64,000 bases of DNA, from NCBI RefSeq assembly GCF_007970185.1, contig NZ_CP042431.1, forward strand, positions 4,588,001 to 4,652,000. Direction: 5' to 3'. The notes beneath the pieces are model-generated. The model ran no database searches and was not told the origin of the DNA. It worked only from the letters and a program-made list of their open reading frames with translations. This DNA comes from Pseudobacter ginsenosidimutans (GTDB lineage: Bacteria; Bacteroidota; Bacteroidia; Chitinophagales; Chitinophagaceae). Position numbers and translations under genes: made by a program. Below are positions 1-64,000 of this stretch, piece after piece. Positions within the stretch are counted from its first letter, which is position 1. Each line of letters starts with the position of its first letter.

Positions 1-549
1 GTCGAATACCCTGGTGCGGAAACTCTTGTAACCTGTTTGCCTTCCTTCCCAGAAAGGTGAGTTCACGCTGAGTGCATAAATATGCGGCAGGAAATAGCGG
101 GTGGAATTGGCGATATGATTGGCCATTTCGCGGCTCTCCATGCCAACATGCACATGCAGCCCGAATATGAGGTTGCTGCGTGCAGCTTCCTGTAGTTCAT
201 TCACAAGCTCACTGTAACGGACATGATCTGTGATGAGCTGGCTTTCCCAATGACTGAAGGGATGCGTTCCTGCGGCGCCGATATGATAACCGAGGTCACC
301 GGCAATACCGGCAATGGTGTTACGCAATTGGGCTACATCTTTATAGGCTTCATCCACGTTGGCGCAGATATCGGTCCCTACTTCTACTACGGCCTGGTGC
401 ATCTCGGCTTTCACCTTGTCTTTGATCACCTTCTGACCTTCTGTTACGATCTTCTGCTCATGGCTCTTCAATTCGCGCGTAACAGGGTCGATGACCATGT
501 ACTCTTCTTCGATGCCAAGGGTAAACTGGTTGTATGAAATATTTGACAT
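1..549 (-). CDS. Carboxylate-amine ligase, YbdK/GCS2 family (3' part cut by window edge)
   Basis: Reading from the ATG at 547-549 towards base 1 gives 183 residues with no stop, so the C-terminal half lies outside the window. The N-terminus carries the family signature [12 protein letters not shown], followed by [20 protein letters not shown] and FGLHVHVGM, as in glutamate-cysteine ligase family 2 (YbdK-type) enzymes. These join an amine to a carboxylate using ATP; YbdK itself has only weak glutamate-cysteine ligase activity, so the substrate here is open. The gene starts 4 bp after the stop of the ATP-grasp gene at 554, so the two are very probably co-transcribed and translationally linked. 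Cytoplasmic; no signal peptide. Confidence 0.85.
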
Positions 550-553
550 GTGG

Positions 554-1510
554 CTAATGTGATAATAACTGTTTCGTTACACTTCTTTTCAGGTATTCCC
601 CCCAGGTGAGATTGTCCCTGTGTGGCTGATGTGCCAATGCTCTTTCGATGGCATAGGTGGCGGCTGTTTCCACTACCCAGTTGAAATTTTCTTCTCCTAC
701 ACTCGGAAGGTCTGCGTCCGGTGCGGGATTGCAGAAGTCGATCGCATAGGGGATACCGTCTCTCACAGCCAGTTCAACGGTATTGAAATCATATCCGAGG
801 AATTGATTGAGGCGAAGCACGATGTCTTCCATCAGTTGTAAACGTTCTGCTGAAGGAGTAAAGTTATGAGTATATCTTAAATGATGCGGATTTCTTGGTT
901 CATATCCCATGATGCGAACATATTTTCCTCCGATGCAATAACAACGGTAATACTCTTCGAAAATTATCTCTTCCTGCAACAGCATCACCAGTTGCCCGGT
1001 TTCTTTGTGCTTCTGGAAGAAATCATCCATGTCGTGCAATTTGTATACGTTCTTCCAGCCGCCGCCTGCAAAGGGTTTCATGTAAGCGGGAAAGCCCACA
1101 TAATCAAAGATGCCTTTCCAGTCCATCGGGTAGACGAGGTTGCTGAAACTTTCATTGCTGGTATCCGGAGGCAGCTCATGGGAGGGGAGGATCACTGTTT
1201 TGGGAACAGGCACTCCGATTTTCACTGCAAGACAATTATTGAAGAATTTTTCATCGGCGCTCCACCAGAAAGGATTGTTGATTACGGCTGTGCCGCAGAT
1301 GGCGGCATTCTTGAGAAAGGCGCGGTAGAAAGGAACATCCTGCGAGATACGGTCCACAATCACCGTGTATTCATCGGCGGCACCCTGAACCACTTTATCT
1401 ATCAGCACTGGTTCGGCCATGATACCATCCACCTGCCGTTTGTTCACCTCCTCGATAAAAGCCATGGGGAATGATCTTTCTTTACCGAAAAGTATCCCGA
1501 TCTTTTTCAT
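554..1510 (-). CDS. ATP-grasp domain protein (putative peptide/amide ligase)
   Basis: A cytoplasmic protein of 318 residues. The N-terminus [15 protein letters not shown] resembles a pre-ATP-grasp fold. ATP-grasp features are a lysine and glycine-rich loop ([17 protein letters not shown], about residues 140-158), LLQEEI, where the adenine would bind, and the acidic metal-binding stretch [12 protein letters not shown] near residue 265. ATP-grasp enzymes activate a carboxylate as an acyl-phosphate and couple it to an amine or thiol. The start at ATG 1510 is the only sensible one. It lies directly upstream of the GCS2-type ligase and diverges from an esterase gene at 1608, suggesting a small biosynthetic or modification module. 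The substrate is not predictable from sequence. Confidence 0.8.
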
Positions 1511-1592
1511 AAGCGCTGGGTTTAAAAAATGAAAAGGGCAGAGTGGTAACCAAATTTATCGGAACCGGGGCATAAAAACAAATCGGAATGCC

Positions 1593-1600
1593 TATTTTTG
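1593..1600 (+). promoter_or_regulatory. Putative -7 element of the esterase gene
   Basis: TATTTTTG fits the Bacteroidota -7 consensus TAnnTTTG exactly and ends 7 bp before the ATG at 1608, so the mRNA would be nearly leaderless. No convincing -33 TTTG is seen. Confidence 0.4.
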
Positions 1601-1607
1601 ACGCGTT

Positions 1608-2423
1608 ATGGATACAGCTATCAGTACCGGGGTGATGGTAGAAACGGTTACATTACCATCAGATGTCCTGGAAAGAACGGTTAAGGTCAATTGCTACATT
1701 CCCCCTGTTCCCGCAGCACAAGCATCAGTGCCAGTGCTGTTCCTGAATGACGGGCAGGATATGGAGGCTATCGGTCTGGAAAAGATCCTTCATGAACTTT
1801 TTTCCGGCAACCAGGTAAGGCCCATCATGGTAGTAGCCATCCACTGTGGCGAAGACCGTATCAACGAATACGGCATGATCCATTCAGTCGACTTCAAGGG
1901 ACGCGGCGCCAAAGCCGCTTTGTACCAGCAATTCATTCTCGAAGAATTACTCCCATATTGTTGCTACCGCTACCCGATGATGGTGCGCGGAGAAAAATCC
2001 TTTGCAGGTTTCTCCCTCGGCGGACTCAGTGCACTGGACCTCGTGTGGAACAATCCACGCGTGTTCAGCACAGCCGGCGTTTTCTCCGGATCACTCTGGT
2101 GGAGAAGCAAAGACAAAACAGAAAAAGATTATAATCAATACCGCGACCGCCTCATGCATCGCCAGATCCGTGAAGGCGTATATCATCCCGGACAACGTTT
2201 CTTCTTCGAAGTAGGAGAGCAGGATGAAAAGGAAGACAGGAACAAGAATGGCGTGATCGATACCATCGATGATACTATCGACTGCATGCGCGAATTGTAT
2301 TACAAAGGATACCTGGAAGGAAAGGATCTGAAATACCTTCAGTTGCCTGATGGCAGGCACGATGTGGAAACCTGGGCCAAGGCAATGCCTGTGTTCCTCA
2401 AATGGGCATGGCCGGCGTATTGA
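1608..2423 (+). CDS. Alpha/beta-hydrolase, esterase family (enterochelin-esterase-like)
   Basis: The product has 271 residues and no signal peptide. It has the esterase-D/enterochelin-esterase layout: VPVLFLNDGQD near residue 40, the nucleophile elbow GFSLGG with Ser136, and a likely catalytic histidine in GRHDVETW (His251); an acidic member of the triad probably lies in EVGEQDEKEDRN. The family hydrolyses esters, and some relatives act on acyl-glutathione or siderophore esters. It is divergent from the ATP-grasp/GCS2 pair (97 bp between starts) and ends 4 bp from the convergent stop of the next gene. Neighbourhood suggests that it acts on the product of those ligases, which is inference only. 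Confidence 0.8.
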   Translation: MDTAISTGVMVETVTLPSDVLERTVKVNCYIPPVPAAQASVPVLFLNDGQDMEAIGLEKILHELFSGNQVRPIMVVAIHCGEDRINEYGMIHSVDFKGRGAKAALYQQFILEELLPYCCYRYPMMVRGEKSFAGFSLGGLSALDLVWNNPRVFSTAGVFSGSLWWRSKDKTEKDYNQYRDRLMHRQIREGVYHPGQRFFFEVGEQDEKEDRNKNGVIDTIDDTIDCMRELYYKGYLEGKDLKYLQLPDGRHDVETWAKAMPVFLKWAWPAY

Positions 2424-2427
2424 TGAT

Positions 2428-3615
2428 TTACTGAACAAGCTGCTGCCATTGCAGCTTCTTACCATCTTCATTTTGTATCTGAATGGTGTATTGTCCGGCT
2501 TTCAGCGACAATGCGCGTTGCTCCTTTCTGTTCCGCATCAGGATGATGTCAACCGGCACTGCCGTATCGATATCTTCTCCTGCAGGCCAGGCAAAAACCA
2601 ATACAGGATAACCGATAGTAAGTTTTTTGGCTGGAGGGTGAAATGCAATCCTGCCGGGCATCAGGTTGAATAACCAGGATGGTCTGTCGTGGAGATAAGA
2701 GGTTTGCGGATGGAACAGCCTGATATCGTACAAATGATCTCCTGTAATGCCATTGTAGGTTTCCCCTTTTTCATTCACAAGCACAGCAGGCCAGGCAGCC
2801 TGTATATGACGATAATCCGCTGCTTCGAAGAAGGGCGCTGAATGTTCCGTCAGCGCATCCTGGTTGATGGTGAGCGGATCTGTTCCTGTGATCTTTTTCA
2901 AATGCCCGGCCATGGCCATCCGTTGCTGCTGGTCCTCTTTTTCCTCAACATGACCATAACCACAATGGATAAGGTATTTGCCTGGATGTTTTTCCATGAA
3001 GGCTGCGATATTCTTTGCCTGCCCCAATTCCCTGTCGTATTCCTCATCGGTGTACTCGTAATCAAAAATGATAAAGCCCAGCTGTAATGCTTCGCGAATG
3101 AGATTGCCGAACTGCGGCTCCTGCGTATAATAACCAGTGGAGCCCACCGGATAACCGCGGCGGTTCAGGGCAGTATCCAATCCGAAGAGGGCTTCCAGTC
3201 CAAGATAACGATAGCCTTTTTCATACAGGCCGCGCAGCAGGCTGGTGGTGAAAATCCTGTGCAGGGGCTGGTAATGGGCTTCATTGATGATGATGATATT
3301 TTCGTTGGCCGCACGTTCAATGATATACTGCTTTGCCTCAACCGGTTTGTATTGCGCCAGTTTTGATTGTTGATCCAGCCACAAACCCCTTGGCATCTTC
3401 ATCGCTTTGAACTGGGAATCCGCCAGCGATAGACTCTCTTCGTATTCACCAATGAAAGAGAATTCCCAGGATGCTGTCTGCTCTTTCCAGGAGTTAGAAT
3501 CCAGTTGGAGATTTTCTATGATCCTTTTGGGAAAAGAATACCCGGCCGAGGTTTGTGCATGCAGCACAGGGGCGGGGATACAGAAGAGTATCAGTAAAAA
3601 ACAGTTCAGTTTCAT
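2428..3615 (-). CDS. Secreted ChaN/erythromycin-esterase-like superfamily protein
   Basis: The start chosen is ATG 3615 (395 residues), because it gives a clean signal peptide MKLNCFLLILFCIPAPVLHA; an upstream in-frame extension to 3678 looks spurious. After cleavage the protein shows the pattern of the EreA/ChaN/TIKI fold: an INEAHYQPLHR segment at residues 110-120 (Glu112, His114, His119, Arg120), YLGLEAL, FDYEYTDEEYDRELGQA and HCGYGHVEE. In the superfamily, such His and Glu residues line a catalytic or haem-binding pocket. Likely periplasmic or lipid-free exported; substrate unknown. The C-terminal 80 residues look like a beta-rich appendage. Confidence 0.65.
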   Translation of the reverse strand: MKLNCFLLILFCIPAPVLHAQTSAGYSFPKRIIENLQLDSNSWKEQTASWEFSFIGEYEESLSLADSQFKAMKMPRGLWLDQQSKLAQYKPVEAKQYIIERAANENIIIINEAHYQPLHRIFTTSLLRGLYEKGYRYLGLEALFGLDTALNRRGYPVGSTGYYTQEPQFGNLIREALQLGFIIFDYEYTDEEYDRELGQAKNIAAFMEKHPGKYLIHCGYGHVEEKEDQQQRMAMAGHLKKITGTDPLTINQDALTEHSAPFFEAADYRHIQAAWPAVLVNEKGETYNGITGDHLYDIRLFHPQTSYLHDRPSWLFNLMPGRIAFHPPAKKLTIGYPVLVFAWPAGEDIDTAVPVDIILMRNRKEQRALSLKAGQYTIQIQNEDGKKLQWQQLVQ

Positions 3616-3666
3616 GGCGGCTTGATTGAATGCGTCAACAAATAAAGCCTTTTCTGTCAATAAAAC

Positions 3667-3698
3667 AAAGGCCGCCACCTCCCCAGGTGACGGCCTTT
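3667..3698 (-). terminator. Rho-independent terminator of the RND efflux operon
   Basis: A strong hairpin with a 7-bp outer stem AAAGGCC/GGCCTTT continuing into a near-perfect inner stem around CACCT-CCCC-AGGTG. On the minus strand it is followed by TTTGTTTTA, fitting the end of the efflux operon whose last stop is at 3772. T-rich sequence also flanks it on the plus strand. Confidence 0.7.
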
Positions 3699-3771
3699 TC
3701 TTATAACCCCAAACAACAACCGATATTTTGCCATGCCGGTTGTGTACAGCCTTGCTGAAACAATTCCTTTC

Positions 3772-6700
3772 TTACACTACATGCACAGGGGTGAAACCAT
3801 CTTCGGTTTCGGTGGGCACATAGTCTTCAGTCATTAATTCTTCTATCGATTTTTGTTGTTTCCTTTTCTTTCTTCTCCTGTTTCCCCAATGGTCGAAGAT
3901 GGCGTAGATCACAGGTACAATGATCAGTGTCAGGAAGAGCGAGCTGATCAAACCGCCGATGATCACCCATGCCAGACCATTCTTCCATTCGGCGCCGGGG
4001 CCGGAAGCGATCGCAATCGGCAACATACCGAATACCATCGCGATGGTGGTCATCAGGATCGGGCGCAACCTTGCATGGTTGGCCTGGATCAATGCATTGA
4101 AGGTATCTTCACCGGCCTGTTTCCTGTGGTTGGCGAAGTCCACGATCATGATCGCGTTCTTACACACCAGACCGATCAGCATGATCACACCCAGGATGGT
4201 GAAGATGTTAAGTGAGTTATTGGTCAATCCCAGTGCCAGCAGGGCTCCGATAAAGGAGAGCGGCACAGAGAACAATACCACGAATGGCGTTACAAAACTA
4301 TCGTACAAGGTTACCATCACCAGGTAAACCAGCAGGATAGCGGCCAGTAGCGCTACACCGAGCGTACCGAAACCTTCACTCTGGTTTTCCATATCGCCAC
4401 CCCAGATCCAGTTCACACCAGTTGGCTTGCGGATCTGCTCGAAGGCTTTCTGCCATTCAGATGCGATGGTTCCGCTCGGGCGGCCCACGGTCTGACCCTG
4501 AACTGTAACCGAAGGGCTCTTGTCGCGGCGCTCCAGCTGACTGGGGCCTGATGATTCCGTGATGGTGGCGAACTGCGATAGCTTGATCGATTGTCCTTTA
4601 TCGTTAGTGAACTCCAGGTTGCGCACATCATCGATGCTGCTGCGGTTGAAAGCTCCGTAACGGATATTGATATCGTACTCGTATTCACCGGCGCGGTATT
4701 TACCATCGGTATTACCGTTGAAGGCTGTTTGCATGGTAAGACCTACGGTTTGTAAGGTCAGTCCTAGACTGGCCATCTTATCGCGGTCCACCTGCACATT
4801 GATCTCGGGGTTTCCGGATTCAACGGTAAGCTTGATCTCGGTAGCTCCCCTGATCTTTTTCAGTTCGGCCATGGCCGCGTTGGCGAATACCATTGCACTG
4901 TCAAGATCAGAGCCGGTCACTACCAGCGCAAGTGGCGCCTGGTCTGCTGTTCCCAGCATACCGATCGGTGTGGTCTTGATCTTTGCGCCTACCAGTACCT
5001 GCTGCAATTCCCTTTTCACTTTGGCGGCATATACATAAGAGTCGTCTGTCCTGAGTTGTTTGGGAACGAGCTTTACCAGCACTTCCGATTTATAGGGTGT
5101 GGATTGAGATGCACCCAATCCTTCGCTGGTCTGCCCAACGGTAGTGATGAGGTCTACCACTTCCATTTTATTGCGCAGGAATTTTTCAGCTTTCTGCGTC
5201 ATCTGGTTGGTCTGCTCGATGGCGGCATCCTTCGGCATTTCGATCTGCACTAAAAATTCACCACGATCACTCTTCGCAAAGAACTCACCACCGATGAAGC
5301 CACCGCCAACCATGTAAAGCGATCCCACAAAGAGCACCAGTACCAGGGCCAGCGTAACACGTTTGTGGTGCAGGCTCCATTTGAGGATATTGGTGATCCA
5401 GTGTGTGAAAGAGGTCAATCCTTTTTCAAAACGAAGGATGATCTTTCCGAAAATATTCTTGCCTGTAATATGTTCCAGTTTACCGAACCTCGAGCTCAGC
5501 CAGGGTACAATGGTGAACGAAGAGAGGAGCGATAACATGGTGGAGATGATCACCACCACACAGAACTGTTTGATGATATTGGAAACAAGACCTGTGCTCA
5601 ATGCGATCGGCAGGAACACTACTACAATCACAAGTGTGATGGCAGTTACGGTAAAGCCGATCTCTTTCGTGCCTTCATAAGCGGCACGCACACGGTTCTT
5701 GCCCATCTCCATGTGCCGGTAGATATTTTCCAGTACCACGATGGCGTCATCCACCAGGATACCAACCACGAGAGAAAGGCCCAGCAGGCTCATCAGGTTG
5801 AGTGTGTATCCGAACAGCGCCATACCAATGAAAGTAGCAATGAGTGATGCAGGGATACTCACCATCACAATGATCGCGTTCCTCAGACTGTGCAGGAAGA
5901 ACAGCATCACGAATGCCACCAGCAGTACCGCGATCAGCAGGTCATGCACCACCGAGTCAGCTGCTTCGAGTGTGAACACGGAGCTGTCGTTCGCGATGGC
6001 CAGTTTCAGACCCACTGCCGCATAATCCTTCTCCAGTTGTGCGATCTGTTTTTGTACGCCTTCAGATACCGCCACCGCGTTGGCATCGGACTGTTTGATG
6101 ATCTGGATGGCGATAGAGTTCTCCTGGTTCACGCGGCTGATCTTTTCCACTTCCTTTTGCGAATCCTGTACATCCGCCACATCTCCCAGTCTTACCTGGA
6201 TGCCATTATTGGAAGTGAGCACCAGGTTGCGTAATTCTTCGATGGTCTTGTATTTTCCTGATAATCTTACCAGGATACTTTGCTCCCGCGTTTGTACATT
6301 ACCGGTAGGGAAGTCGAGGTTGGAGCCGAGGATCATCTGTTGCGCCTGTGGCACGGAAATGCCATAACCTTTCAGTTTGTCCGCATCCAGGCTCACCTGG
6401 ATCTCTCTTTCCTGTCCACCGATCAGGTTTACCTGCGCAACACCTTCCAGCCTCGACAAAACAGGACTTACCCTTTTATCGATGAGATCGAAGAACTCTT
6501 TCTCGTCCATATTGGCCGAAGAGGAAAGTGTTACAACAGGAAGATCATCGAGCGAAAATTTATTCAGAGAAGGAGGATCGATATCATCCGGAAGGTCTTT
6601 CAGGATGGCGTTGATCTTCCTTTGTGCGTCGTTGAGTGCATAATCCGCGTCTGCTGTTGATTGCAGCTGGATAGTAACAAGCGATACGCTTTCGAGCGAT

Positions 6701-6948
6701 TTTGATTCCAGTTTCTTGATATTCTCCAGCGATGCTACCGCATCTTCCACTTTTTTGGTTACCGTATTCTCAACCTCACCAGGCGAAGCGCCGGGGTAGG
6801 TGGTAACGATGGTGATCGCTTTGGTATCGAACTTCGGGATCAGTTCGTAACCAAGCAAGGAATAGCTGAACAACCCACCCAGCGTGAGTATCGTGAACAA
6901 CACGATCACGAGGGATGGACGTTTGATTGATATTTCTGCCAGTTTCAT
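3772..6948 (-). CDS. RND multidrug efflux permease, HAE1/AcrB type
   Basis: An inner-membrane proton antiporter of 1058 residues, the usual length for AcrB-type pumps. It has the typical N-terminus (IKRPSLVIVLFTILTL as TM1, then GYELIPKFD), the periplasmic porter motif YPGASPGEVE, and the TM4 proton-relay pair Asp400-Asp401 in GILVDDAIVVLENIY; a paired acidic site with LENI is typical of HAE1 pumps rather than CusA pumps. Last gene of a four-gene minus-strand operon (tetR, outer-membrane factor, adaptor, permease), 36 bp after the adaptor stop. With the adaptor and TolC-like channel it should export drugs, bile-like amphiphiles or lipids; substrate range cannot be read from sequence. Confidence 0.93.
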   Translation of the reverse strand: MKLAEISIKRPSLVIVLFTILTLGGLFSYSLLGYELIPKFDTKAITIVTTYPGASPGEVENTVTKKVEDAVASLENIKKLESKSLESVSLVTIQLQSTADADYALNDAQRKINAILKDLPDDIDPPSLNKFSLDDLPVVTLSSSANMDEKEFFDLIDKRVSPVLSRLEGVAQVNLIGGQEREIQVSLDADKLKGYGISVPQAQQMILGSNLDFPTGNVQTREQSILVRLSGKYKTIEELRNLVLTSNNGIQVRLGDVADVQDSQKEVEKISRVNQENSIAIQIIKQSDANAVAVSEGVQKQIAQLEKDYAAVGLKLAIANDSSVFTLEAADSVVHDLLIAVLLVAFVMLFFLHSLRNAIIVMVSIPASLIATFIGMALFGYTLNLMSLLGLSLVVGILVDDAIVVLENIYRHMEMGKNRVRAAYEGTKEIGFTVTAITLVIVVVFLPIALSTGLVSNIIKQFCVVVIISTMLSLLSSFTIVPWLSSRFGKLEHITGKNIFGKIILRFEKGLTSFTHWITNILKWSLHHKRVTLALVLVLFVGSLYMVGGGFIGGEFFAKSDRGEFLVQIEMPKDAAIEQTNQMTQKAEKFLRNKMEVVDLITTVGQTSEGLGASQSTPYKSEVLVKLVPKQLRTDDSYVYAAKVKRELQQVLVGAKIKTTPIGMLGTADQAPLALVVTGSDLDSAMVFANAAMAELKKIRGATEIKLTVESGNPEINVQVDRDKMASLGLTLQTVGLTMQTAFNGNTDGKYRAGEYEYDINIRYGAFNRSSIDDVRNLEFTNDKGQSIKLSQFATITESSGPSQLERRDKSPSVTVQGQTVGRPSGTIASEWQKAFEQIRKPTGVNWIWGGDMENQSEGFGTLGVALLAAILLVYLVMVTLYDSFVTPFVVLFSVPLSFIGALLALGLTNNSLNIFTILGVIMLIGLVCKNAIMIVDFANHRKQAGEDTFNALIQANHARLRPILMTTIAMVFGMLPIAIASGPGAEWKNGLAWVIIGGLISSLFLTLIIVPVIYAIFDHWGNRRRKKRKQQKSIEELMTEDYVPTETEDGFTPVHVV

Positions 6949-6984
6949 GTAATAATGATTAAGTCTGCAACAATGGGTACCGGT

Positions 6985-8052
6985 CTATTTGATCACACTG
7001 ACCTTAGTGCCATCTGCCAGATTGATCTGGCCGCTGGTGATCACCTGGTCACCTTCCTGTAATCCGTCGAGCACTTCCACCTGGTTGCCGAATACACGGC
7101 CCGCTGTTACTTTTTTCAATTTGGCTGTGCCATTTTCTGCAATGAAGATCTCACCGCTGCTCACGCTGCCCACGAATGCTGTGCGTGGTACGATGATGGT
7201 GGCAGCCTGGTCAGGGAAATCAAATACGGCTGTGCCGTACATACCTGCTTTCAATTGCTGGCCGGGATTGTTGGCGATGGTGATCTCAACCGGGAAGTTG
7301 AGACTGGCATCTGCCTTTGGAGCAATGAAAGTGATATTGCCTTTGAACGCTGTTCCGGGGAATACACTGGCTTTCACATTCACTTCCCTGCCTGTTTTCA
7401 GATTGGCTACCTGTGCTTCGTTAACTGTCACCATCAGTTTGAGCGTGCTTACATTAACGATATCGAAGAGCTTGGTTCCGGCAGCCACTACTGAACCGGG
7501 CTCGATATATTTTGCATTCACGATCCCATTGATACTGGCGCGGATGCTGGCATCACCGAGGTTGATCCTGCTGGCGTCCAGCTTTGCCCTGGCATTGCTG
7601 AGTTGCAGCTTGGCCTGGTCCAGTTGCTGTTGTGTTACACCACCTGTTTTGAAGGCATTGCTGTACCGGTCAAAATCGGTTACTGCTGTCTGATATGCTG
7701 CTTCTGCGCTGGACAGGTCTACATTGAGCTGATCAACACGGATGGTGGCCAGCACCTGTCCTTTGGAAACATGGCTTCCTTCTTTCACAAGTACATTCAC
7801 AACACGACCTGCTTTTTCAGCAGAGAAGCTGAGCTCCTGAGAAGGCGCGAAATTGCCGTTTGCGATCACGTCCAGTTCGGGAGCAGATTTAACAACGGGG
7901 CTCACGCGTATTGCTACAGTAGCATTCGTTTGCGCCACCACGGCAGTTTTCTCTTCCGATTTCTGTTTGTTCTTCTTCAGTACACTTGCGATCAGAAAGA
8001 GGGAACCGCCGATCAGCACTACCGCCAGGAGTATGCGAGTTATCTTTTTCAT
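6985..8052 (-). CDS. RND efflux periplasmic adaptor (membrane fusion protein)
   Basis: The 355-residue sequence starts with a single N-terminal membrane anchor or uncleaved signal (MKKITRILLAVVLIGGSLFLIASVL). Then come the split lipoyl halves (GRVVNVLVKEGSHVSKGQVLATI and SIRASINGIVNAKYIEPGSVV), an alpha-hairpin between them (residues about 110-165), a beta-barrel domain and a membrane-proximal domain ending in VITSGQINLADGTKVSV. This is the HlyD/AcrA order. It bridges the inner-membrane pump (3772-6948) and the TolC-like channel (8059-9447). Its ATG at 8052 lies only 6 bp from the channel gene stop, indicating tight co-expression. Confidence 0.92.
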   Translation of the reverse strand: MKKITRILLAVVLIGGSLFLIASVLKKNKQKSEEKTAVVAQTNATVAIRVSPVVKSAPELDVIANGNFAPSQELSFSAEKAGRVVNVLVKEGSHVSKGQVLATIRVDQLNVDLSSAEAAYQTAVTDFDRYSNAFKTGGVTQQQLDQAKLQLSNARAKLDASRINLGDASIRASINGIVNAKYIEPGSVVAAGTKLFDIVNVSTLKLMVTVNEAQVANLKTGREVNVKASVFPGTAFKGNITFIAPKADASLNFPVEITIANNPGQQLKAGMYGTAVFDFPDQAATIIVPRTAFVGSVSSGEIFIAENGTAKLKKVTAGRVFGNQVEVLDGLQEGDQVITSGQINLADGTKVSVIK

Positions 8053-8058
8053 ATTCTG

Positions 8059-9447
8059 TTAGTTTAAGAGTGATTTTAAATTTCCCTGCGATTTGATCAG
8101 TTGTATTTCCGCGAGGCGGTAGTCCAGCAGGGCGGATGAATAATTATTTTGAGCTGTAGTAAGACTGTTCTCCGCATCCAGTAAGTCTGTAAGCGGCGCC
8201 AGTCCCTGGTTATAGTTGTTGCGTGTATTATCGTATACTTCCCGGGCGAGCTCCACATTCTCTTTCTGATTGTTCAGTGTGATGATGCTGTTGGAGATCT
8301 GCGTCCTCGCATTTTCGAATGCGAGGTTCAGGCTGAGCTCGGTGTTCTTCAGGTCTTCCTGTACTTTCCGGATATCAACGTCCGCCTGTCTTACGCGTGA
8401 ACGTGTTGCGAAGCCGTTGAAGATGGGGATCTTCAGGTTGAGACCGATTGATGCATAATCGAACCAGTTCACGGCAGGCTTGCCGGTACCGATCGGGAAT
8501 TTATTACCCAGTCCCTGGTAACCGTAGTTGCCATTGAGGCTGAGGGTGGGATAGTACTCCGCTTTCACAGCGTCTTTCTGAAAGTTGAGCAGCACTTCCT
8601 GCTTTTTGAGCAGTTGATAATCCGTGAGCTTCGTCACATCCGGATTTGATGCAGCCAACTGGAACGAAGGTTCGATATTATCGAATGCGGCGGCAGGAAT
8701 ATCAATTGGCGTGGCGATATTCATACCCATATAAAACTTCAATGTGTTCTCCTGGATCTGAACGGCGTTCAGGATCTGCTGGCGTTGCGCCTGCAGGTTG
8801 GAGATGTTCACACGGGTTCTGTCCAGATCGATCTTCTTGGCCAGTCCATTTTTATATTGACCTTCTATCACTTCCTTCACACGCGTGGTAGTAGCGATAT
8901 TACTGTCTATCACCACCAGTTTCTGGCGTTGAACCAGTACCTGGTAGTAATTGCTGGCCACCTGTTCGATGGTTTGTTCATCGGTGAGCGTGCTGAGGAT
9001 CTTGTAATACTCCTGTGTGGTCTTTGCTGCTTTCAGCCCGGTGAATACGCTCTGGTCGAAAAGATTTTGTTGTAAAGAGATGGCAGCGCTGCTGCTCCAT
9101 TTCTGTCCGAATGGGATCAGCAGTGTAGTGCCCGGTTGTCCTGCCAGTTCGCCGGGAACAGCGCTCAGCTGAAGAATGGGATTGTAGGAAAGGCTGCCTG
9201 ATCCGGTAACGGTGGGAAGCGCGCGGCTTCTCACTTCTGCGATCTGGTGCCCGCTGTTCTCTTCATCGAGCTTTGCTTTCTTTACATTGGATTTGTGCTC
9301 CAAAGCAAACTCCAGTGCGTTCTTCAGGGTAAAGGGAGAGGGGAGCTGCGACTGCGTTTGAGCCTGCAGAACAGGTGCAAGACCTGTCAGCAATAGCAAC
9401 ACAAAGGCTGCTCTCCGGAAATGAATCATTTTCGGTTTCATGTTCAT
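8059..9447 (-). CDS. TolC-family outer-membrane efflux channel
   Basis: The start is taken at ATG 9447; ATG 9441 is equally possible, and the open frame to 9489 begins with residues that do not fit a secreted protein. The chosen form has 462 residues with a signal peptide (RRAAFVLLLLTGLAPVLQAQ). It holds two repeats of the OEP fold, with long heptad-rich helices (for example EENSGHQIAEVRSRALPT and DIRKVQEDLKNTELSLN), and the C-terminal pattern NYSSALLDYRLAEIQLIKSQG seen in TolC relatives. It forms the outer-membrane exit duct of the RND pump. It follows the tetR gene by 54 bp, in the same operon. Confidence 0.9.
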   Translation of the reverse strand: MNMKPKMIHFRRAAFVLLLLTGLAPVLQAQTQSQLPSPFTLKNALEFALEHKSNVKKAKLDEENSGHQIAEVRSRALPTVTGSGSLSYNPILQLSAVPGELAGQPGTTLLIPFGQKWSSSAAISLQQNLFDQSVFTGLKAAKTTQEYYKILSTLTDEQTIEQVASNYYQVLVQRQKLVVIDSNIATTTRVKEVIEGQYKNGLAKKIDLDRTRVNISNLQAQRQQILNAVQIQENTLKFYMGMNIATPIDIPAAAFDNIEPSFQLAASNPDVTKLTDYQLLKKQEVLLNFQKDAVKAEYYPTLSLNGNYGYQGLGNKFPIGTGKPAVNWFDYASIGLNLKIPIFNGFATRSRVRQADVDIRKVQEDLKNTELSLNLAFENARTQISNSIITLNNQKENVELAREVYDNTRNNYNQGLAPLTDLLDAENSLTTAQNNYSSALLDYRLAEIQLIKSQGNLKSLLN

Positions 9448-9501
9448 GATTGTTGTATGAAATAATTCCTGCCTTATGGCATCAAGCAAGCAATCGGGAT
9501 A

Positions 9502-10143
9502 TTATTGGTGAGTATGTAACTGCGTTTGTTCGTGTGTGTTATTCGTGAAAGAGCTCAGCTCTTCTTCCAGTGAAGGAATAGCAGCAGGTGTTACCACTCC
9601 GTAGAGGAAGAGGTAGAGGGCCTGGCGGAAAACTTCGTCCTTTGAATAATCGTTGGTAAGCCTGGAGGCGAATTCAAAATCCGTAGCGAGGTGCTGCTGC
9701 CAAATGGCGATCACCAGTTGCGGATGCAGGTTGCCACGGAAGATGCCTTCCTGGATGCCGGTTTCCAATGTTCTGATGATACGTGAGCCGATGGTGTTCT
9801 CCATGCTCTTGTTCAGCTCTACCCATTGAACAGGGTAATGCCTGCGCAGGTCTGTAAAGAATACTGGGTTTATCTTCTTGCAATAGTTGAGGACTGTACC
9901 GATATAGCCGAGCAGTTTCCTGAGACTATCAACCGGCTTTTCATCCACAGTCACCATCGCTGCTTCATAATCTGATGAGAGTCTGTTCGCCACTTTTTCC
10001 ACCAGTTCCTGACGGGATACGAAATAGCGGTACAGCGTTTTCTTCGACATGCCCAACCGTGATGCGATGTCGTCCATGGTGAAGGATTGCACTCCCTGAG
10101 TGGTGAACCATTGGTAGGCAGTATCCAGAATTAATTGTTCCAT
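9502..10143 (-). CDS. TetR/AcrR-family transcriptional regulator of the RND operon
   Basis: A regulator of 213 residues. Its N-terminal helix-turn-helix is clear: FTTQGVQSFTMDDIASRLGMSKKTLYRYF within residues 13-42, followed by a divergent ligand-binding domain. It is the first gene of the operon with the efflux channel, adaptor and pump, an arrangement typical of a local repressor that is released by pump substrates. Two 21-bp inverted repeats (10152-10172 and 10192-10212) sit 9 to 70 bp upstream of its start and overlap its putative promoter, suggesting autorepression. It faces a second tetR gene at 10423. Confidence 0.88.
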   Translation of the reverse strand: MEQLILDTAYQWFTTQGVQSFTMDDIASRLGMSKKTLYRYFVSRQELVEKVANRLSSDYEAAMVTVDEKPVDSLRKLLGYIGTVLNYCKKINPVFFTDLRRHYPVQWVELNKSMENTIGSRIIRTLETGIQEGIFRGNLHPQLVIAIWQQHLATDFEFASRLTNDYSKDEVFRQALYLFLYGVVTPAAIPSLEEELSSFTNNTHEQTQLHTHQ

Positions 10144-10151
10144 GAATATTC

Positions 10152-10172
10152 GACTATTTTGGTTTAAAAGTC
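10152..10172. promoter_or_regulatory. Putative TetR operator O1
   Basis: 21-bp imperfect inverted repeat with half-sites GACTATT and, on the other strand, GACTTTT, separated by 7 bp. It ends exactly where the minus-strand -7 element (10172-10179) begins, so a bound repressor would block the start of tetR-efflux transcription. Confidence 0.5.
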
Positions 10173-10179
10173 AAAAGTA
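10172..10179 (-). promoter_or_regulatory. Putative -7 element of the tetR-RND operon
   Basis: On the minus strand the sequence reads TACTTTTG, a full match to TAnnTTTG, about 29 bp before the ATG at 10143. A TTTG lies 24 bp further upstream, slightly too far for an ideal -33 box. It is flanked by the two inverted repeats O1 and O2. Confidence 0.45.
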
Positions 10180-10191
10180 ATATCTTCGTTC

Positions 10192-10212
10192 GACTATTTT
10201 ACTCAAATGGTC
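10192..10212. promoter_or_regulatory. Putative TetR operator O2
   Basis: Second 21-bp inverted repeat, with half-sites GACTATT and (opposite strand) GACCATT. It shares its first nine bases and the preceding TTC with O1 and starts exactly 40 bp from it, close to four helical turns, so two dimers could sit on the same face of the DNA around the -33 region. Confidence 0.5.
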
Positions 10213-10391
10213 AAAAAGTTTGTTAGGGAAATGTGAAAAGGCGTAAAACTTACCATGAGCCTGGATGGGCGGCACCCTGGGTGGTATGCGTACATGTTTG
10301 ATATACAATAAATAATGAGCGATACACGACAGAAACATAGAATATCTTCTACGTTTCCCCGTGCCGGCGTTCGGGCCTGTTGGGATTTCGG

Positions 10392-10399
10392 TATTTTTG
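10392..10399 (+). promoter_or_regulatory. Putative -7 element of the second tetR gene
   Basis: TATTTTTG matches TAnnTTTG exactly, 23 bp before the ATG at 10423. No clear -33 TTTG is found at the expected distance. Confidence 0.4.
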
Positions 10400-10414
10400 T
10401 AATAATTCTAATCT

Positions 10415-10435
10415 GACTAAAAATGTCGAATAGTC
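10415..10435. promoter_or_regulatory. Putative TetR operator O3 overlapping a start codon
   Basis: A third 21-bp inverted repeat, GACTA-N11-TAGTC, of the same length as O1 and O2 and with one perfect GACTATT half-site on the minus strand. It spans the start codon of the tetR gene at 10423 and lies just downstream of its putative promoter, a position suited to repression of that gene. Confidence 0.45.
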
Positions 10436-11028
10436 AAGTTGTAAAAGACCCGGTCCGGGAAGAGATCTTAAGGAAGGCAGCTGAGCTGCTGGGCCGTTTT
10501 GGTTTCAAGAAGACCACGATGGAGGATATTGCCCGTGCGATCGGAAAATCAAAGAGCGCACTTTATTATTATTATAAGACCAAGGAGGAGATCTTCGAAG
10601 CAGTAGTGGCGGAGGATATGGATGAATCCCGTTGTATGACGGAGGAAAAGATGAACTCCGTGGAATCCGCTCCTGAAAAATTCAGGCTGATGTTCACTAC
10701 CATCTTTGGATCTATCAGGGAGAAGATCGATAAGTTCTCTGTATTCCGTGCGGATGTGATGGAGAACCCTGCGCTGATGGAGAATATCGGCAAGGAACGC
10801 GATGTATACATGGAGAACCTGTTGCGCAACCTGGTGCTGTATGGGATCGAAAGGGGAGAGATCCGGAAGATGACAGACGAAGAGATCAGCGTCTGGACCA
10901 AAGTAACGAACATGACTATGCGCGCGATAGGCCAGCGGCTTTTCCTGGAGGATAATTTTGCCTATGTGGAGAAGCATCTTGATTTTCTGGCAGCGACGAT
11001 GCTGAATGGAATTGTGGTGAAGAAATAA
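10423..11028 (+). CDS. TetR/AcrR-family transcriptional regulator (second)
   Basis: A regulator of 201 residues with a very clear TetR helix-turn-helix: AAELLGRFGFKKTTMEDIARAIGKSKSALYYYYKTKEEIFEAV at about residues 19-60. The C-terminal domain is unlike that of the first regulator. It is divergent from the efflux operon (279 bp between starts) and is followed by a strong terminator, so it is monocistronic. A GACTA-N11-TAGTC repeat like those upstream of the efflux operon covers its start codon, suggesting that one of the two regulators binds all three sites. Its inducer and full regulon are unknown. Confidence 0.88.
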   Translation: MSNSQVVKDPVREEILRKAAELLGRFGFKKTTMEDIARAIGKSKSALYYYYKTKEEIFEAVVAEDMDESRCMTEEKMNSVESAPEKFRLMFTTIFGSIREKIDKFSVFRADVMENPALMENIGKERDVYMENLLRNLVLYGIERGEIRKMTDEEISVWTKVTNMTMRAIGQRLFLEDNFAYVEKHLDFLAATMLNGIVVKK

Positions 11029-11055
11029 TCAACTTATTAAATTGTTTTCAGTTTG

Positions 11056-11090
11056 AACAAGGGGCCTTATAAAGGTCCCTTGTTGTTTTA
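11056..11090 (+). terminator. Rho-independent terminator after the second tetR
   Basis: A 13-bp stem (AACAAGGGGCCTT pairing with AAGGTCCCTTGTT, one G-T pair) with a 3-nt loop, followed by a T-rich tail GTTTTATT. Confidence 0.8.
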
Positions 11091-11112
11091 TTCCCAAAAA
11101 ATTCTACTTTTA
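11083..11112 (+). promoter_or_regulatory. Putative promoter of the ECF sigma / SusCD locus
   Basis: TTG at 11083-11085, a 19-bp spacer, then TACTTTTA at 11105-11112 (7 of 8 to TAnnTTTG). It starts in the tail of the preceding terminator and leaves a 5' leader of about 55-60 nt before the ATG at 11174. Confidence 0.45.
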
Positions 11113-11173
11113 GTTCACCATCAGCCAACCTTTCCTTCTTCCATCCTATTACTTCCTTAACTGCTATTGAGTA

Positions 11174-11749
11174 ATGTCAATGGATCTGCCATACCCGGAT
11201 GCCAGGTTGCTGGAAATGCTAGTAGAGGGCGACAGGCTTGCATTTGAGACCATCTACCGTAAGTACTGGTTCCCACTTTTTAACTCTGTTTTCAAACGTA
11301 TTAAAGACAAACAAAAGGCGGAAGACCTGGTGCAGGAAGTATTCTTCAAACTGTGGAGGAACAAAGAAAAACTGTCTGTCGACAATCTTGAAGCCTATCT
11401 CAGAACGGCTGCCCGGTATGAAGCCATCAATTATTTATCGCGGACAAAGATCAGCTACCAGTTCTTCGAACCATTTCATGAGATCTTGCAGGACAGGGAC
11501 CAGCCAGACCTTCAGTTATTTTCCAAAGACCTGCTGGACCTGATCCATTCCTTTGCAAAAACACTCCCGGAAAAACGCAGGCAGATCTTCCTGCTGCATA
11601 TCCAATCCAGATTATCCACCAAAGAGATCGCCGAGAAGCTGGGCATTTCACAAAAGACCGTTCAAAACCAGTTGGGAACTGCATTGAACGAGCTGAAGCC
11701 CCGCATCCTTCAATTTGTTGCTGCGCTGATCACCACGCATTATTCCTGA
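11174..11749 (+). CDS. ECF RNA polymerase sigma factor (Bacteroidota FecI-like)
   Basis: The sequence of 191 residues has both sigma-70 regions of ECF factors: region 2 (AFETIYRKYWFPLFNSVF ... KAEDLVQEVFFKLW, residues 25-65) and region 4 (LPEKRRQIFLLHIQSRLSTKEIAEKLGISQKTVQNQL, residues 130-168). It heads a co-directional locus with the FecR anti-sigma factor and a SusC receptor that has an STN domain. In such FecIRA-type systems the receptor signals across the envelope to FecR, which frees the sigma factor to transcribe the transport genes. Confidence 0.92.
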   Translation: MSMDLPYPDARLLEMLVEGDRLAFETIYRKYWFPLFNSVFKRIKDKQKAEDLVQEVFFKLWRNKEKLSVDNLEAYLRTAARYEAINYLSRTKISYQFFEPFHEILQDRDQPDLQLFSKDLLDLIHSFAKTLPEKRRQIFLLHIQSRLSTKEIAEKLGISQKTVQNQLGTALNELKPRILQFVAALITTHYS

Positions 11750-11839
11750 CCTGGAAAATATTTTTTAAATCTTTTGGGAGTTCCTTCCCTGTTTTGTGGC
11801 TATATAAAAGAAGCCTGCGCAGGCAAATAAAATCATGGC

Positions 11840-12973
11840 ATGAAGAAATTACAGCGCTTATTGACACGCTATACGAAAGGTACCGCTTCTCCGGAAGAGA
11901 AGGAGTTTGTGGAGCAATATTATTCGCTTTTCGAGCAGGAGGCGGACCTGGGTATGAGTGAAGGTGAGCGCAAACAGTTGGTGGATGCCAACTGGGAAAA
12001 AATGGAAAACGGGATGAATGAGCCGCAAAGCGGAAAGCTGATCTACATGCTGGCTACCCGCAAGCGCTGGATCGCTGCAGCAGTGATATTCCTGATAGCA
12101 GGCGCGGGCTGGTTCTGGTATGCGGGAACAGGCACGAACACAGATAACCCTGTACAGACTGCTACTGCAGAGGATATTGCACCCGGAAGGAATGGCGCCA
12201 TCCTTACTCTTGATAATGGCAAAGAGATATTGCTCGACAGTTCCGGTAGCGGTGTGATTGCCACTCAACATGGCTCGAAAGTAATATTGAATGATAACGG
12301 CGTGGTATATGCGCCAGAAGAAAAACCAGCTTCAGCAATTGTGTACAATACACTGTCCACGCCCAGAGGCAGGCAATTCCATATCGATTTGCCGGATGGC
12401 ACGTCAGTATGGTTGAACGCAGCCAGCTCCATCAGGTTCCCGGCCAGTTTTACAGGTAATGAAAGAAAGGTTACCATTACCGGAGAGGCATATTTTGAAG
12501 TGGCTGCCAACAAATCGATGCCCTTTGTAGTGGATGTGAATGGAAAGGCAATGATACAGGTGCTCGGTACGGTATTCAATGTAAATGCTTACGAAGATGG
12601 CAAGGGTATTTACACCAGTCTGCTGCAGGGCAGCATCCGGATGAACCATCAGAAGGAATCGTTTACGCTGCTTCCAGGCCAGCAAACGATGATCAGCAGC
12701 AAGGGCATGGAACTTGTTCCCCATGCAGACACAGACATGGCTGTGGCCTGGAAAAATGGAAAATTCCAGTTCAGTTTTACCCCGATAGACGAAATACTCA
12801 GTCAATTCGCCCGGTGGTATGATGTGGATGTGATCTATGAACGCGGTGTTCCTGATCTTGCCTTCACGGGTATGCTCAGACGGGATTACACGCTGAAACA
12901 GGCACTGAGCATTCTTGAGACCATGGGCGTACACTTCAGAACAGAAGGAAGGAAGTTGATAGTGCTACCATAA
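11840..12973 (+). CDS. FecR-family anti-sigma factor
   Basis: The 377-residue product shows an N-terminal cytoplasmic domain that would hold the sigma factor (MKKLQRLLTRYTKGTASPEEKEFVEQ), one membrane segment (residues about 76-93, IAAAVIFLIAGAGWFWYAG), then the periplasmic FecR domain (TPRGRQFHIDLPDGTSVWLNAASSIRFP ... GEAYFEV) and the DUF4974-like C-terminus ending IDEILSQFARWYDV and YTLKQALSILETMGVHF. It follows the sigma gene by 90 bp and precedes susC, the partner receptor whose STN domain should contact it. Confidence 0.93.
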   Translation: MKKLQRLLTRYTKGTASPEEKEFVEQYYSLFEQEADLGMSEGERKQLVDANWEKMENGMNEPQSGKLIYMLATRKRWIAAAVIFLIAGAGWFWYAGTGTNTDNPVQTATAEDIAPGRNGAILTLDNGKEILLDSSGSGVIATQHGSKVILNDNGVVYAPEEKPASAIVYNTLSTPRGRQFHIDLPDGTSVWLNAASSIRFPASFTGNERKVTITGEAYFEVAANKSMPFVVDVNGKAMIQVLGTVFNVNAYEDGKGIYTSLLQGSIRMNHQKESFTLLPGQQTMISSKGMELVPHADTDMAVAWKNGKFQFSFTPIDEILSQFARWYDVDVIYERGVPDLAFTGMLRRDYTLKQALSILETMGVHFRTEGRKLIVLP

Positions 12974-13108
12974 CCTTATCCCGGCTGCTCAAAAAATAAT
13001 TCCAAATCATTGTAAGATCGATGTGCTGTCTGGCAGTTACGGCCAATGCTGACAAGCAGGTGGCGGAGCTATGCTCACGCTCCGACAGTCATCCAACCAA
13101 AACAACTT

Positions 13109-16100
13109 ATGAACAGAATCTTACTACGCAAAAGCCTCAGGACTGTAGACCCGCCAGGGATACAAGTTTTTACAAAGCTCACCAAATGGGGGATCGTCAG
13201 TTTCCTGTTATTGCTGGTACAGTTCGCCCATGCGCAAACCATCAGCCTGCAGGCAAAGAATATCACACTTCAGAAAGTATTCAATGAGATCAGGAAACAA
13301 ACCGGCTATGATGTGTTCTACAATTCCCGTCAGATCGATTCAAGCATCAAAGTAACGGTGAATGCGAAGGCGCAACCTCTTGATGCTTTCATGCAGCAGG
13401 TGCTGCAGGGGCATCCGTTCTCGCATTCCATCATCGGTTCCACTATCCTGGTGCGCAGAGAGGATAAGCCGAAACCCGCATCCCTATTGACGGATCCTAC
13501 TCAAACCGGCGTGCAGGGAGTAGTGCTTGATGAAAAAACGAGAACGCCGCTGCTGGGTGTTACCGTGATGCTGGGGCGCACCAGGAAGGGTACACAGACG
13601 GATGCCATGGGGAAATTCCATATCAGGGAAGTTCAGGACGATGACAGTATTGTTTTTTCCATGGTAGGATATACTTCCATCGTTCGCAGATTTCAGCCGG
13701 AAGTCCGGAACATGATGGTATTACTCCGGCCGGCGGTGAGCGATCTCGATGCGGCAGTAGTACAGGCCTATGGTGTTACCAGTAAAAGATTGTCTACCGG
13801 CAATATCTCCCGTGTGAGTGGTGAAGAGTTGCGCAGGCAACCTGCCATCAATCCGCTTGCTGCCTTGCAGGGAAAGGTGCCGGGCATGACCGCCGTGATC
13901 ACTAACGGTCATCCTTCAGCGCCTGTTAAGCTCGAGATCCGCGGCAGAAGTTCTCTGAACAGTGAATTCTCGGGTGAGCCCCTGTATATTGTTGATGGTG
14001 TGATCAGAACAATACTTGATGGAGCCGGCAGCACGCAGTATGATGTTGGAACCTCTCCGGGATTTGTTCAGGCAGGAGGTTCATTCACTGGCGGGCAAAG
14101 TATCTTCTTTGGAATGAATGCTGAGGATATTGAAAGTATCGAAGTATTGAAAGACGGCGATGCCACTGCTATTTATGGATCGAGGGGCGCCAATGGTGTA
14201 GTGATCATTACTACCAGGAAGGCACAACCGGGAAAGACAACTTTTACCGTCCAGCTGAACCAGGAGTTCACAGATATAGCGCGCTATCCGAAAATGATCG
14301 ACAGGGAAACCTATTTCAATCTCAGGAGGGAAGCACTCCGTAACGACGGCATCGGGCCAACTGAGCAGAATGCACCCGATCTTGTACTCTGGGATACTAC
14401 CAGGTATATCGACTGGAACAGGGAAATCTATCAGACCGGCGCCAATACCAGAGTGATGGCTGCTGCGTCTGGTGGTGACAACAGGAATTCCTTCCGCTTA
14501 TCATCCTCTTATAATACACTGAGAACAATCAATAAGGGGCCAGACAAGAATGGAGTGCTGAATATTAATTTTTCCTACAATCATAAAAGCTCAGATGGCA
14601 AGCTGGATATGGGTTTGACCACTGGTTATATTTATACTTTTACGGAAGCGGCAAGAATGCCTGTTGCAGAGCTTGCTCCCAATGCACCTGCTATTCTCGA
14701 CAGCAATGGAAAGCCCAACTATGCTCCATTCCATGGCCTGGGCAGTATTGCCAGGTATGAGTTCGCATCACTTTTTCAACCTGGCATTACAAAAGTGAAT
14801 TCTTTTACTTCTTCCTTCAATGCAGGATATGCCATTGCTAAAGGTTTATCATTAAGGGTGACTGCCGGTTACAGCAGTATGTCGTCTATTAATGATATAC
14901 TCATTCCACTGGCTTCACTCAGTCCGCTGGAGACCGGACTTACCGGTTCAGTGTTGATGGGAAGATCCACTTCATCTAACTGGAATGCAGATCCAACGAT
15001 CAATTACGGCACCAACCTGGGAAGAGGTCAATTGGATGTAATGGTAGGAACAAGTATCCAGCAAAGAAAGACCATCTACATGAGTCTCTATGGAGCCGGA
15101 TATACCAATGATAACCTGCTCGGCAGTATTGCTGACGCAGCAGTGAAAGATATCGTGGAAGGAACAAACCTCTACCGGTACAACGCAGTGTTTGGCCGGA
15201 TCAATTTCAGGTGGGACAGAAAATATATCCTGAATCTCAATGGCAGGCGCGATGGTTCATCGCGGTTCGGGCCTGGAAAGCAATTTGGGAATTTCGGCTC
15301 AATTGGCTTTGCCTGGGTTCTGTCTGAAGAAGAATGGTGGAAGAAAAATATTCCCTCCTTTCTCAATTTCTTCAAACTGCGAGGCAGTTACGGACTCTCA
15401 GGAAACGATAATGTCAGTGAATACCAGTACCTGTCGCAATGGGGAACACAGCTTGGAAGCAGCAGTTCATCCAAGTTGTATGATTACAACGGTGAGCGGC
15501 CTTATGCCCCGATGCATGCGGTCAACCAGTTGTTTCAATGGGAAACGGTTACGAAACAGGAGCTGGGAACGGAGCTTGAATTGTTTAACAAGCTGATGCT
15601 GTCTGTTTCCTGGTACCGCCAGGTATGTGACAATCAACTGACCAGTCAGCCGGTGGGCTCATATACGGGTTTCAGTTTCGTGGTAACCAATTCTCCCGCA
15701 AAGGTTGAAAACAGAGGTGTTGAGATACAATTGGGAGGCGACATCATCAAACGAAAAAATTTCACCTGGAGAGGAGACTTCAATATTGCATTCAACAGGA
15801 ACAGGTTGCTGGCTTATCCAAACCTCGACAAATCACGGCATGCCAGTCGTTACAGGATCGGTGAATCCCTGAACGTGAATTTCCTGTACCACTACATGGG
15901 TGTGGATCCTCTTACAGGGGAATACAGATTTGAAGATTACAACAAAGATGGCTCCCTGAGCAACGGTAATGGCAGACCTGGTGGATTGGGTAACGACCGT
16001 TATGTAGTCTTTGATAAAACGCCCAAATTCAACGGGGGATTCAGCAGTTCAGTTGCCTGGAAAAATCTTTCTTTTTCCCTGGGTTTCGCCTTCGCGAAAA

Positions 16101-16486
16101 TGTTGATGGTTGATCCTTTGCTGTCCGTCAACCCCGGCGCTTTCGGAGAGGTGTATATTCCTGACCAGCTGCTCAGGAACTACTGGAAGAAACCGGGTGA
16201 TATAGCAGCTTATGGAAAAGCATCAACACAAAGTATCGGAATTATCAGCAACTCGGATGCAGGCATCATCGATGGCTCCTCCCTGCAACTCAATAATATT
16301 TCCGTTGCCTGGGGATTGCCTCAGAAATTACTGAAACAAGCAGGGTTTCAAAGTGCCAGCGTATCGGTCAATGCCAACAATATCTACACCTTCTCCAGGT
16401 ACAAAGGATTGGGTGGTTATGGATTGGCTACCGTATCCCAACCGGTACAAAGGACATTTGCTTTGGTTCTTCAGTTCAACTTCTAA
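13109..16486 (+). CDS. SusC/RagA-type TonB-linked outer-membrane transporter with STN domain
   Basis: ATG 13109 is preferred (1125 residues) over the longer frame from 13046, because the signal segment (WGIVSFLLLLVQFAHAQ) follows naturally. Domain order: STN signalling domain (ISLQAKNITLQKVFNEIRKQTGYDVFYNS..., first about 90 mature residues), a carboxypeptidase-like beta-sandwich (GVQGVVLDEKTRTPLLGVTVMLG), the plug (ISRVSGEELRRQPAINPLAALQGKVPGM ... LYIVDGV ... IESIEVLKDGDATAIYGSRGANGVVIITT) and a long 22-strand barrel. The STN domain marks it as a transducer that signals to the FecR protein upstream. Its substrate is unknown; no glycosidase or protease gene follows, so the ligand may not be a polysaccharide. 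Confidence 0.94.
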   Translation: MNRILLRKSLRTVDPPGIQVFTKLTKWGIVSFLLLLVQFAHAQTISLQAKNITLQKVFNEIRKQTGYDVFYNSRQIDSSIKVTVNAKAQPLDAFMQQVLQGHPFSHSIIGSTILVRREDKPKPASLLTDPTQTGVQGVVLDEKTRTPLLGVTVMLGRTRKGTQTDAMGKFHIREVQDDDSIVFSMVGYTSIVRRFQPEVRNMMVLLRPAVSDLDAAVVQAYGVTSKRLSTGNISRVSGEELRRQPAINPLAALQGKVPGMTAVITNGHPSAPVKLEIRGRSSLNSEFSGEPLYIVDGVIRTILDGAGSTQYDVGTSPGFVQAGGSFTGGQSIFFGMNAEDIESIEVLKDGDATAIYGSRGANGVVIITTRKAQPGKTTFTVQLNQEFTDIARYPKMIDRETYFNLRREALRNDGIGPTEQNAPDLVLWDTTRYIDWNREIYQTGANTRVMAAASGGDNRNSFRLSSSYNTLRTINKGPDKNGVLNINFSYNHKSSDGKLDMGLTTGYIYTFTEAARMPVAELAPNAPAILDSNGKPNYAPFHGLGSIARYEFASLFQPGITKVNSFTSSFNAGYAIAKGLSLRVTAGYSSMSSINDILIPLASLSPLETGLTGSVLMGRSTSSNWNADPTINYGTNLGRGQLDVMVGTSIQQRKTIYMSLYGAGYTNDNLLGSIADAAVKDIVEGTNLYRYNAVFGRINFRWDRKYILNLNGRRDGSSRFGPGKQFGNFGSIGFAWVLSEEEWWKKNIPSFLNFFKLRGSYGLSGNDNVSEYQYLSQWGTQLGSSSSSKLYDYNGERPYAPMHAVNQLFQWETVTKQELGTELELFNKLMLSVSWYRQVCDNQLTSQPVGSYTGFSFVVTNSPAKVENRGVEIQLGGDIIKRKNFTWRGDFNIAFNRNRLLAYPNLDKSRHASRYRIGESLNVNFLYHYMGVDPLTGEYRFEDYNKDGSLSNGNGRPGGLGNDRYVVFDKTPKFNGGFSSSVAWKNLSFSLGFAFAKMLMVDPLLSVNPGAFGEVYIPDQLLRNYWKKPGDIAAYGKASTQSIGIISNSDAGIIDGSSLQLNNISVAWGLPQKLLKQAGFQSASVSVNANNIYTFSRYKGLGGYGLATVSQPVQRTFALVLQFNF

Positions 16487-16497
16487 ACCCAACGGAT

Positions 16498-17985
16498 ATG
16501 CGAAAGAAATTAATAAACGAAAAGATTTACTTGTTGATCCTGCTGTTGCCGCTATCGGTAGCCTGCAAAAAACTGGTGACGATACCCCCGCCAAAGCACA
16601 GTATTTCCACTGAACAGATGTTTGAAACAGATAACCAGGCGGAAGGTGCTTTGGCTGGCATCTACTCCGTGATGATCAACGGTGCCAGTACTACACAAAC
16701 GCAAAGCGCTGCGTTGAATAGCTGGTCTGCCGGCCTCGTAAGCCTGCTGGGCAGCCTGTCTGGTGGTGATTATTATAACGCAAACCTGAGCGGCGACCTT
16801 GACTTTTATGAACATGCCACCAACAATCTCAAAATACAGGGAAGGGCCCGCAGCGATGCCATGTGGACTACCGCTTACAGCAGTATCTATGGAGCTAACT
16901 CGATTGTGGAAGGCGTAGCTGCTTCCACCTCTTCCAAACTCAGCGCCAAAGCCAGGAAAGAACTGACTGCCGAAGCAAAACTGGTAAGGGCGATGGCCTA
17001 TTTCTATCTCGTGAATTTTTATGGGGATGTACCCCTGGTATTGACGGTGAATTTCCACGAGACCATTGCCATGGAAAAAACACCGGCTGCAAAAGTGTAC
17101 GATCAGGTGATCAGCGATCTGAAAGATGCCTGGCAAAACCTGCGCGATGATTTTTCAACCGGCAAGGGAGAACGCGTAAGACCGAACAAGTGGGCTGCTG
17201 CTGCATTGCTGTCCAGGGTTTATCTCTACACGAAGAATTACACCGGCGCCTATGAAATGGCCAGTGAAGTGATCCGCCAGCAACAAATATTCGAGCTGGA
17301 AACAGATCTGAACAAAAGTTTTCTGGCAACCAGCAAAGAAGCCATCTGGCAACTGAAACAAACCACCCAGAATACCAGGATGGGGAATGCCACTCCTTAT
17401 GGAATGCAAACAGTGACATCTTCTGTGAGGATCGCCAATTTCAGACTCACCGATCAGTTGCTGAATACATTCGAAGCCGGAGATAAGCGACGGGATAACT
17501 GGGTAGCACAAACGAATAACTCGGAGGCAGGCCAGGCGCCTGTCATTTCCTGGTTCCCCGCTAAATACAAACTGGGCAATCACAATTTTACCAGTACCAG
17601 TCCCAAAGAATATTTTATGGTGCTCCGCCTCGCTGAATTGTTCCTGGTGCGCGCAGAAGCGCAGGCCCATGGCGCAGGAGATGGTTTGAGCGCAGCTATC
17701 GATGATCTCAATGTGATCCGCCACAGGGCAGGGCTGGAGGATCTGCCGGAATCCTTATCCAACGATGAATTGTTCCTCGCCATCGAAAAGGAAAGACAAC
17801 TGGAGCTCTTTGCCGAATGGGGCCACCGTTGGTTCGATCTCAAACGTACCGGGCGCGCCACTGTGGTATTACCGGAGATTCCCATGAAAGCGCCCTGGAG
17901 AGGCGATTTCCAGTTGCTTTATCCCATCCCTGATAAGGAAATTCAGGAAAATGGAATGCTGATTCAAAACCCGGGTTATTTCTGA
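16498..17985 (+). CDS. SusD/RagB-type surface lipoprotein
   Basis: The 495-residue product is a lipoprotein with signal LLILLLPLSVAC, Cys23 being the likely lipidation site. It has the SusD signature blocks: DNQAEGALAGIYS, the TPR-like region LTAEAKLVRAMAYFYLVNFYGDVPLV, and the C-terminal YFMVLRLAELFLVRAEAQAHGAGDGLSAAIDDLNVIRHRAGL plus LAIEKERQLELFAEWGHRWFDLKRTG. SusD proteins cap the SusC barrel and deliver ligand. The start is 11 bp after the susC stop. Confidence 0.94.
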   Translation: MRKKLINEKIYLLILLLPLSVACKKLVTIPPPKHSISTEQMFETDNQAEGALAGIYSVMINGASTTQTQSAALNSWSAGLVSLLGSLSGGDYYNANLSGDLDFYEHATNNLKIQGRARSDAMWTTAYSSIYGANSIVEGVAASTSSKLSAKARKELTAEAKLVRAMAYFYLVNFYGDVPLVLTVNFHETIAMEKTPAAKVYDQVISDLKDAWQNLRDDFSTGKGERVRPNKWAAAALLSRVYLYTKNYTGAYEMASEVIRQQQIFELETDLNKSFLATSKEAIWQLKQTTQNTRMGNATPYGMQTVTSSVRIANFRLTDQLLNTFEAGDKRRDNWVAQTNNSEAGQAPVISWFPAKYKLGNHNFTSTSPKEYFMVLRLAELFLVRAEAQAHGAGDGLSAAIDDLNVIRHRAGLEDLPESLSNDELFLAIEKERQLELFAEWGHRWFDLKRTGRATVVLPEIPMKAPWRGDFQLLYPIPDKEIQENGMLIQNPGYF

Positions 17986-18003
17986 TCACCAAAATCAAAT
18001 TGC

Positions 18004-18786
18004 ATGTTCACAATTTCAAACAAGCCCAATATCGCTTCCTGGTTAACAGCACCAATGATAGCCTGCGTCTTGTTGCTGGCTGGTTGCGCCAAAGAACGTA
18101 TGCCCAAAGCCACAGGTACGCTCGATATTATTCATACGATGGTAGATGCAGGAAAGATAAGACCGAGTTTCAGGGATGGAAGTCCCGCGTTGTTCCGGTA
18201 TACTTTCGATATCAACTATAATCTTTTTAATACGAACAATAACAGGTTCGGATACTATGAAGGCGATACCCGTCTCAGGCTTTACGTGATGCCGGATACT
18301 ACTGAAAAAGACCCGCCTCTCCTGGATCTTCGTCTGCACCTTCCCGAAGGGTCCATACAAACCCTGGTACTCACAGGTCATAAAGACCAGCCTGATACCA
18401 TGTTGATCCGGGACAATATCCCCTGGTTCAATCCGAATGACAGTGTAATGGCCTTCAGGTTCATCAATTGTTCGCCTGGCAGCAATCCGGTGAATATACG
18501 GATCAAAGACGGTGACATCATTACGGAGTTCAGCCAGTTGAGCTACAAACAACGCTCCAATTTCAAAACCTTTCCTGTGTTATACAATACCAGGGACTAT
18601 GTATTCGAAGCCTGGGACGCCACTACCAATGTATTGCTTGCCACCTACAAAACGAATGGCATGGACAACGGCAATCAGGAGGCCTTTCGCTACAGGAGTT
18701 ATACGATGTACCTGGGCGGTGTGGCAGGAGCAACAGGCGTGAATGCGCCGAAGCTGTTTGTGCAATTTCATTATCAGGGCCAGTAA
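18004..18786 (+). CDS. Putative lipoprotein, beta-rich (DUF4397-like appearance)
   Basis: An exported lipoprotein of 260 residues: hydrophobic signal ending in CVLLLAGC with Cys28 as the likely modified residue. The segment VMAFRFINCSPGSNPVNIRIKDGDIITEFSQLSYKQRSNFKTFPV resembles the beta-sandwich repeats of DUF4397-type proteins, but the match is from memory of the pattern. It follows susD by 18 bp and precedes the ABC ATPase by 27 bp, so it is probably a surface-exposed accessory of the SusCD pair. No catalytic motif seen. Confidence 0.6.
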   Translation: MFTISNKPNIASWLTAPMIACVLLLAGCAKERMPKATGTLDIIHTMVDAGKIRPSFRDGSPALFRYTFDINYNLFNTNNNRFGYYEGDTRLRLYVMPDTTEKDPPLLDLRLHLPEGSIQTLVLTGHKDQPDTMLIRDNIPWFNPNDSVMAFRFINCSPGSNPVNIRIKDGDIITEFSQLSYKQRSNFKTFPVLYNTRDYVFEAWDATTNVLLATYKTNGMDNGNQEAFRYRSYTMYLGGVAGATGVNAPKLFVQFHYQGQ

Positions 18787-18813
18787 CCTTATACTATTTC
18801 AACTCAAAAAATT

Positions 18814-19740
18814 ATGAGTACAATCTTAAGAACAGAAAATCTTTCCCACCGTTACGGCAGTTCCTGGGCCATCCGGGACATCAACCTGGAGATTGGGCAA
18901 CACGGGGTGATCGGCTTGCTGGGCTCCAACGGGGCAGGAAAATCAACCACGATGAATATCATCTGTGGTGTGCTGAATCAAACGCAGGGGAATGTATATA
19001 TCGATGGGACCAATATCCGGAAAGAGCCTGAAAAAGCAAAAATGAGCATCGGCTTCCTGCCACAGAATCCTCCGGTGTATACAGACCTTACCGTGGATGA
19101 ATACCTGCATTATGCAGCTGAATTGAGAATGGTGCCTGACAGGCAGATCAAAAAAGCAGTGGAAGAAGCCAAGGAGAAATGTGGTATCGCTCATTTCAGT
19201 TCAAGGCTGGTAGGCAATCTTTCCGGCGGCTACCGCCAGCGGGTAGGTATTGCACAGGCCATCATCCACAAGCCAAGACTGGTGGTGATGGACGAACCTA
19301 CCAACGGGCTGGATCCCAACCAACTCATAGAAGCGCGTAAGCTTATCCGTGATATCGCTACTGATCATACCGTATTATTATCTTCCCATATCCTTTCCGA
19401 GATCCACCTGTTGTGTAAAGAGGTGATCATGATCGAAGGCGGCAGGATCATCTTCTCAGACAGCATGGACGCTTTCAACAACTATGCACAACCGAACAGT
19501 CTCCTGGTGAAAATGGAAAACCCTCCGCCATTGCAGGCCTTGCACCAGATCAGCGGCGTTACCAAAACCGAGCAGGTTTCTGAAAAGCAGGTCAGGATCT
19601 TCTTTACAGGCGATCAATCCATCTCGGAAAGACTGATCGCGGCCAGTGTTCAGCACGAATGGCGTATCCGCGAGATCAGTCTCGATAAAAGCCTGCTGGA
19701 TGATATCTTCAAGCAACTGTCCTCCCAATCCCTCCAATAA
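18814..19740 (+). CDS. ABC transporter ATP-binding protein (GldA-like)
   Basis: The 308-residue product has a complete ATPase: Walker A GSNGAGKS at 37-44, Q-loop in GFLPQNPPVYTDLTV, signature LSGGYRQR, Walker B LVVMDEP with TNGLD, and the switch histidine in SSHILSE. A C-terminal extension of about 90 residues (from SDSMDAFNNY) is typical of GldA-type ATPases that drive ABC-2 permeases of gliding or export. Partner permease is the GldF/GldG-like fusion at 19838. It continues the SusCD operon without a terminator. Confidence 0.9.
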   Translation: MSTILRTENLSHRYGSSWAIRDINLEIGQHGVIGLLGSNGAGKSTTMNIICGVLNQTQGNVYIDGTNIRKEPEKAKMSIGFLPQNPPVYTDLTVDEYLHYAAELRMVPDRQIKKAVEEAKEKCGIAHFSSRLVGNLSGGYRQRVGIAQAIIHKPRLVVMDEPTNGLDPNQLIEARKLIRDIATDHTVLLSSHILSEIHLLCKEVIMIEGGRIIFSDSMDAFNNYAQPNSLLVKMENPPPLQALHQISGVTKTEQVSEKQVRIFFTGDQSISERLIAASVQHEWRIREISLDKSLLDDIFKQLSSQSLQ

Positions 19741-19749
19741 AGTATAGCC

Positions 19750-19827
19750 ATGAAACAAAGCATAATAGATATCTCACTCAAGGTGATGCATATGCGGAGT
19801 TCCCATCGGCCTGGAAAAAACAAATAA
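19750..19827 (+). CDS. Mini-ORF of 25 residues, possible remnant of a deleted permease gene
   Basis: ATG at 19750 and TAA at 19825-19827 encode a 25-residue basic peptide starting MKQSIIDISLKVMHM. It lies in the 97-bp gap between the ABC ATPase and the GldF-GldG fusion. The first residues look like the cytoplasmic N-terminus of an ABC-2 membrane protein, with the rest missing. It may be translated as a leader that couples the two genes, be the scar of an in-frame deletion, or be chance. Confidence 0.3.
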   Translation: MKQSIIDISLKVMHMRSSHRPGKNK

Positions 19828-19837
19828 AAAATTACGG

Positions 19838-22162
19838 ATGAAAATGATATTCAAAATCGCGCGGACCGAACTGCGCAACCTCTTCTATTCCCCTGTGGCC
19901 TGGTTCCTGAGCCTGATATTTCTAATCATGTGCGCGGTTTTATTCACAGGAGTGCTGGAACCGTTGGCCAAAGCGCAGGACATGGCCTTGAAGAATATGC
20001 CGAAATTCAAGGATTTCGGTGGATCGCTGACCAGTACCATCTTCATAAAAGGAGGATTGTTCGACACTGTGCTCAATAATCTTTATCTCTTCATTCCCTT
20101 GCTGACAATGGGCGTCATCAGCAGGGAAATGAATAATGGCACTGTGAAGCTTTTATACTCATCGCCGGTGAAGGTGCGGCAGATCGTGCTGGGAAAATAC
20201 CTGGCCATCATGCTCTATAATGTACTGCTGCTGCTATTGCTGGGCATTTTCATCGTGTCCGGGCTTTTCAATATCAAGTCGCCGGACTATGGTCTGCTGC
20301 TGGCTGGCTGCCTGGGTTTTTACCTGGTGATCTGTGCTTTCACTGCCTTCGGCATGTTCATGTCCAGCCTCTCGAACTACCAGGTAGTATCTGCACTCGC
20401 CACCTTCATGGTGATCTTTGTGCTGTCGAAGATTGGTGGGCTATGGCAGAAATATGATTTCGTGAGAGACCTCACATATTTCCTGAGCCTCGAAGGAAGG
20501 GCAGGAACTTTTTTGGATGGATTGATCACCACAAGGGATGTATCCTATTTCATCCTGATCGTAGGGATGTTCATCGCATTCACGATCCTCAAACTGAAAT
20601 TTTCCAGGATGTTATTGCCCTGGTATAAAAAAGCAGCTGCCTATACCGCCGTTTTCATGATTGTGCTTGCGCTGGGTTACCTCACATCCAGGCCGGGATA
20701 TGTTGGTTATTGGGACACTACTGCGCGGAAGCTGAACACTATTCATCCCAGGACACAGCAGGTGATGGCCAGCCTTGGCGATGAACCGGTGGAAGTGACT
20801 TTGTACACCAATCTGATTGGCGGTGGAGCCGGGAGAGCGTTGCCCGAGAACAGGCAGGAATACGTGTGGAAAGTATGGGACCCTTATGTTCGATTCAAGC
20901 CGGATATCAATCTGAAATACGTTTTGTATTATGATCAGAAGGATGGTGACAGCACTCAGTATAAAAGATATCCGGGCAAGAGTTTGAAAGAGATAGCGGA
21001 GCAGGCAAGTGAATTATCCGGGTATCCGATGAACAAGTTCATGCCTCCTTCAGCCATCCGCAAAATGATGGATTTACAACCGGAGGACCTTCGCGCAGTG
21101 ATGCAACTGAAATACAAAGGAAGAACTGTTTTCCTCAGAACCTATGATGATCCCATATTCTGGCCGAATGAAGAGCATTTTGCCGCTGCCTTCAAATGGC
21201 TTGCGGAAGGTAAGGGGCCGAAGATCTATTTCACTTCCGCAGACCTGGAAAGAAGCATATATAAAAAAGGAGAGCGTGAATATTATCATCTCACCCTCGG
21301 TAAGCTAAGCAGAAATGCCCTGATCAATCATGGTTACATGATAGATACACTCTCCCTTGATGAGCAGGAAGTGCCTGCCGATGCAGATGCCCTGGTAGTA
21401 GCCGATCCGAAAACTGAATTGAGCGCCCTCAGCCAATCGAGGATCAGCCATTACCTGCAACGTGGCGGAAATATGGTCTTTGCAGGTGAGCCCGGTAAAC
21501 AGGAAATGCTGAATCCTGTTTTGAAACCGCTCGGTGTTCAACTGGGAAAAGGAACTGTAGTGGAGATCACGAAAGATGAAATGCCGCATATGGTAGTGCC
21601 CTATATCACCTGGCCGGCCACTGACCTGGCGGATGATGGAAGATTGCTGGCACAGAAAGTAAAGCTGGCCAGGCAACTGGATACACTGAGGGCATTGCAT
21701 CCGGGAGTGGTGAACCTGGAAATTGCTGACAGCGGTTTTTCTGTGAAGCACCTGTTGGTGACCAAAGACAGGAATGCCTGGGTGAAAGCAGGAAAACTGG
21801 TAACAGATTCCGCTACGCCGGTATTTTCTGCACAGGAAGGCGATTATACAATCGATTCCGTTTCAACACTCATCTCACTGAACCGGAAACTGGGAACAAA
21901 AGATCAGCGGATCATCATAGCAGGCGATGCTGATTTTCTCAGCAGGATCAGAGGCCAGAACGGTTTTCTCTGGAATGCTTTCAATGGCTGGATGAACCAT
22001 AACAGTTTCCCCATTTATGTACCGCGCAAAGAACCGCTGGACGTGCTGCTCACCATCGGACCCAAGCCCGCCAAACTGATGCAGGTGATCTATGTGTGGA
22101 TACTGCCCGGACTATTGCTGCTGACCGGAATCATTTTGCTGGTGAGGCGTAAAAGAAAATAA
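19838..22162 (+). CDS. GldF-GldG fusion: ABC-2 permease joined to a GldG-type periplasmic auxiliary domain
   Basis: The 774-residue product has an N-terminal ABC-2 permease part of about 260 residues with six membrane segments (ARTELRNLFYSPVAWFLSLIFLIMC ... MGVISREMNNGTVKLLYSSPV ...), followed by a seventh segment (AAYTAVFMIVLALGYL), a large periplasmic GldG/ABC_transp_aux-type region (about residues 295-740, including VEVTLYTNLIGGGAG and ALVVADPKTELSALSQSRISHYLQRGGNMVFAGEP), and a final membrane helix (IYVWILPGLLLLTGIILLV) with a basic tail. GldF and GldG are normally separate proteins needed with GldA for gliding. Here they form one chain beside SusCD, so a role in envelope assembly or surface display seems as likely as motility. 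Confidence 0.82.
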   Translation: MKMIFKIARTELRNLFYSPVAWFLSLIFLIMCAVLFTGVLEPLAKAQDMALKNMPKFKDFGGSLTSTIFIKGGLFDTVLNNLYLFIPLLTMGVISREMNNGTVKLLYSSPVKVRQIVLGKYLAIMLYNVLLLLLLGIFIVSGLFNIKSPDYGLLLAGCLGFYLVICAFTAFGMFMSSLSNYQVVSALATFMVIFVLSKIGGLWQKYDFVRDLTYFLSLEGRAGTFLDGLITTRDVSYFILIVGMFIAFTILKLKFSRMLLPWYKKAAAYTAVFMIVLALGYLTSRPGYVGYWDTTARKLNTIHPRTQQVMASLGDEPVEVTLYTNLIGGGAGRALPENRQEYVWKVWDPYVRFKPDINLKYVLYYDQKDGDSTQYKRYPGKSLKEIAEQASELSGYPMNKFMPPSAIRKMMDLQPEDLRAVMQLKYKGRTVFLRTYDDPIFWPNEEHFAAAFKWLAEGKGPKIYFTSADLERSIYKKGEREYYHLTLGKLSRNALINHGYMIDTLSLDEQEVPADADALVVADPKTELSALSQSRISHYLQRGGNMVFAGEPGKQEMLNPVLKPLGVQLGKGTVVEITKDEMPHMVVPYITWPATDLADDGRLLAQKVKLARQLDTLRALHPGVVNLEIADSGFSVKHLLVTKDRNAWVKAGKLVTDSATPVFSAQEGDYTIDSVSTLISLNRKLGTKDQRIIIAGDADFLSRIRGQNGFLWNAFNGWMNHNSFPIYVPRKEPLDVLLTIGPKPAKLMQVIYVWILPGLLLLTGIILLVRRKRK

Positions 22163-22168
22163 ACGATC

Positions 22169-24787
22169 ATGTACTTATTGACTGATGAACAAACCATCGA
22201 AGACCTGCGGATCTTCGGAAAACGTGATGCAGGCGGGATCTTCGATATATACAACAATACGCATACGCGCGGCGCGGAAAATATTTTGCAGGAAATGTTC
22301 CGTCAACCTTTGAACAACAGGGAGGCGATCAATACCAGGAGCAATATCATTGCACAGTTTGCGAAACATCAACTGGCATTTCCCTTTGAAGCATCTTCCT
22401 TCGATATGGCTGAAAAATACCTGCGGGCAGAAGAGCAATCTGCCAATGGTAACCGCGCTTCCAGCCTGAGTGAAAAGGAAACAGGCAACGGTGTGCAGGC
22501 CGTGATCACATTGCTGCAAACCCTGCAGGAGCTGATGAAAAGTCATGCTATTGCTGAAACCATGGCCTATGCTTCCGAGCGCAATGCCATTTGTTTATTA
22601 CTGGATGATCCTGTATTGGAACCTGTGCTGAAGCAAAAAGGAAAACTTTCTTATTCAGCTATCACTGCCTATGATCTCCTGTTCAGAACAAGGGAAAAAC
22701 AAAGGATCCTGAAACTGCTTGGTCATATCTATTTTCTCGATGTATACATTTCTGTTGCAAGTTTAGCCCTGAAACGCAATTTCATATTTCCTGCAGCTAT
22801 AGGAGAGGAGGATGCCCTCTCCCTGCAGGGAGTGTATCATCCTTCATTGAAAGAACCCATTCCGAATGATATTGTGATGGATGCATCACAGAACATGGTG
22901 TTCCTCACCGGGGCCAATATGGCGGGTAAGTCTACTTTCCTGCGATCATTGAGCACTGCGCTTTATATCGCGCATATGGGCTTCCCGGTAGCCGCTGCAA
23001 AAATGGAATTCCCTGTGATGGATGGCATCTTCACCACCATCAATCTGCCTGACAACCTGGGCATCGGCGCCAGTCATTTCTATGCCGAAGTGTTACGGGT
23101 AAAACAGGTTACCAATGCACTCGCTGCCGGTAAAAGATTGTATGTGGTATTTGATGAACTGTTCCGCGGCACCAACGTGAAAGATGCGCATGAAGCCACA
23201 GTGGCCATTGCTGCTGCATTTGCTGCGAAGAAAGACAGTTACTTCGTGATCTCATCACATATCGTGGAAGCTGGGGAGGAACTGGGCCGCGAGCCGGGTA
23301 TCGTTTTCTATTATCTGCCCACCATTATGAAAGGTCATGAACCCACCTATACTTACAGGTTACAGGAAGGCATCACGGAAGACAGACATGGCATGCTGAT
23401 CATCCGGAATGAAGGTATCCTTGAAAAACTGGAAAAGGGTACAAAACGTGCAGGCTCGGCCGTTATCAATGGCTCCTTCCATGCAGACCGGCAAACGGTG
23501 GATGAACTCAATCTGCTGGGCAAATTCAGGCATGGCTCCGTGTATCATTTATTCGGACAGGTGAAGACGAGAGGCGCTGAACAATTACTGGATGAGATGT
23601 TCCGTCATCCGCTTACCGATCCAACAGCCATCAATAACCGTAGCGCCATCTTCAAATTTTTCCAGGAAGCGGGTTTGCAATTTCCCTTCGATGTACAGCA
23701 GCTGACCCTCATGCGTGAATTCCTTGACACGGGCAGCGGCCAGTCGGCAGGGACGGTATTGCTGAATACGATGCTGCGGAAAATGTTGGCAGGGCTGACA
23801 AGGGATGAACGATACAAAAAGTCTGTGCAGGGGCTGCAGGCCACCATCGTTACCCTGAATAAATGTTTTCAGTTCCTGCCATCACTCAATAAGATCCAAG
23901 GGGGATTTGCTGCACGCGTGCAGTCCATCTCTGATCTGTTGCACCACCCTCAATTGGAAAAATTACGCAATACAGATATTTATGCAGCCCTGTCTGTCCG
24001 CAGCCTGGCGCATTTCGATCATTTGCTGAAACGCAGTTTTGCTACCGAAATGGAAGATGTACTCCGCTTCATTCATGAACTTGACCTGTTCATCAGCGTT
24101 AGTGATATGGCGCGTACAAGAGGCTTCACTTATGCTAAAGCCTTACCGGCGAACCAGAATTGTTTTCGTGTAAAGAATCTGTCGCATCCCTGCCTCCCCA
24201 ACGCTATTGGTAATGATATCGTGCTGGAGGAGAACAGCAATGTGCTTTTTCTAACCGGGGCCAATATGGCGGGGAAATCCACGCTGATGAAGAGTATCGG
24301 TATTGGCCTTTACCTGGGGCATATGGGCTTTCCTGTTTCGGTCACCGATATGGAGTTCTCTGTGCGTGAAGGACTGTATTCTTCCATCAATGTGGCTGAC
24401 AATATCGGACTGGGCTATAGTCATTTCTATGCCGAAGTGGTAAGGGTAAAACAGGCAGCCGATGCGGCCAGCAGTGGCAAGCGGTTATTCATGATGTTCG
24501 ATGAGTTGTTCAAAGGAACGAATGTGAAAGATGCATTCGATGGCACTCTATCGGTTACACAGGCATTTGCTGGTTATCCTGATTGTTTGTTCATCGTTTC
24601 AACACATATCATTGAAGTGGGCGAGCTATTGAAGAACAGGAAAAATGTACGATTCTCCTTTATGCCAACTGTGATGGACGGCCATCGTCCCCGGTATACC
24701 TACAGGATGCAGCAGGGCATCACGGAAGACCGGCAGGGCATGATGATCATCCGGAACGAAGGACTACTGGAACAATTGCATGCATAA
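22169..24787 (+). CDS. Tandem MutS-type ATPase (two MutS core+ATPase units in one chain)
   Basis: The 872-residue chain is an internal duplication: residues 1-425 and 446-872 align throughout. Each half begins with a MutS core-like segment (IFGKRDAGGIFDIYNNTHTRGAENIL... and LLGKFRHGSVYHLFGQVKTRGAEQLL...) and ends in a MutS-type ATPase: Walker A GANMAGKS at 248-255 and 697-704, the SHFYAEV loop, Walker B with FDELFRGTNVKDA and FDELFKGTNVKDA, and SSHIVE or STHIIE at the H-loop. Both ATP sites look intact, offset by 449 residues. The mismatch-recognition and connector domains of true MutS are absent, so classical repair is unlikely. MutS works as a dimer; this protein should fold as its own pseudo-dimer. 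It starts 6 bp after the GldF-GldG stop in the SusCD operon. Confidence 0.85.
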   Translation: MYLLTDEQTIEDLRIFGKRDAGGIFDIYNNTHTRGAENILQEMFRQPLNNREAINTRSNIIAQFAKHQLAFPFEASSFDMAEKYLRAEEQSANGNRASSLSEKETGNGVQAVITLLQTLQELMKSHAIAETMAYASERNAICLLLDDPVLEPVLKQKGKLSYSAITAYDLLFRTREKQRILKLLGHIYFLDVYISVASLALKRNFIFPAAIGEEDALSLQGVYHPSLKEPIPNDIVMDASQNMVFLTGANMAGKSTFLRSLSTALYIAHMGFPVAAAKMEFPVMDGIFTTINLPDNLGIGASHFYAEVLRVKQVTNALAAGKRLYVVFDELFRGTNVKDAHEATVAIAAAFAAKKDSYFVISSHIVEAGEELGREPGIVFYYLPTIMKGHEPTYTYRLQEGITEDRHGMLIIRNEGILEKLEKGTKRAGSAVINGSFHADRQTVDELNLLGKFRHGSVYHLFGQVKTRGAEQLLDEMFRHPLTDPTAINNRSAIFKFFQEAGLQFPFDVQQLTLMREFLDTGSGQSAGTVLLNTMLRKMLAGLTRDERYKKSVQGLQATIVTLNKCFQFLPSLNKIQGGFAARVQSISDLLHHPQLEKLRNTDIYAALSVRSLAHFDHLLKRSFATEMEDVLRFIHELDLFISVSDMARTRGFTYAKALPANQNCFRVKNLSHPCLPNAIGNDIVLEENSNVLFLTGANMAGKSTLMKSIGIGLYLGHMGFPVSVTDMEFSVREGLYSSINVADNIGLGYSHFYAEVVRVKQAADAASSGKRLFMMFDELFKGTNVKDAFDGTLSVTQAFAGYPDCLFIVSTHIIEVGELLKNRKNVRFSFMPTVMDGHRPRYTYRMQQGITEDRQGMMIIRNEGLLEQLHA

Positions 24788-24826
24788 AGTAAAAGAGGCT
24801 TATACGAGCCTCTTTTACTTTATGCA
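24781..24826. terminator. Strong bidirectional terminator closing the SusCD/MutS locus
   Basis: A perfect 20-bp inverted repeat (24781-24800 with 24807-24826) around a 6-nt loop TATACG. It includes the stop codon of the tandem MutS gene and has A/T tracts on both sides of the GC core, so it can serve the convergent TonB-receptor gene (stop at 24845) as well. Confidence 0.85.
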
Positions 24827-24844
24827 TCTGCGATGATTAAACGC

Positions 24845-27800
24845 TTAGTTGTTGAAGATATACCTCAGACCTAACTGTATGCCCCAGGTGCTGTTGGTGG
24901 TGTAAGCCGCCTGGTAAGCCTGCTTGGGCGCATTGGGATCGAAAGTGAATTTTGGATTGTTGGGATTGAAAGATTCATTGCCTGAATTGTTAGATTCTGC
25001 TGAACTTGTTTTAGGCGTTGGCTTGCCTACGATACCCGCATCCTGGAAGGTTCCGAATGTGTATTGGTAGCGATAGCCCCAGTTGCTGTTGAGCAGGTTC
25101 AGCAGGTTGAGTACATCCACGCTCACCTGGATGGTATGTTTCTTTGTACCGGTACGGAACACGAAATCCTGCATCACTCGAAGATCGAGCGTATGCTGCC
25201 AGGGCAGGAGCGCACCGTATTTCTCCATCATCTGGCCTTTATGTTTACGCAGGTACTTGTCGTTTTCGATGAAGGCGAAGAAGGCATCGCTCTGTTGCTT
25301 TGCTGTGAAAGTTCCCGCCCTTGTGATGAAGCCTTCCACAAACTGGATCTCGGATGGATCCCTTGGGATGTACAGCATATCATTGGTCTGGTCATCCCCA
25401 TTGATATCAGCACCATACCTGAAAGTATATCTTTCCTGCGGCTGTGCAGAGTAGAATACCCCAAAGGTAGTGGCCATCGTTTTGTTCCTGTATTCAAGAC
25501 GGTAAGAACCATGTGCTACGATCCTGTGCGGCACTGCAAAGTTGCTGGCGCCCAGCTCAGGTACGTTGGGGTTGATGGAGATATTGTTGGTTGTCCATCC
25601 GCTGCCAGACTGGTCTGAGCTGCCGATAGCTGCTTCCTGGGCCAGTGTGTAAGTGTAAGCCAGTCCGCCTTCCCAGTTCTGTGAAAAGGATTTTTGAACG
25701 GCGGCAGTCAATGCAAGGCTGTAGCCTTTGTTTGTATTGTCCAGAACGATCATCTGGTTCATGAAAGAGTTCAGCCTGTTCGTATAAATTGGACGCTTGT
25801 CGCCGGGCGTGTTCAGTTTTCCTTTTTCCGCACCGAGGTTGGCATTCCTGAAATAAACGTTGTTCACCATTTTGGTATAGAGCGCTTCTAACGTAAATGT
25901 GTAGTTGCCTTCGAATTTTTTATCTACTGCCAGGTTGGATCTCCATACCTGCGGCATTTTGAAATCTTTGGCAATAGCGCTATAATTGGAACCGCTGGGA
26001 ATGGTTGTACCAACCTCAGGTGGGTTTGGTGGAATATGAGCGGTTCTGTCTGTGTTGTATTCGATATCCGCCAGCTGTGAGCTGTTGGCCTGGAAGGTAG
26101 CGCGCATGATGCCGTTATCACCTACCTGGTTCACCAGCCAGATGAATGGAATACGGCCTGTGAACAAACCGGTTCCGCCTCTTACTATTGTTTGTTTATC
26201 TCCATCCACATCATAGCTGAAACCTACGCGGGGAGATACCAGTACTTTCTTGCTGGGCCATTTGCTTACATCGAATTGTTCGTTGTTGCCATCGGGATCC
26301 TTGAACACCACTTTTTCCAGTGCGGGGTTGCGTGGAGGATCGTATGGATAGTTCGGTTGATCGAAGCGGACTCCATAAGTGAGTTTGAAATTCTTTGAAA
26401 CGGTCCAGATATCCTGTACATAATAACCGATCTGTGCAAACTTCGCTTCAGGCACCCTGATGCCAAGACGGTTATTCGGATCATAGGCAACAGCAAATAC
26501 AGTAGGAGCATTGCCATTGATGAACGCATCCACAGAAGCGTAACGGTAATAAGAAGGACCGCCTGCGCTGGTGAAGGAGTTGGCGAATTTCATGTATTCA
26601 TAGCTCACACCTCCCGTAACAGTATGTTTTCCCAGGTTGAAAGTGATATTGTTGGCGATATTGAGCGCCTTATCGGAGATCTCATTCCTGTAAGAGAAAA
26701 GATCGGTTCCGAATGAAATGTATACATTGTTCTCGTTGCCTGCCTGCATGATATCAACAAAGGAGGCTGTTGAGTTGGGCACGCGCTTCAACTCATTATC
26801 TGTATAAGACACCAGCAACTGGTTGGAGATCCTGCTGCTGAAATTGGAGTTGAGCTCAGCCACACCAGACCATACTTTCACATTGTTCTTGAAATTGGAG
26901 CCATTGTATGCCATGCCACCCGTGGTACCGCCTCTGCGGCTGTTATTGATACGGGGCACATTGGAAATGCCTGTTACGCTGGATGCGTTGATCTGGTCGT
27001 CATCATCTGTGTTGGATTGTGTGTAACGCAGGGTGAGACGGTGTTTGCTGCTGATATTCCAGTCTAACCTCGCCAGGAATTTCTTGTTCTCTGTTTCAAA
27101 ATCATATCCCTGGTAGATTCCTGGATCATATTGATAATTGTCCATCAGGTGTTTCCTGAGCCTGTCAAGATCGGATGCGAGAACGGCTGTTACGTTGGGG
27201 CCTTTATCGTCATCATTTTTCTTGGCCACAAATGTCTGGCCGGGCTGTGTTCTGTTTTCCATTTCGTAGTTCACGAAGAAGAACAGTTTGTCTTTGATGA
27301 TGGGCCCGCCGATGCTTGCGCCGAATGTTTTGTTGGAACGTTTGGGATTGTCGATGGTTTGTTCAAGTACTTTCTTTCCTGTAAAATCCTGGTTCCTGTA
27401 GAATCCGTACACGGTGCCGTACCAGTTGTTGGTACCTCTCCTGGTAACGGCATTGATACCGCCTCCGATGAAGCCTGCCTGGCGAACGTCAAAGGGGGAG
27501 ATGTTCACCTGCACCTGGTCGATGGCATCTACGGAGATGGCAGATACTGCGCCGCCGGGGATCATACCGTCGCCGCTTCTTCCGAAGTTGTTGTTGAACA
27601 GTGAGCCGTCGATGGTGATATTGTTGAACCTTTTGTTCATGCCTGCAAAGCCGTTATCATTCTGTTGCGGTGTGATACGCGTGAGATTGGTAAGGCTGCG
27701 TGTGAGGTTGGGAAGGTTCTGCACGGCCCGGTTGCTGATATTGGTGGAAGCGCCTGTTTTTTCAGTAGCGCCTCTTCGGGCAGCCGACACCGTTACTGCC

Positions 27801-28150
27801 TGCAGTTCTGCATTGGATGGCAGGAGCGTGGTTTGCAGATCGAATTTATCGCCAAGCGGAATATTGATATCATCCCTGCTGAAATCTGTATAGCCGATAT
27901 AAGAGATCTTTATTGAGTAAGGGCCACCGGGAGGAATATTGTTGATGTCGAATACACCGCCGGTCCTGGTGGATACATTGAATGAGGCTCCGGTGGGAAC
28001 GTGTTTCAGAGAAATGGTGGCGCCGGTGAGGGGTTCGCCTTTGTCGTTTTTCACAACGCCGGACATACTACTGGTAGTTACCTGGGCCAGGGTTTCAAAA
28101 CCGGTAAATACCAATAAGAGGGTTAATAAATAAAGTGTAGTTCTTCTCAT
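24845..28150 (-). CDS. TonB-dependent receptor, Oar-like, with carboxypeptidase-regulatory domain
   Basis: The 1101-residue product has a signal peptide (LYLLTLLLVFTGFETLAQ), then a carboxypeptidase-like domain (SMSGVVKNDKGEPLTGATISLKHVPTGASFNVSTRTGGVFDINNIPPGGPYSI), a plug with VTVSAARRGATEKTGAS ... FNNITIDGSLFNNNFG, and a large barrel ending in GIQLGLRYIFNN. The plug pattern SAISVDAIDQVQVNISPFDVRQAGFIGGGINAVTRRGTN is that of Oar-type receptors linked in myxobacteria and Bacteroidota to protein export or social traits. No SusD partner is present; monocistronic. Its leader of about 220 nt is unusually long. Confidence 0.88.
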   Translation of the reverse strand: MRRTTLYLLTLLLVFTGFETLAQVTTSSMSGVVKNDKGEPLTGATISLKHVPTGASFNVSTRTGGVFDINNIPPGGPYSIKISYIGYTDFSRDDINIPLGDKFDLQTTLLPSNAELQAVTVSAARRGATEKTGASTNISNRAVQNLPNLTRSLTNLTRITPQQNDNGFAGMNKRFNNITIDGSLFNNNFGRSGDGMIPGGAVSAISVDAIDQVQVNISPFDVRQAGFIGGGINAVTRRGTNNWYGTVYGFYRNQDFTGKKVLEQTIDNPKRSNKTFGASIGGPIIKDKLFFFVNYEMENRTQPGQTFVAKKNDDDKGPNVTAVLASDLDRLRKHLMDNYQYDPGIYQGYDFETENKKFLARLDWNISSKHRLTLRYTQSNTDDDDQINASSVTGISNVPRINNSRRGGTTGGMAYNGSNFKNNVKVWSGVAELNSNFSSRISNQLLVSYTDNELKRVPNSTASFVDIMQAGNENNVYISFGTDLFSYRNEISDKALNIANNITFNLGKHTVTGGVSYEYMKFANSFTSAGGPSYYRYASVDAFINGNAPTVFAVAYDPNNRLGIRVPEAKFAQIGYYVQDIWTVSKNFKLTYGVRFDQPNYPYDPPRNPALEKVVFKDPDGNNEQFDVSKWPSKKVLVSPRVGFSYDVDGDKQTIVRGGTGLFTGRIPFIWLVNQVGDNGIMRATFQANSSQLADIEYNTDRTAHIPPNPPEVGTTIPSGSNYSAIAKDFKMPQVWRSNLAVDKKFEGNYTFTLEALYTKMVNNVYFRNANLGAEKGKLNTPGDKRPIYTNRLNSFMNQMIVLDNTNKGYSLALTAAVQKSFSQNWEGGLAYTYTLAQEAAIGSSDQSGSGWTTNNISINPNVPELGASNFAVPHRIVAHGSYRLEYRNKTMATTFGVFYSAQPQERYTFRYGADINGDDQTNDMLYIPRDPSEIQFVEGFITRAGTFTAKQQSDAFFAFIENDKYLRKHKGQMMEKYGALLPWQHTLDLRVMQDFVFRTGTKKHTIQVSVDVLNLLNLLNSNWGYRYQYTFGTFQDAGIVGKPTPKTSSAESNNSGNESFNPNNPKFTFDPNAPKQAYQAAYTTNSTWGIQLGLRYIFNN

Positions 28151-28376
28151 ACTATAGAATGTTTAATAGTTGGCAGTAAAGAAACAACCGGTGCATTACC
28201 TCAGAGGTAAGCATGATATTATCTTATGATTAATTCAGGCTATATGAAATCTTGACTATGTACTGTTGCGGATAACGCTACCAACCAATCTGCTGAATGG
28301 CAAACCAGACTTTTTCGTTAGTCTTTGGGCTCGGGTTACGGAATGGATTGAGGGGTCTGAACGTAACAAAAGTAAC

Positions 28377-28384
28377 AGGAAAAA
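28377..28384 (-). promoter_or_regulatory. Putative -7 element of the Oar-like receptor gene
   Basis: Minus-strand TACTTTTG, a full match to TAnnTTTG, 226 bp before the ATG at 28150. A -33 box at ideal spacing is not evident. Confidence 0.3.
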
Positions 28385-28618
28385 ATATCAAGTGTTAAAA
28401 AGCCATTAACATATTATTCACACTCCTGATCAGGCGGTTCATACTACCCAATTACCGTTTCAAAACATTATTATGGCCCCTGTTACTGCGCCTGAAAGCG
28501 TCGATTGGATAGACAGATCAGACCATAGCTCTGCTGCTCCTTAACCTTAACTTCATGGCACAGATTGCTGGAAATCATATCCGGACCGAACCTTCTTCTG
28601 AGTAGGGTGTTTTATTAG

Positions 28619-28626
28619 TAACTTTG
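28619..28626 (+). promoter_or_regulatory. Putative -7 element of ribBA
   Basis: TAACTTTG matches TAnnTTTG exactly, 14 bp before the ATG at 28641. TTCTG about 18 bp upstream could be a weak -33 box. The predicted leader is shorter than 10 nt, too short for a riboswitch. Confidence 0.45.
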
Positions 28627-28640
28627 CAAAAATTTGAGGT

Positions 28641-29849
28641 ATGCTTGATTCCATAGAAAGTGCCATTGAAGATATAAAGAATGGTAAGCTTGTGATCGTG
28701 GTGGATGATGAGGACCGTGAGAATGAAGGCGATTTTATCACTGCTGCTCATAATATCACTCCCGAACTCATCAATTTCATGGCCACACATGGCCGTGGTC
28801 TGATCTGTGCCCCCCTGGATGAAGAACGTTGCAATGAACTGGAGCTGGACCTGATGGTGAACAACAATACGGCGCTGCACGAGACAGCTTTTACCGTGTC
28901 TGTGGACCTGCTGGGCGATGGCTGTACAACCGGTATCTCCGCACACGACAGGGCCAAGACCTTCCAGGCATTGGTGAATCCAAATACAAAACCTTCCGCG
29001 CTTGCGCGTCCCGGTCATATCTTCCCGCTTCGCTCCAAAAAAGGCGGCGTGCTCAGAAGGGCAGGACATACGGAAGCCACCACCGATCTTACCCGTCTCG
29101 CAGGATTTCCGCCTCCCTATGGCGGTGCGCTGGTGGAGATCATGAATGATGATGGCTCCATGGCCCGTCTCCCTGAATTGAAAGAGATCGCCAAAAAATT
29201 CAATCTCAAACTCATCTCCATAAAAGACCTGATCGAATACCGCCTCAAAACGGATTCCCTCATCGAGGAAGTGGTGCGTGTTGATATGCCTACCAAATAT
29301 GGTCATTTCAAACTGGTGGCTTTCCGCGATAAAAGCACCAATGCAGAACACCTCGCCCTCATCAAGGGAACCTGGGAAAAGGATGAGCCCATTCTCGTAA
29401 GGGTTCACTCCAGCTGCTTCACCGGAGATATCCTTGGTTCTTTCCGCTGCGATTGCGGCGACCAGCTCCATGCTGCCATGGCCATGGTAGAGAAAGAAGG
29501 CAAGGGCGCCATCCTGTACATGAACCAGGAAGGAAGAGGCATCGGTCTCATGAATAAACTGAAAGCCTACAAGCTGCAGGAAAATGGAATGGATACTGTG
29601 GAAGCGAACCTGCATCTCGGTTTCCCGATGGATAAAAGGGATTACGGTATCGGTGCGCAGATGATGCGTTACCTGGGCATCACCAAACTCCGTCTCATGA
29701 GCAATAACCCAAAGAAACGCGCAGGGCTGCTCGGTTATGGATTGGAGATAGTGGAATCAGTTCCCATCGAGATCGAACCGAATGTGCACAATGAAAAATA
29801 CCTGCAAACGAAAAGGGATAAATTAGGACATGAGATCCTGAAAGGATAA
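28641..29849 (+). CDS. ribBA: Bifunctional 3,4-dihydroxy-2-butanone-4-phosphate synthase / GTP cyclohydrolase II
   Basis: Both entry enzymes of riboflavin synthesis are fused in 402 residues. The RibB half (residues 1-200) carries [10 protein letters not shown] at 22-31, the acidic metal site, and HTEATTDL. The RibA half has its zinc cysteines at 259, 270 and 272 ([17 protein letters not shown]), then QEGRGIGL and the GTP-binding and catalytic region [17 protein letters not shown]. RibB turns ribulose 5-phosphate into the 4-carbon unit; RibA opens GTP to the pyrimidine precursor. Cytoplasmic. No FMN riboswitch precedes it, so control must be elsewhere or constitutive. Confidence 0.96.
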
Positions 29850-29861
29850 TCAAGAATAAGA

Positions 29862-32800
29862 TCAGTTGCCGGAATTATTGGTACCGGCGCTGTCCACTTT
29901 TTTAGGAGCCGGAGGCAGAGCAGCCTTCGGCTTTCTTTTTCTCTCTCCACGTAAGAGCTCCCCGATATTATCAAAGTCGCGGCGATAACTGATACTGGCG
30001 CCTGAACGGTTCTGCCTGGCGCCAACGCCGGTTCCGGTGAGGTAATTGTAGGAATCGCGGTAGAAGAAAGTGAGCACCAGTTTGCCATCGGGGCGGATCT
30101 TCCATTCTGCCGTGATATCGGGCAGGAACTGGAGGTTCTTGGTGGCCTGCACCTGTTCTGTGCTCAATCCGAAATCAAGCGCCGATCCGAAAGTGAAAGT
30201 GAGCCTTTCATTCAGGAAGCTCTTGCCGATATTGAGGTTGAGGTTACTGCGGTCGTAATTGATACGGTTGCGGTCTGTATTGTCTACCAGGTTATAGCCG
30301 CTATAGAGTTGTGCATTGAAGTTTACCTTGATGCTCTTGTCGTTGAAGATCTTCTGGAAGATATTGGAACTCCATTTACTGAGTGCGCCGGATACCATTC
30401 CGGAGATGCTGCCGATCACCACGCCTTCAAAGGCGATATTGCCCAGGCCGCTCTGGCTGCCGGTTTGAAGCGGACCAAAGCTGTTGAACACGATGAGGAA
30501 GGCTACCTGTTTGTTCAATTCGTTCTCGTCGTTCTGGATACGCTGCAGGATGGCGAGGGCATCGGGATCATTTTTAAGTGCGCTTCCCTGTGGCAGCTCG
30601 ATGGCGAATTTGATGGTCGGGCGCATGAGCTTTTCCGTGAGACTGGCCACCACCACCACTTCGCCACGGTATTTACGTACGGCATTGTTCACTCCGCCGG
30701 AAGTACCGGCCTGGATGGAGAACTGATCCAGGCCGAGATCACTGAAGCGAACGTTCTCCGCATGATATTCTGCATCCACCTTGATATCTGCATCGTAGGG
30801 ATCGCCTTTCCACTGGATATAGTTGCCCACGCCTTCGCGGAGGGTGAATGGTTTACGCAGGAAGCTCTGGAAACTGAAATTGTAATTACCCCTGTCGATC
30901 TCGTAGCGGCCGGTGATGGTGAAGTCACCGTCAGTACCAGCTTTGATCTTCAGGTTACCATGACCGTTAGCCTTGATGATATCGCCGGTGAGCTCATCAA
31001 GGATCACGTACATATTGGCGTAGTTATTGGCGCTGATATCCAGGTTCACAGTGAGGTTGCTCTCCTGGAATTGTTTCGGAGGCGTCATTTCGCGGCCATA
31101 CACTTTCCATACGATGAAGTCTGCCTGTCCGCTTTCACGTGAAGGACCGGAACGGATATACAGTTTGGAACTGTCTGCCGGCTCGCCCCTGATATCCATT
31201 CTCATATCAGCGAGTGGTCCTTTGAGCGACATATTCGCTTTCGCGAATACGGTACCGAAGTAAGCATCCTTACCGGTTCCGTTGGTGGCCAGCACCAGGA
31301 GCTTATTGGTGTTCATCGCAAAATCGAATTCAAGATCATCGAAGCCTTTATGTTTGAGAATTCCTTTCGATACGGTACCTGTATTGCCGAATTCATCCCT
31401 GATGGGGAAGGCGCCAAAATCGATGAAACCATCCCTGAAATCGAAACTGGCCGCAGGGATCTTGTATAATACATTGGTATAGTTCACGCGCAGCTGCGCA
31501 TCTTTGAGCGCCACCTGACCTGTATAGTTGAGCTCATCGGTGGGGCCAGATACGCGGAGATCGCCGGTAGCAAATCCATCCAGGTCGCTGAACACACCCG
31601 AGAGGTATTGCTGCAGCAGCTTGATGCGCATATTGCTGAACTCACCGTTGATATCGAGCGGCAGTCTTGTATTGGTGCTGTCTGAGATCGTATAAGCGCC
31701 GGTAAGGTTGAAATTGTAATTATCATTCTTGCTGATGGCGCCGAAGTTCACGATGCCGGACCGCATGCTGTAATTACCGGTGAGCGTTACTTTGCCGATG
31801 CTGTCGTCATCCAGCCTGAACTGTTCCGCTTCACCGCTGAGGTCCACCTGCATTTTTCGGAAGGGGTCCATGATATCGATATTGGCATTGAGCAAGCCTT
31901 CCAGCCTGTTCTTCTTCACAACATAGGGAGCAAAGTCGCCGATATTTATCTTCTTCAGCGATACCCTTATATCATTTGTATTGCCGATATCTGATGGATG
32001 CGTGGTTACCAGGATCTCCTGATCGCCGCTATAGATGCGGACGCCATCGGCAGATACGAGGTCTTCGCTGAATACCATTTCCCCGTCTTTTTCTATCAGC
32101 CAGTTCTTGCCGTTCACGTCGAAATTGGACTTGTCGAATGTAATGCGCACACCGCGCGGCATGGTCTGCACTTTGGCGGCGATGCTGGCGGTATTGATGG
32201 TTTGGCTGGCGCTTGTTTTTATCGATACACGGCTCAGGTCATTGGCAGAGCCGATCTTGATGGTGGTGCCGGGAAAATGCAGGCTGTCGTTGATGTACAC
32301 ATCTGCGATGGTGCTTTCCAGTGAGAGACTGTCGCGGTTCCCGATCCCTTTCAGGCTCACATTGTATACAGTAACATTCTTGTAATTGAACTGTGGTACT
32401 TCCGCATTCAGGTCCAGCATATTCTCCTTGCTGTTGATCCTTCCTGCCACAGTACTGAAGTTGAAACCTCCGAGGTTCTTGTCAACAAAGTCGAGGTAGT
32501 CCTCCACTTTCTTGGTAGTGATCACAAAGCTGAAGTTCTCGTTCTTCAGGGTGGTGGCGGGCTTGATATAGCTGGGGAAATATTTGTTGAGGAAAGAGCG
32601 GAATGCGGCAGGCAATTCCATGATGGAGAAATCACCCACCAGTGCTGCATCGAACTCGTTGCTGAGCACGGTGATCACTTTGTTGTTGCCCATCACTTTC
32701 GATTCAACATATAAAGAATCGAATGAGATACGGCGACTGTTCTTGAACACAGAAGCATCGTAGATGCGTGCTGTACCCAGGAAGTTATCGATATTATTAC

Positions 32801-34676
32801 CGGTGAAATCGAAATCGAATTTGCCATAACCTTCGATGCTGTCCTTTGCCAGTTTCAGGTTCTTCAGGTTGATCTTGCTGATGTCTGCATCGAAATTGAA
32901 TTCAGGCAGTTGCTTGCTGAAGTCCACCAGTCCATTGAGTTTGGCAATGAGATTGGAATCATTCACCATCAGCTCACCATTGAAGAGGCGTTTGGCTACC
33001 GTACCCTTCACTTCGATATTCCGGTAGTCGTAGCCGTTAGCTTCGAGCGACTGGATCTTTCCATCCAGTTTGGCGTTGAGGTTGCCGGTGCGGAGGCCTT
33101 GTCCGTTCACGCTTCCCTGGAAGGAGATCCTTCCGAGCTGCGGCACATCCAGGAACCTGCCGAGATCGAAGCCGTTCGTTTTGAGGTTACCGTTATAATT
33201 GGTATGGCCAACATCGGGGAATTTCATGTTCACGTCTGTGACCAGGGTTCCGAGATTGGTCTCGATGGTGCCATAGGTCACAAAGTCTTTCACAAATCCG
33301 GTGAAATTGCCACGGAAGCGGAGGTACTCCACATGGTCCAGCCTTGGCTGTGTAATATGCTGAAGTTGCGGAATGATGGCGATCGCATCCTTGTAGGTGG
33401 TTCGGAAATCAGTGGCTTCGAAATCGATGAAGGTCTTATCGATATCAGGCAATCCGCGCAGACTGATATTCCCGTTGAGATAAGCGTTCTGCCCGGATTC
33501 GATGGTTATCTTCTTTGCGGAGAGATTGTCTATCGATCCTCTTATCTTTCCATTGATCCTTACTTTCTTTTTCCATTCTTTCATTTCCGGGGCGAAGAAG
33601 GCGATATCATCGCTTTCGAGCCAGGCTTCGTCAAAATCGCCTTCCATGCGCACTTTGGTGATGAAGTCGCTCATATCATCGAAAGTATTGTAGCGCATGG
33701 CGAAGAAATGGTGGAGATGACTGCGGTTGGTGCGGAGATCCAGGTTATGGAATTCCATGGCCTCGGGATGCCATTTGAAGTTGGCATTGAGATTCTTTAC
33801 TACCAGGCCGCTGCGCTCGATAGTGCTCAGTTTGATCTTTCCGATAATGGAATCCTGTTTGAATCGTACATCACGGAAATCGCCCTGGATATCACTGAAC
33901 TGGATATGCGCACCATCGAAATAATCATAGGGCTGGCGGTTGTTTTGCACATCGGATTTGAAAGTACCGTCTTTCAATGTCAGATTGGCAATGCGGATAT
34001 CCCAATTGCCGGCATTCCAGCGCAGATTATTGGGATCGTTCACATAGGTAGTGTCAACTGATTTGGGACGAAGGGAATCCGGCCTGTTGCCATCATAGTT
34101 GAGGATGGCGAAGAGCGGCTTGTCTATGACGATCGTGTTGATATAAAGTTGTTTATCGGCCAGGCTCACATGTTGGGCATCGATATCGAGCGAACCGATA
34201 CGGAGGAGCTGGTCTTCTCCTCTCCATGCATCTTTTTGGTGCAGGGTCACATTGTCCAGGTCGATGGTCTTGAGATCGAGATTGATGGAGCCTTTGCCGG
34301 AGGAGGTCTCTTTGGGACCTGCGAAATGATCGATGATGAAGCGGTAGTTCCAGATGGAATCCGTTCTGTTGAGATGGATCACTGCATCGTGCAGGCCCAG
34401 GTATTTGAGCTCTATCTTGTCTTTGAAGAAGAACCAGTCGGTAATATTCACTTTCAGTGCTCCGGCATAGAGCAGGGTATCTTCCAGCCTGTCTTTGATG
34501 AGGGTGCCTTCCAGGCTCATCTTGTTGAAGAGGGCAAAGTCCACATGATTGATGGAAACGGTGGTCTGGAGATCCTTACTCAGTCGATGGGTTACCTGCT
34601 TAACCAGCCAGTTCTGGACCGGTGTGGTTTGCAGCGCAAGCCATACCAGCACGATCAGTGCGATCAGGACCAGCAA
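29862..34676 (-). CDS. tamB: TamB-family translocation/assembly module protein (DUF490 C-terminus), non-ATG start
   Basis: About 1604 residues: an N-terminal membrane anchor (LVLIALIVLVWLALQ), then VQNWLVKQVTHRLSKDLQTTVSINHVDF, a very long repetitive beta-helical body and the TamB/DUF490 C-terminus (IEFDRGNYNFSFQ-like block EIDRGNYNFSFQSFLRKPF, ending at a charged proline-rich tail). TamB-like proteins span the periplasm and carry phospholipids or help insert outer-membrane proteins. No in-frame ATG lies between the upstream in-frame TGA (34740-34742) and the membrane segment. The coordinate uses TTG at 34676; a CTG at 34707-34709 would add the basic stretch LRKFWKICRTI expected before the anchor and may be the real start. 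Convergent with ribBA, 12 bp apart. Confidence 0.88.
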   Translation of the reverse strand: MLVLIALIVLVWLALQTTPVQNWLVKQVTHRLSKDLQTTVSINHVDFALFNKMSLEGTLIKDRLEDTLLYAGALKVNITDWFFFKDKIELKYLGLHDAVIHLNRTDSIWNYRFIIDHFAGPKETSSGKGSINLDLKTIDLDNVTLHQKDAWRGEDQLLRIGSLDIDAQHVSLADKQLYINTIVIDKPLFAILNYDGNRPDSLRPKSVDTTYVNDPNNLRWNAGNWDIRIANLTLKDGTFKSDVQNNRQPYDYFDGAHIQFSDIQGDFRDVRFKQDSIIGKIKLSTIERSGLVVKNLNANFKWHPEAMEFHNLDLRTNRSHLHHFFAMRYNTFDDMSDFITKVRMEGDFDEAWLESDDIAFFAPEMKEWKKKVRINGKIRGSIDNLSAKKITIESGQNAYLNGNISLRGLPDIDKTFIDFEATDFRTTYKDAIAIIPQLQHITQPRLDHVEYLRFRGNFTGFVKDFVTYGTIETNLGTLVTDVNMKFPDVGHTNYNGNLKTNGFDLGRFLDVPQLGRISFQGSVNGQGLRTGNLNAKLDGKIQSLEANGYDYRNIEVKGTVAKRLFNGELMVNDSNLIAKLNGLVDFSKQLPEFNFDADISKINLKNLKLAKDSIEGYGKFDFDFTGNNIDNFLGTARIYDASVFKNSRRISFDSLYVESKVMGNNKVITVLSNEFDAALVGDFSIMELPAAFRSFLNKYFPSYIKPATTLKNENFSFVITTKKVEDYLDFVDKNLGGFNFSTVAGRINSKENMLDLNAEVPQFNYKNVTVYNVSLKGIGNRDSLSLESTIADVYINDSLHFPGTTIKIGSANDLSRVSIKTSASQTINTASIAAKVQTMPRGVRITFDKSNFDVNGKNWLIEKDGEMVFSEDLVSADGVRIYSGDQEILVTTHPSDIGNTNDIRVSLKKINIGDFAPYVVKKNRLEGLLNANIDIMDPFRKMQVDLSGEAEQFRLDDDSIGKVTLTGNYSMRSGIVNFGAISKNDNYNFNLTGAYTISDSTNTRLPLDINGEFSNMRIKLLQQYLSGVFSDLDGFATGDLRVSGPTDELNYTGQVALKDAQLRVNYTNVLYKIPAASFDFRDGFIDFGAFPIRDEFGNTGTVSKGILKHKGFDDLEFDFAMNTNKLLVLATNGTGKDAYFGTVFAKANMSLKGPLADMRMDIRGEPADSSKLYIRSGPSRESGQADFIVWKVYGREMTPPKQFQESNLTVNLDISANNYANMYVILDELTGDIIKANGHGNLKIKAGTDGDFTITGRYEIDRGNYNFSFQSFLRKPFTLREGVGNYIQWKGDPYDADIKVDAEYHAENVRFSDLGLDQFSIQAGTSGGVNNAVRKYRGEVVVVASLTEKLMRPTIKFAIELPQGSALKNDPDALAILQRIQNDENELNKQVAFLIVFNSFGPLQTGSQSGLGNIAFEGVVIGSISGMVSGALSKWSSNIFQKIFNDKSIKVNFNAQLYSGYNLVDNTDRNRINYDRSNLNLNIGKSFLNERLTFTFGSALDFGLSTEQVQATKNLQFLPDITAEWKIRPDGKLVLTFFYRDSYNYLTGTGVGARQNRSGASISYRRDFDNIGELLRGERKRKPKAALPPAPKKVDSAGTNNSGN

Positions 34677-34849
34677 AATGGTCCGGCATATTTTCCAAAA
34701 CTTTCTCAGGTTCTGAGTATTGGGTGCAAAATTAGGCGATCAGGGTTCATGAGCAAATTCGGTACCACTAATAATACAAATTCCCTGTTTACGGATGCCA
34801 TCAAAAGGCAAAAAACATACATTGCAGTACCAGCCTAAACAACATTCGT

Positions 34850-35396
34850 ATGAAAAACTGGATACCTTTTTTTATGGTGATGCTTTTTAACAGCGCTTTG
34901 GCTCAAAACGACAGTTCCCATATTCCGGTGAAACCGGTACTGGCGATCCATGGAGGCGCCGGCACTATTCTCAAAAAGAATATGACGCCGGAAAAGGAAC
35001 GCGCTTACCTGGATGGATTGAAAGCCGCGCTGGATAAAGGTTATAGCATCCTGAAAAAAGGCGGCACTTCACTGGATGCTGTGGAAGCGGCCGTTCGTGA
35101 GATGGAAGACAATCCTCTGTTCAATGCAGGAAAAGGCGCTGTATTCACCAATGAAGGGAAGAATTAGATGGATGCAGCCATCATGAACGGGCAAAACCTG
35201 GCCGCCGGAGCAGTGGCGGGCCTTACCACCATTCGCAATCCCATCAGCGCCGCCCGCGCCTGCCCTGGGCGGCGATGGAGGTCTCATAGCCGTTGACAAA
35301 GCAGGCAATTTTACAATGCCTTTCAATACGGAAGGAATGTATCGCGGTTCGGTTGACCGTGATGGTAATGTTGTAATCAAGATCTATAAAGAATGA
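34850..35396 (+). pseudogene. Broken isoaspartyl peptidase / L-asparaginase (Ntn-hydrolase)
   Basis: The 5' part encodes a signal peptide and a normal N-terminus: KPVLAIHGGAGTI, LDAVEAAVREMEDNPLFNAGKGAVFTNEGKN. A TAG at 35165-35167 stands where the family has a glutamate (GKNE-MDAAIM), a change explained by one base, GAG to TAG. The frame then continues MDAAIMNGQNLAAGAVAGLTTIRNPISAARA to about 35260. There the sequence jumps to the family's C-terminus in another frame: LGGDGGLIAVDKAGNF and PFNTEGMYRGSV, stop 35394-35396. The middle of roughly 150-170 residues, including the catalytic threonine, is missing. The gene therefore carries a nonsense mutation, a deletion and a frameshift, and cannot make an active enzyme. 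Confidence 0.88.
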
Positions 35397-35423
35397 TCAG
35401 ATTGAGCCCACTGGCCACAGTCT

Positions 35424-35975
35424 TTAGAATTGCTTTGCAGGATCTTTAATCCCGGGAGCGTTGTTGTATGCCTCAGATTGTCCTTTTTCAATAGACAGAC
35501 CCTTCCATTCGCCCTTCCTGATCTGTTTACCCAGGTATACTATCTGCCCCACATGACTGGGGTAATGCGCCATCTGCCTGATAATGGCATCGGTAACAGT
35601 CAGCGGTTCTTTACGTATATACACATCCGTGAGCAAGTCAGTTTCTTTCAGGCTTTGCAGGGTGTTGAACAGGCAATTCCACCCATCTTCCCACATTTTC
35701 AGCAATTGTTCTTTGGAATAGTGCTGGTCTTCAAATTCCTCATCGCGCTTGCGCCAGGATTTCTCTCCGTCCTCTGTGAGCAGGTTGGTCCAGCGGCTGA
35801 GCATATTGCCCGCCATATGTTGTATGATGATGGCAATATTGTTGCTGCCGGGATCGGGCCGGTAATGGAAATCGGCTTCCGACAACTGTTCAAATGTTTT
35901 ATCTGCCAGTTGCTTTTGTGCCTTGAAGCGCCTGATGCTCGTCTGGATCAATTCATTTCCCAATGTCTTGCTCAT
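35424..35975 (-). CDS. DinB-like / DUF1572-type protein
   Basis: A four-helix-bundle type protein of 183 residues. Family marks are RRFKAQKQLADKTFEQLSEADFHYRPDPGSNNIAIIIQHMAGNML near the N-terminus, with a histidine in IIIQHMAGN, and HYPSHVGQIVYLGKQIRKGEW near the C-terminus with further histidines. Together these could form the three-histidine metal site of DinB/YfiT-like enzymes, some of which are thiol-dependent S-transferases. Cytoplasmic. It lies between the broken asparaginase and gamma-glutamyltransferase genes; no functional link can be shown. Confidence 0.78.
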   Translation of the reverse strand: MSKTLGNELIQTSIRRFKAQKQLADKTFEQLSEADFHYRPDPGSNNIAIIIQHMAGNMLSRWTNLLTEDGEKSWRKRDEEFEDQHYSKEQLLKMWEDGWNCLFNTLQSLKETDLLTDVYIRKEPLTVTDAIIRQMAHYPSHVGQIVYLGKQIRKGEWKGLSIEKGQSEAYNNAPGIKDPAKQF

Positions 35976-36034
35976 GGTTCAACAATTTGATGCTAAGTTA
36001 CAGCAAGCTGTATTGCACCGATGTTAAAAGGAGC

Positions 36035-37747
36035 TTAGAAACCGGCTGCATGATCATCTCCGCGATGATCGCCCACCGCTTCGATAGCGCCATCAGCCTG
36101 GATGCGGATCACTTCAGTCCTTCCGATCTGCCCGCGTTCGCGGATCTTGTAGCCCATCTTTTGTAATTCCTCACGCACTGCAACAGGGAAATTACGCTCC
36201 ACGAAAATCTCGTCGGGCAACCACTGGTGATGGAACTTGGGCCTGTTGACGGCATCGCTTACGCTCATATCGAATTCCAGCAGGTTGATCAATGTCTGGA
36301 AAACAGAAGTGGTGATGGTGGTGCCGCCGGGTGTGCCGGCAATGATATAAGGTTTCTGATCTTTCAATACGATGGTGGGCGTCATGGAGCTCAGCATGCG
36401 TTTGCCGGGCAGGATGGCATTGGCGTCTGCACCAACAGCTCCGTACATATTCGGAACGCCGGGCTTCACACTGAAATCATCCATTTCGTTGTTGAGTAAG
36501 AATCCGGCGCGGCCCACTACGGTCTTGCTGCCATAACTTCCGTTGAGCGTGGTGGTTACAGCTACGGCATTGCCTTCCTTATCGTATACGCTGAGGTGTG
36601 TTGTCTCTTCGCTTTCAGGGATCTGTCCGGCCTGGATGGCAGTGCTGGTGCCGGCTTTGTTGGGATCGTAATCCTGCATGCGCTGCTTCGCATAGGCATC
36701 ACTGGTGAGTGTTTGAATGGGCACTTTGTAGAAGTCTGCATCACCCAGGAATTTGGCGCGGTCTGCATAAGACCGGCGCTCGATCTCGGTCATGAGCTGA
36801 ACGGAAGCGGCAGTCTGGAAGCCCATCGCTTTTACATTCCTGTCTTCGATCATCTTCATCATCTGAGGCAGCAGGATGCCTCCGCTGGATGGCAACGGCA
36901 TGGTGAGAATAGTGTATCCTTTGTAAGGAAAGCTCACGATCTCCCTTTCTTTCGCTTCATAATCCTTAAGATCATCATAGCTGATGATGCCTTTACCGCG
37001 CTGCATCTCTTCCACGATCAGCTTTGCAGTCTCTCCTTCATAGAAACCTTTCTGTCCGTTATCGCGGATGCGCTTCAGTGTATTGGCGAGATCGGTCTGG
37101 ATAAGTGTATCACCTTCTTTCCAGGGCTGGTCTTTCACAAATGCCGGTGAAATGGTATTCAGTTTGACGAAGGATTCTCTGGAATGATTCAGTCCGTTTG
37201 CTTCTCCTGCTGTGATCAGGAATCCTTTTTCGGCCAGATCGATCGCAGGTTGTATCAGGTCTTTGAAAGGCAGTTTGCCATATTTGGCGGAAGTGAAAAG
37301 TCCGGCTACAGTGCCGGGAACGCCGGCGGCCAGATGGCCATCCTGGCTGAGATTGGTATTGGCATTGCCATTGGCATCCAGGTACATGTCGCGGTGCGCA
37401 GCGCCGGGCGCTTTCTCCCTGTAATCGATAGCCAGTGTTTTTCCACTCGCGAGATAGCCTACCAGGAAACCGCCGCCTCCGATATTGCCGGCCCCGGGAT
37501 ACACTACTGCCAGCGCCAGTTGAGTGGCAATGGCTGCATCGATGGCATTGCCACCCTTACGCAGAATGGATAGGCCTGCTTCACTCGCCAGCGGGTGCGC
37601 ACTCACTACAGCGCCATTCCGGCATTGAATGTTCTTTTGTACGGCATACTGATAAGCATTGATTCCTGTATTGCTCAGTTTGCGGTTGCCCGTACAGGCA
37701 GACAGCAATAATACGAGGGTCAGGAGGGATAGAAATGGAGCTCTCAT
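36035..37747 (-). CDS. ggt: Gamma-glutamyltransferase, lipoprotein-type
   Basis: ATG 37747 is chosen (570 residues), since MRAPFLSLLTLVLLLSAC forms a lipoprotein signal with Cys18; an in-frame extension to 37822 is unlikely. The precursor has all family blocks: NGAVVSAHPLASEAGLSILRKGGNAIDAA, GGGGFLVGY, the autocleavage site before Thr382 in EETTHLSVYDKEG, NNEMDDFS and GTPGGTTI. Thr382 becomes the N-terminal nucleophile of the small subunit. It cleaves glutathione and other gamma-glutamyl compounds in the periplasm. Monocistronic, divergent from the M14 peptidase gene. Confidence 0.95.
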   Translation of the reverse strand: MRAPFLSLLTLVLLLSACTGNRKLSNTGINAYQYAVQKNIQCRNGAVVSAHPLASEAGLSILRKGGNAIDAAIATQLALAVVYPGAGNIGGGGFLVGYLASGKTLAIDYREKAPGAAHRDMYLDANGNANTNLSQDGHLAAGVPGTVAGLFTSAKYGKLPFKDLIQPAIDLAEKGFLITAGEANGLNHSRESFVKLNTISPAFVKDQPWKEGDTLIQTDLANTLKRIRDNGQKGFYEGETAKLIVEEMQRGKGIISYDDLKDYEAKEREIVSFPYKGYTILTMPLPSSGGILLPQMMKMIEDRNVKAMGFQTAASVQLMTEIERRSYADRAKFLGDADFYKVPIQTLTSDAYAKQRMQDYDPNKAGTSTAIQAGQIPESEETTHLSVYDKEGNAVAVTTTLNGSYGSKTVVGRAGFLLNNEMDDFSVKPGVPNMYGAVGADANAILPGKRMLSSMTPTIVLKDQKPYIIAGTPGGTTITTSVFQTLINLLEFDMSVSDAVNRPKFHHQWLPDEIFVERNFPVAVREELQKMGYKIRERGQIGRTEVIRIQADGAIEAVGDHRGDDHAAGF

Positions 37748-37923
37748 GTTATGGTCTGGTTTGAATATATATAAACACTTATACATATTATTTTCCTCCC
37801 TAAAATTATTAAAAGAAAACATTCAAATGCGCAGGACCGACATGGTAATTTGATATTCTTTTATTACTTTCATTATACACAAGTAATTCCTGGTTAGACA
37901 CCAAAGAACTACGAGCACATGAG

Positions 37924-37964
37924 AAAAAAGAATATCCCCGCCATGAGCGGGGATGTTCTTTTTT
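37924..37964. terminator. Terminator-like hairpin between divergent genes
   Basis: An 18-bp stem: eight GC-rich pairs ATCCCCGC/GCGGGGAT around a CATGA loop, extended by ten mostly A-T pairs and followed by TTTTTT on the plus strand (and T-rich on the minus strand). It sits between two genes that point away from each other (ggt and the M14 peptidase), so it ends neither. It could be an attenuator in the leader of the gene at 38006, the end of an unseen small RNA, or the leftover of a lost gene. Confidence 0.55.
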
Positions 37965-38005
37965 AGGAAGTTATTTCTATTTTCACGGCTCATACTCTTT
38001 TCAAT

Positions 38006-40537
38006 ATGAAGAAGATCTACTTTACCTGGCTGTTGATGCTGACCAGCATTATGCTGACTGCACAGGTCAAATCCCCTGAACAGTTCCTGGGCTACGCAAC
38101 AGGAAGCCGTTATACCCCTCATTTCAATGTGGTGAACTATTGTAAGTATCTGGCCACTGCCGCACCAGATATGGTGAAAGTGGAACAGTATGGCCTTACC
38201 AATGAAGGCAGGCCGCTCTTGCTGGTATTTGTGGCATCACGCGAGAACAGCGCCAGACTGGAACAGGTCCGGGCCAATAATCTCCGCCTGGCAGGAACTT
38301 CCGGAGATAAAGCAGCCCCTGATGAAAATGCTCCCGTGATCGTTTGGCTCAGCTATAATGTGCATGGCAATGAAACCTCCTCTTCAGAAGCGGCCATGCT
38401 CACCCTCTTTGAACTGGTGAATCCTTCCAATACCAAAACAAAAGACTTCCTCAAAAATACTGTAGTAGTGGTTGACCCATGCGTTAATCCGGATGGCCGT
38501 GACCGTTATGTGAACTGGTTCAACAGCGTGGTTGGCAAACAGGCCAATCCTGTTCCCTTCACCCGGGAACATATCGAACCCTGGCCGGGCGGAAGACCCA
38601 ATCATTATTATTTCGACCTGAACCGCGACTGGGCCTGGCAAACACAGGTGGAATCCCGTCAGCGCATGGCTGTTTACAACAAATGGCTGCCACAGGTGCA
38701 TGTGGATTTTCACGAGCAGGGATTTAATGAACCCTATTATTTTGCACCTGCCGCCGAGCCTTTCCATGAGGTGATCACGCCCTGGCAGCGCGAGTTCCAG
38801 ACACTGATCGGCCGCAACAATGCGCGCTACTTCGATCAGAACGGCTGGCTCTTCTTCACCAAAGAACGTTTCGATCTTTTCTATCCCAGCTACGGCGATA
38901 CCTATCCCATCTATAAAGGCGCTATCGGCATGACCTATGAACAGGGCGGCCATAGCCGCGGCGGTGCCGCCGTGATCAATGAGGATGGCGATACACTCAC
39001 GCTCTGGGACAGGCTGCATCATCATTACACCACCGGTATGAGCACCATCGAAGCCAGCGCAGATCATGCTTCCAGGCTGGTGCAGGAATTCAAGAAGTAT
39101 TACGACAAAGCACGCAGCAATCCTCCCGGCGAATTCAAGGCCTGGCTGCTGAAAGCAGATGAGAGTGATCGCCTGAAACGACTCAGGGAATTGCTGGAAA
39201 GGAATAATATCGAATACTCCTTTGTTTCCGGTGGTTCATTCACCGGCCTGAATTATTTCTCCAATAAGAATGAAACAACAAAAGCAGAGAATGGCGATGT
39301 GGTTGTCAACATGAACCAGAGCAATTCCAATCTCATCAAGGTATTGTTCGAGAGAACATCCAAACTATCCGACTCTGCTACTTACGATATCACGGCCTGG
39401 AGCCTTCCTTTTGTTTATGGCATCAATACCTATGGGCTGAATGCCTATGTTACCAGCGGTTCAAAAACTGAACCCAATGTAAGGTTCGCCAAACCCCTCA
39501 CCACGCCTCCGGTGGCTTATGCCATCAAATGGTCTGGTGTTAGCAGCGTACGCTTCCTGGCTGAATTGCTGAAACGCAAAGTGAAAGTGCGTTATGCCGA
39601 ACAACCCTTTGTGGCGGCAGGGGAACATTTTGAAAAAGGAACATTGATCGTTACACGAACCAGCAACAATATCCCGGATAGCAAACTGACGGAGATCATC
39701 GATGAAGCATCCCGTAAAGCTGATCAGATCTATTATCCCGTTGGTTCAGGTTTTGTAGAGAAGGGATTCGATCTCGGGTCGGACCGTGTAAGAATGCTGA
39801 AAGCGCCGCGGGTGGTATTGCTCGCCGGTGATGGCATCTCATCTCTCGGCATGGGCGAGATCTGGCATTATTTCGACGAAGTGATCGGCTACCCGCTCAA
39901 CGTGGTTTGGGTGAACAATCTCAACAAGGATGTGCTGAAAGAAACCGATGTGCTCATCATGCCAGATGGCGGCTACAGCAGTTTCGGCAAGCCCACGCAT
40001 GATATGCTGAAAGAATGGGTGAGCAGCGGAGGAAGACTGGTGGCATTGGAAAGCGCTGTGGCCGCACTCGCCAGGAACGAATGGGGCATCAAATTGAAAG
40101 ACGGAGAAAAGAAAGAAGACGAAAAGAAAGATGATAAAAAAGATGATTACGCATTACTCCGCAAATACGAGAACCGCGAGCGTGATTATCTTCCCAATTT
40201 CAATCCCGGTTCCATCTTCAAAGTAGAAATGGACAACTCGCACCCGCTCGCCTTTGGATACGACTCCACTTATTTTACCCTCAAACAGGATGATAATATT
40301 TATGATTTCTTTAAGGAAGGTCTCGGCTGGAATGTTGGCGTGATCAAAAAGAGTGCGCAGGTATCCGGCTTCGTTGGCTTCAAACTCAGGGACAGGCTGA
40401 AAGATGGCTTATTGTTCGGCGTGCAGGACCAGGGTGGCGGCGCAGTGATCTACCTGGCGGATAACCCTGTTTTCCGCAGTTTCTGGGAGAATGGAAAGCT
40501 CCTGCTTGCCAATGCTGTATTTATGGTGGGGCAATAA
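38006..40537 (+). CDS. Secreted M14-family zinc carboxypeptidase
   Basis: The 843-residue product is exported through a signal peptide (FTWLLMLTSIMLTAQ). The zinc site is visible: His120-x-x-Glu123 in NVHGNETSSS and His236 in VHVDFHEQG, with the arginine/asparagine specificity region VNPDGRDRYVNWFN at about residues 160-173, and a likely catalytic glutamate in GMTYEQGGHS. A C-terminal half of about 450 residues looks like a glutamine-amidotransferase-like fold (VVLLAGDGISSLGMGEIWHYFDEV; DVLIMPDGGYSSFGKPT), with a strongly charged run of lysine, aspartate and glutamate near residues 697-713. Trims peptides outside the inner membrane. Followed 56 bp later by the PIG-L gene. Confidence 0.88.
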   Translation: MKKIYFTWLLMLTSIMLTAQVKSPEQFLGYATGSRYTPHFNVVNYCKYLATAAPDMVKVEQYGLTNEGRPLLLVFVASRENSARLEQVRANNLRLAGTSGDKAAPDENAPVIVWLSYNVHGNETSSSEAAMLTLFELVNPSNTKTKDFLKNTVVVVDPCVNPDGRDRYVNWFNSVVGKQANPVPFTREHIEPWPGGRPNHYYFDLNRDWAWQTQVESRQRMAVYNKWLPQVHVDFHEQGFNEPYYFAPAAEPFHEVITPWQREFQTLIGRNNARYFDQNGWLFFTKERFDLFYPSYGDTYPIYKGAIGMTYEQGGHSRGGAAVINEDGDTLTLWDRLHHHYTTGMSTIEASADHASRLVQEFKKYYDKARSNPPGEFKAWLLKADESDRLKRLRELLERNNIEYSFVSGGSFTGLNYFSNKNETTKAENGDVVVNMNQSNSNLIKVLFERTSKLSDSATYDITAWSLPFVYGINTYGLNAYVTSGSKTEPNVRFAKPLTTPPVAYAIKWSGVSSVRFLAELLKRKVKVRYAEQPFVAAGEHFEKGTLIVTRTSNNIPDSKLTEIIDEASRKADQIYYPVGSGFVEKGFDLGSDRVRMLKAPRVVLLAGDGISSLGMGEIWHYFDEVIGYPLNVVWVNNLNKDVLKETDVLIMPDGGYSSFGKPTHDMLKEWVSSGGRLVALESAVAALARNEWGIKLKDGEKKEDEKKDDKKDDYALLRKYENRERDYLPNFNPGSIFKVEMDNSHPLAFGYDSTYFTLKQDDNIYDFFKEGLGWNVGVIKKSAQVSGFVGFKLRDRLKDGLLFGVQDQGGGAVIYLADNPVFRSFWENGKLLLANAVFMVGQ

Positions 40538-40549
40538 GCACATCACCTT

Positions 40550-40557
40550 TATCTTTG
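40550..40557 (+). promoter_or_regulatory. Putative -7 element of the PIG-L operon
   Basis: TATCTTTG, a full match to TAnnTTTG, 36 bp before the ATG at 40594. No clear -33 partner; read-through from the M14 gene is equally possible. Confidence 0.35.
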
Positions 40558-40593
40558 GCCCCGGAATTTGCTTGCTTAAAAATCATTTACTGA

Positions 40594-43146
40594 ATGAGAG
40601 AATGTAGACCCCTTCAGCTGATCCTTTGTTTGATTATTTTGTCGCAGGCATTCAATGCTGCTGCGCAAACACCTGCCTCTTATTCCGCTGCTGACCTTCA
40701 GCAGCAATTCAAAAAACTGAATGTGCTTGGCTCTGTATTGTATATCGCCGCTCACCCGGATGATGAGAATACAAGGCTGCTGGCTTATCTGGCCAAAGAA
40801 AGATTGTATCGTACGGGGTATCTCAGCCTCACACGCGGAGATGGCGGGCAAAACCTCATTGGCGATGAACAGGGCATCGAGCTCGGCCTGATCCGCACAC
40901 AGGAACTGCTGGCGGCCAGAAGAGTGGATGGTGCTGAACAGTTTTTCAGTCGCGCTTACGATTTCGGTTTCAGCAAAAGCACCGAAGAAGCCCTCAGCAT
41001 GTGGGATAAAGAGAAAGTACTGGCGGATGCCGTTTGGGTGATCCGCAAATTCCAGCCCGATGTGATCATCACACGCTTCCCGCCGGACAGCAGGGCAGGG
41101 CATGGCCATCACTCCGCATCGGCAGTGATTGCACAGGAAGCTTTCAAAGCTGCTGCTGATCCAAAAAGATTTCCCGAGCAGTTCGCATTCGGCGTAAAAC
41201 CCTGGCAGGCCAAACGCATATTCTGGAATACATTCAATTTTGGCGGCAACAATACTACCAGTAATGATCAACTGAAACTGGATGTAGGCGGATATAATCC
41301 CGCTCTCGGCAAAAGTTATGGCGAGATCTCCGCTGAAAGCCGCAGCCAGCATAAAAGCCAGGGATTTGGTGTGCCGGCCGCAAGAGGCGTGAGCACAGAA
41401 TTCTTTTCCTTCACCGCTGGCGACCCCGCCAGGGAAGATATCATGGATGGAGTGAACGCCAACTGGGACAGGCTGCTGGCCAATGCCAGTGAAAAAGACA
41501 AGGGATCGATCTCGTCCATCAATAATTTCTTCAACAAGGCAGCTCAGGAATCATGGCCTGTAGAGCATCCGGAAAAAATGATCAAACCATTGTCTGTATT
41601 GTACCAGGATATTTCCAATCTGACAGACAGTTACTGGAAAACACAAAAACTTCAGGAAGTACAGGAGCTCATTGCACGTTGCGCCGGCCTCTGGCTGGAA
41701 GCCACTGCCAATACAGAGTTTGCAGTACAGGGCGATTCAATAAAACTGAACATTGTAGCCAATAACAGGATTGGAAAGAATATCATCCTCAACAGCATCA
41801 AGGTAGACATGTTGGATGAATCCGTCAACAAGGAACTCCAGCCCAATCAAAACTTTACTGTTAACAGGCCGCTCTATGTTTTCGCCAACAAACCTGTTTC
41901 GCAACCTTACTGGCTGGAAAAGAAAATGACCACCGGCTCTTTTGTGGTGAACGATCAGAACCTGATCGGCAGACCGGAAAGCCTGCCTGCATACACTGTC
42001 ACTTTCAATGTGACTATCGATGGACTGAACTTAGCTTATACAAGACCGGTACAATACAAATTCACAGACCCGGTGAAAGGTGAGCTGTATCGTCCGCTTA
42101 CCATTGTTCCTCCTGCCACAGTTACCACCGGTCCGGATATCATCGTATTCAGACAGCAGCAGAAACAGAATGCGGAACTCACCGTGAAAGTGACCGCCAA
42201 TAAGGATTTCAATAATTACAAAGCCACCATCACCAACCGCATCAAGAACAACAGCGAATCCAAAAACGATTCCGCTTTCAATGTTGGCAAGGGACTCAGC
42301 AAGAATTACGGATTCACTATCGGCAATGCCAATATGAAAGATGTGGTGCAGGACAATGCACAGGTATTCGTTGATCTGAAAAATGGAAAAGCGGAACAAC
42401 CAGCCTGGCTGCACCTGGTGAGCATCAACTACGATCATATTCCCCCGATCCATTACTATTACCAGGACAATGCGAAGATCCTCAACCTGGATCTCAAAAC
42501 TGCCGGTAAGAAGATCGGGTATATCGATGGCGCAGGAGATAAAGTGGCTTATGCACTGGAACAAATGGGCTATGAAGTAAGCATTCTGAAAGAAAAAGAT
42601 CTCTTCCCCGCCAATCTAACACAGTTCGATGCCATCATCACCGGTGTTCGCGCCTACAATGTGCACGACTTCCTCAAAACAAAATACGATGTGCTGATGG
42701 AGTATGTGAAAAATGGCGGTAACCTCATCGTACAATACAATACCAATAATAATATCAGTTCAGTGAAAGGTGGCATCGGGCCTTATCCCTTCACTGTCAC
42801 ACGTGGACGCGTAACTGATGAAACAGCGAAAGTGAATTTCCTTTTGCCCAATCATCCTGTGCTGAATTATCCCAACAAGATCACCGATAAGGATTTTGAA
42901 GGATGGATCCAGGAGCGTGGCATTTATTTCGCGGAACAGGTTGATCCTGCATTCCAGAGCCCGCTTTCGATGGCTGATCCCAATGAGGCAGACCAGAAAG
43001 GAAGCCTGATCATTGCAGACCATGGTAAGGGGAAATTCGTGTATACGGGACTGGTATTCTTCCGGGAATTACCGGCAGGTGTGCCGGGCGCTTACCGTCT
43101 GATGGCCAATATCATCGCATTGAATAAAACGAACAATAAGAAATGA
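40594..43146 (+). CDS. PIG-L/LmbE-family deacetylase, secreted, with C-terminal GATase-like domain
   Basis: The 850-residue product has an N-terminal signal (LILCLIILSQAFNAAAQ). The metal-binding motif AHPDDE lies at residues 53-58, with TRGDGGQN following and the downstream histidine motif HGHHSAS at 170-176. PIG-L enzymes remove acetyl groups from N-acetylglucosamine derivatives. The middle region is beta-rich, and the C-terminal 230 residues resemble a glutamine-amidotransferase-like fold (KIGYIDGAGDKVAYALEQMGYEVSIL ... FDAIITGVRAYN). Its stop overlaps the next small ORF (ATGA). Co-transcribed with a sodium/solute symporter, so cleavage and uptake of an amino-sugar compound is a reasonable guess. 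Confidence 0.88.
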   Translation: MRECRPLQLILCLIILSQAFNAAAQTPASYSAADLQQQFKKLNVLGSVLYIAAHPDDENTRLLAYLAKERLYRTGYLSLTRGDGGQNLIGDEQGIELGLIRTQELLAARRVDGAEQFFSRAYDFGFSKSTEEALSMWDKEKVLADAVWVIRKFQPDVIITRFPPDSRAGHGHHSASAVIAQEAFKAAADPKRFPEQFAFGVKPWQAKRIFWNTFNFGGNNTTSNDQLKLDVGGYNPALGKSYGEISAESRSQHKSQGFGVPAARGVSTEFFSFTAGDPAREDIMDGVNANWDRLLANASEKDKGSISSINNFFNKAAQESWPVEHPEKMIKPLSVLYQDISNLTDSYWKTQKLQEVQELIARCAGLWLEATANTEFAVQGDSIKLNIVANNRIGKNIILNSIKVDMLDESVNKELQPNQNFTVNRPLYVFANKPVSQPYWLEKKMTTGSFVVNDQNLIGRPESLPAYTVTFNVTIDGLNLAYTRPVQYKFTDPVKGELYRPLTIVPPATVTTGPDIIVFRQQQKQNAELTVKVTANKDFNNYKATITNRIKNNSESKNDSAFNVGKGLSKNYGFTIGNANMKDVVQDNAQVFVDLKNGKAEQPAWLHLVSINYDHIPPIHYYYQDNAKILNLDLKTAGKKIGYIDGAGDKVAYALEQMGYEVSILKEKDLFPANLTQFDAIITGVRAYNVHDFLKTKYDVLMEYVKNGGNLIVQYNTNNNISSVKGGIGPYPFTVTRGRVTDETAKVNFLLPNHPVLNYPNKITDKDFEGWIQERGIYFAEQVDPAFQSPLSMADPNEADQKGSLIIADHGKGKFVYTGLVFFRELPAGVPGAYRLMANIIALNKTNNKK

Positions 43147-43307
43147 GCACTTCCGCATCGGGAACAGACAAAACAAGGATCTATTTCATCATCGCCATGA
43201 TCATCGGACTGATCATCGGCAAGCTGATCAAGAAAGTGGGAGTGGGATTGATGATCGGGATCGTGCTCGGTTTGATATTCATGATGGCTTTTTCAAGGAA
43301 ACGATAA
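43143..43307 (+). CDS. Small membrane protein, 54 residues
   Basis: Start ATG 43143 overlaps the PIG-L stop as ATGA, a sign of translational coupling; TAA at 43305-43307. After a polar N-terminus (MSTSASGTDKTR), two hydrophobic stretches follow (IYFIIAMIIGLIIG and VGVGLMIGIVLGLIFMM), split by KLIKK, ending in SRKR. This suggests a two-helix hairpin in the inner membrane. Glycine-rich helices. No family recognised; likely an accessory of the symporter or of a neighbouring envelope enzyme. Confidence 0.65.
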   Translation: MSTSASGTDKTRIYFIIAMIIGLIIGKLIKKVGVGLMIGIVLGLIFMMAFSRKR

Positions 43308-43319
43308 TCATAAGAACAG

Positions 43320-43457
43320 ATGCAAATACAACAAGATGATCAGGCTAAAGAGAAAGTGCCGTTATTCCGTAAATGGAGTTACTGGTACTGGCTGGTGATC
43401 GGGTTCCTGGGCCTGCTGATCCTGTTGTTCTATTTCTTTACCAAACATTTCGCATGA
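43320..43457 (+). CDS. Small single-span membrane protein, 45 residues
   Basis: ATG 43320 to TGA 43455-43457; its stop overlaps the symporter start (ATGA). A charged N-terminus (MQIQQDDQAKEKVPLFRKW) is followed by one aromatic-rich membrane helix (YWYWLVIGFLGLLILLFYFF) and the short tail TKHFA. The overlap means its translation is coupled to the symporter, as for a small partner subunit. No family recognised with confidence. Confidence 0.65.
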   Translation: MQIQQDDQAKEKVPLFRKWSYWYWLVIGFLGLLILLFYFFTKHFA

Positions 43458-45187
43458 ATTTTTCGGGGCTCGACTGGACGGTGTTGGTAACAACACTTGT
43501 CTGCATTATCCTTTATGGCGTTTACAAAGGCCGCAGCTCGAAGAAAAACCTGGAAGGGTATTTCCTGAGCGACCGGCAGATGCCCTGGTGGGTAGTGCTG
43601 CTCAGCATCATGGGCACCCAGGCCAGCGCCGTTACCTTCCTTACTGCGCCCGGACAGGCTTACTCAGACGGGATGCGATTTGTACAGTATTATTTCGGTC
43701 TACCTATTGCCATGGTGATTGTGGCCATCGCTTTTGTGCCTGTGTTCAGGCGACTGAAAATATTCACTGCCTACGAATACCTTGAACAACGTTTCGATAT
43801 CAAGACCCGCCTGCTCACCAGTTTCCTCTTCATGCTGAGCCGCGGATTGTCAACAGGCATCAGTATCCTGGCCCCTTCACTGGTTTTGCACAGTATGCTG
43901 GGATGGGATATCACCATCACCAATCTGGTGATGGGCGGCGTGCTGATGATCTATACTGCCAGCGGCGGCGCAAAAGCCGTCGGTTATACCCAACAGTTAC
44001 AGTTCGTGATCATCTACATAGCGATGTTCCTCGCCGCCTGGTGGGCCATCAAGATGCTGCCCGAAGGTGTGGGCCTCACAGATGCCCTGCATATCGGCGG
44101 TAAATCCGGCAAGCTGAATGTGATCACTACCGGCGTTACGGAAGAAGGAAACTTCGACTGGAAGGACCGCTTCAATATCTGGAGCGGTATCATCGGCGGT
44201 CTGTTCCTGGCATTGAGCTATTTCGGAACGGACCAGAGCCAGGTGGGCCGTTATCTCACGGCACGCACAGAAGGGGAGAGCAAGCTCGGCCTGTTGATGA
44301 ATGGACTGGTGAAAGTGCCCCTGCAATTCTTCATCCTCCTGATAGGTGTATTGGTTTTCTCTTTTTATCAATTCTATAAGGCGCCTGCATTTTTCAACCT
44401 GTCGCTGGAAGAGAAGGTGAAGAAAACTGAATACGCTCCTGAATACAACAGCGCGGTGGCGAAGTATGATGTGTTGCAGGAAGAAAAGAAACAGACCACT
44501 ATTGCGCTCACCAAAGCATTGCATAACGAAGATCAGCAAACGATAGATGCGCTGCGCGAGAAGATACAAGTGCAGGACAAAGCCACGCATCAGTTCCGTA
44601 AAGAGATAGAAGGATTGGTAAAGAAAGCCGTTCCCGGCGCAGACAGTAACGATACCAATTATGTATTTGTCCGGTTTGTGGGCGATTTCTTTCCGGATGG
44701 ACTGGTGGGTCTGATCATCGCCATTATTTTCCTCGCTGCCTGGGGTAGTGTGGCGGCGGCGCTGAATTCTCTGGCCTCCTGCACCATGGTGGATTTTCAC
44801 AAACGTTTATCCAAAAAAGAGCTCAGTCCTGAAAAGGAATACAAGTGGAGCCGTTACTATACTTTGTTATGGGGCATCTTCTGTATCATCGTTGCGCAGT
44901 TTGCGTACAATCTGGGCAATAGCCTGATCGAAGCGGTGAATATCCTGGGCTCCTGGTTCTATGGAGCCATCCTCGGTATTTTCCTCGTGGCATTCTACCT
45001 CAAACATGTGAAAGGGCACGCGGTGTTCATTGCGGCATTACTCACCGAGGTGATCGTGATCAGCATTTACAATATGGATCTGTTCTCCTGGCTCTGGTTG
45101 AATGTGATCGGTGCGGCACTGGTGGTAATATTGAGTCTGATCCTGCAGGCGATGATGCCGGTATTCAGAAGAAGAAAACCACTATGA
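43454..45187 (+). CDS. Sodium:solute symporter (SSS family)
   Basis: The start is ATG 43454 (577 residues, MNFSGLDWTVLV), overlapping the previous small ORF; the longer frame from 43373 is that ORF read in another frame. Features are the RSSKKNLEGYFLSDRQMPWWVV block, the TM2 motif MGTQASAVTFLTAPGQAY, RFDIKTRLLTSFLFMLSRGLSTGISI and GTDQSQVGRYLTAR of SSS transporters, with about 13 membrane helices. Between helices lies an unusual polar, helical insertion (about residues 317-392, rich in Glu, Lys and Gln) that could form a coiled coil. It should bring in a solute together with sodium, perhaps the product of the PIG-L enzyme. Confidence 0.92.
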   Translation: MNFSGLDWTVLVTTLVCIILYGVYKGRSSKKNLEGYFLSDRQMPWWVVLLSIMGTQASAVTFLTAPGQAYSDGMRFVQYYFGLPIAMVIVAIAFVPVFRRLKIFTAYEYLEQRFDIKTRLLTSFLFMLSRGLSTGISILAPSLVLHSMLGWDITITNLVMGGVLMIYTASGGAKAVGYTQQLQFVIIYIAMFLAAWWAIKMLPEGVGLTDALHIGGKSGKLNVITTGVTEEGNFDWKDRFNIWSGIIGGLFLALSYFGTDQSQVGRYLTARTEGESKLGLLMNGLVKVPLQFFILLIGVLVFSFYQFYKAPAFFNLSLEEKVKKTEYAPEYNSAVAKYDVLQEEKKQTTIALTKALHNEDQQTIDALREKIQVQDKATHQFRKEIEGLVKKAVPGADSNDTNYVFVRFVGDFFPDGLVGLIIAIIFLAAWGSVAAALNSLASCTMVDFHKRLSKKELSPEKEYKWSRYYTLLWGIFCIIVAQFAYNLGNSLIEAVNILGSWFYGAILGIFLVAFYLKHVKGHAVFIAALLTEVIVISIYNMDLFSWLWLNVIGAALVVILSLILQAMMPVFRRRKPL

Positions 45188-45257
45188 TAGTAGAGAGATA
45201 GTAGTGAAATACTGGCTTTTTAAACAGGGAGAGTACTGAGATAGTAGAGAGATAGTA
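45186..45257. repeat. 18-bp direct repeat pair after the symporter gene
   Basis: GATAGTAGAGAGATAGTA occurs at 45186-45203 and again at 45240-45257, 54 bp apart. Several AGTACT and AGTA words lie in and after the second copy. The first copy overlaps the symporter stop codon. Confidence 0.7.
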
Positions 45258-45590
45258 CTCAGAAAGTACTGAAAAGTGTAAAATTGGCGGAACTATTGGT
45301 GGAGATAACGGAGAGAAAAGTTTGATAACCAGCTTTATATATGCTGATTTGAATGGTCTTTTGAAATACTGAATTGGTTATCAATATATTATAGCAGGCT
45401 AATTGGTGCTTAATTGGTGGTTTATTGGTGTTTAGTTGCCTGTTAATGGTAGTGGGAGGTATGCCGGGGTGCTGTCGGAGCTACCTGAGAGGCATCAAGG
45501 GTCGAGCCATTGGTTACTCCTATAGCAAAAAAAGAGGCTGACCTCCCGGCCAGCCTCCAATAAATTTCTTGCATCAGTTCAGACTGAATC
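45188..45590. other. Low-complexity intergenic region between convergent genes
   Basis: 403 bp with no supportable gene. It contains the second copy of the 18-bp repeat, and six or more ATTGGT/AATTGG words in the region 45285-45435. The minus-strand terminator at 45534-45557 closes the DUF2911 gene. No terminator is visible for the symporter gene. The composition is A/G-rich then T/G-rich and unlike the coding flanks. Confidence 0.6.
45534..45557 (-). terminator. Rho-independent terminator of the DUF2911 gene
   Basis: Stem GAGGCTG/CAGCCTC, extended by a CC/GG pair past one mismatch; on the minus strand it is followed by TCTTTTTTTG. It lies 34 bp after the stop at 45591. Confidence 0.75.
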
Positions 45591-46430
45591 TTATTTCAAA
45601 GTCTTCAGGAGTTTTTCGTTCAAAGCAACATAGTCAGGGTTCTTTGCTTCCTGAGCCAGTTTCAGTGATTCGTTGGCAGAAGCGATTGCTTCCTGCTTCA
45701 ATCCCAGTTTAGCTTCAGCATTTGCTCTCTGATGCCATACCCAGAAGAATTTAGGGTTAAGCTCAGTAGCTTTCTTCAGCCATTCATGCGCTTGTTTTGT
45801 GTCTTTTCCTGTTTCCAGATAATACATAGCTGCATTGAAGTACGGAGGTTTCTCAGACTTCATGGCGGTTTCGATCTGCGCCATTACTTTTCCATCGATA
45901 TCAGTTTTGATGGGAAGTGCAACAGCTGTTTGGTCCCACATGATCCAGAGATTGCACTCGGTGCCTTTGATCTCGTCGAATTGCATGAAGAAGGTTTCGA
46001 TCTTCTCCTTGATAGCATGAGGCTTCACTTTCACGCGCACTACGTCCTGATCTTCCTTGTAAGCAGAAGGAGAGGTAACATCCAGTTGTTTGGTGAGGAT
46101 GAGGGTCCACTCGCTTTTGCCAGGAATGCTCAGCAGACCATATTTACCGGCAGGAATATTCTTTCCGCCGATGATCACATCGTCGCTGAAGTTGAGAATA
46201 GTTGCTGAATTTGCACCGGTACGCCATACTTTGTCGAAAGGAACCAGGTCTCCGAAGATCTTGCGGCCTTTCGTGCTGGGGCGGGAGTATGACAGTTCAA
46301 TGTTACCCAGACCAAAATCCTGTTTAATGGTTTGAGCAGGAGATGGGGCGGGAACTTTCAAGCCCTGGGCCTGGATTGCGCCACAATACAATGTGATGCT
46401 GCAGGCGATGGCAATTGCTGTTTTGATCAT
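45591..46430 (-). CDS. DUF2911-family exported protein with TPR-like tail
   Basis: ATG 46430 (279 residues) is preferred to the TTG at 46439. There is a signal peptide (IKTAIAIACSITLYCGAIQAQG), then the DUF2911 pattern: KQDFGLGNIELSYSRPSTKGRKIFGDLVPFDKVWRTGANSATIL, IPAGKYGLLSIPGKSEWTLIL and CNLWIMWDQTAVALPI. The C-terminal 100 residues form about two TPR-like helical pairs (AMYYLETGKDTKQAHEWLKKATELNPKFFWVWHQRANAEAKLG). The family is common in Bacteroidota envelopes and has no assigned function. Monocistronic. Confidence 0.88.
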   Translation of the reverse strand: MIKTAIAIACSITLYCGAIQAQGLKVPAPSPAQTIKQDFGLGNIELSYSRPSTKGRKIFGDLVPFDKVWRTGANSATILNFSDDVIIGGKNIPAGKYGLLSIPGKSEWTLILTKQLDVTSPSAYKEDQDVVRVKVKPHAIKEKIETFFMQFDEIKGTECNLWIMWDQTAVALPIKTDIDGKVMAQIETAMKSEKPPYFNAAMYYLETGKDTKQAHEWLKKATELNPKFFWVWHQRANAEAKLGLKQEAIASANESLKLAQEAKNPDYVALNEKLLKTLK

Positions 46431-46522
46431 TGCAAACAAGTTTAATGCGGCAAAGATAACCGGTTCAGCAGGAATCCGGAAATAGCTGCAACATTTTGAA
46501 GGCCTTAAAAATGCCCTTCATC

Positions 46523-47995
46523 CTAAAAATGTACGATTACGGTGGCGGTTGCTTTACGTCCGCGTTTGATCTTCCAGGCAGGACCTTCCTTGATGAGGCG
46601 GAGCGCCTCTGCATTGGCTTCGGTTGTAGAGCCACTGGTGATAGTGAATTCGGATAATTCGCCCCTGCGGTTTACCGCAAAGGAAACCACCACGTCTTTA
46701 ACGGCCCTCGCAGAGTCCCTGCTGAGGCGATTGTTCTCACGCAGATAATTCTCGAAGCTCACCCATCCATTGACAGGTTCTGCATTCTGCAGCAGGATAT
46801 CTGTTTCTTTTATTTTCTTACTGATATTACTCCTTTGTTTTCCGCCGTAACCTGTTACCACCACATCGTTCAACATTTGGTCTGCCGGCTGCAATTGCAG
46901 GTTATTGGTGGCCAGTGGTGATTGATTCAGCTTGAACTGTTGCGTGTTGAATCCGATAGCGGCAACGGATACATTGAGTGCTGCTGTATCTATATTTCGT
47001 AGAGGAATATTGAAATAGCCTTCCCTGTCTGTGAAATAGGTCATATTCATGGCTGGATTCTGGAAGGTATTCACGTTGGCATTGGGGATGGGCCTTTGTG
47101 CATTATCGGTTACACGTCCCCGTATTATATTGTTGAGACGCTTATTCTCTGCTGCATTGGTTTGCAAAACCAGTCCCGGCGTATGCCCCTCCAATGCACC
47201 CACGATCTCCGTTCTCACTGGCCTGCCCACAGTATCTGAGAAATTGAATTGGGGTGGATTGTTTTCAGATTTAAGTACGATGTCTTTCTTCTCGAAACCA
47301 TCGGGTACTACCGTGGCAGGTACATTAGTGTCCAGCGGGATCTGTTTCGCATTAGCCCTGGGCTGAATGGCTATAGTATTGTATTGTGCTTTTTGACTGG
47401 CATTGTTTTGACTTCTCTGCAAATTCAAATTCTCACTGCGGGCCTGATCAGCATTTACTCTTGCATCAGCTGCAGATGGCTTTGTTTTTTCTGCAGCAGC
47501 ATTATCCCTGGTGCTGAAAGTAGATGGTAAGCCTTCGTTATCAGTTAAGGTTAAAGTTTCAGGTGCTGGTAGAGAATCGGCAGGCGGAACTTTGGCAGGT
47601 TGCACTTTTTCCTGGTGCTGCACAGCGGCTATTTCTTGTGTTGCCACTGCTTTGTCCTCGCGACTTAAATAACTGTTCCAGAGGAATACGCCTGCTGCAA
47701 TCACAACAACTGCGGCTGCAGCCATTTTCCACCATACCATGCCCCTGACCTTACCGGAAGCCGGTTGGATCTTTTCAGCAATGGCGGTTCTCAGCTCCTG
47801 CAGGTTTTGGTTCACCGGAGCTTCGCCATGGGATTGCATTGCCTGGTCCATTCCCTCGATGGCATCTGCCAGGAAAGGATCGTCCAGCGCTGCTTTTTCC
47901 ATGGCATGCATTTCGGATGCAGACATGTTGCCACTCAGATATCTTTGGATATCCGCTGCTGTGTAATGGGTGATATGTTGTGATTGATCATTCAT
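46523..47995 (-). CDS. Anti-sigma-like / carboxypeptidase-domain / TonB C-terminal fusion protein
   Basis: The 490-residue chain is modular. Residues 1-85 are cytoplasmic and resemble the anti-sigma end (YTAADIQRYLSGNMSASEMHAMEKAALDDPFLADAIEGM). One membrane helix follows (91-108, MAAAAVVVIAAGVFLWNSY). Then come a low-complexity linker, a carboxypeptidase-regulatory-like beta-sandwich with a SusC-style ending (about 290-400: IRGRVTDNAQRPIPNANVNTF ... NDVVVTGYG) and a TonB-C domain (about 405-490, VVVSFAVNRRGELSEFTITSGSTTEANAEALRLIKEGPAWK). It is 16 bp downstream of the ECF sigma gene. It probably inhibits that sigma factor and responds to envelope contacts through its TonB-like end. Confidence 0.8.
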   Translation of the reverse strand: MNDQSQHITHYTAADIQRYLSGNMSASEMHAMEKAALDDPFLADAIEGMDQAMQSHGEAPVNQNLQELRTAIAEKIQPASGKVRGMVWWKMAAAAVVVIAAGVFLWNSYLSREDKAVATQEIAAVQHQEKVQPAKVPPADSLPAPETLTLTDNEGLPSTFSTRDNAAAEKTKPSAADARVNADQARSENLNLQRSQNNASQKAQYNTIAIQPRANAKQIPLDTNVPATVVPDGFEKKDIVLKSENNPPQFNFSDTVGRPVRTEIVGALEGHTPGLVLQTNAAENKRLNNIIRGRVTDNAQRPIPNANVNTFQNPAMNMTYFTDREGYFNIPLRNIDTAALNVSVAAIGFNTQQFKLNQSPLATNNLQLQPADQMLNDVVVTGYGGKQRSNISKKIKETDILLQNAEPVNGWVSFENYLRENNRLSRDSARAVKDVVVSFAVNRRGELSEFTITSGSTTEANAEALRLIKEGPAWKIKRGRKATATVIVHF

Positions 47996-48011
47996 GGTGG
48001 TGAATGCTCAG

Positions 48012-48602
48012 TTATATTTCTTTTGTTTCGATAGCTGCCTGTTTATCCATACAGATCTTAAGGTTCCTTCTTCCATTCTGGATATAGCTTCTTACCTTAT
48101 TCCATTCGATCCCTGTTTCAGACGCTATTTCTTTATAACATTTGTTCTGTAAATAGAATAATTCCACTGTTGTTTTCTGCTCATCGGGCAATGTTTGCAA
48201 ACAATGTTCCAGTCTCGTCAGGTTCTCCTCTTTCTGCATCATGCCATTCAGATGCGTTTCTGCTTCCGATTGCATAATCTCGGCATTGAATTCAGAGGTG
48301 CGGAAATTGCGCGGAGAGCGGAGTTGCATCAGGCAGTGGTTCCTGGCCAGTGTATGCAACCAACTTTTAACATTTTCTACCTGGTGCTGCTTTAGTTTTT
48401 TGGTGAGCTCTTCAAAGAGTTGCATCACGGCATCTTTGGCGCTTTCGGGGTCTTTGAGATATTTCAGGCATACGCCATACATCAGGTCCATATACCGCTG
48501 GAACAGAGCGCCTAACACTTGCATGTCGCCCGTTTCACGATAACTGTCGGCCAGTTCTTTGTCTGTCCGCTCAGGGTGTTGTATGTTCTTCAGGAAGCCC
48601 AC
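48012..48602 (-). CDS. ECF RNA polymerase sigma factor, probable GTG start
   Basis: No ATG lies near the N-terminus. GTG 48602 (196 residues, starting VGFLKNIQHPERTDKELADSY) is preferred: a -7-like element ends 6 bp upstream, so the mRNA would start at the GTG itself. Longer in-frame readings back to TTG 48689 run through that promoter. Region 2 (LGALFQRYMDLMYGVCLKYLKDPESAKDAVMQLFEELTKKL) and region 4 (LQTLPDEQKTTVELFYLQNKCYKEIASETGIEWNKVRSYIQNGRRNLKI) are clear. It is co-transcribed with the anti-sigma/TonB fusion; together they would control envelope functions. Confidence 0.88.
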   Translation of the reverse strand: MGFLKNIQHPERTDKELADSYRETGDMQVLGALFQRYMDLMYGVCLKYLKDPESAKDAVMQLFEELTKKLKQHQVENVKSWLHTLARNHCLMQLRSPRNFRTSEFNAEIMQSEAETHLNGMMQKEENLTRLEHCLQTLPDEQKTTVELFYLQNKCYKEIASETGIEWNKVRSYIQNGRRNLKICMDKQAAIETKEI

Positions 48603-48608
48603 GAAAGA

Positions 48609-48637
48609 TAAAATTAGCAAAAGATCGGTTAAGCAAA
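48609..48637 (-). promoter_or_regulatory. Putative leaderless promoter of the ECF sigma gene
   Basis: On the minus strand TTTG (48637-48634), a 17-bp spacer, then TAATTTTA (48616-48609), 7 of 8 to TAnnTTTG. The expected transcription start falls at or next to the GTG codon at 48602. Confidence 0.45.
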
Positions 48638-48689
48638 GAATTTGAAGGCGTACCGGTTGCTCGCCTGGCGAGCGACTGTACCCCGCCAA

Positions 48690-49418
48690 TCATAAAGTTC
48701 CGCCTTCCGGCCAGTTGCTCCAGTGTGTATTGGTTGTTTGAGTGGGTTTGAATATTTTTTTGTCGCCGGTTTCCAGCGCATCGGCCAGCATGATGAAGGT
48801 CTCGTTCTTTCCGGGTTTCTCTTCATTGGCGAGGTCAGGATGGTTCCAGTCGTCCAGCCGGATGAACAGGGGCAGCCCTGCAGGGATGCGCTGTTTGATA
48901 TCTTCTTCGGTGGCGAGGAACTGGTTCCGGTGTTCAGGAAGCAGTCCGCGCATCATTTCCCAGATCATGATCTTTCCGGGATCTTCCAGGTGAATGCCTT
49001 TGGCCTCATAAAATGCGGGATCATGGGAAAGCGTAATGGCATTCCCGCGGACCAGGATGGTATTGATGGAAGGATCGAGGTAGCTTTCAGTTTCCCGGTC
49101 GAATGTGTTGCCCTCCGGACTATCGGCCGTCAGGCTGAGGAAATTGGCATTATCCAGCCCTGGCTTATGTTTCAGGTCGTTGCCGAAAATATAAAGACAG
49201 TTCTCGATACCATTGTGGCCACCGCCGCGGTAGTTGAACCCGATCACTTCAATCACGATCCTCCAGTGGCTTTCATTGCGATAAGCGGAGAGCCTGGCCG
49301 TTACCGGATAGAGGTAGCCATTGTCCAGCATGGGAAAGGAGAACTGTCTGGCGGCACTGTCCAGTTGTTCCAGGATCTCTTTAGCTGTAAATGCTTCTTT
49401 ATGTTTTTTGGGCGCCAT
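48690..49418 (-). CDS. Conserved-looking protein of unknown function, 242 residues
   Basis: A cytoplasmic protein without signal or membrane segment. The N-terminal block FTAKEILEQLDSAARQFSFPMLDNGYLYPVTARLSAYRNESHWRIVIEVIGFNYRGGGHNGIENCLYIFG is compact and reads like a small alpha/beta domain; a similar protein (DUF7003-like, from memory) is annotated in other Bacteroidota. The C-terminal region (MMRGLLPEHRNQFLATEEDIKQRIPAGLPLFIRLDDWNHPDL) resembles proteins with ankyrin-associated or immunity-like partners. It lies 50 bp downstream of the metal-efflux pump gene and may be read through from it, but shows no metal-binding motif. Confidence 0.6.
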   Translation of the reverse strand: MAPKKHKEAFTAKEILEQLDSAARQFSFPMLDNGYLYPVTARLSAYRNESHWRIVIEVIGFNYRGGGHNGIENCLYIFGNDLKHKPGLDNANFLSLTADSPEGNTFDRETESYLDPSINTILVRGNAITLSHDPAFYEAKGIHLEDPGKIMIWEMMRGLLPEHRNQFLATEEDIKQRIPAGLPLFIRLDDWNHPDLANEEKPGKNETFIMLADALETGDKKIFKPTQTTNTHWSNWPEGGTL

Positions 49419-49468
49419 AACCGGGAGATTTCATATGCAATGTACCGATTAGCGATTATTCTCCCACG

Positions 49469-52400
49469 TTATGATTCCGGTTTTATTGTTCTCTTATAGG
49501 CCCAGTACACCACAATGGGGAACACAAAGAGCTTGAAAATGGTATCGGTGACCAGTCCGCCGATCACCACACGGGCCAGCGGTCTTGCGGTTTCCGACCC
49601 GATGCCTGTGCTGATGGCCGCAGGCAGGAGGCCGATGGCCGCCATCAGGGCTGTCATCAATACCGGCCGGATCCTGGATTCCACGCCCTCCCGGATGGCA
49701 TGTATAAGTCCTTGTTCTGTAGCCACTTTCATCGATCTCATATTGCTTTTGAAGGTGGAAAGGAGGATCACCCCATTCTGGATACAGATGCCGAAAAGGG
49801 CAATGAAACCAATACCGGCCGAAATGCTGAAATTGATATCCGTCACCAGCATGGAGAAGATGCCGCCTACAATTGCGAACAATACCGTATGCAATACCAG
49901 CAGAGAATCCCTGATATTCCCGAACAAAATGAAAAGGATAAAAAAGATGATCAGCAAACTGATGGGCACCACGGTGGTCAGCCTTTGTGTGGCGCGTTGC
50001 TGGTTCTCGAAATCGCCAGACCATTGCAGCGAATAACCATCGGGGATAGTAATGTCCGCCGCAACTTTCTGCTGTGCTTCCGTGATGGTGCTTCCCATGT
50101 CGCGGCCACGTACTGAGAATTTGATGGCGCCATAACGGGTATGATCATCCCTGTAGATGATGCTGGGGCCGGTGATGCGTTTGATATCTGCGATCTCCTT
50201 GATGGGGATCTTGGTGCCGCGGATCGAAGGCACCAGCAGGTTGCTGATCTCCTGCTCGTGTTGCCGGAAATCTTCCGGATAACGGATACGAAGGTCAAAG
50301 ATCTTTTCACCTTCATAGATACTGGTGGCGGCCTTACCGCCAATGGCCATCTCTATAACGGCATTGGCATTGTCTGTGGTGATACCATAGAGCGCCATCT
50401 TCTGCTGGTTGAGATTGATCTGCAATTCAGGCTGGCCAAGGTTCCGGAGGATCGCCAGGTCTTCAATACCTTTTACTGTTTTCAGCACATTGAATATAGA
50501 ATCTTCTGTTCTTTCGATCACCTTGTAATCATTGCCATACATTTTCACTACCAGTGATCCTTTCACTCCGGAAACGGCTTCCTCCACATTGTCCATGATA
50601 GGCTGGGAGAAATTGAGACTGATACCAGGGATCACTTCCAGCTGACGGTTCATTGCTTCGATCAGCTGCCCGCGGCTCAGTTTCGATTTCCATTCTTTCT
50701 CAGGAAAAATATCGATATGGCATTCCACATTGTAGAAACCTGTGGCATCAGTGCCGTCGTTCGGACGACCGGTTTGCGACATCACCTGTTTTACTTCCGG
50801 GAAGCCGAGAAATATTTTGCGCATTTCATTTGCCACGCGTACGGATTGGTCCAGCGATGCGGAGAGCGGGCCGGTGGCGCGCACATAGATGGAGCCTTCA
50901 TTCAGCTGTGGCAGGAACTCTGTGCCAACAAAGCGGAAACTGAAAAATCCGCCGATCAGTATGATGATGGCAATGGTGAAGCTCATCATCTTTTTACCAA
51001 AAGAAAGCCGGAACAACCGCATCACATTCCGTTGCACCCAGTTGAGGAAGAAATTGTTTTTCTCTTTTACATTTTTCTTTAGCAATACACCTGATAATAC
51101 CGGCACCAGCGTAAAGGTGAGTATCAGCGCACCGAGCAATGCAAAGCCAAGTGTCCAGGCTAGAGGAGAGAACATTTTGCCTTCCACTTTTTCAAAAGTG
51201 AAAATCGGTAATAAGCCTGCAATGATGATGAGTTTTGCAAAGAAGATGCTCTTGCCGCTTTCCATGCATGCTTTGCGGATCAATCCGAGTTTGCTTTGTG
51301 CATTGAACCGCTGCATGCCCACCGCATGCGCGCGCTTATCCAGCATCACGAAGATCCCTTCCACTATCACTACGGCGCCATCGATGATGATCCCGAAATC
51401 AACTGCTCCCATGCTCAGGAGGTTGGCCGACATCCCCTTCAGTTTCAAACACACAAAAGCAAAGAGCAGTGATAACGGGATAACTACAGAAACGATCAAT
51501 GTGGTGCGCCAGTCGGCCATGAAAATGAACACCACTACGGTCACCAGGATGATGCCTTCCATCATATTGTGCAGCACAGTACCGGTGGCAAAGTCCACCA
51601 GGTTCTGCCTGTTGTAGAATGGTTTGATCTGCACATCAGCCGGCAATACCTTGTTATTGAGATAGTCTATTTTTTCCTGAAGGGCGGCAATCACTTCGGT
51701 GGCATTCTCACCCTTGCGCATCACCACAATGCCCTGCACCACATCCGGGTCCCGGTCCCGGCCCACCTGTCCGAGCCTCGGCAGCGCAGCAATGCTCACA
51801 TCGGCGATATGGCTCACCAGTACAGGCGTTCCGTTGATATTGTCAACGATGATATTCCTGATCTCATCCACATCATTGAGGATACCGATACCGCGCACCA
51901 CATATGCCTGTCCGTTTTCCACGATGATATCTCCACCCACATTGATATTGCTCCTGCTCACGGCCTCATAGAGCTCCAGCGGCGTGATGCCATATTGCGC
52001 GGCTTTGCCGGGATCCACTGTGATCTCGTACGTTTTCACTTCGCCACCGAAACTAACGATATCGGCTACACCGGGAACGGCCAGGATATTCTTTTCGATG
52101 GTCCAGTCCTGGATGGTTTTGAGATCGCGTACGGAATGTGTATTGCTTTCAAGCGTATAGCGATAGATCTCTCCTGTAGGACCATAGGGCGGCTGTATAT
52201 CCGGCTCGATGCCTTCCGGAAGTTTGGCCTTGCCGATATTGTTGTTCACCTGCACGCGCGCAAATGCATCGTCCACCTTATCTTCAAAGATGATCTTTAC
52301 CACAGAAAGACCGAACAGGGAAGAAGACCTGATAGCAGTTTTCTTCTGCGCGGTATTCATGGAGATCTCGATGGGCCTCGTCACAAATCTTTCCACTTCC

Positions 52401-52585
52401 TCCGCACTGCGTCCGGGCCATTGGGTAATGATGGTAACACTGGTATTGGTCACATCCGGAAAGGCCTCAATGCCGATGCTCCTGAAGCTCAGGTATCCTG
52501 CAATGGCCAGCAATCCTGTGGCGAAGAAGATGAAGAATTTATTCTTGAGAGAGAAACTGACAACTCTCCTGATCAATTTATTCAT
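49469..52585 (-). CDS. Heavy-metal efflux RND pump, CzcA/CusA type
   Basis: A proton-driven pump of 1038 residues. The N-terminus (SLKNKFFIFFATGLLAIAGYLSFRSIGIEAFPDVTN) and the TM4 block GAVDFGIIIDGAVVIVEG are those of the HME class, in contrast to the paired Asp of the drug pump at 3772. ATVIAEVI-like porter segments and a C-terminal RPVLMTALMAAIGLLPAAISTGIGSETARPLARVVIGGL are present. It exports divalent cations or monovalent copper/silver; which metal cannot be decided from sequence. It is the last pump gene of the minus-strand set RR-HK-outer channel-adaptor-pump, 16 bp after the adaptor stop. Confidence 0.93.
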   Translation of the reverse strand: MNKLIRRVVSFSLKNKFFIFFATGLLAIAGYLSFRSIGIEAFPDVTNTSVTIITQWPGRSAEEVERFVTRPIEISMNTAQKKTAIRSSSLFGLSVVKIIFEDKVDDAFARVQVNNNIGKAKLPEGIEPDIQPPYGPTGEIYRYTLESNTHSVRDLKTIQDWTIEKNILAVPGVADIVSFGGEVKTYEITVDPGKAAQYGITPLELYEAVSRSNINVGGDIIVENGQAYVVRGIGILNDVDEIRNIIVDNINGTPVLVSHIADVSIAALPRLGQVGRDRDPDVVQGIVVMRKGENATEVIAALQEKIDYLNNKVLPADVQIKPFYNRQNLVDFATGTVLHNMMEGIILVTVVVFIFMADWRTTLIVSVVIPLSLLFAFVCLKLKGMSANLLSMGAVDFGIIIDGAVVIVEGIFVMLDKRAHAVGMQRFNAQSKLGLIRKACMESGKSIFFAKLIIIAGLLPIFTFEKVEGKMFSPLAWTLGFALLGALILTFTLVPVLSGVLLKKNVKEKNNFFLNWVQRNVMRLFRLSFGKKMMSFTIAIIILIGGFFSFRFVGTEFLPQLNEGSIYVRATGPLSASLDQSVRVANEMRKIFLGFPEVKQVMSQTGRPNDGTDATGFYNVECHIDIFPEKEWKSKLSRGQLIEAMNRQLEVIPGISLNFSQPIMDNVEEAVSGVKGSLVVKMYGNDYKVIERTEDSIFNVLKTVKGIEDLAILRNLGQPELQINLNQQKMALYGITTDNANAVIEMAIGGKAATSIYEGEKIFDLRIRYPEDFRQHEQEISNLLVPSIRGTKIPIKEIADIKRITGPSIIYRDDHTRYGAIKFSVRGRDMGSTITEAQQKVAADITIPDGYSLQWSGDFENQQRATQRLTTVVPISLLIIFFILFILFGNIRDSLLVLHTVLFAIVGGIFSMLVTDINFSISAGIGFIALFGICIQNGVILLSTFKSNMRSMKVATEQGLIHAIREGVESRIRPVLMTALMAAIGLLPAAISTGIGSETARPLARVVIGGLVTDTIFKLFVFPIVVYWAYKRTIKPES

Positions 52586-52601
52586 GGAACGGCATTAAGG
52601 G

Positions 52602-53687
52602 TTATTGTTTGAGCGCTTCGTAGAAATAGAGCTGACGGCCAGAGATCACCACATCATTTTCATGGAGCCCTTCGCTGATATAAGCGCGGCCGCTCATCTT
52701 TTCAGCCACTTCCACAGGTTGGATGCGGGCGGTATTGCCTTCGCGTACCACCACGTAGTAGCGGTTATTGTCGAAAATGAGCGAGCGAACGGGAATGCTT
52801 ACACGACTATGTTGCTGCACCACTTTAACTTTGGCGGATACAAACATTTCCGGTTTGAGCAGCAGGTCGGGATTATGGATATTGATACGGGCGCGCATGG
52901 TCTTTGTTTCAGGATCCAGCACCTGGTAGATCTTTTCGATATCGCCCCTGAACACTTTGCCGGGATAGGAGAGGGACGTAAGGTGAACGCTATCACCCTG
53001 ATGGATATACGAAATGTCAGATTCAAAGATGTTCACCATCGCCCACACATTGCTGATATCCGCGATCACGAATACGGGATCACTGTTATCCGGCCTGAGA
53101 TGCGAGTGTTCTGTAACTCTCTTTTCGATCACGAAACCATTGATGGGCGTGGTGATCCGGTAGCCGGCTTCGCGGTCGCCTCCATTGATCTGTAATACCT
53201 GCTCTGCCTTGTGTACTTCACTACTTGCGCGCTTGTATTCACTTTTCGCTTCTTCCACATCTTTTTCGGAAGCCAGACCGGAACTGAAAAGATCCTGTTT
53301 CAGTGAAAGGTCCCTTCTTGCATTGGCAAGCGATGCCTCCGCGGAAGCGAGCTCATTGCTGAAAGCCGCCATCTCGCTGCTGACCAGCTCGGCCAGTGTT
53401 TGTCCGGCTTTCACATACCATCCGGAATGCACATTCACCTTGCGCACGATACCACTCACCATCGGGTAGATCCTGATCTGGCTGTCTTCATCCGGAACAA
53501 TTTTTCCGCTCACGAGTATTTCATCCTTTACAGCATTGGTGCTGGCAGTATCAGTGATCACTTTGCCAAGCAGTTCTTCCATTTCTTTGGCGGGATCGCT
53601 GGCCGGCGCCGGATCTGGCTTTTGTTTGCAGGCAACCATCATAACGGTGATCAGGCAAAGGCCGGTTATAAATTGTTTATTGAGCAT
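52602..53687 (-). CDS. Heavy-metal efflux adaptor lipoprotein, CzcB/CusB type
   Basis: The 361-residue product is a lipoprotein: signal LCLITVMMVAC with Cys20, then a polar linker KQKPDPAPASDP. Lipoyl halves (IVRKVNVHSGWYVKAGQTLAELVS and GYRITTPINGFVIEKRV) flank a long alpha-hairpin (about residues 110-165), followed by beta-barrel and membrane-proximal domains (KPEMFVSAKVKVVQQHSRVSIPVRSLIF). It links the CzcA-type pump to the outer channel. It begins 9 bp after the channel gene stop. Confidence 0.9.
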   Translation of the reverse strand: MLNKQFITGLCLITVMMVACKQKPDPAPASDPAKEMEELLGKVITDTASTNAVKDEILVSGKIVPDEDSQIRIYPMVSGIVRKVNVHSGWYVKAGQTLAELVSSEMAAFSNELASAEASLANARRDLSLKQDLFSSGLASEKDVEEAKSEYKRASSEVHKAEQVLQINGGDREAGYRITTPINGFVIEKRVTEHSHLRPDNSDPVFVIADISNVWAMVNIFESDISYIHQGDSVHLTSLSYPGKVFRGDIEKIYQVLDPETKTMRARINIHNPDLLLKPEMFVSAKVKVVQQHSRVSIPVRSLIFDNNRYYVVVREGNTARIQPVEVAEKMSGRAYISEGLHENDVVISGRQLYFYEALKQ

Positions 53688-53696
53688 GGAAAAGTT

Positions 53697-54971
53697 TTAA
53701 AGGTGAATGAGCTGTGTGCCGCTGACGAAATTGATCTGTTCCAGCGCGCGGTAGCGGTTGTAACGGATCTGATGTAAAGAGATGATGGTCTCCTTGTAGG
53801 AGTCATAGAAGTCGATGAACTCGAGCAGGCTGATATTCCTTCTCACGAAATTCTTTTGAACTTCTTCGATGAGGTGATGGAACTGATCATCAAATTCCTG
53901 GTCGATTCCTTCATAGAGCGCTTCAGCATTGAGGGCATCGGTATAGCGCTGCATCACTTCGTGAGCGAGCTGGTCTTCGGCATGCTGCAACTGTGTTTTG
54001 CTTTGCAGGATGCGGCTTTCAGCCTGCCTGATATTTCCCTGGTTGCGATTGAAGAGGGGAAGTGGCATGGCTACTTTAACGCCGGTATAGTCGCGGATAT
54101 AACTGCCTTGTCTATCGTATGTGATGCCAACAGTGAGGTCAGGCACAGCCAGCGCTTTCTGTAATTTCCTGTTGAGCTCCTGGCTATTTACATTCTCTTT
54201 CGCAGCCAGCAGGTCCTGCCGGTGTGTACGCGCTGAATCCAGCAATTGCTGCACGTTCAGTTCCTGTAAGGGATGAAAGGAGAAAGATGGTTCTGTCCAG
54301 ACAGGTGTAACCGGTATTGCAGGATCGATGCGTGTGAGCATTTTCAGTTCGGTGCTGACTGCATTCACTTCCTGTTGCAATTCTTTTTTGGTTGCCTTCA
54401 AAGTGTAAAGCAGGCTCTGGATTCGAAGTAATTCTTTTTGTGCAATATTCCCTTTTGCCAGTTGTTCCTTGAAGCCGGTTACAATACGATTGAGGGATGC
54501 GATCTGCGCATCATACAATCCCAGTGATCTTTGCAGGAATGAAAGATGATAAAAATTATCGCGCAATGTGAAAGTGAGGGTGCGCACGAGATCATAGAAT
54601 TCATGCTCGCTGAGTTTCACCTGGCTTTGCGCCAGGAGTACGGCTTTATTGCGTTTGCCTGCGAGGATGATCACCTGGGATAGCTCGGCTGTATTCTGGC
54701 CGTGGTATCCGGGTTCCAGCCATCTTTTGTTTTCGGGATCGTACAGAACATTCTCGAAGCTGAGTTCGGGGTTGTGGTAGAGGCCGGAGGTGATCACCTC
54801 GGTTTTGGCAATGTCGATATTGTATTTGGCTGCCAGCAGGCTGAGATTGCTGTGGATGAACCTTTGTTCAGCCTCGTGCAGGGTGAGGTGCAGGGTATCC
54901 GGCGCCTGTGCATGCACGGTAGCGTTGCAGGTGATCAGTACTGTTAGAATGAGGTATAGTTGTTTCTTCAT
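53697..54971 (-). CDS. TolC-family outer-membrane channel, CzcC-like
   Basis: The 424-residue product has a signal peptide (YLILTVLITCNATVHAQ) and two OEP repeats: LHLTLHEAEQRFIHSNLSLLAAKYNIDIAKTEVITSGLYHNPELSFENV is a CzcC-type N-terminus, and GVKVAMPLPLFNRNQGNIRQAESRILQS starts the second half. It is the outer-membrane exit of the metal pump. It lies 75 bp downstream of the sensor kinase gene, in the same orientation, so regulator and pump genes probably form one operon. Confidence 0.9.
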   Translation of the reverse strand: MKKQLYLILTVLITCNATVHAQAPDTLHLTLHEAEQRFIHSNLSLLAAKYNIDIAKTEVITSGLYHNPELSFENVLYDPENKRWLEPGYHGQNTAELSQVIILAGKRNKAVLLAQSQVKLSEHEFYDLVRTLTFTLRDNFYHLSFLQRSLGLYDAQIASLNRIVTGFKEQLAKGNIAQKELLRIQSLLYTLKATKKELQQEVNAVSTELKMLTRIDPAIPVTPVWTEPSFSFHPLQELNVQQLLDSARTHRQDLLAAKENVNSQELNRKLQKALAVPDLTVGITYDRQGSYIRDYTGVKVAMPLPLFNRNQGNIRQAESRILQSKTQLQHAEDQLAHEVMQRYTDALNAEALYEGIDQEFDDQFHHLIEEVQKNFVRRNISLLEFIDFYDSYKETIISLHQIRYNRYRALEQINFVSGTQLIHL

Positions 54972-55046
54972 TTGCTTGCCTGGTATTCAGGCTGCAAAAT
55001 TTGAAAACGATCATTAGACGGTCCTTACGCGATTATTAGAACAAGA

Positions 55047-56411
55047 TTAGAAAGCAGGGTTTATTGGTAAATTAATGTGAAAGCAGGCGCCTTTGCCCTC
55101 ATTGCTGGCCGCTGTAACAGTGCCTTTGTGCATATGGATGATCTTCTCGGTGATACTGAGGCCCACACCACTGCCGGGGAAGATCCTGGCATTATTGCCC
55201 CTGAAGAATGGCTGGAATACTGTGTCCTTTTCTGCGGGATCGATACCGATCCCTTCGTCTGCAATACTGATCAGCACAGAATCGCCGGTATGTGAGATCA
55301 TAATGGTAACCGGCTTGTTGCCTGAAAACTTGAAAGCATTTTTGATCACATTGTTGATAGCGGTTTCCAGCAATACGCGGTTGCCATCTATCCAAACGGT
55401 ATCAGTGAGGGAGCTTGAGAAATCGAACTGGTACTGGTTTCCCTGTTCTTTCCAATAATCCATGATATCCTGCAACAGGTTCTGCATGTCTACCGGCTCA
55501 AAATGATGGAGCGGTCTGGCGGCGTCGTAATTGCTTAATTCGAAAAGGCGGTTGATGATCACGGTGAGCTTTTCCGATTCAGCCAGAACAGAACGCATAG
55601 TACTGATATATTCTTCCTGGCTGCGCGGCTTGTTCAGCATCACTTCCAGCTCACCGATGATGGTGGTGAGCGGCGTTCTCAGTTCATGCGAAGCATTGCT
55701 CACAAAGGAACGCTGCATATCGAAAGCATGCTCCAGGTGACTGAGCAGCTCATTGAAATTATTGGCGAGCTCATTGATCTCATCTTTATTTTCTGGTACG
55801 ATCACGCGCTTGTTCAGGGTTCCTGTCCTGATCTGCCGGATGGTATTGTTCACATGCACGATGGGTTTGAGAGCCTTACCTGCAAAGCGCTTGCTGAGCA
55901 GGAAGAGAATGATGAGGCCGATCACATAGGTGATGCAGAGCATCATCAGCAGGTTGTTGAGGTGCTGGCGACCGGTGAAGTTTTCCGCTGTGACGATGAT
56001 CACGAAATCACCCTGGTTGTCTTTGTACGCAATACCTGCAGCAGGTTTATCGTCGAGCAGGAAGAAGAGCTCGTTGTTATTGCTCTGCCTGATCCTGTTC
56101 ACGATCTCCGGTGTGATAGTGGCGGTGGAATCGTTGATGAAGGATTGCGTGTTCTCTTCATTGTAGATGAAGGACCGCTCGCCGGCGAGGCTGCGCAAAT
56201 ATTTCTGCTGGATCTCCAGGAAGCTCTTTTTGGTGAGCTCATCTTTTTCCAGGAAAACCTGGGCGGTGATGAGGGCCCTGTCTCGCAGGCGATGATAGAA
56301 TACCTGCTTCACATAATCGGCAAACAGGCCATAGATAAGGGCCATCACCAGCAGCATGATGCCGGCGGTGAGCAGGGTGAATTCCAGTGAAAGCCTGTTG
56401 CGGATCTTCAT
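55047..56411 (-). CDS. Sensor histidine kinase of the metal-efflux two-component system
   Basis: The 454-residue product has two membrane helices (about 11-31 and 152-172) enclosing a periplasmic sensor of about 120 residues, a HAMP linker (LSKRFAGKALKPIVHVNNTIRQI), the H-box SFVSNASHELRTPLTT with the phosphorylated His242, and N, G1 and G2 boxes (NVIKNAFKFS; ISIADEGIGI; GSGVGLSITEKIIHMHKG). The architecture is that of CusS/CzcS-like kinases. Its start is 6 bp after the response-regulator stop. No histidine- or methionine-rich patch in the sensor reveals the metal. Confidence 0.92.
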   Translation of the reverse strand: MKIRNRLSLEFTLLTAGIMLLVMALIYGLFADYVKQVFYHRLRDRALITAQVFLEKDELTKKSFLEIQQKYLRSLAGERSFIYNEENTQSFINDSTATITPEIVNRIRQSNNNELFFLLDDKPAAGIAYKDNQGDFVIIVTAENFTGRQHLNNLLMMLCITYVIGLIILFLLSKRFAGKALKPIVHVNNTIRQIRTGTLNKRVIVPENKDEINELANNFNELLSHLEHAFDMQRSFVSNASHELRTPLTTIIGELEVMLNKPRSQEEYISTMRSVLAESEKLTVIINRLFELSNYDAARPLHHFEPVDMQNLLQDIMDYWKEQGNQYQFDFSSSLTDTVWIDGNRVLLETAINNVIKNAFKFSGNKPVTIMISHTGDSVLISIADEGIGIDPAEKDTVFQPFFRGNNARIFPGSGVGLSITEKIIHMHKGTVTAASNEGKGACFHINLPINPAF

Positions 56412-56417
56412 GAGCGA

Positions 56418-57095
56418 TTACGATTTTAGTACATAGCCCATGCCGGTAAGGGTATGAATGAGCTTCTCCCCGTTGAAGGGTTTCTCGATCTTGTTGCGGA
56501 GATAGTTCACGTACACGTCCACCACATTGGCATTGGACTGCCGGTCGATCCCCCAGACGGCATCGGAAATGAAGGCGCGGCTCAATACCTTGTTGGGGTG
56601 TTTCATGAACAGCTCCAGCAGTTTGTATTCTCGGGCTGTAAGAATGATCTGTACGCCGTTGCGGGAGGCGGTCTTACTGGCTGTGTTCAGCAACAGGTCA
56701 TTGAATTGAAGGGTTTCCTCTCCAATATTGTCCTGGTGATGCCTGCGGTGCAACGCCTGGATGCGCGCCAGGAGTTCACGGAAATGAAAGGGCTTGGTGA
56801 GGTAATCATCTGCGCCATGATCGAGACCTGTAACGATGTCATCAGTGGTCTGCAGGGCAGAGAGCATCAGAATGGGCGTCCAGACCTGGGCCTGGCGCAG
56901 CCTTCGGCAGATCTCGCGACCGTTCAGTCCGGGTAATAGGATATCCAGGATGATGATATCATAATCCTTTTCCATAGCGGCTTTGAGGCCGGCTTCTCCA
57001 TCGGATTCCAGTTCAACGGTGAATTGCTGCTCTTCCAATCCTTTTTTGATGAAGGAAGCTACTTTCTGTTCGTCTTCGATGATGAGAATGGTCAT
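56418..57095 (-). CDS. OmpR-family response regulator of the metal-efflux system
   Basis: ATG 57095 is chosen (225 residues, MTILIIEDEQKV); the frame further upstream would need a TTG. The receiver domain has the acidic pocket IIEDEQ, the phosphoacceptor Asp51 in DIIILDILLPGLNG, and Lys in YLTKPFHFREL. The C-terminal winged helix (LTAREYKLLELFMKHPNKVLSRAFISDAVWG ... NVVDVYVNYLRNKIE) is typical of OmpR/CusR. It is first in the operon with the kinase and the CzcCBA-type genes and should activate their expression. Confidence 0.94.
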   Translation of the reverse strand: MTILIIEDEQKVASFIKKGLEEQQFTVELESDGEAGLKAAMEKDYDIIILDILLPGLNGREICRRLRQAQVWTPILMLSALQTTDDIVTGLDHGADDYLTKPFHFRELLARIQALHRRHHQDNIGEETLQFNDLLLNTASKTASRNGVQIILTAREYKLLELFMKHPNKVLSRAFISDAVWGIDRQSNANVVDVYVNYLRNKIEKPFNGEKLIHTLTGMGYVLKS

Positions 57096-57142
57096 TGGCG
57101 GCAAAGATTAGGAAATTTGCAGAGAGATGCTGCAAGGCAACG

Positions 57143-58051
57143 TTAAAACCTCCTTCTGAAAGCGGGATGATAGCTCGCCATCGTTGATTTCAGGAAATTA
57201 TTATCGAGATGTGTATAGATCTCTGTTGTTGTGATGCTGGCATGCCCAAGCATCTGTTGTACTGCGCGGAGATTGGCGCCTCCTTCCACCAGGTGAGTGG
57301 CAAAGGAATGACGGAAAGTATGCGGAGAGATATTCTTGGTGATGCCGGCCATCGAGGCCAGCTCTTTCAATATAAGGAATACCATCACACGGCTGAGAGG
57401 TTTGCCTCTTCTGTTGAGGAAGAGAAAATCTTCCGAGCCTTTGGCGGGCATCTGCTGGTTGCGATAGTTCTGCTGGTAGATACGGATCTGTTCGATGGCC
57501 GAGGCGCCGATAGGGATCAGCCTTTCTTTATCGCCCTTGCCCACCACGCTGATAAAGTCTTTGTCGAGCGAAAGCTTCGAGATCTTCAGGTTGATCACTT
57601 CGCTCACGCGCAGGCCGCAGCTGTACATTGTTTCCAGGATGGCTTTGTTGCGATGCCCTTCGGGCTTGCTGAGGTCGATCTGTGCAATGATGGCTTCAAT
57701 CTCTTCATAGGCCAGCACTTCGGGCAATGCCTTCCTGAGGCGTGGCGCTTCCAGCAGGATGGAGGGATCGTGCTGCGTGATCTCCTCGATCACGCAATAC
57801 CTGAAGAACTGCCGGATACCGGCTACAATGCGGGCCTGGGAGGTGGTAGTCATGCCCAGTTCGCTTATCCATACCAGGAAGGCCTGAAGGTCTTTGAGAG
57901 TGATATCGGAAGGTTTGATGTTTTCCTCTCTGGCGGAGAGGTATTGCGTGAGCTTGTCCACATCACTCAGGTAGGCTTCCACAGAGTTGCCGGATAAAGA
58001 CTTCTCCGTGGTGATATATCGTTGGAATCCTTTTTTGCTGTCAAGCCACAT
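57143..58051 (-). CDS. xerD: Tyrosine recombinase XerD
   Basis: The 302-residue length is normal for XerC/XerD. The N-terminal SAM-like core-binding domain (YITTEKSLSGNSVEAYLSDVDKLTQYL) precedes a catalytic domain with all active residues: Arg148 (CGLRVSE), Lys172 (GKGDKERL), His244 and Arg247 (PHTFRHSFATHL), His270 (LGHASI) and nucleophile Tyr279 (TTTEIYTH). It resolves chromosome dimers at dif with its XerC partner. It has no neighbouring integration site, so it is housekeeping, not an integrase. It precedes the response regulator by 47 bp. Confidence 0.92.
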   Translation of the reverse strand: MWLDSKKGFQRYITTEKSLSGNSVEAYLSDVDKLTQYLSAREENIKPSDITLKDLQAFLVWISELGMTTTSQARIVAGIRQFFRYCVIEEITQHDPSILLEAPRLRKALPEVLAYEEIEAIIAQIDLSKPEGHRNKAILETMYSCGLRVSEVINLKISKLSLDKDFISVVGKGDKERLIPIGASAIEQIRIYQQNYRNQQMPAKGSEDFLFLNRRGKPLSRVMVFLILKELASMAGITKNISPHTFRHSFATHLVEGGANLRAVQQMLGHASITTTEIYTHLDNNFLKSTMASYHPAFRRRF

Positions 58052-58065
58052 AACTATTATATTCG
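58034..58065 (+). promoter_or_regulatory. Putative promoter of the cysteine-cluster protein gene
   Basis: TTTG at 58034-58037, a 20-bp spacer, then TATATTCG at 58058-58065 (7 of 8 to TAnnTTTG), 21 bp before the ATG at 58087. It overlaps the divergent xerD start. Confidence 0.4.
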
Positions 58066-58086
58066 CCCTTCAAATGTACACAACTG

Positions 58087-58602
58087 ATGTCACCATTCAA
58101 TCTAAAGTCGTTCAAGAAAAAGATGTTGCAGAACAAGCCGATCCTCAGGAGGTTTCTCACCCGTCAGGAGAATAACCAACCCAGGGGTCTCGACAAAGTG
58201 ATGCACCAGGAGAATGTGGAAGTGTGGAAAGACATGGATTGCCTGGCCTGCGCCAACTGTTGCAAAACCATGAGTCCTACCTTCACCAATGAAGATATCA
58301 GGCGCATTTCAAAGCATGTTGGCATGAGCGCGCAAGCCTTTCGTGATAAATACCTCTACCTCGATAAAGCGGATAACGACTGGATGAACAAGGCGCAACC
58401 CTGCCAGTTCCTCAACCTGGATGATAACAAGTGCAGTATCTACGAAGTGCGTCCCGCCGACTGCGCCGGTTTCCCCCATCACACCAAAAAGAAGCCACTG
58501 GATTATATCCACGTGTACAAACAAAATGTGGAGTATTGTCCGGCTACCTACAAACTGGTGGAAAGGATGATGTACCGCATGGAAGGGGAGAAACTGAAAT
58601 AG
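58087..58602 (+). CDS. YkgJ-type cysteine-cluster protein (Fe/Zn-binding)
   Basis: The 171-residue product has a dense cysteine pattern: CLACANCC (about residues 53-60), then CQFLNLDDNKCSIYEVRPADCAGFPHH and a final EYCPA. This is the YkgJ/UPF0153-type arrangement, which is thought to hold a metal ion or iron-sulfur cluster. Cytoplasmic. It is divergent from xerD and ends 2 bp from the convergent yraN stop, with no terminator between. Biochemical role unknown. Confidence 0.85.
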   Translation: MSPFNLKSFKKKMLQNKPILRRFLTRQENNQPRGLDKVMHQENVEVWKDMDCLACANCCKTMSPTFTNEDIRRISKHVGMSAQAFRDKYLYLDKADNDWMNKAQPCQFLNLDDNKCSIYEVRPADCAGFPHHTKKKPLDYIHVYKQNVEYCPATYKLVERMMYRMEGEKLK

Positions 58603-58604
58603 TT

Positions 58605-58961
58605 TCAGCAGTAAATGTCTTCAATTAAATAATAGTCTGTATTGCCATTACGGTGAAGGGTGATGCTGAGGATATCGTACTGGATGCGTTTCCACTGCGG
58701 GTCCAGCTGCTGGTAATGTTCTGCGCACTTCATCATGTTCTCCATCTTCTTCCTTGAAACAGCCTCTTCCGGATAGCCGAAACTATGGCTGGTCCTGGTT
58801 TTTACTTCGATGAAATGAAGGGTATTGTTCTTCGTGGCAATCAGGTCTATCTCATATTTACGGAAACACCAGTTCCGGTGCAATACCGTGTATCCCTGTT
58901 GCCGGAACCATCTCGCAGCTTGATCTTCTCCTATTTTACCGGTCTCATTATGTTGAGCCAT
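58605..58961 (-). CDS. YraN/UPF0102-family nuclease-like protein
   Basis: The 118-residue length is normal for the family. The restriction-endonuclease-like core is visible: GEDQAARWFRQQGYTVLHRNW, then EIDLIATKNNTLHFIEVKTRTS, with the acidic ID and EVK residues that bind metal in this fold. UPF0102 proteins are widespread and suspected to process Holliday-like or branched DNA; function is unproven. Divergent from manA (39 bp). Confidence 0.85.
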   Translation of the reverse strand: MAQHNETGKIGEDQAARWFRQQGYTVLHRNWCFRKYEIDLIATKNNTLHFIEVKTRTSHSFGYPEEAVSRKKMENMMKCAEHYQQLDPQWKRIQYDILSITLHRNGNTDYYLIEDIYC

Positions 58962-59000
58962 GCGGTTGATTTTGTATTATTGTAACCCGAAAACCAGTAT

Positions 59001-60236
59001 ATGCAAAATAATACAAAAATCTTCAGGCTCGAAGGCAAGGTGCAACATTACGCATGGGGCGGCAGCGATTATATTCCGGCATTGTTATCCCGGCAGAACC
59101 CGGAGAAGCAACCATTTGCTGAATACTGGATGGGCGGTCATGAGAATGCACCGGCCCTGGTAGTAACGGCAGAAGGAAAAATTCCCCTGAATGAATTCAT
59201 CGCCGGTAATCCGGCCACACTGCTGGGTAAGACAGTGAATGAAAAATTCGGCCGTCTGCCTTATCTGCTGAAGGTACTCGATGTGAAAGATATGCTGAGC
59301 ATCCAGGTGCATCCCGCCAAAAGCGCAGCAGTGGCAGAGTTCGAAGCAGAGAACAAAAAAGGAACGCCACTGAACGACCCCAAAAGGAATTATAAAGATG
59401 ATAACCACAAACCCGAACTGATGGTGGCCCTCTCTGATTTCTGGCTCCTGCATGGATTCAGAAGTACGGAGGATACTGCCGTGATCATCGGGAAGATACC
59501 GGAACTGAACTTTCTTATCCCGTATCACGATCAAAAAGACCATGCGCGGATATACAAGCATGTTATGACCATGCCGCAACACGAAGTGAACCAGGCATTG
59601 CAACCACTGCTGGATCGCATCATTCCTCTTTACAAGGAAGGCAAGCTGGAGAAATCCGATCCCAGCTTCTGGGCTGCACGCGCAGCCATCACTTTCAATG
59701 AACCGGGCCGCATTGACCGTGGCATCTTCTCCATCTATCTTTTCAATCTCGTTCGTATCGAGCCTGATTATGCCATCTTCCAGGATGCAGGCGTACCGCA
59801 TGCTTACCTGGAAGGACAGAATATGGAGATCATGGCCAATTCAGATAATGTATTGCGCGGTGGCCTCACCAACAAACATGTTGATGTGGATGAGCTGATG
59901 AAGCATGTGAAATTCACGCCGGTGGAACCAAGGCTTATCATGGGCTCTGTGGAAATGGAAACACCCGAAGGACAATTTGCTGAAACCCGTTTCAAAACGC
60001 CTGCACCCGATTTTGAACTGAGGCAGATCTGGTTGCCGGAAGGGGAGCAGCTGACAGTTCCGGTTGATACTGCCGATATCTTCTTTGCACTGGCCGGTAA
60101 GGCTGAGGTAAAGAGCGGTGATACTTCGTTTGAGCTGAACCGTGGCGAAGCCATGCTGGCCATTCCCGGAGCAGAAGTGAGTGTGAAAGCGATAGGGGAT
60201 GAAGTGGTGATCTTCAGGGCTACTGCAGGAATATGA
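59001..60236 (+). CDS. manA: Mannose-6-phosphate isomerase, class I
   Basis: The 411-residue product is a cupin-fold zinc enzyme. Signature blocks: YAWGGSDYIP, the zinc-ligand segment IQVHPAKSAA, YKDDNHKPELM, and near residue 260 FQDAGVPHAYLEGQNMEIMANSDNVLRGGLT. It interconverts mannose 6-phosphate and fructose 6-phosphate, feeding GDP-mannose synthesis for surface polysaccharides or mannose use. Monocistronic between two hairpin terminators or promoters. Confidence 0.93.
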   Translation: MQNNTKIFRLEGKVQHYAWGGSDYIPALLSRQNPEKQPFAEYWMGGHENAPALVVTAEGKIPLNEFIAGNPATLLGKTVNEKFGRLPYLLKVLDVKDMLSIQVHPAKSAAVAEFEAENKKGTPLNDPKRNYKDDNHKPELMVALSDFWLLHGFRSTEDTAVIIGKIPELNFLIPYHDQKDHARIYKHVMTMPQHEVNQALQPLLDRIIPLYKEGKLEKSDPSFWAARAAITFNEPGRIDRGIFSIYLFNLVRIEPDYAIFQDAGVPHAYLEGQNMEIMANSDNVLRGGLTNKHVDVDELMKHVKFTPVEPRLIMGSVEMETPEGQFAETRFKTPAPDFELRQIWLPEGEQLTVPVDTADIFFALAGKAEVKSGDTSFELNRGEAMLAIPGAEVSVKAIGDEVVIFRATAGI

Positions 60237-60255
60237 CGTTATGCTATAAACGAAA

Positions 60256-60287
60256 TGGGGATGTCTCATACTTTTGAGACATCCCCA
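60256..60287. terminator. Bidirectional terminator between manA and the AhpD-like gene
   Basis: A perfect 13-bp stem (TGGGGATGTCTCA with TGAGACATCCCCA) and a 6-nt loop TACTTT, between the convergent stops at 60236 and 60307. Confidence 0.8.
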
Positions 60288-60306
60288 CTATTTGTTACTT
60301 GAACAG

Positions 60307-60903
60307 TTACGTTAAGATGGTGATCAGTCCTTTTATCACTGCGCCCAGCTTTACAGCTTCCAGCACTTTGCCTTCGCTGCTGCCGTGTTGCAGAACGGAT
60401 TGCTCATGCGAGGTAACGCACATCTCACAACCATTGATGGAAGAGATCACTAAACTTGCCAGCTCAAAGAACTCCTTGCCCAGCACAGGATTCATCATGA
60501 TGCTCATCTTGATGCCTGCAGGAGTGGCTGTGTAATATTCTTTCTGCATGAAGTGACGGAACCTGTAGAACACATTGTTGGTAGCCATCAGTGAAGTACA
60601 GGCGATCATCTCTGCAATTTCAGCTTCAGTGGCGCCGGCATCTTTTGCCAGGCCGGTGAAAGCTTCCTGCAGGAAGATCACGCGCTCGTTCACAGCAACG
60701 CCCAGCGCCAGCAGCAATGCTTCCTTGCGGGTGAGGTACTGCGTGTTGTTCAGTACATTGCCGGTATTGATCTTAAGATCCTTGATATACCTGGCATTCA
60801 CCTGCAGCAATGCCTGTGCATTGGCAGAGGGAACGTAGTTGGGGATGTTCAGTTCCGCCAGCAGATTTTGAAAAGTCTCGTTCTGAATTACTTCAACGCT
60901 CAT
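60307..60903 (-). CDS. AhpD-like carboxymuconolactone-decarboxylase-family protein
   Basis: The 198-residue product has the redox motif Cys159-x-x-Cys162 with His166 (GCEMCVTSHE), the active site of AhpD-type proteins, and a preceding helical region ARYIKDLKINTGNVLNNTQYLTRKEALLLALGVAVN. In AhpC/AhpD pairs this protein passes electrons to the peroxiredoxin. Here the peroxiredoxin gene is directly upstream (15 bp), so the two form an operon and replace a flavoprotein AhpF reductase. Confidence 0.9.
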   Translation of the reverse strand: MSVEVIQNETFQNLLAELNIPNYVPSANAQALLQVNARYIKDLKINTGNVLNNTQYLTRKEALLLALGVAVNERVIFLQEAFTGLAKDAGATEAEIAEMIACTSLMATNNVFYRFRHFMQKEYYTATPAGIKMSIMMNPVLGKEFFELASLVISSINGCEMCVTSHEQSVLQHGSSEGKVLEAVKLGAVIKGLITILT

Positions 60904-60918
60904 GGTTCCGGATTTTGA

Positions 60919-61488
60919 TTAGTTCATGTTCAACTGGGTAGTCAGTGTTTCCTGACCTTTATTCCAGTTGCAGGGGCAGAGCTCGTCTGTTTGCAGGGCG
61001 TCCAGTACGCGGAGTACTTCCTGTACGTTGCGGCCTACGTTCAGGTCATATACACTTACCCAGCGAACGATACCCTGTGGATCGATGATGAAAGTAGCGC
61101 GGTAAGCGATCTTCTCTTCATTATCCAGGATACCCAGTTCTTCAGCCAGTGATTTGGAAGTGTCTGCCAGCATGGGGAACTTCAGGTCTTTCAGGTCAGC
61201 ATGATCTTTTCTCCAGGCCAGGTGCACAAACTCGGAATCAGTAGAAGCGCCGATCAGCACAGTATCGCGGTCAGAGAAATCGGAAGCTTTCTTGTTGAAC
61301 TCAGCGATCTCTGTAGGACAAACGAAAGTGAAATCCTTTGGCCACCAGAACATCACCATCCACTGACCCTGGCTGCTTGCATGGTCCTGTGTGAGGTCTG
61401 CGAACTCTTTTCCTTTCTCTGTAGATACTACTGCCTTTTTCTTGAATGCAGGGAATTGGCTCCCAATAGACAAAATTCTGTTGGACAT
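60919..61488 (-). CDS. Peroxiredoxin, AhpC/alkyl hydroperoxide reductase type
   Basis: The 189-residue product carries the peroxidatic Cys57 in FTFVCPTE, the conserved WWPKDF before it and RATFIIDPQGIVRW further on. Resolving cysteines are Cys171 and/or Cys173 in ELCPCNWNKG. It reduces hydrogen peroxide and organic peroxides. Paired with the AhpD-like reductant downstream. A good -7 element (61549-61556) and an OxyR-like site (61579-61614) lie upstream, pointing to peroxide induction. Confidence 0.92.
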   Translation of the reverse strand: MSNRILSIGSQFPAFKKKAVVSTEKGKEFADLTQDHASSQGQWMVMFWWPKDFTFVCPTEIAEFNKKASDFSDRDTVLIGASTDSEFVHLAWRKDHADLKDLKFPMLADTSKSLAEELGILDNEEKIAYRATFIIDPQGIVRWVSVYDLNVGRNVQEVLRVLDALQTDELCPCNWNKGQETLTTQLNMN

Positions 61489-61548
61489 ATATTGTTGTTT
61501 GAAATTTTAATGCTGAATTTTTCTCAGTGGAGCAATCGAATGGTGGCG

Positions 61549-61556
61549 CAAAAGTA
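61549..61556 (-). promoter_or_regulatory. Putative -7 element of the peroxiredoxin operon
   Basis: Minus-strand TACTTTTG, a full match to TAnnTTTG, giving a leader of about 55 nt before the ATG at 61488. No good -33 TTTG at standard spacing, as expected for an activator-dependent promoter. Confidence 0.45.
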
Positions 61557-61578
61557 AGGGTGTTAATGATAGATAACC

Positions 61579-61614
61579 ATAAACATTCTCTATTGATCAA
61601 TAGTTTTTATCTAT
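61579..61614. promoter_or_regulatory. OxyR-like binding site
   Basis: Two ATAG-N7-CTAT-type half-sites in tandem: ATAA-N7-CTAT (61579-61593) and ATAG-N7-CTAT (61600-61614), the latter with T and A at the expected inner positions. The gap between halves is 6 bp instead of the classical 7. A perfect palindrome CTATTGATCAATAG (61590-61603) is in the middle. It lies 23-58 bp upstream of the peroxiredoxin -7 element, where an activator would sit. Confidence 0.5.
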
Positions 61615-61660
61615 AAGGAGGGTGAAGCCACTGCCAGGTGGGGTGTATGCGAAAAAATTG

Positions 61661-61668
61661 TACTTTTG
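61661..61668 (+). promoter_or_regulatory. Putative -7 element of the DUF6580-like gene
   Basis: TACTTTTG, a full match to TAnnTTTG, 19 bp before the ATG at 61688. A -33 box is not obvious. Confidence 0.45.
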
Positions 61669-61687
61669 GGTTCTATTACTTTCCATT

Positions 61688-62251
61688 ATGAAATCAAACA
61701 AGAAACTGATCTGGAGCCTGGTAGTGATGGTGATCGTTGCTGCCGTATATCGTGTTATCCCTGACAGGCCACTGGGCTTTGCTCCCCAGCTGGCAATTGC
61801 CCTCTTCAGTGGCGCCATGATCAAAGACAGGAAGCTTGCCTTCTTATTCCCTGTATTGTCCATGCTGATCTCTGACCTGTTGTATCAGGGACTGTATGCT
61901 GCCGGTATGTCTCCCTACGGAGGTTTCTATGGCGGTATGTGGATCAATTACCTGCTCTTCACTTCCGTAACTGTGTTCGGAATGATGATAAAGAAAGTGA
62001 ATTTGAAGAATGTACTGGCAGCTTCTCTGGCTGGTCCTACATTTTTCTTCCTCTTATCCAATTTCCTCACCTGGGCAGGTGTAGGCGATTATGTTGAATA
62101 TCCAAAGACCTGGGAAGGACTGATGGCTTGTTATGCAGCCGGCATTCCTTTCTATAAAGGCAGCCTGATGGCAACCGTAGCATTCAGCGGCCTGTTCTTC
62201 GGAACCTGGTACCTGCTTGGAAAGCGCGAAACAAAAACTGCCGTGGCCTAG
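61688..62251 (+). CDS. DUF6580-like membrane protein (putative transport S-component)
   Basis: ATG 61688 is preferred (187 residues), because it follows the promoter and leads straight into a membrane helix (LIWSLVVMVIVAAVYRVIP). About five helices follow: APQLAIALFSGAMI, LAFLFPVLSMLISDLLY, GGMWINYLLFTSVTVFGMMI, VLAASLAGPTFFFLLSNFLTW and SLMATVAFSGLFFGTWYLL. The pattern with NFLTWAG and a conserved GGMWINY is like DUF6580 proteins, which resemble small-molecule (ECF-type) transport subunits. Substrate unknown. Divergent from the peroxiredoxin operon. Confidence 0.7.
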   Translation: MKSNKKLIWSLVVMVIVAAVYRVIPDRPLGFAPQLAIALFSGAMIKDRKLAFLFPVLSMLISDLLYQGLYAAGMSPYGGFYGGMWINYLLFTSVTVFGMMIKKVNLKNVLAASLAGPTFFFLLSNFLTWAGVGDYVEYPKTWEGLMACYAAGIPFYKGSLMATVAFSGLFFGTWYLLGKRETKTAVA

Positions 62252-62270
62252 GTCCGGAAAAAGATACAAT

Positions 62271-62312
62271 GCAAAGAGGGCGGTTTCTCGTATGAGATTC
62301 CGCCCTTTTGCT
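62271..62312. terminator. Bidirectional terminator between DUF6580-like and Abi-like genes
   Basis: Stem GCAAAGAGGGCGG with CCGCCCTTTTGC (one bulged G), continued by CTC/GAG pairs near the loop. T-rich tracts on both strands serve both convergent genes. Confidence 0.7.
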
Positions 62313-62325
62313 TTATGTTTTTGTT

Positions 62326-63009
62326 CTATTGTAATTCAGTCAGACGGACCAGTTCTGAATCTATATCATCGAAGTGACGCACGTAGGCAGCAAGGTCCTG
62401 GTCCATCCATTGAAGAACTTCATAGATCTCTCTTTGAATTGTAGTGGCCAGATCGAAATTGACGCAGTATCCTGAAAAGCAAATGGGCTCATTGTGATAG
62501 ATCCTGTTGCGGAAACTTCTGATCCGGTTCAGCTTACTGGCAATATCCCTTCTGTTGGCAAAGGAGGGCCGGTTAGGAAAGCAATGAATAGTGCTTCCGC
62601 CAATCAAACGATAATGTGCAAGATCAAAAAGCCTGGTCCAAAAACCGAAATGCTGATTGGCCATCACCCTTGTAGAAGAGATCAATCCATATTTGTTCAA
62701 AACAATTTCCTCCGCTTCACGCACGGAGTGCTTCATATGGAAACCTGAAACTGCCAGGGAACGGTCACTCATAAAACCATTCTTCTGTTGTAGTATCCAG
62801 TGCGGATCGGAAAAGTGGTGAGTCAGTCTTTCATACATGGAGTTTCGCAAGGCTATTTCAAACATATGCAGTATCGGATAAAAACTGCGTGACACATTTA
62901 GATTGATATGGTATAGTTTTTTAGCATTCTGCTCTGAATTCATAACTGCCGACAAAAATTTATCCATCCTCGGCTTTGAAATAAAAAATTCCAACCTGGA
63001 ATAATCCAT
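62326..63009 (-). CDS. Abi-like (Abi_2-type) HEPN-domain protein, putative RNase toxin or defence protein
   Basis: The 227-residue product shows the Abi-like layout: YSRLEFFISKPRMDKFLSA at the N-terminus, a helical block NLNVSRSFYPILHMFEIALRNSMYERLTHHF (residues 36-67), QHFGFWTRLFDLAHYR, and IRSFRNRIYHNEP near residues 163-175. The last contains Arg167-x4-His172, the RNase active-site motif of HEPN toxins. Such proteins act in abortive phage infection or toxin-antitoxin pairs by cutting RNA; some AbiF-type members are held silent by an RNA antitoxin. No protein antitoxin is adjacent. The upstream region holds a candidate structured RNA on the opposite strand. Membership of the AbiF group is not shown. 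Confidence 0.72.
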   Translation of the reverse strand: MDYSRLEFFISKPRMDKFLSAVMNSEQNAKKLYHINLNVSRSFYPILHMFEIALRNSMYERLTHHFSDPHWILQQKNGFMSDRSLAVSGFHMKHSVREAEEIVLNKYGLISSTRVMANQHFGFWTRLFDLAHYRLIGGSTIHCFPNRPSFANRRDIASKLNRIRSFRNRIYHNEPICFSGYCVNFDLATTIQREIYEVLQWMDQDLAAYVRHFDDIDSELVRLTELQ

Positions 63010-63022
63010 ACCAAATTTTTTT

Positions 63023-63052
63023 TTTGATGATTAAATAATTTTGCTAGCTTTG
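63023..63052 (+). promoter_or_regulatory. Putative promoter of the candidate small RNA
   Basis: TTTG at 63023-63026, an 18-bp spacer and TAGCTTTG at 63045-63052, both matching the Bacteroidota -33/-7 pattern. A second perfect -7 match, TAATTTTG, sits at 63036-63043. No ORF of note follows. Confidence 0.5.
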
Positions 63053-63057
63053 AACTG

Positions 63058-63145
63058 TTATACTCGGTAAAGCCTCTTTCTAACCAGAAACGTAACCGGG
63101 TGATTGAATTGAAAAGCTCCGTTTATCGGGGCTTTTCTGTTTTTA
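63058..63145 (+). ncRNA. Candidate small RNA next to the Abi-like gene
   Basis: About 88 nt between a good promoter and a good terminator. Helix 1 pairs 63062-63068 (ACTCGGT) with 63095-63101 (ACCGGGT) and encloses a small hairpin, TTTCT-AACC-AGAAA (63077-63090). A 9-nt linker leads to the terminator hairpin 63111-63137. It does not resemble tRNA, 6S or SRP RNA. Its location directly upstream of, and opposite to, an HEPN-type toxin-like gene raises the possibility of an RNA antitoxin or regulator. Confidence 0.4.
63111..63145 (+). terminator. Terminator of the candidate small RNA
   Basis: An 11-bp stem (GAAAAGCTCCG with CGGGGCTTTTC, one T-G pair) and 5-nt loop TTTAT, followed by TGTTTTTA. 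On the minus strand no T-tract follows, so it acts for plus-strand transcription. Confidence 0.65.
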
Positions 63146-63276
63146 GTTCCTGCTGATTCCGAATTCCTGGTTTGGATGGATGAATTTGGGCAGAACGATA
63201 ATCCCTTAGCTTACGTAAGGGCCCATGTCAGAAAGTAAATGTTTGTACAGTGATGTACAATTGGATTGCGTTAATT

Positions 63277-63284
63277 CAAATATA
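63277..63284 (-). promoter_or_regulatory. Possible -7 element of the Abi-like gene
   Basis: Minus-strand TATATTTG matches TAnnTTTG exactly but lies 268 bp before the ATG at 63009, giving a long leader through the structured region. No -33 box is evident, and a closer promoter cannot be excluded. Confidence 0.3.
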
Positions 63285-63305
63285 AGAATAAATTCATTGC
63301 ATAAA

Positions 63306-63330
63306 AAATGCCCCGACATCCGGGGCATTT
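63306..63330 (-). terminator. Terminator of the lipoprotein gene
   Basis: A 10-bp stem AAATGCCCCG/CGGGGCATTT with loop ACATC; on the minus strand it is followed by TTTAT after the A-T pairs. It lies 27 bp after the stop at 63357. Confidence 0.75.
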
Positions 63331-63356
63331 GTGCGTTAACGTTAGTTACAATTATT

Positions 63357-63842
63357 TTACTTCATTTCCAGTTTTACTTCCGATACAATCAGGCTCTCTT
63401 TGTTCTCCTTGTCAAAAAAAGTAGCTTTAAGATTATAGCTGGCGCCTTTCTGCATGGGATCACCGGTGCTTAACCTGGCGCTGAGCCTGGTAGCCTCTTC
63501 GGGTTTGAATCCATCTTTCATGTCAGCGAAAGCATCAGGGAGGTTCAGTAATTCCTTGCCCGAAGTATCTGTTAGCACGATCTTGCAACCAGGGTAAACC
63601 CTTCCGTTTTTTTCTTTGTAATTGGTTACTCCGGTGGCAATGATGAACAGGGTAGTTCCCATGTCAACTTTGTTGGAGCTGATCTTATTGCCGGATTCAT
63701 CTGCCAGGAAACTATCATCGATCCTGAATCCCTTGTAATGGGTGGTAAGCCCGGTATTCAGATCTTTTTTCACGCCCTGGCTGAAATTGCATGCCATGCA
63801 GAAAAGCAATGCCAGTGCAACGGGAATGGATAATCGCTTCAT
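63357..63842 (-). CDS. Putative lipoprotein of unknown function
   Basis: The 161-residue product has a lipoprotein signal (LSIPVALALLFCMAC, Cys18). The mature part is polar and beta-rich, for example VDMGTTLFIIATGVTNYKEKNGRVYPGCKIVLTDTSGKELLNLPDAF and a C-terminal SYNLKATFFDKENKESLIVSEVKLEMK. It looks like a small immunoglobulin-like or DUF5067-like fold but no family is recognised with confidence. It lies 36 bp downstream of rnhA. Confidence 0.7.
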   Translation of the reverse strand: MKRLSIPVALALLFCMACNFSQGVKKDLNTGLTTHYKGFRIDDSFLADESGNKISSNKVDMGTTLFIIATGVTNYKEKNGRVYPGCKIVLTDTSGKELLNLPDAFADMKDGFKPEEATRLSARLSTGDPMQKGASYNLKATFFDKENKESLIVSEVKLEMK

Positions 63843-63878
63843 GAACGTTGTTTTAAGGTATTTGAAGAATGGTTCTGC

Positions 63879-64000
63879 TTAATTCTCCCCGCTCTCAAAT
63901 CCCAGGTCCGGTGGAAGCCCTTTCTGATCGGCTGCTGTTGTGGCCAGCACATCGCAGCGATTGTTATAGGGATTGTCTGCATGACCTTTCACCCACACGA
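63879..64000 (-). CDS. rnhA: Ribonuclease HI, C-terminal part (cut by window edge)
   Basis: The minus-strand frame entering at base 64000 and ending with TAA at 63879-63881 reads [20 protein letters not shown] and TAADQKG. This is the C-terminal RNase HI pattern, in which the histidine of KGHA and the aspartate of RCD are catalytic. The enzyme removes RNA from RNA-DNA hybrids. About 40 residues are in the window; the N-terminus is outside. Confidence 0.85.

Follow-up and report, generated by a model that had tools for sequence, protein, structure and literature searches.

A dispersed operon family in Pseudobacter ginsenosidimutans combining FecR-type signalling, SusC-SusD, an ABC-GldFG transporter and a MutS-like subunit pair

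Closest described systems

The protease-associated import system Fus offers the closest described logic to that of the locus analysed here, since a TonB-dependent transporter, an M16 peptidase and an inner-membrane transporter are clustered both in Fus and in relatives of this locus (PMC6793856). However, the outer-membrane component is FusA in one case and SusC-SusD in the other, the locus copy in the window (the whole stretch of DNA analysed, 64,000 nucleotides, C1:4588001-4652000) is devoid of a peptidase, GldFG and MutS have no Fus counterpart, and neither SusD nor MutS is mentioned in the main text of the Fus paper (PMC6793856). A second relative is found in the SusC-SusD loci under FecI/FecR-type control, with which this locus shares a sigma factor, FecR, an STN-bearing SusC, SusD and a lipoprotein as one unit. 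The differences lie in the absence of glycan enzymes, in the addition of ABC-GldFG and a putative MutS heterodimer, and in the presence of about 55 copies in one genome. The ABC ATPase, ABC-2 permease and ABC_transp_aux protein recall GldA, GldF and GldG, yet here F and G are fused, fall below the equivalog cut-offs and are tied to SusCD, while the true gldF and gldG are located elsewhere.

Two MutS systems can also be compared. Like the a/b pair described below, MutS2 has the core/lever and the ABC-type ATPase without domains I and II, and it performs a non-DNA task, as its ATPase splits stalled ribosomes, a precedent on a protein-RNA machine (PMC10897456). The a/b pair differs from MutS2 in having no detected Smr domain, in its presumably obligate a/b pairing and in the Walker A sequence GANMAGKS. 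With MSH2-MSH6/MSH3 it shares the use of two related MutS subunits, one of each kind and both ATPases, but it has no DNA-reading domains and sits in a transport operon. In the open-licence PubMed Central literature, no description of MutS with SusC and SusD together with GldG or Chitinophaga was found, in line with the original prediction of an undescribed combination. The reading favoured here, to which a probability of roughly one half is given, is that of a self-regulated peptide uptake operon family, in which the MutS a/b pair would act on a protein partner and the copies would be separately switched.

The locus, its copies and its distribution

The eight co-directional genes originally predicted, from the sigma factor to the double MutS protein, were confirmed in order and coordinates between 11174 and 24787 by an ORF check of the window (Table 1), the domains being called with Pfam/NCBIfam profiles and curated cut-offs. 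The importer proved to be of the signalling type that had been proposed, with SusD adjacent to SusC, whose translation probably starts at the ATG near 13109. From susC onward the gaps are 11, 18, 27, 97 and 6 bp; the predicted spacing of mostly 6-30 bp therefore holds at four junctions and not between ABC and gldFG, where 97 bp were found. In the 52 complete genome copies, median gaps are about 10-40 bp for most junction types from susC to the second mutS and longer upstream (sigma-fecR 58 bp, fecR-susC 127 bp), a pattern that fits one long unit beginning at susC, with the sigma-fecR pair set apart ahead of it. The 20-bp stem expected at the end of the locus is a perfect inverted repeat, with the arms ATGCATAAAGTAAAAGAGGC (24780-24799) and its exact complement (24808-24827). 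This stem is common to the eight-gene locus and a convergent gene (24845-28150), and is likely a two-way terminator.

Table 1. Features of the locus in the window, with positions counted from the first letter of the window
Feature	Position	Strand	Supporting matches
ECF sigma factor, 191 aa	11174..11749	+	TIGR02985 132.7 bits vs cut-off 126.4; Sigma70_r2/r4_2
FecR-type anti-sigma factor, 377 aa	11840..12973	+	FecR + FecR_C
SusC: STN (residues 88-138), CarbopepD, Plug, barrel	13046..16486	+	TIGR04056 614 bits vs cut-off 368
SusD, 495 aa	16498..17985	+	SusD_RagB 101.5 vs 23.1; SusD-like_3
Lipoprotein, LAGC lipobox, two Ig-like domains	18004..18786	+	DUF4397 slightly below cut-off
ABC ATPase, GldA-like, under GldA cut-off	18814..19740	+	ABC_tran; TIGR03522 267.2 bits vs 402.6
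Fused ABC-2 permease (GldF-like) and GldG-like ABC_transp_aux, 774 aa	19838..22162	+	Profile matches
MutS-like subunit a, N-terminal half of 872-aa ORF	22169..23470	+	MutS_III + MutS_V, FDELFRGTN
MutS-like subunit b, C-terminal half of same 872-aa ORF	23473..24787	+	FDELFKGTN
Perfect 20-bp stem, 8-base loop	24780..24827	.	Inverted repeat

A whole-genome search (7.80 Mb, single contig) for the MutS ATPase domain returned 117 matches, nearly all of them paired about 1.3 kb apart. When the ORFs at each match were labelled by similarity to the window's own proteins, 55 loci with SusC, ABC, GldFG and MutS were obtained; SusD was recognised in all but one, and a sigma/FecR pair is adjacent in nearly all. 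The lipoprotein type of the window occurs in about half of these loci, the remainder carrying DUF4843 and PKD_2 or two further lipoprotein types. Together, the about 55 diverged paralogous copies span 812,653 bp, which means that a single operon family, with no description found in the literature searched, occupies 10.4% of this genome. These counts come from six-frame searches, and a few copies are frameshifted and may be pseudogenes. One further copy is permuted, with the order mutSa-mutSb-sig-fecR-susC-(degenerate susD)-DUF4843-PKD-ABC-gldFG, where the DUF4843 and PKD labels derive from size and position; because ABC and GldFG follow, the gene set is kept despite the changed order. Another locus of the family, L100, was considered as an orthologue of the window locus and rejected (SusC 42% identity, downstream genes unlike), and a comparison with five sister genomes gave no orthologue of the window SusD that exceeded 53% identity.

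The kinship with the gliding machinery that had been proposed was not upheld. An additional transporter for gliding or type IX secretion is a very remote explanation: the ABC ATPase and permease do share sequence kinship with GldA and GldF, but their scores (267.2 vs 402.6 for GldA, 73.6 vs 288.5 for GldF) lie below the curated cut-offs, separate gldF and gldG genes are present in the genome (one separate GldG only, among 87 ABC_transp_aux matches), and 55 sigma-controlled copies stand with SusCD. The ABC-GldFG of the locus is not gliding machinery.

Within the genus, MutS_V matches per genome number 116, 53, 34, 26, 12 and 9. Among at most 15 scored matches per genome, there are mostly 3-4 in Chitinophagaceae (196 genomes) and mostly 2-4, at most 11, in Sphingobacteriaceae (201 genomes), which makes the Pseudobacter ginsenosidimutans genome an extreme case. 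One scan of named genomes gave 80 loci, to which classes were assigned by a fixed rule: 69 were canonical and 5 had the permuted order that starts with the MutS pair, while the other 6 comprised 3 on contigs too short for a decision and 3 ABC-GldFG-MutS loci with the upstream set partly unrecognised. They belong to two orders and to Chitinophaga, Pseudoflavitalea, Niabella, Niastella, Longitalea, Pedobacter, Mucilaginibacter and Sphingobacterium, among other genera. The set is thus not confined to this strain, and the proposal of one system is sustained by a linkage conserved across two orders and by the retention of the same genes when their order is permuted. Since the same gene set recurs across two orders, the locus represents a single inherited system, belonging to a large and dispersed operon family. 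A chance neighbourhood of unrelated genes, for which the odd mixture and nothing further speaks, is negligible as an explanation in view of a gene order that recurs about 55 times in this genome and is shared by two bacterial orders, with the same set when permuted.

As MutS was the query of the 80-locus scan, it shows the companions of MutS and not the reverse. The reverse search with GldFG gave 11 of 392 genomes phylum-wide, vs 3 with a high-scoring MutS pair. One genus of another family has six loci with FecR-SusC-SusD-ABC-GldFG-M16 and no MutS, with the sigma gene ahead wherever the sequence stretch extends that far; three Sphingobacteriaceae loci are also without MutS. The core without MutS occurs as well at three loci of the Pseudobacter ginsenosidimutans genome itself, two intact and one with a broken ABC gene, so MutS is not indispensable. 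Because the core, usually with the M16 peptidase, occurs without MutS in another family, MutS would most likely be a later addition to an older sigma-FecR-SusC-SusD-ABC-GldFG core, placed between gldFG and the peptidase.

The MutS-like subunit pair

In nearly all operons, subunits a and b are encoded by separate genes of about 440 aa each. The phylogenetic tree places subunit a in one clade (124/124, support 99) with no b inside, and the two differ by a fixed motif, FDE[LM]FRGTN in 122 of 124 a subunits and FDELFKGTN in 124 of 124 b subunits. Walker A reads GANMAGKS or GANMGGKS in all; as had been predicted, the ATPase motifs are intact, with Walker A, Walker B and signature preserved in practically all 248 subunits and a MutS_V (PF00488) score of 168.5 bits in the window. 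The double MutS protein originally described is indeed a single ORF in the window, but what it encodes is normally made from two genes. Compared with the sibling loci L049 and L100, the window ORF has lost the stop codon of a as well as the start codon of b, and with two codons gone a single sequencing error would not produce the fusion. Fusions of a and b are found in several distinct clades, namely L014 with its counterparts L180-L182, Pedobacter and Sediminibacterium, as placed by an alignment of the fused proteins only. One subunit of each kind per operon, together with repeated fusion, suggests that a and b form an obligate heterodimer, of which the window protein would be the fused form.

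The pair is not mismatch repair MutS. It consists of two MutS_III + MutS_V units without MutS_I or MutS_II, which agrees with the predicted lack of the mismatch domain, and scores 224.5 vs 480 with PRK05399. Nor does it belong to MutS2, with a TIGR01069 score of 130.2 vs 400 and no Smr domain match, and the a/b family stands well apart from the MutS1 encoded in the same genome (96 bits vs >385 for the ATPase halves). In the predicted model of the 872-aa protein (pLDDT 81, pTM 0.67), each half matches the core and ATPase of MutS/MSH2/MutS2, some structural alignments spanning both halves, and the match to E. coli MutS covers residues 265-773 only (Z 33.9). A search for anti-phage defence systems with PADLOC gave no convincing whole-protein match, mainly P-loop or partial ATPase-stretch matches.

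Reading of DNA by the pair is unlikely. The MutS ATPase fold and the many near copies with shuffled heads could be taken to mean that the pair acts on DNA, for example by controlling recombination between copies. Such a role is highly improbable, however, given that the mismatch and connector domains are absent, that the genome's own MutS1 has a lever-clamp stretch longer by about 80 residues, that every copy has its own pair, and that genomes with few copies retain it. The favoured reading, with the pair acting on a protein partner, would if true give the MutS fold a second non-DNA task, after MutS2, and account for the genes resembling "mismatch repair MutS" beside susD in many Bacteroidota.

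A direct coupling between MutS and ABC was considered on the basis of a partial correlation of 0.69-0.72 given GldF, that of MutS and GldF given ABC being about 0, even though gldFG is located between the ABC and mutS genes. The coupling was dropped, since a one-factor common-descent model with ABC as the least noisy member approximately reproduced the same values; the co-variation of MutS and ABC is explained by shared descent.

Proposed mechanism, cargo and signalling

In the mechanism proposed, SusD and the lipoprotein would bind a ligand, most likely peptides or protein fragments, at the cell surface. Passage of this ligand through SusC would cause STN to signal to FecR, freeing the sigma factor and raising the expression of that one operon, so that the copies would allow separate receptors for different ligands to be switched on. 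In the periplasm, cargo could be trimmed by the M16/S41 peptidases of sibling loci, with a thioredoxin in some, and the trimmed cargo would be moved by ABC-GldFG. In the cytoplasm, the MutS heterodimer would clamp a protein partner, not DNA, in a nucleotide-driven way, the most plausible partners being the ABC ATPase or the cargo. ABC-2 transporters are exporters more often than importers, and from sequence the role of ABC-GldFG may be import, export or energy transmission. A broader formulation is put forward tentatively: a MutS-fold a/b heterodimer would have moved from DNA repair into a working role in an ABC transporter, within a trans-envelope import machine of which one cell would deploy about 55 versions, each switched separately.

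With regard to the cargo, the original prediction of a locus without glycosidase or peptidase is true of the window copy, but sibling copies carry M16 peptidases. These have HxxEH and stand at the operon end in Pedobacter, Mucilaginibacter, Chitinophaga, the MutS-free loci and two loci of the same genome as the window (L014 and L018); the lack of such a peptidase in the window copy, which sets it apart from a Fus-like arrangement, was counted against peptide uptake. S41 peptidases appear as extra operon-end genes in Chitinophaga, and DUF4369-TlpA thioredoxins with CxxC recur as extra genes, in Niabella even between mutSa and mutSb. The AF2 model of the lipoprotein (pLDDT 90.7) has its closest fold in the extracellular domain of PepT2/PepT1 (PepT2: Z 15.5, 184 residues, rmsd 3.5, 12% identity), the next unrelated fold having Z 10.6. 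This domain of the mammalian PepT has been reported to bind trypsin (PMC4597091), but the match is one of two-Ig-domain folds at 12% identity and may have no bearing on function. Combined, not singly, the peptidase, thioredoxin and lipoprotein clues favour peptides over glycans; in view of the sibling enzymes and the peptide-transporter-like fold, peptide uptake is the best guess for the cargo.

An ordinary PUL-like locus for glycan uptake with its enzymes encoded elsewhere is accordingly considered unlikely. The SusC-SusD pair is classically associated with glycans, and the nearest solved relatives are SusC/SusD homologues; on the other hand, no carbohydrate-active enzyme was found among the eight genes by profile search and no glycosidase in the window locus or the neighbours scanned, while the enzymes that are recurrently added are peptidases and thioredoxins.

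The ECF sigma factor, FecR and STN receptor are adjacent, as in the signalling chain that had been predicted. Pairwise identities among the copies show that the plug and barrel, SusD, ABC, GldFG and MutS a and b diverge together as a transport body (barrel-SusD r=0.93, ABC-mutSa r=0.81, barrel-mutSa r=0.56), and that the divergence of sigma and FecR does not track it. The split lies inside SusC, between STN and plug: the correlation is 0.52 for STN-FecR (p=0.001), 0.01 for STN-barrel and 0.06 for barrel-FecR, with STN-FecR alone as the firm result since the sigma sequences are near saturation (mean identity 26%). Because STN co-varies with FecR and the barrel with SusD, the signalling chain is a real functional unit, exchanged or replaced separately from the co-inherited body.

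The same data bear on detoxification, in which ABC-GldFG would expel toxic peptides or similar compounds, SusC/STN would act mainly as a sensor, the peptidases would destroy the toxin and MutS would aid the pump. This is doubtful. It would suit a permease of the ABC-2 type, one private signalling head per copy and an ATPase whose matches to lantibiotic-protection and DrrA models reach 177-190 bits, far under their cut-offs; nevertheless, SusC-SusD, having a plug and a TonB-type barrel, is built for import and would be superfluous for resistance, and the tight barrel-SusD correlation is as expected for joint ligand capture. Under the favoured reading, the about 55 matched pairs of importer and sensor, with heads and bodies recombined, would form a natural set for the study of ligand specificity and sigma insulation. 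The loci L056 and L058, for instance, are 94% identical in the plug and 91-92% in the MutS subunits, vs 27% in STN, 37% in FecR and 21% in the sigma factor.

Variation among the paralogous copies

Among the roughly 55 diverged paralogous copies of the locus in the same genome, many carry a second fused GldFG, positioned either 5' or 3' of the MutS pair. Ten copies possess a second ECF sigma factor, flanked by the lipoprotein and ABC genes. A Sphingobacteriaceae genome shows a different permutation, running sigma-ABC-gldFG-fecR-susC-susD without MutS. Immediately 3' of the MutS pair in Pseudoflavitalea rhizosphaerae lies a gene for a Band 7/SPFH protein with a SHOCT domain.

MutS relatives outside the transport operon

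A lone relative of the MutS pair is widespread in Chitinophagaceae, scoring about 250-340 bits; in the stretch L013 its neighbours are an amidohydrolase, a peptidase M1 and an Mg-chelatase gene. A distinct MutS-like protein, with the Walker A motif GSNMSGKT, is encoded outside any transport operon.

Surroundings of the locus

The interval separating the TetR gene from the sigma gene contains a 13-bp stem followed by T-rich sequence; this stem and the sequence after it probably terminate transcription of the upstream gene. One of the two AcrB-type RND pumps of the window adjoins a TolC-like ORF, recognised by inspection, and the TetR gene. Elsewhere, three adjacent genes encode a gamma-glutamyltranspeptidase, an M14 carboxypeptidase-like protein and a PIG-L deacetylase.

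Locations of the features described (L-numbers denote individual DNA stretches; coordinates after a colon lie within that stretch)
Feature	Location	Detail
Second fused GldFG (examples)	L026, L029, L039, L175 and others; L020, L021, L042, L044 and others	
Second ECF sigma factor	L050:10152-10859	Sigma70_r2 and r4_2, confirmed in L050
Second ECF sigma factor, other copies	L027, L052, L053, L055, L058, L060, L061, L063, L064	
Permuted locus, Sphingobacteriaceae	L204:7983-17999	
Band 7/SPFH gene	L106:12945-14042	
Lone MutS-pair relative	L013:3663-4976; L071-L085	437 aa
Distinct MutS-like protein	L016:13403-15187	594 aa
Stem	window 11056-11084	
RND pump beside TolC-like ORF	window 3772-6948	
TolC-like ORF	window 8059-9489	
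TetR gene	window 9502-10143	
Other RND pump	window 49469-52585	
Three-gene group	window 36035-43146
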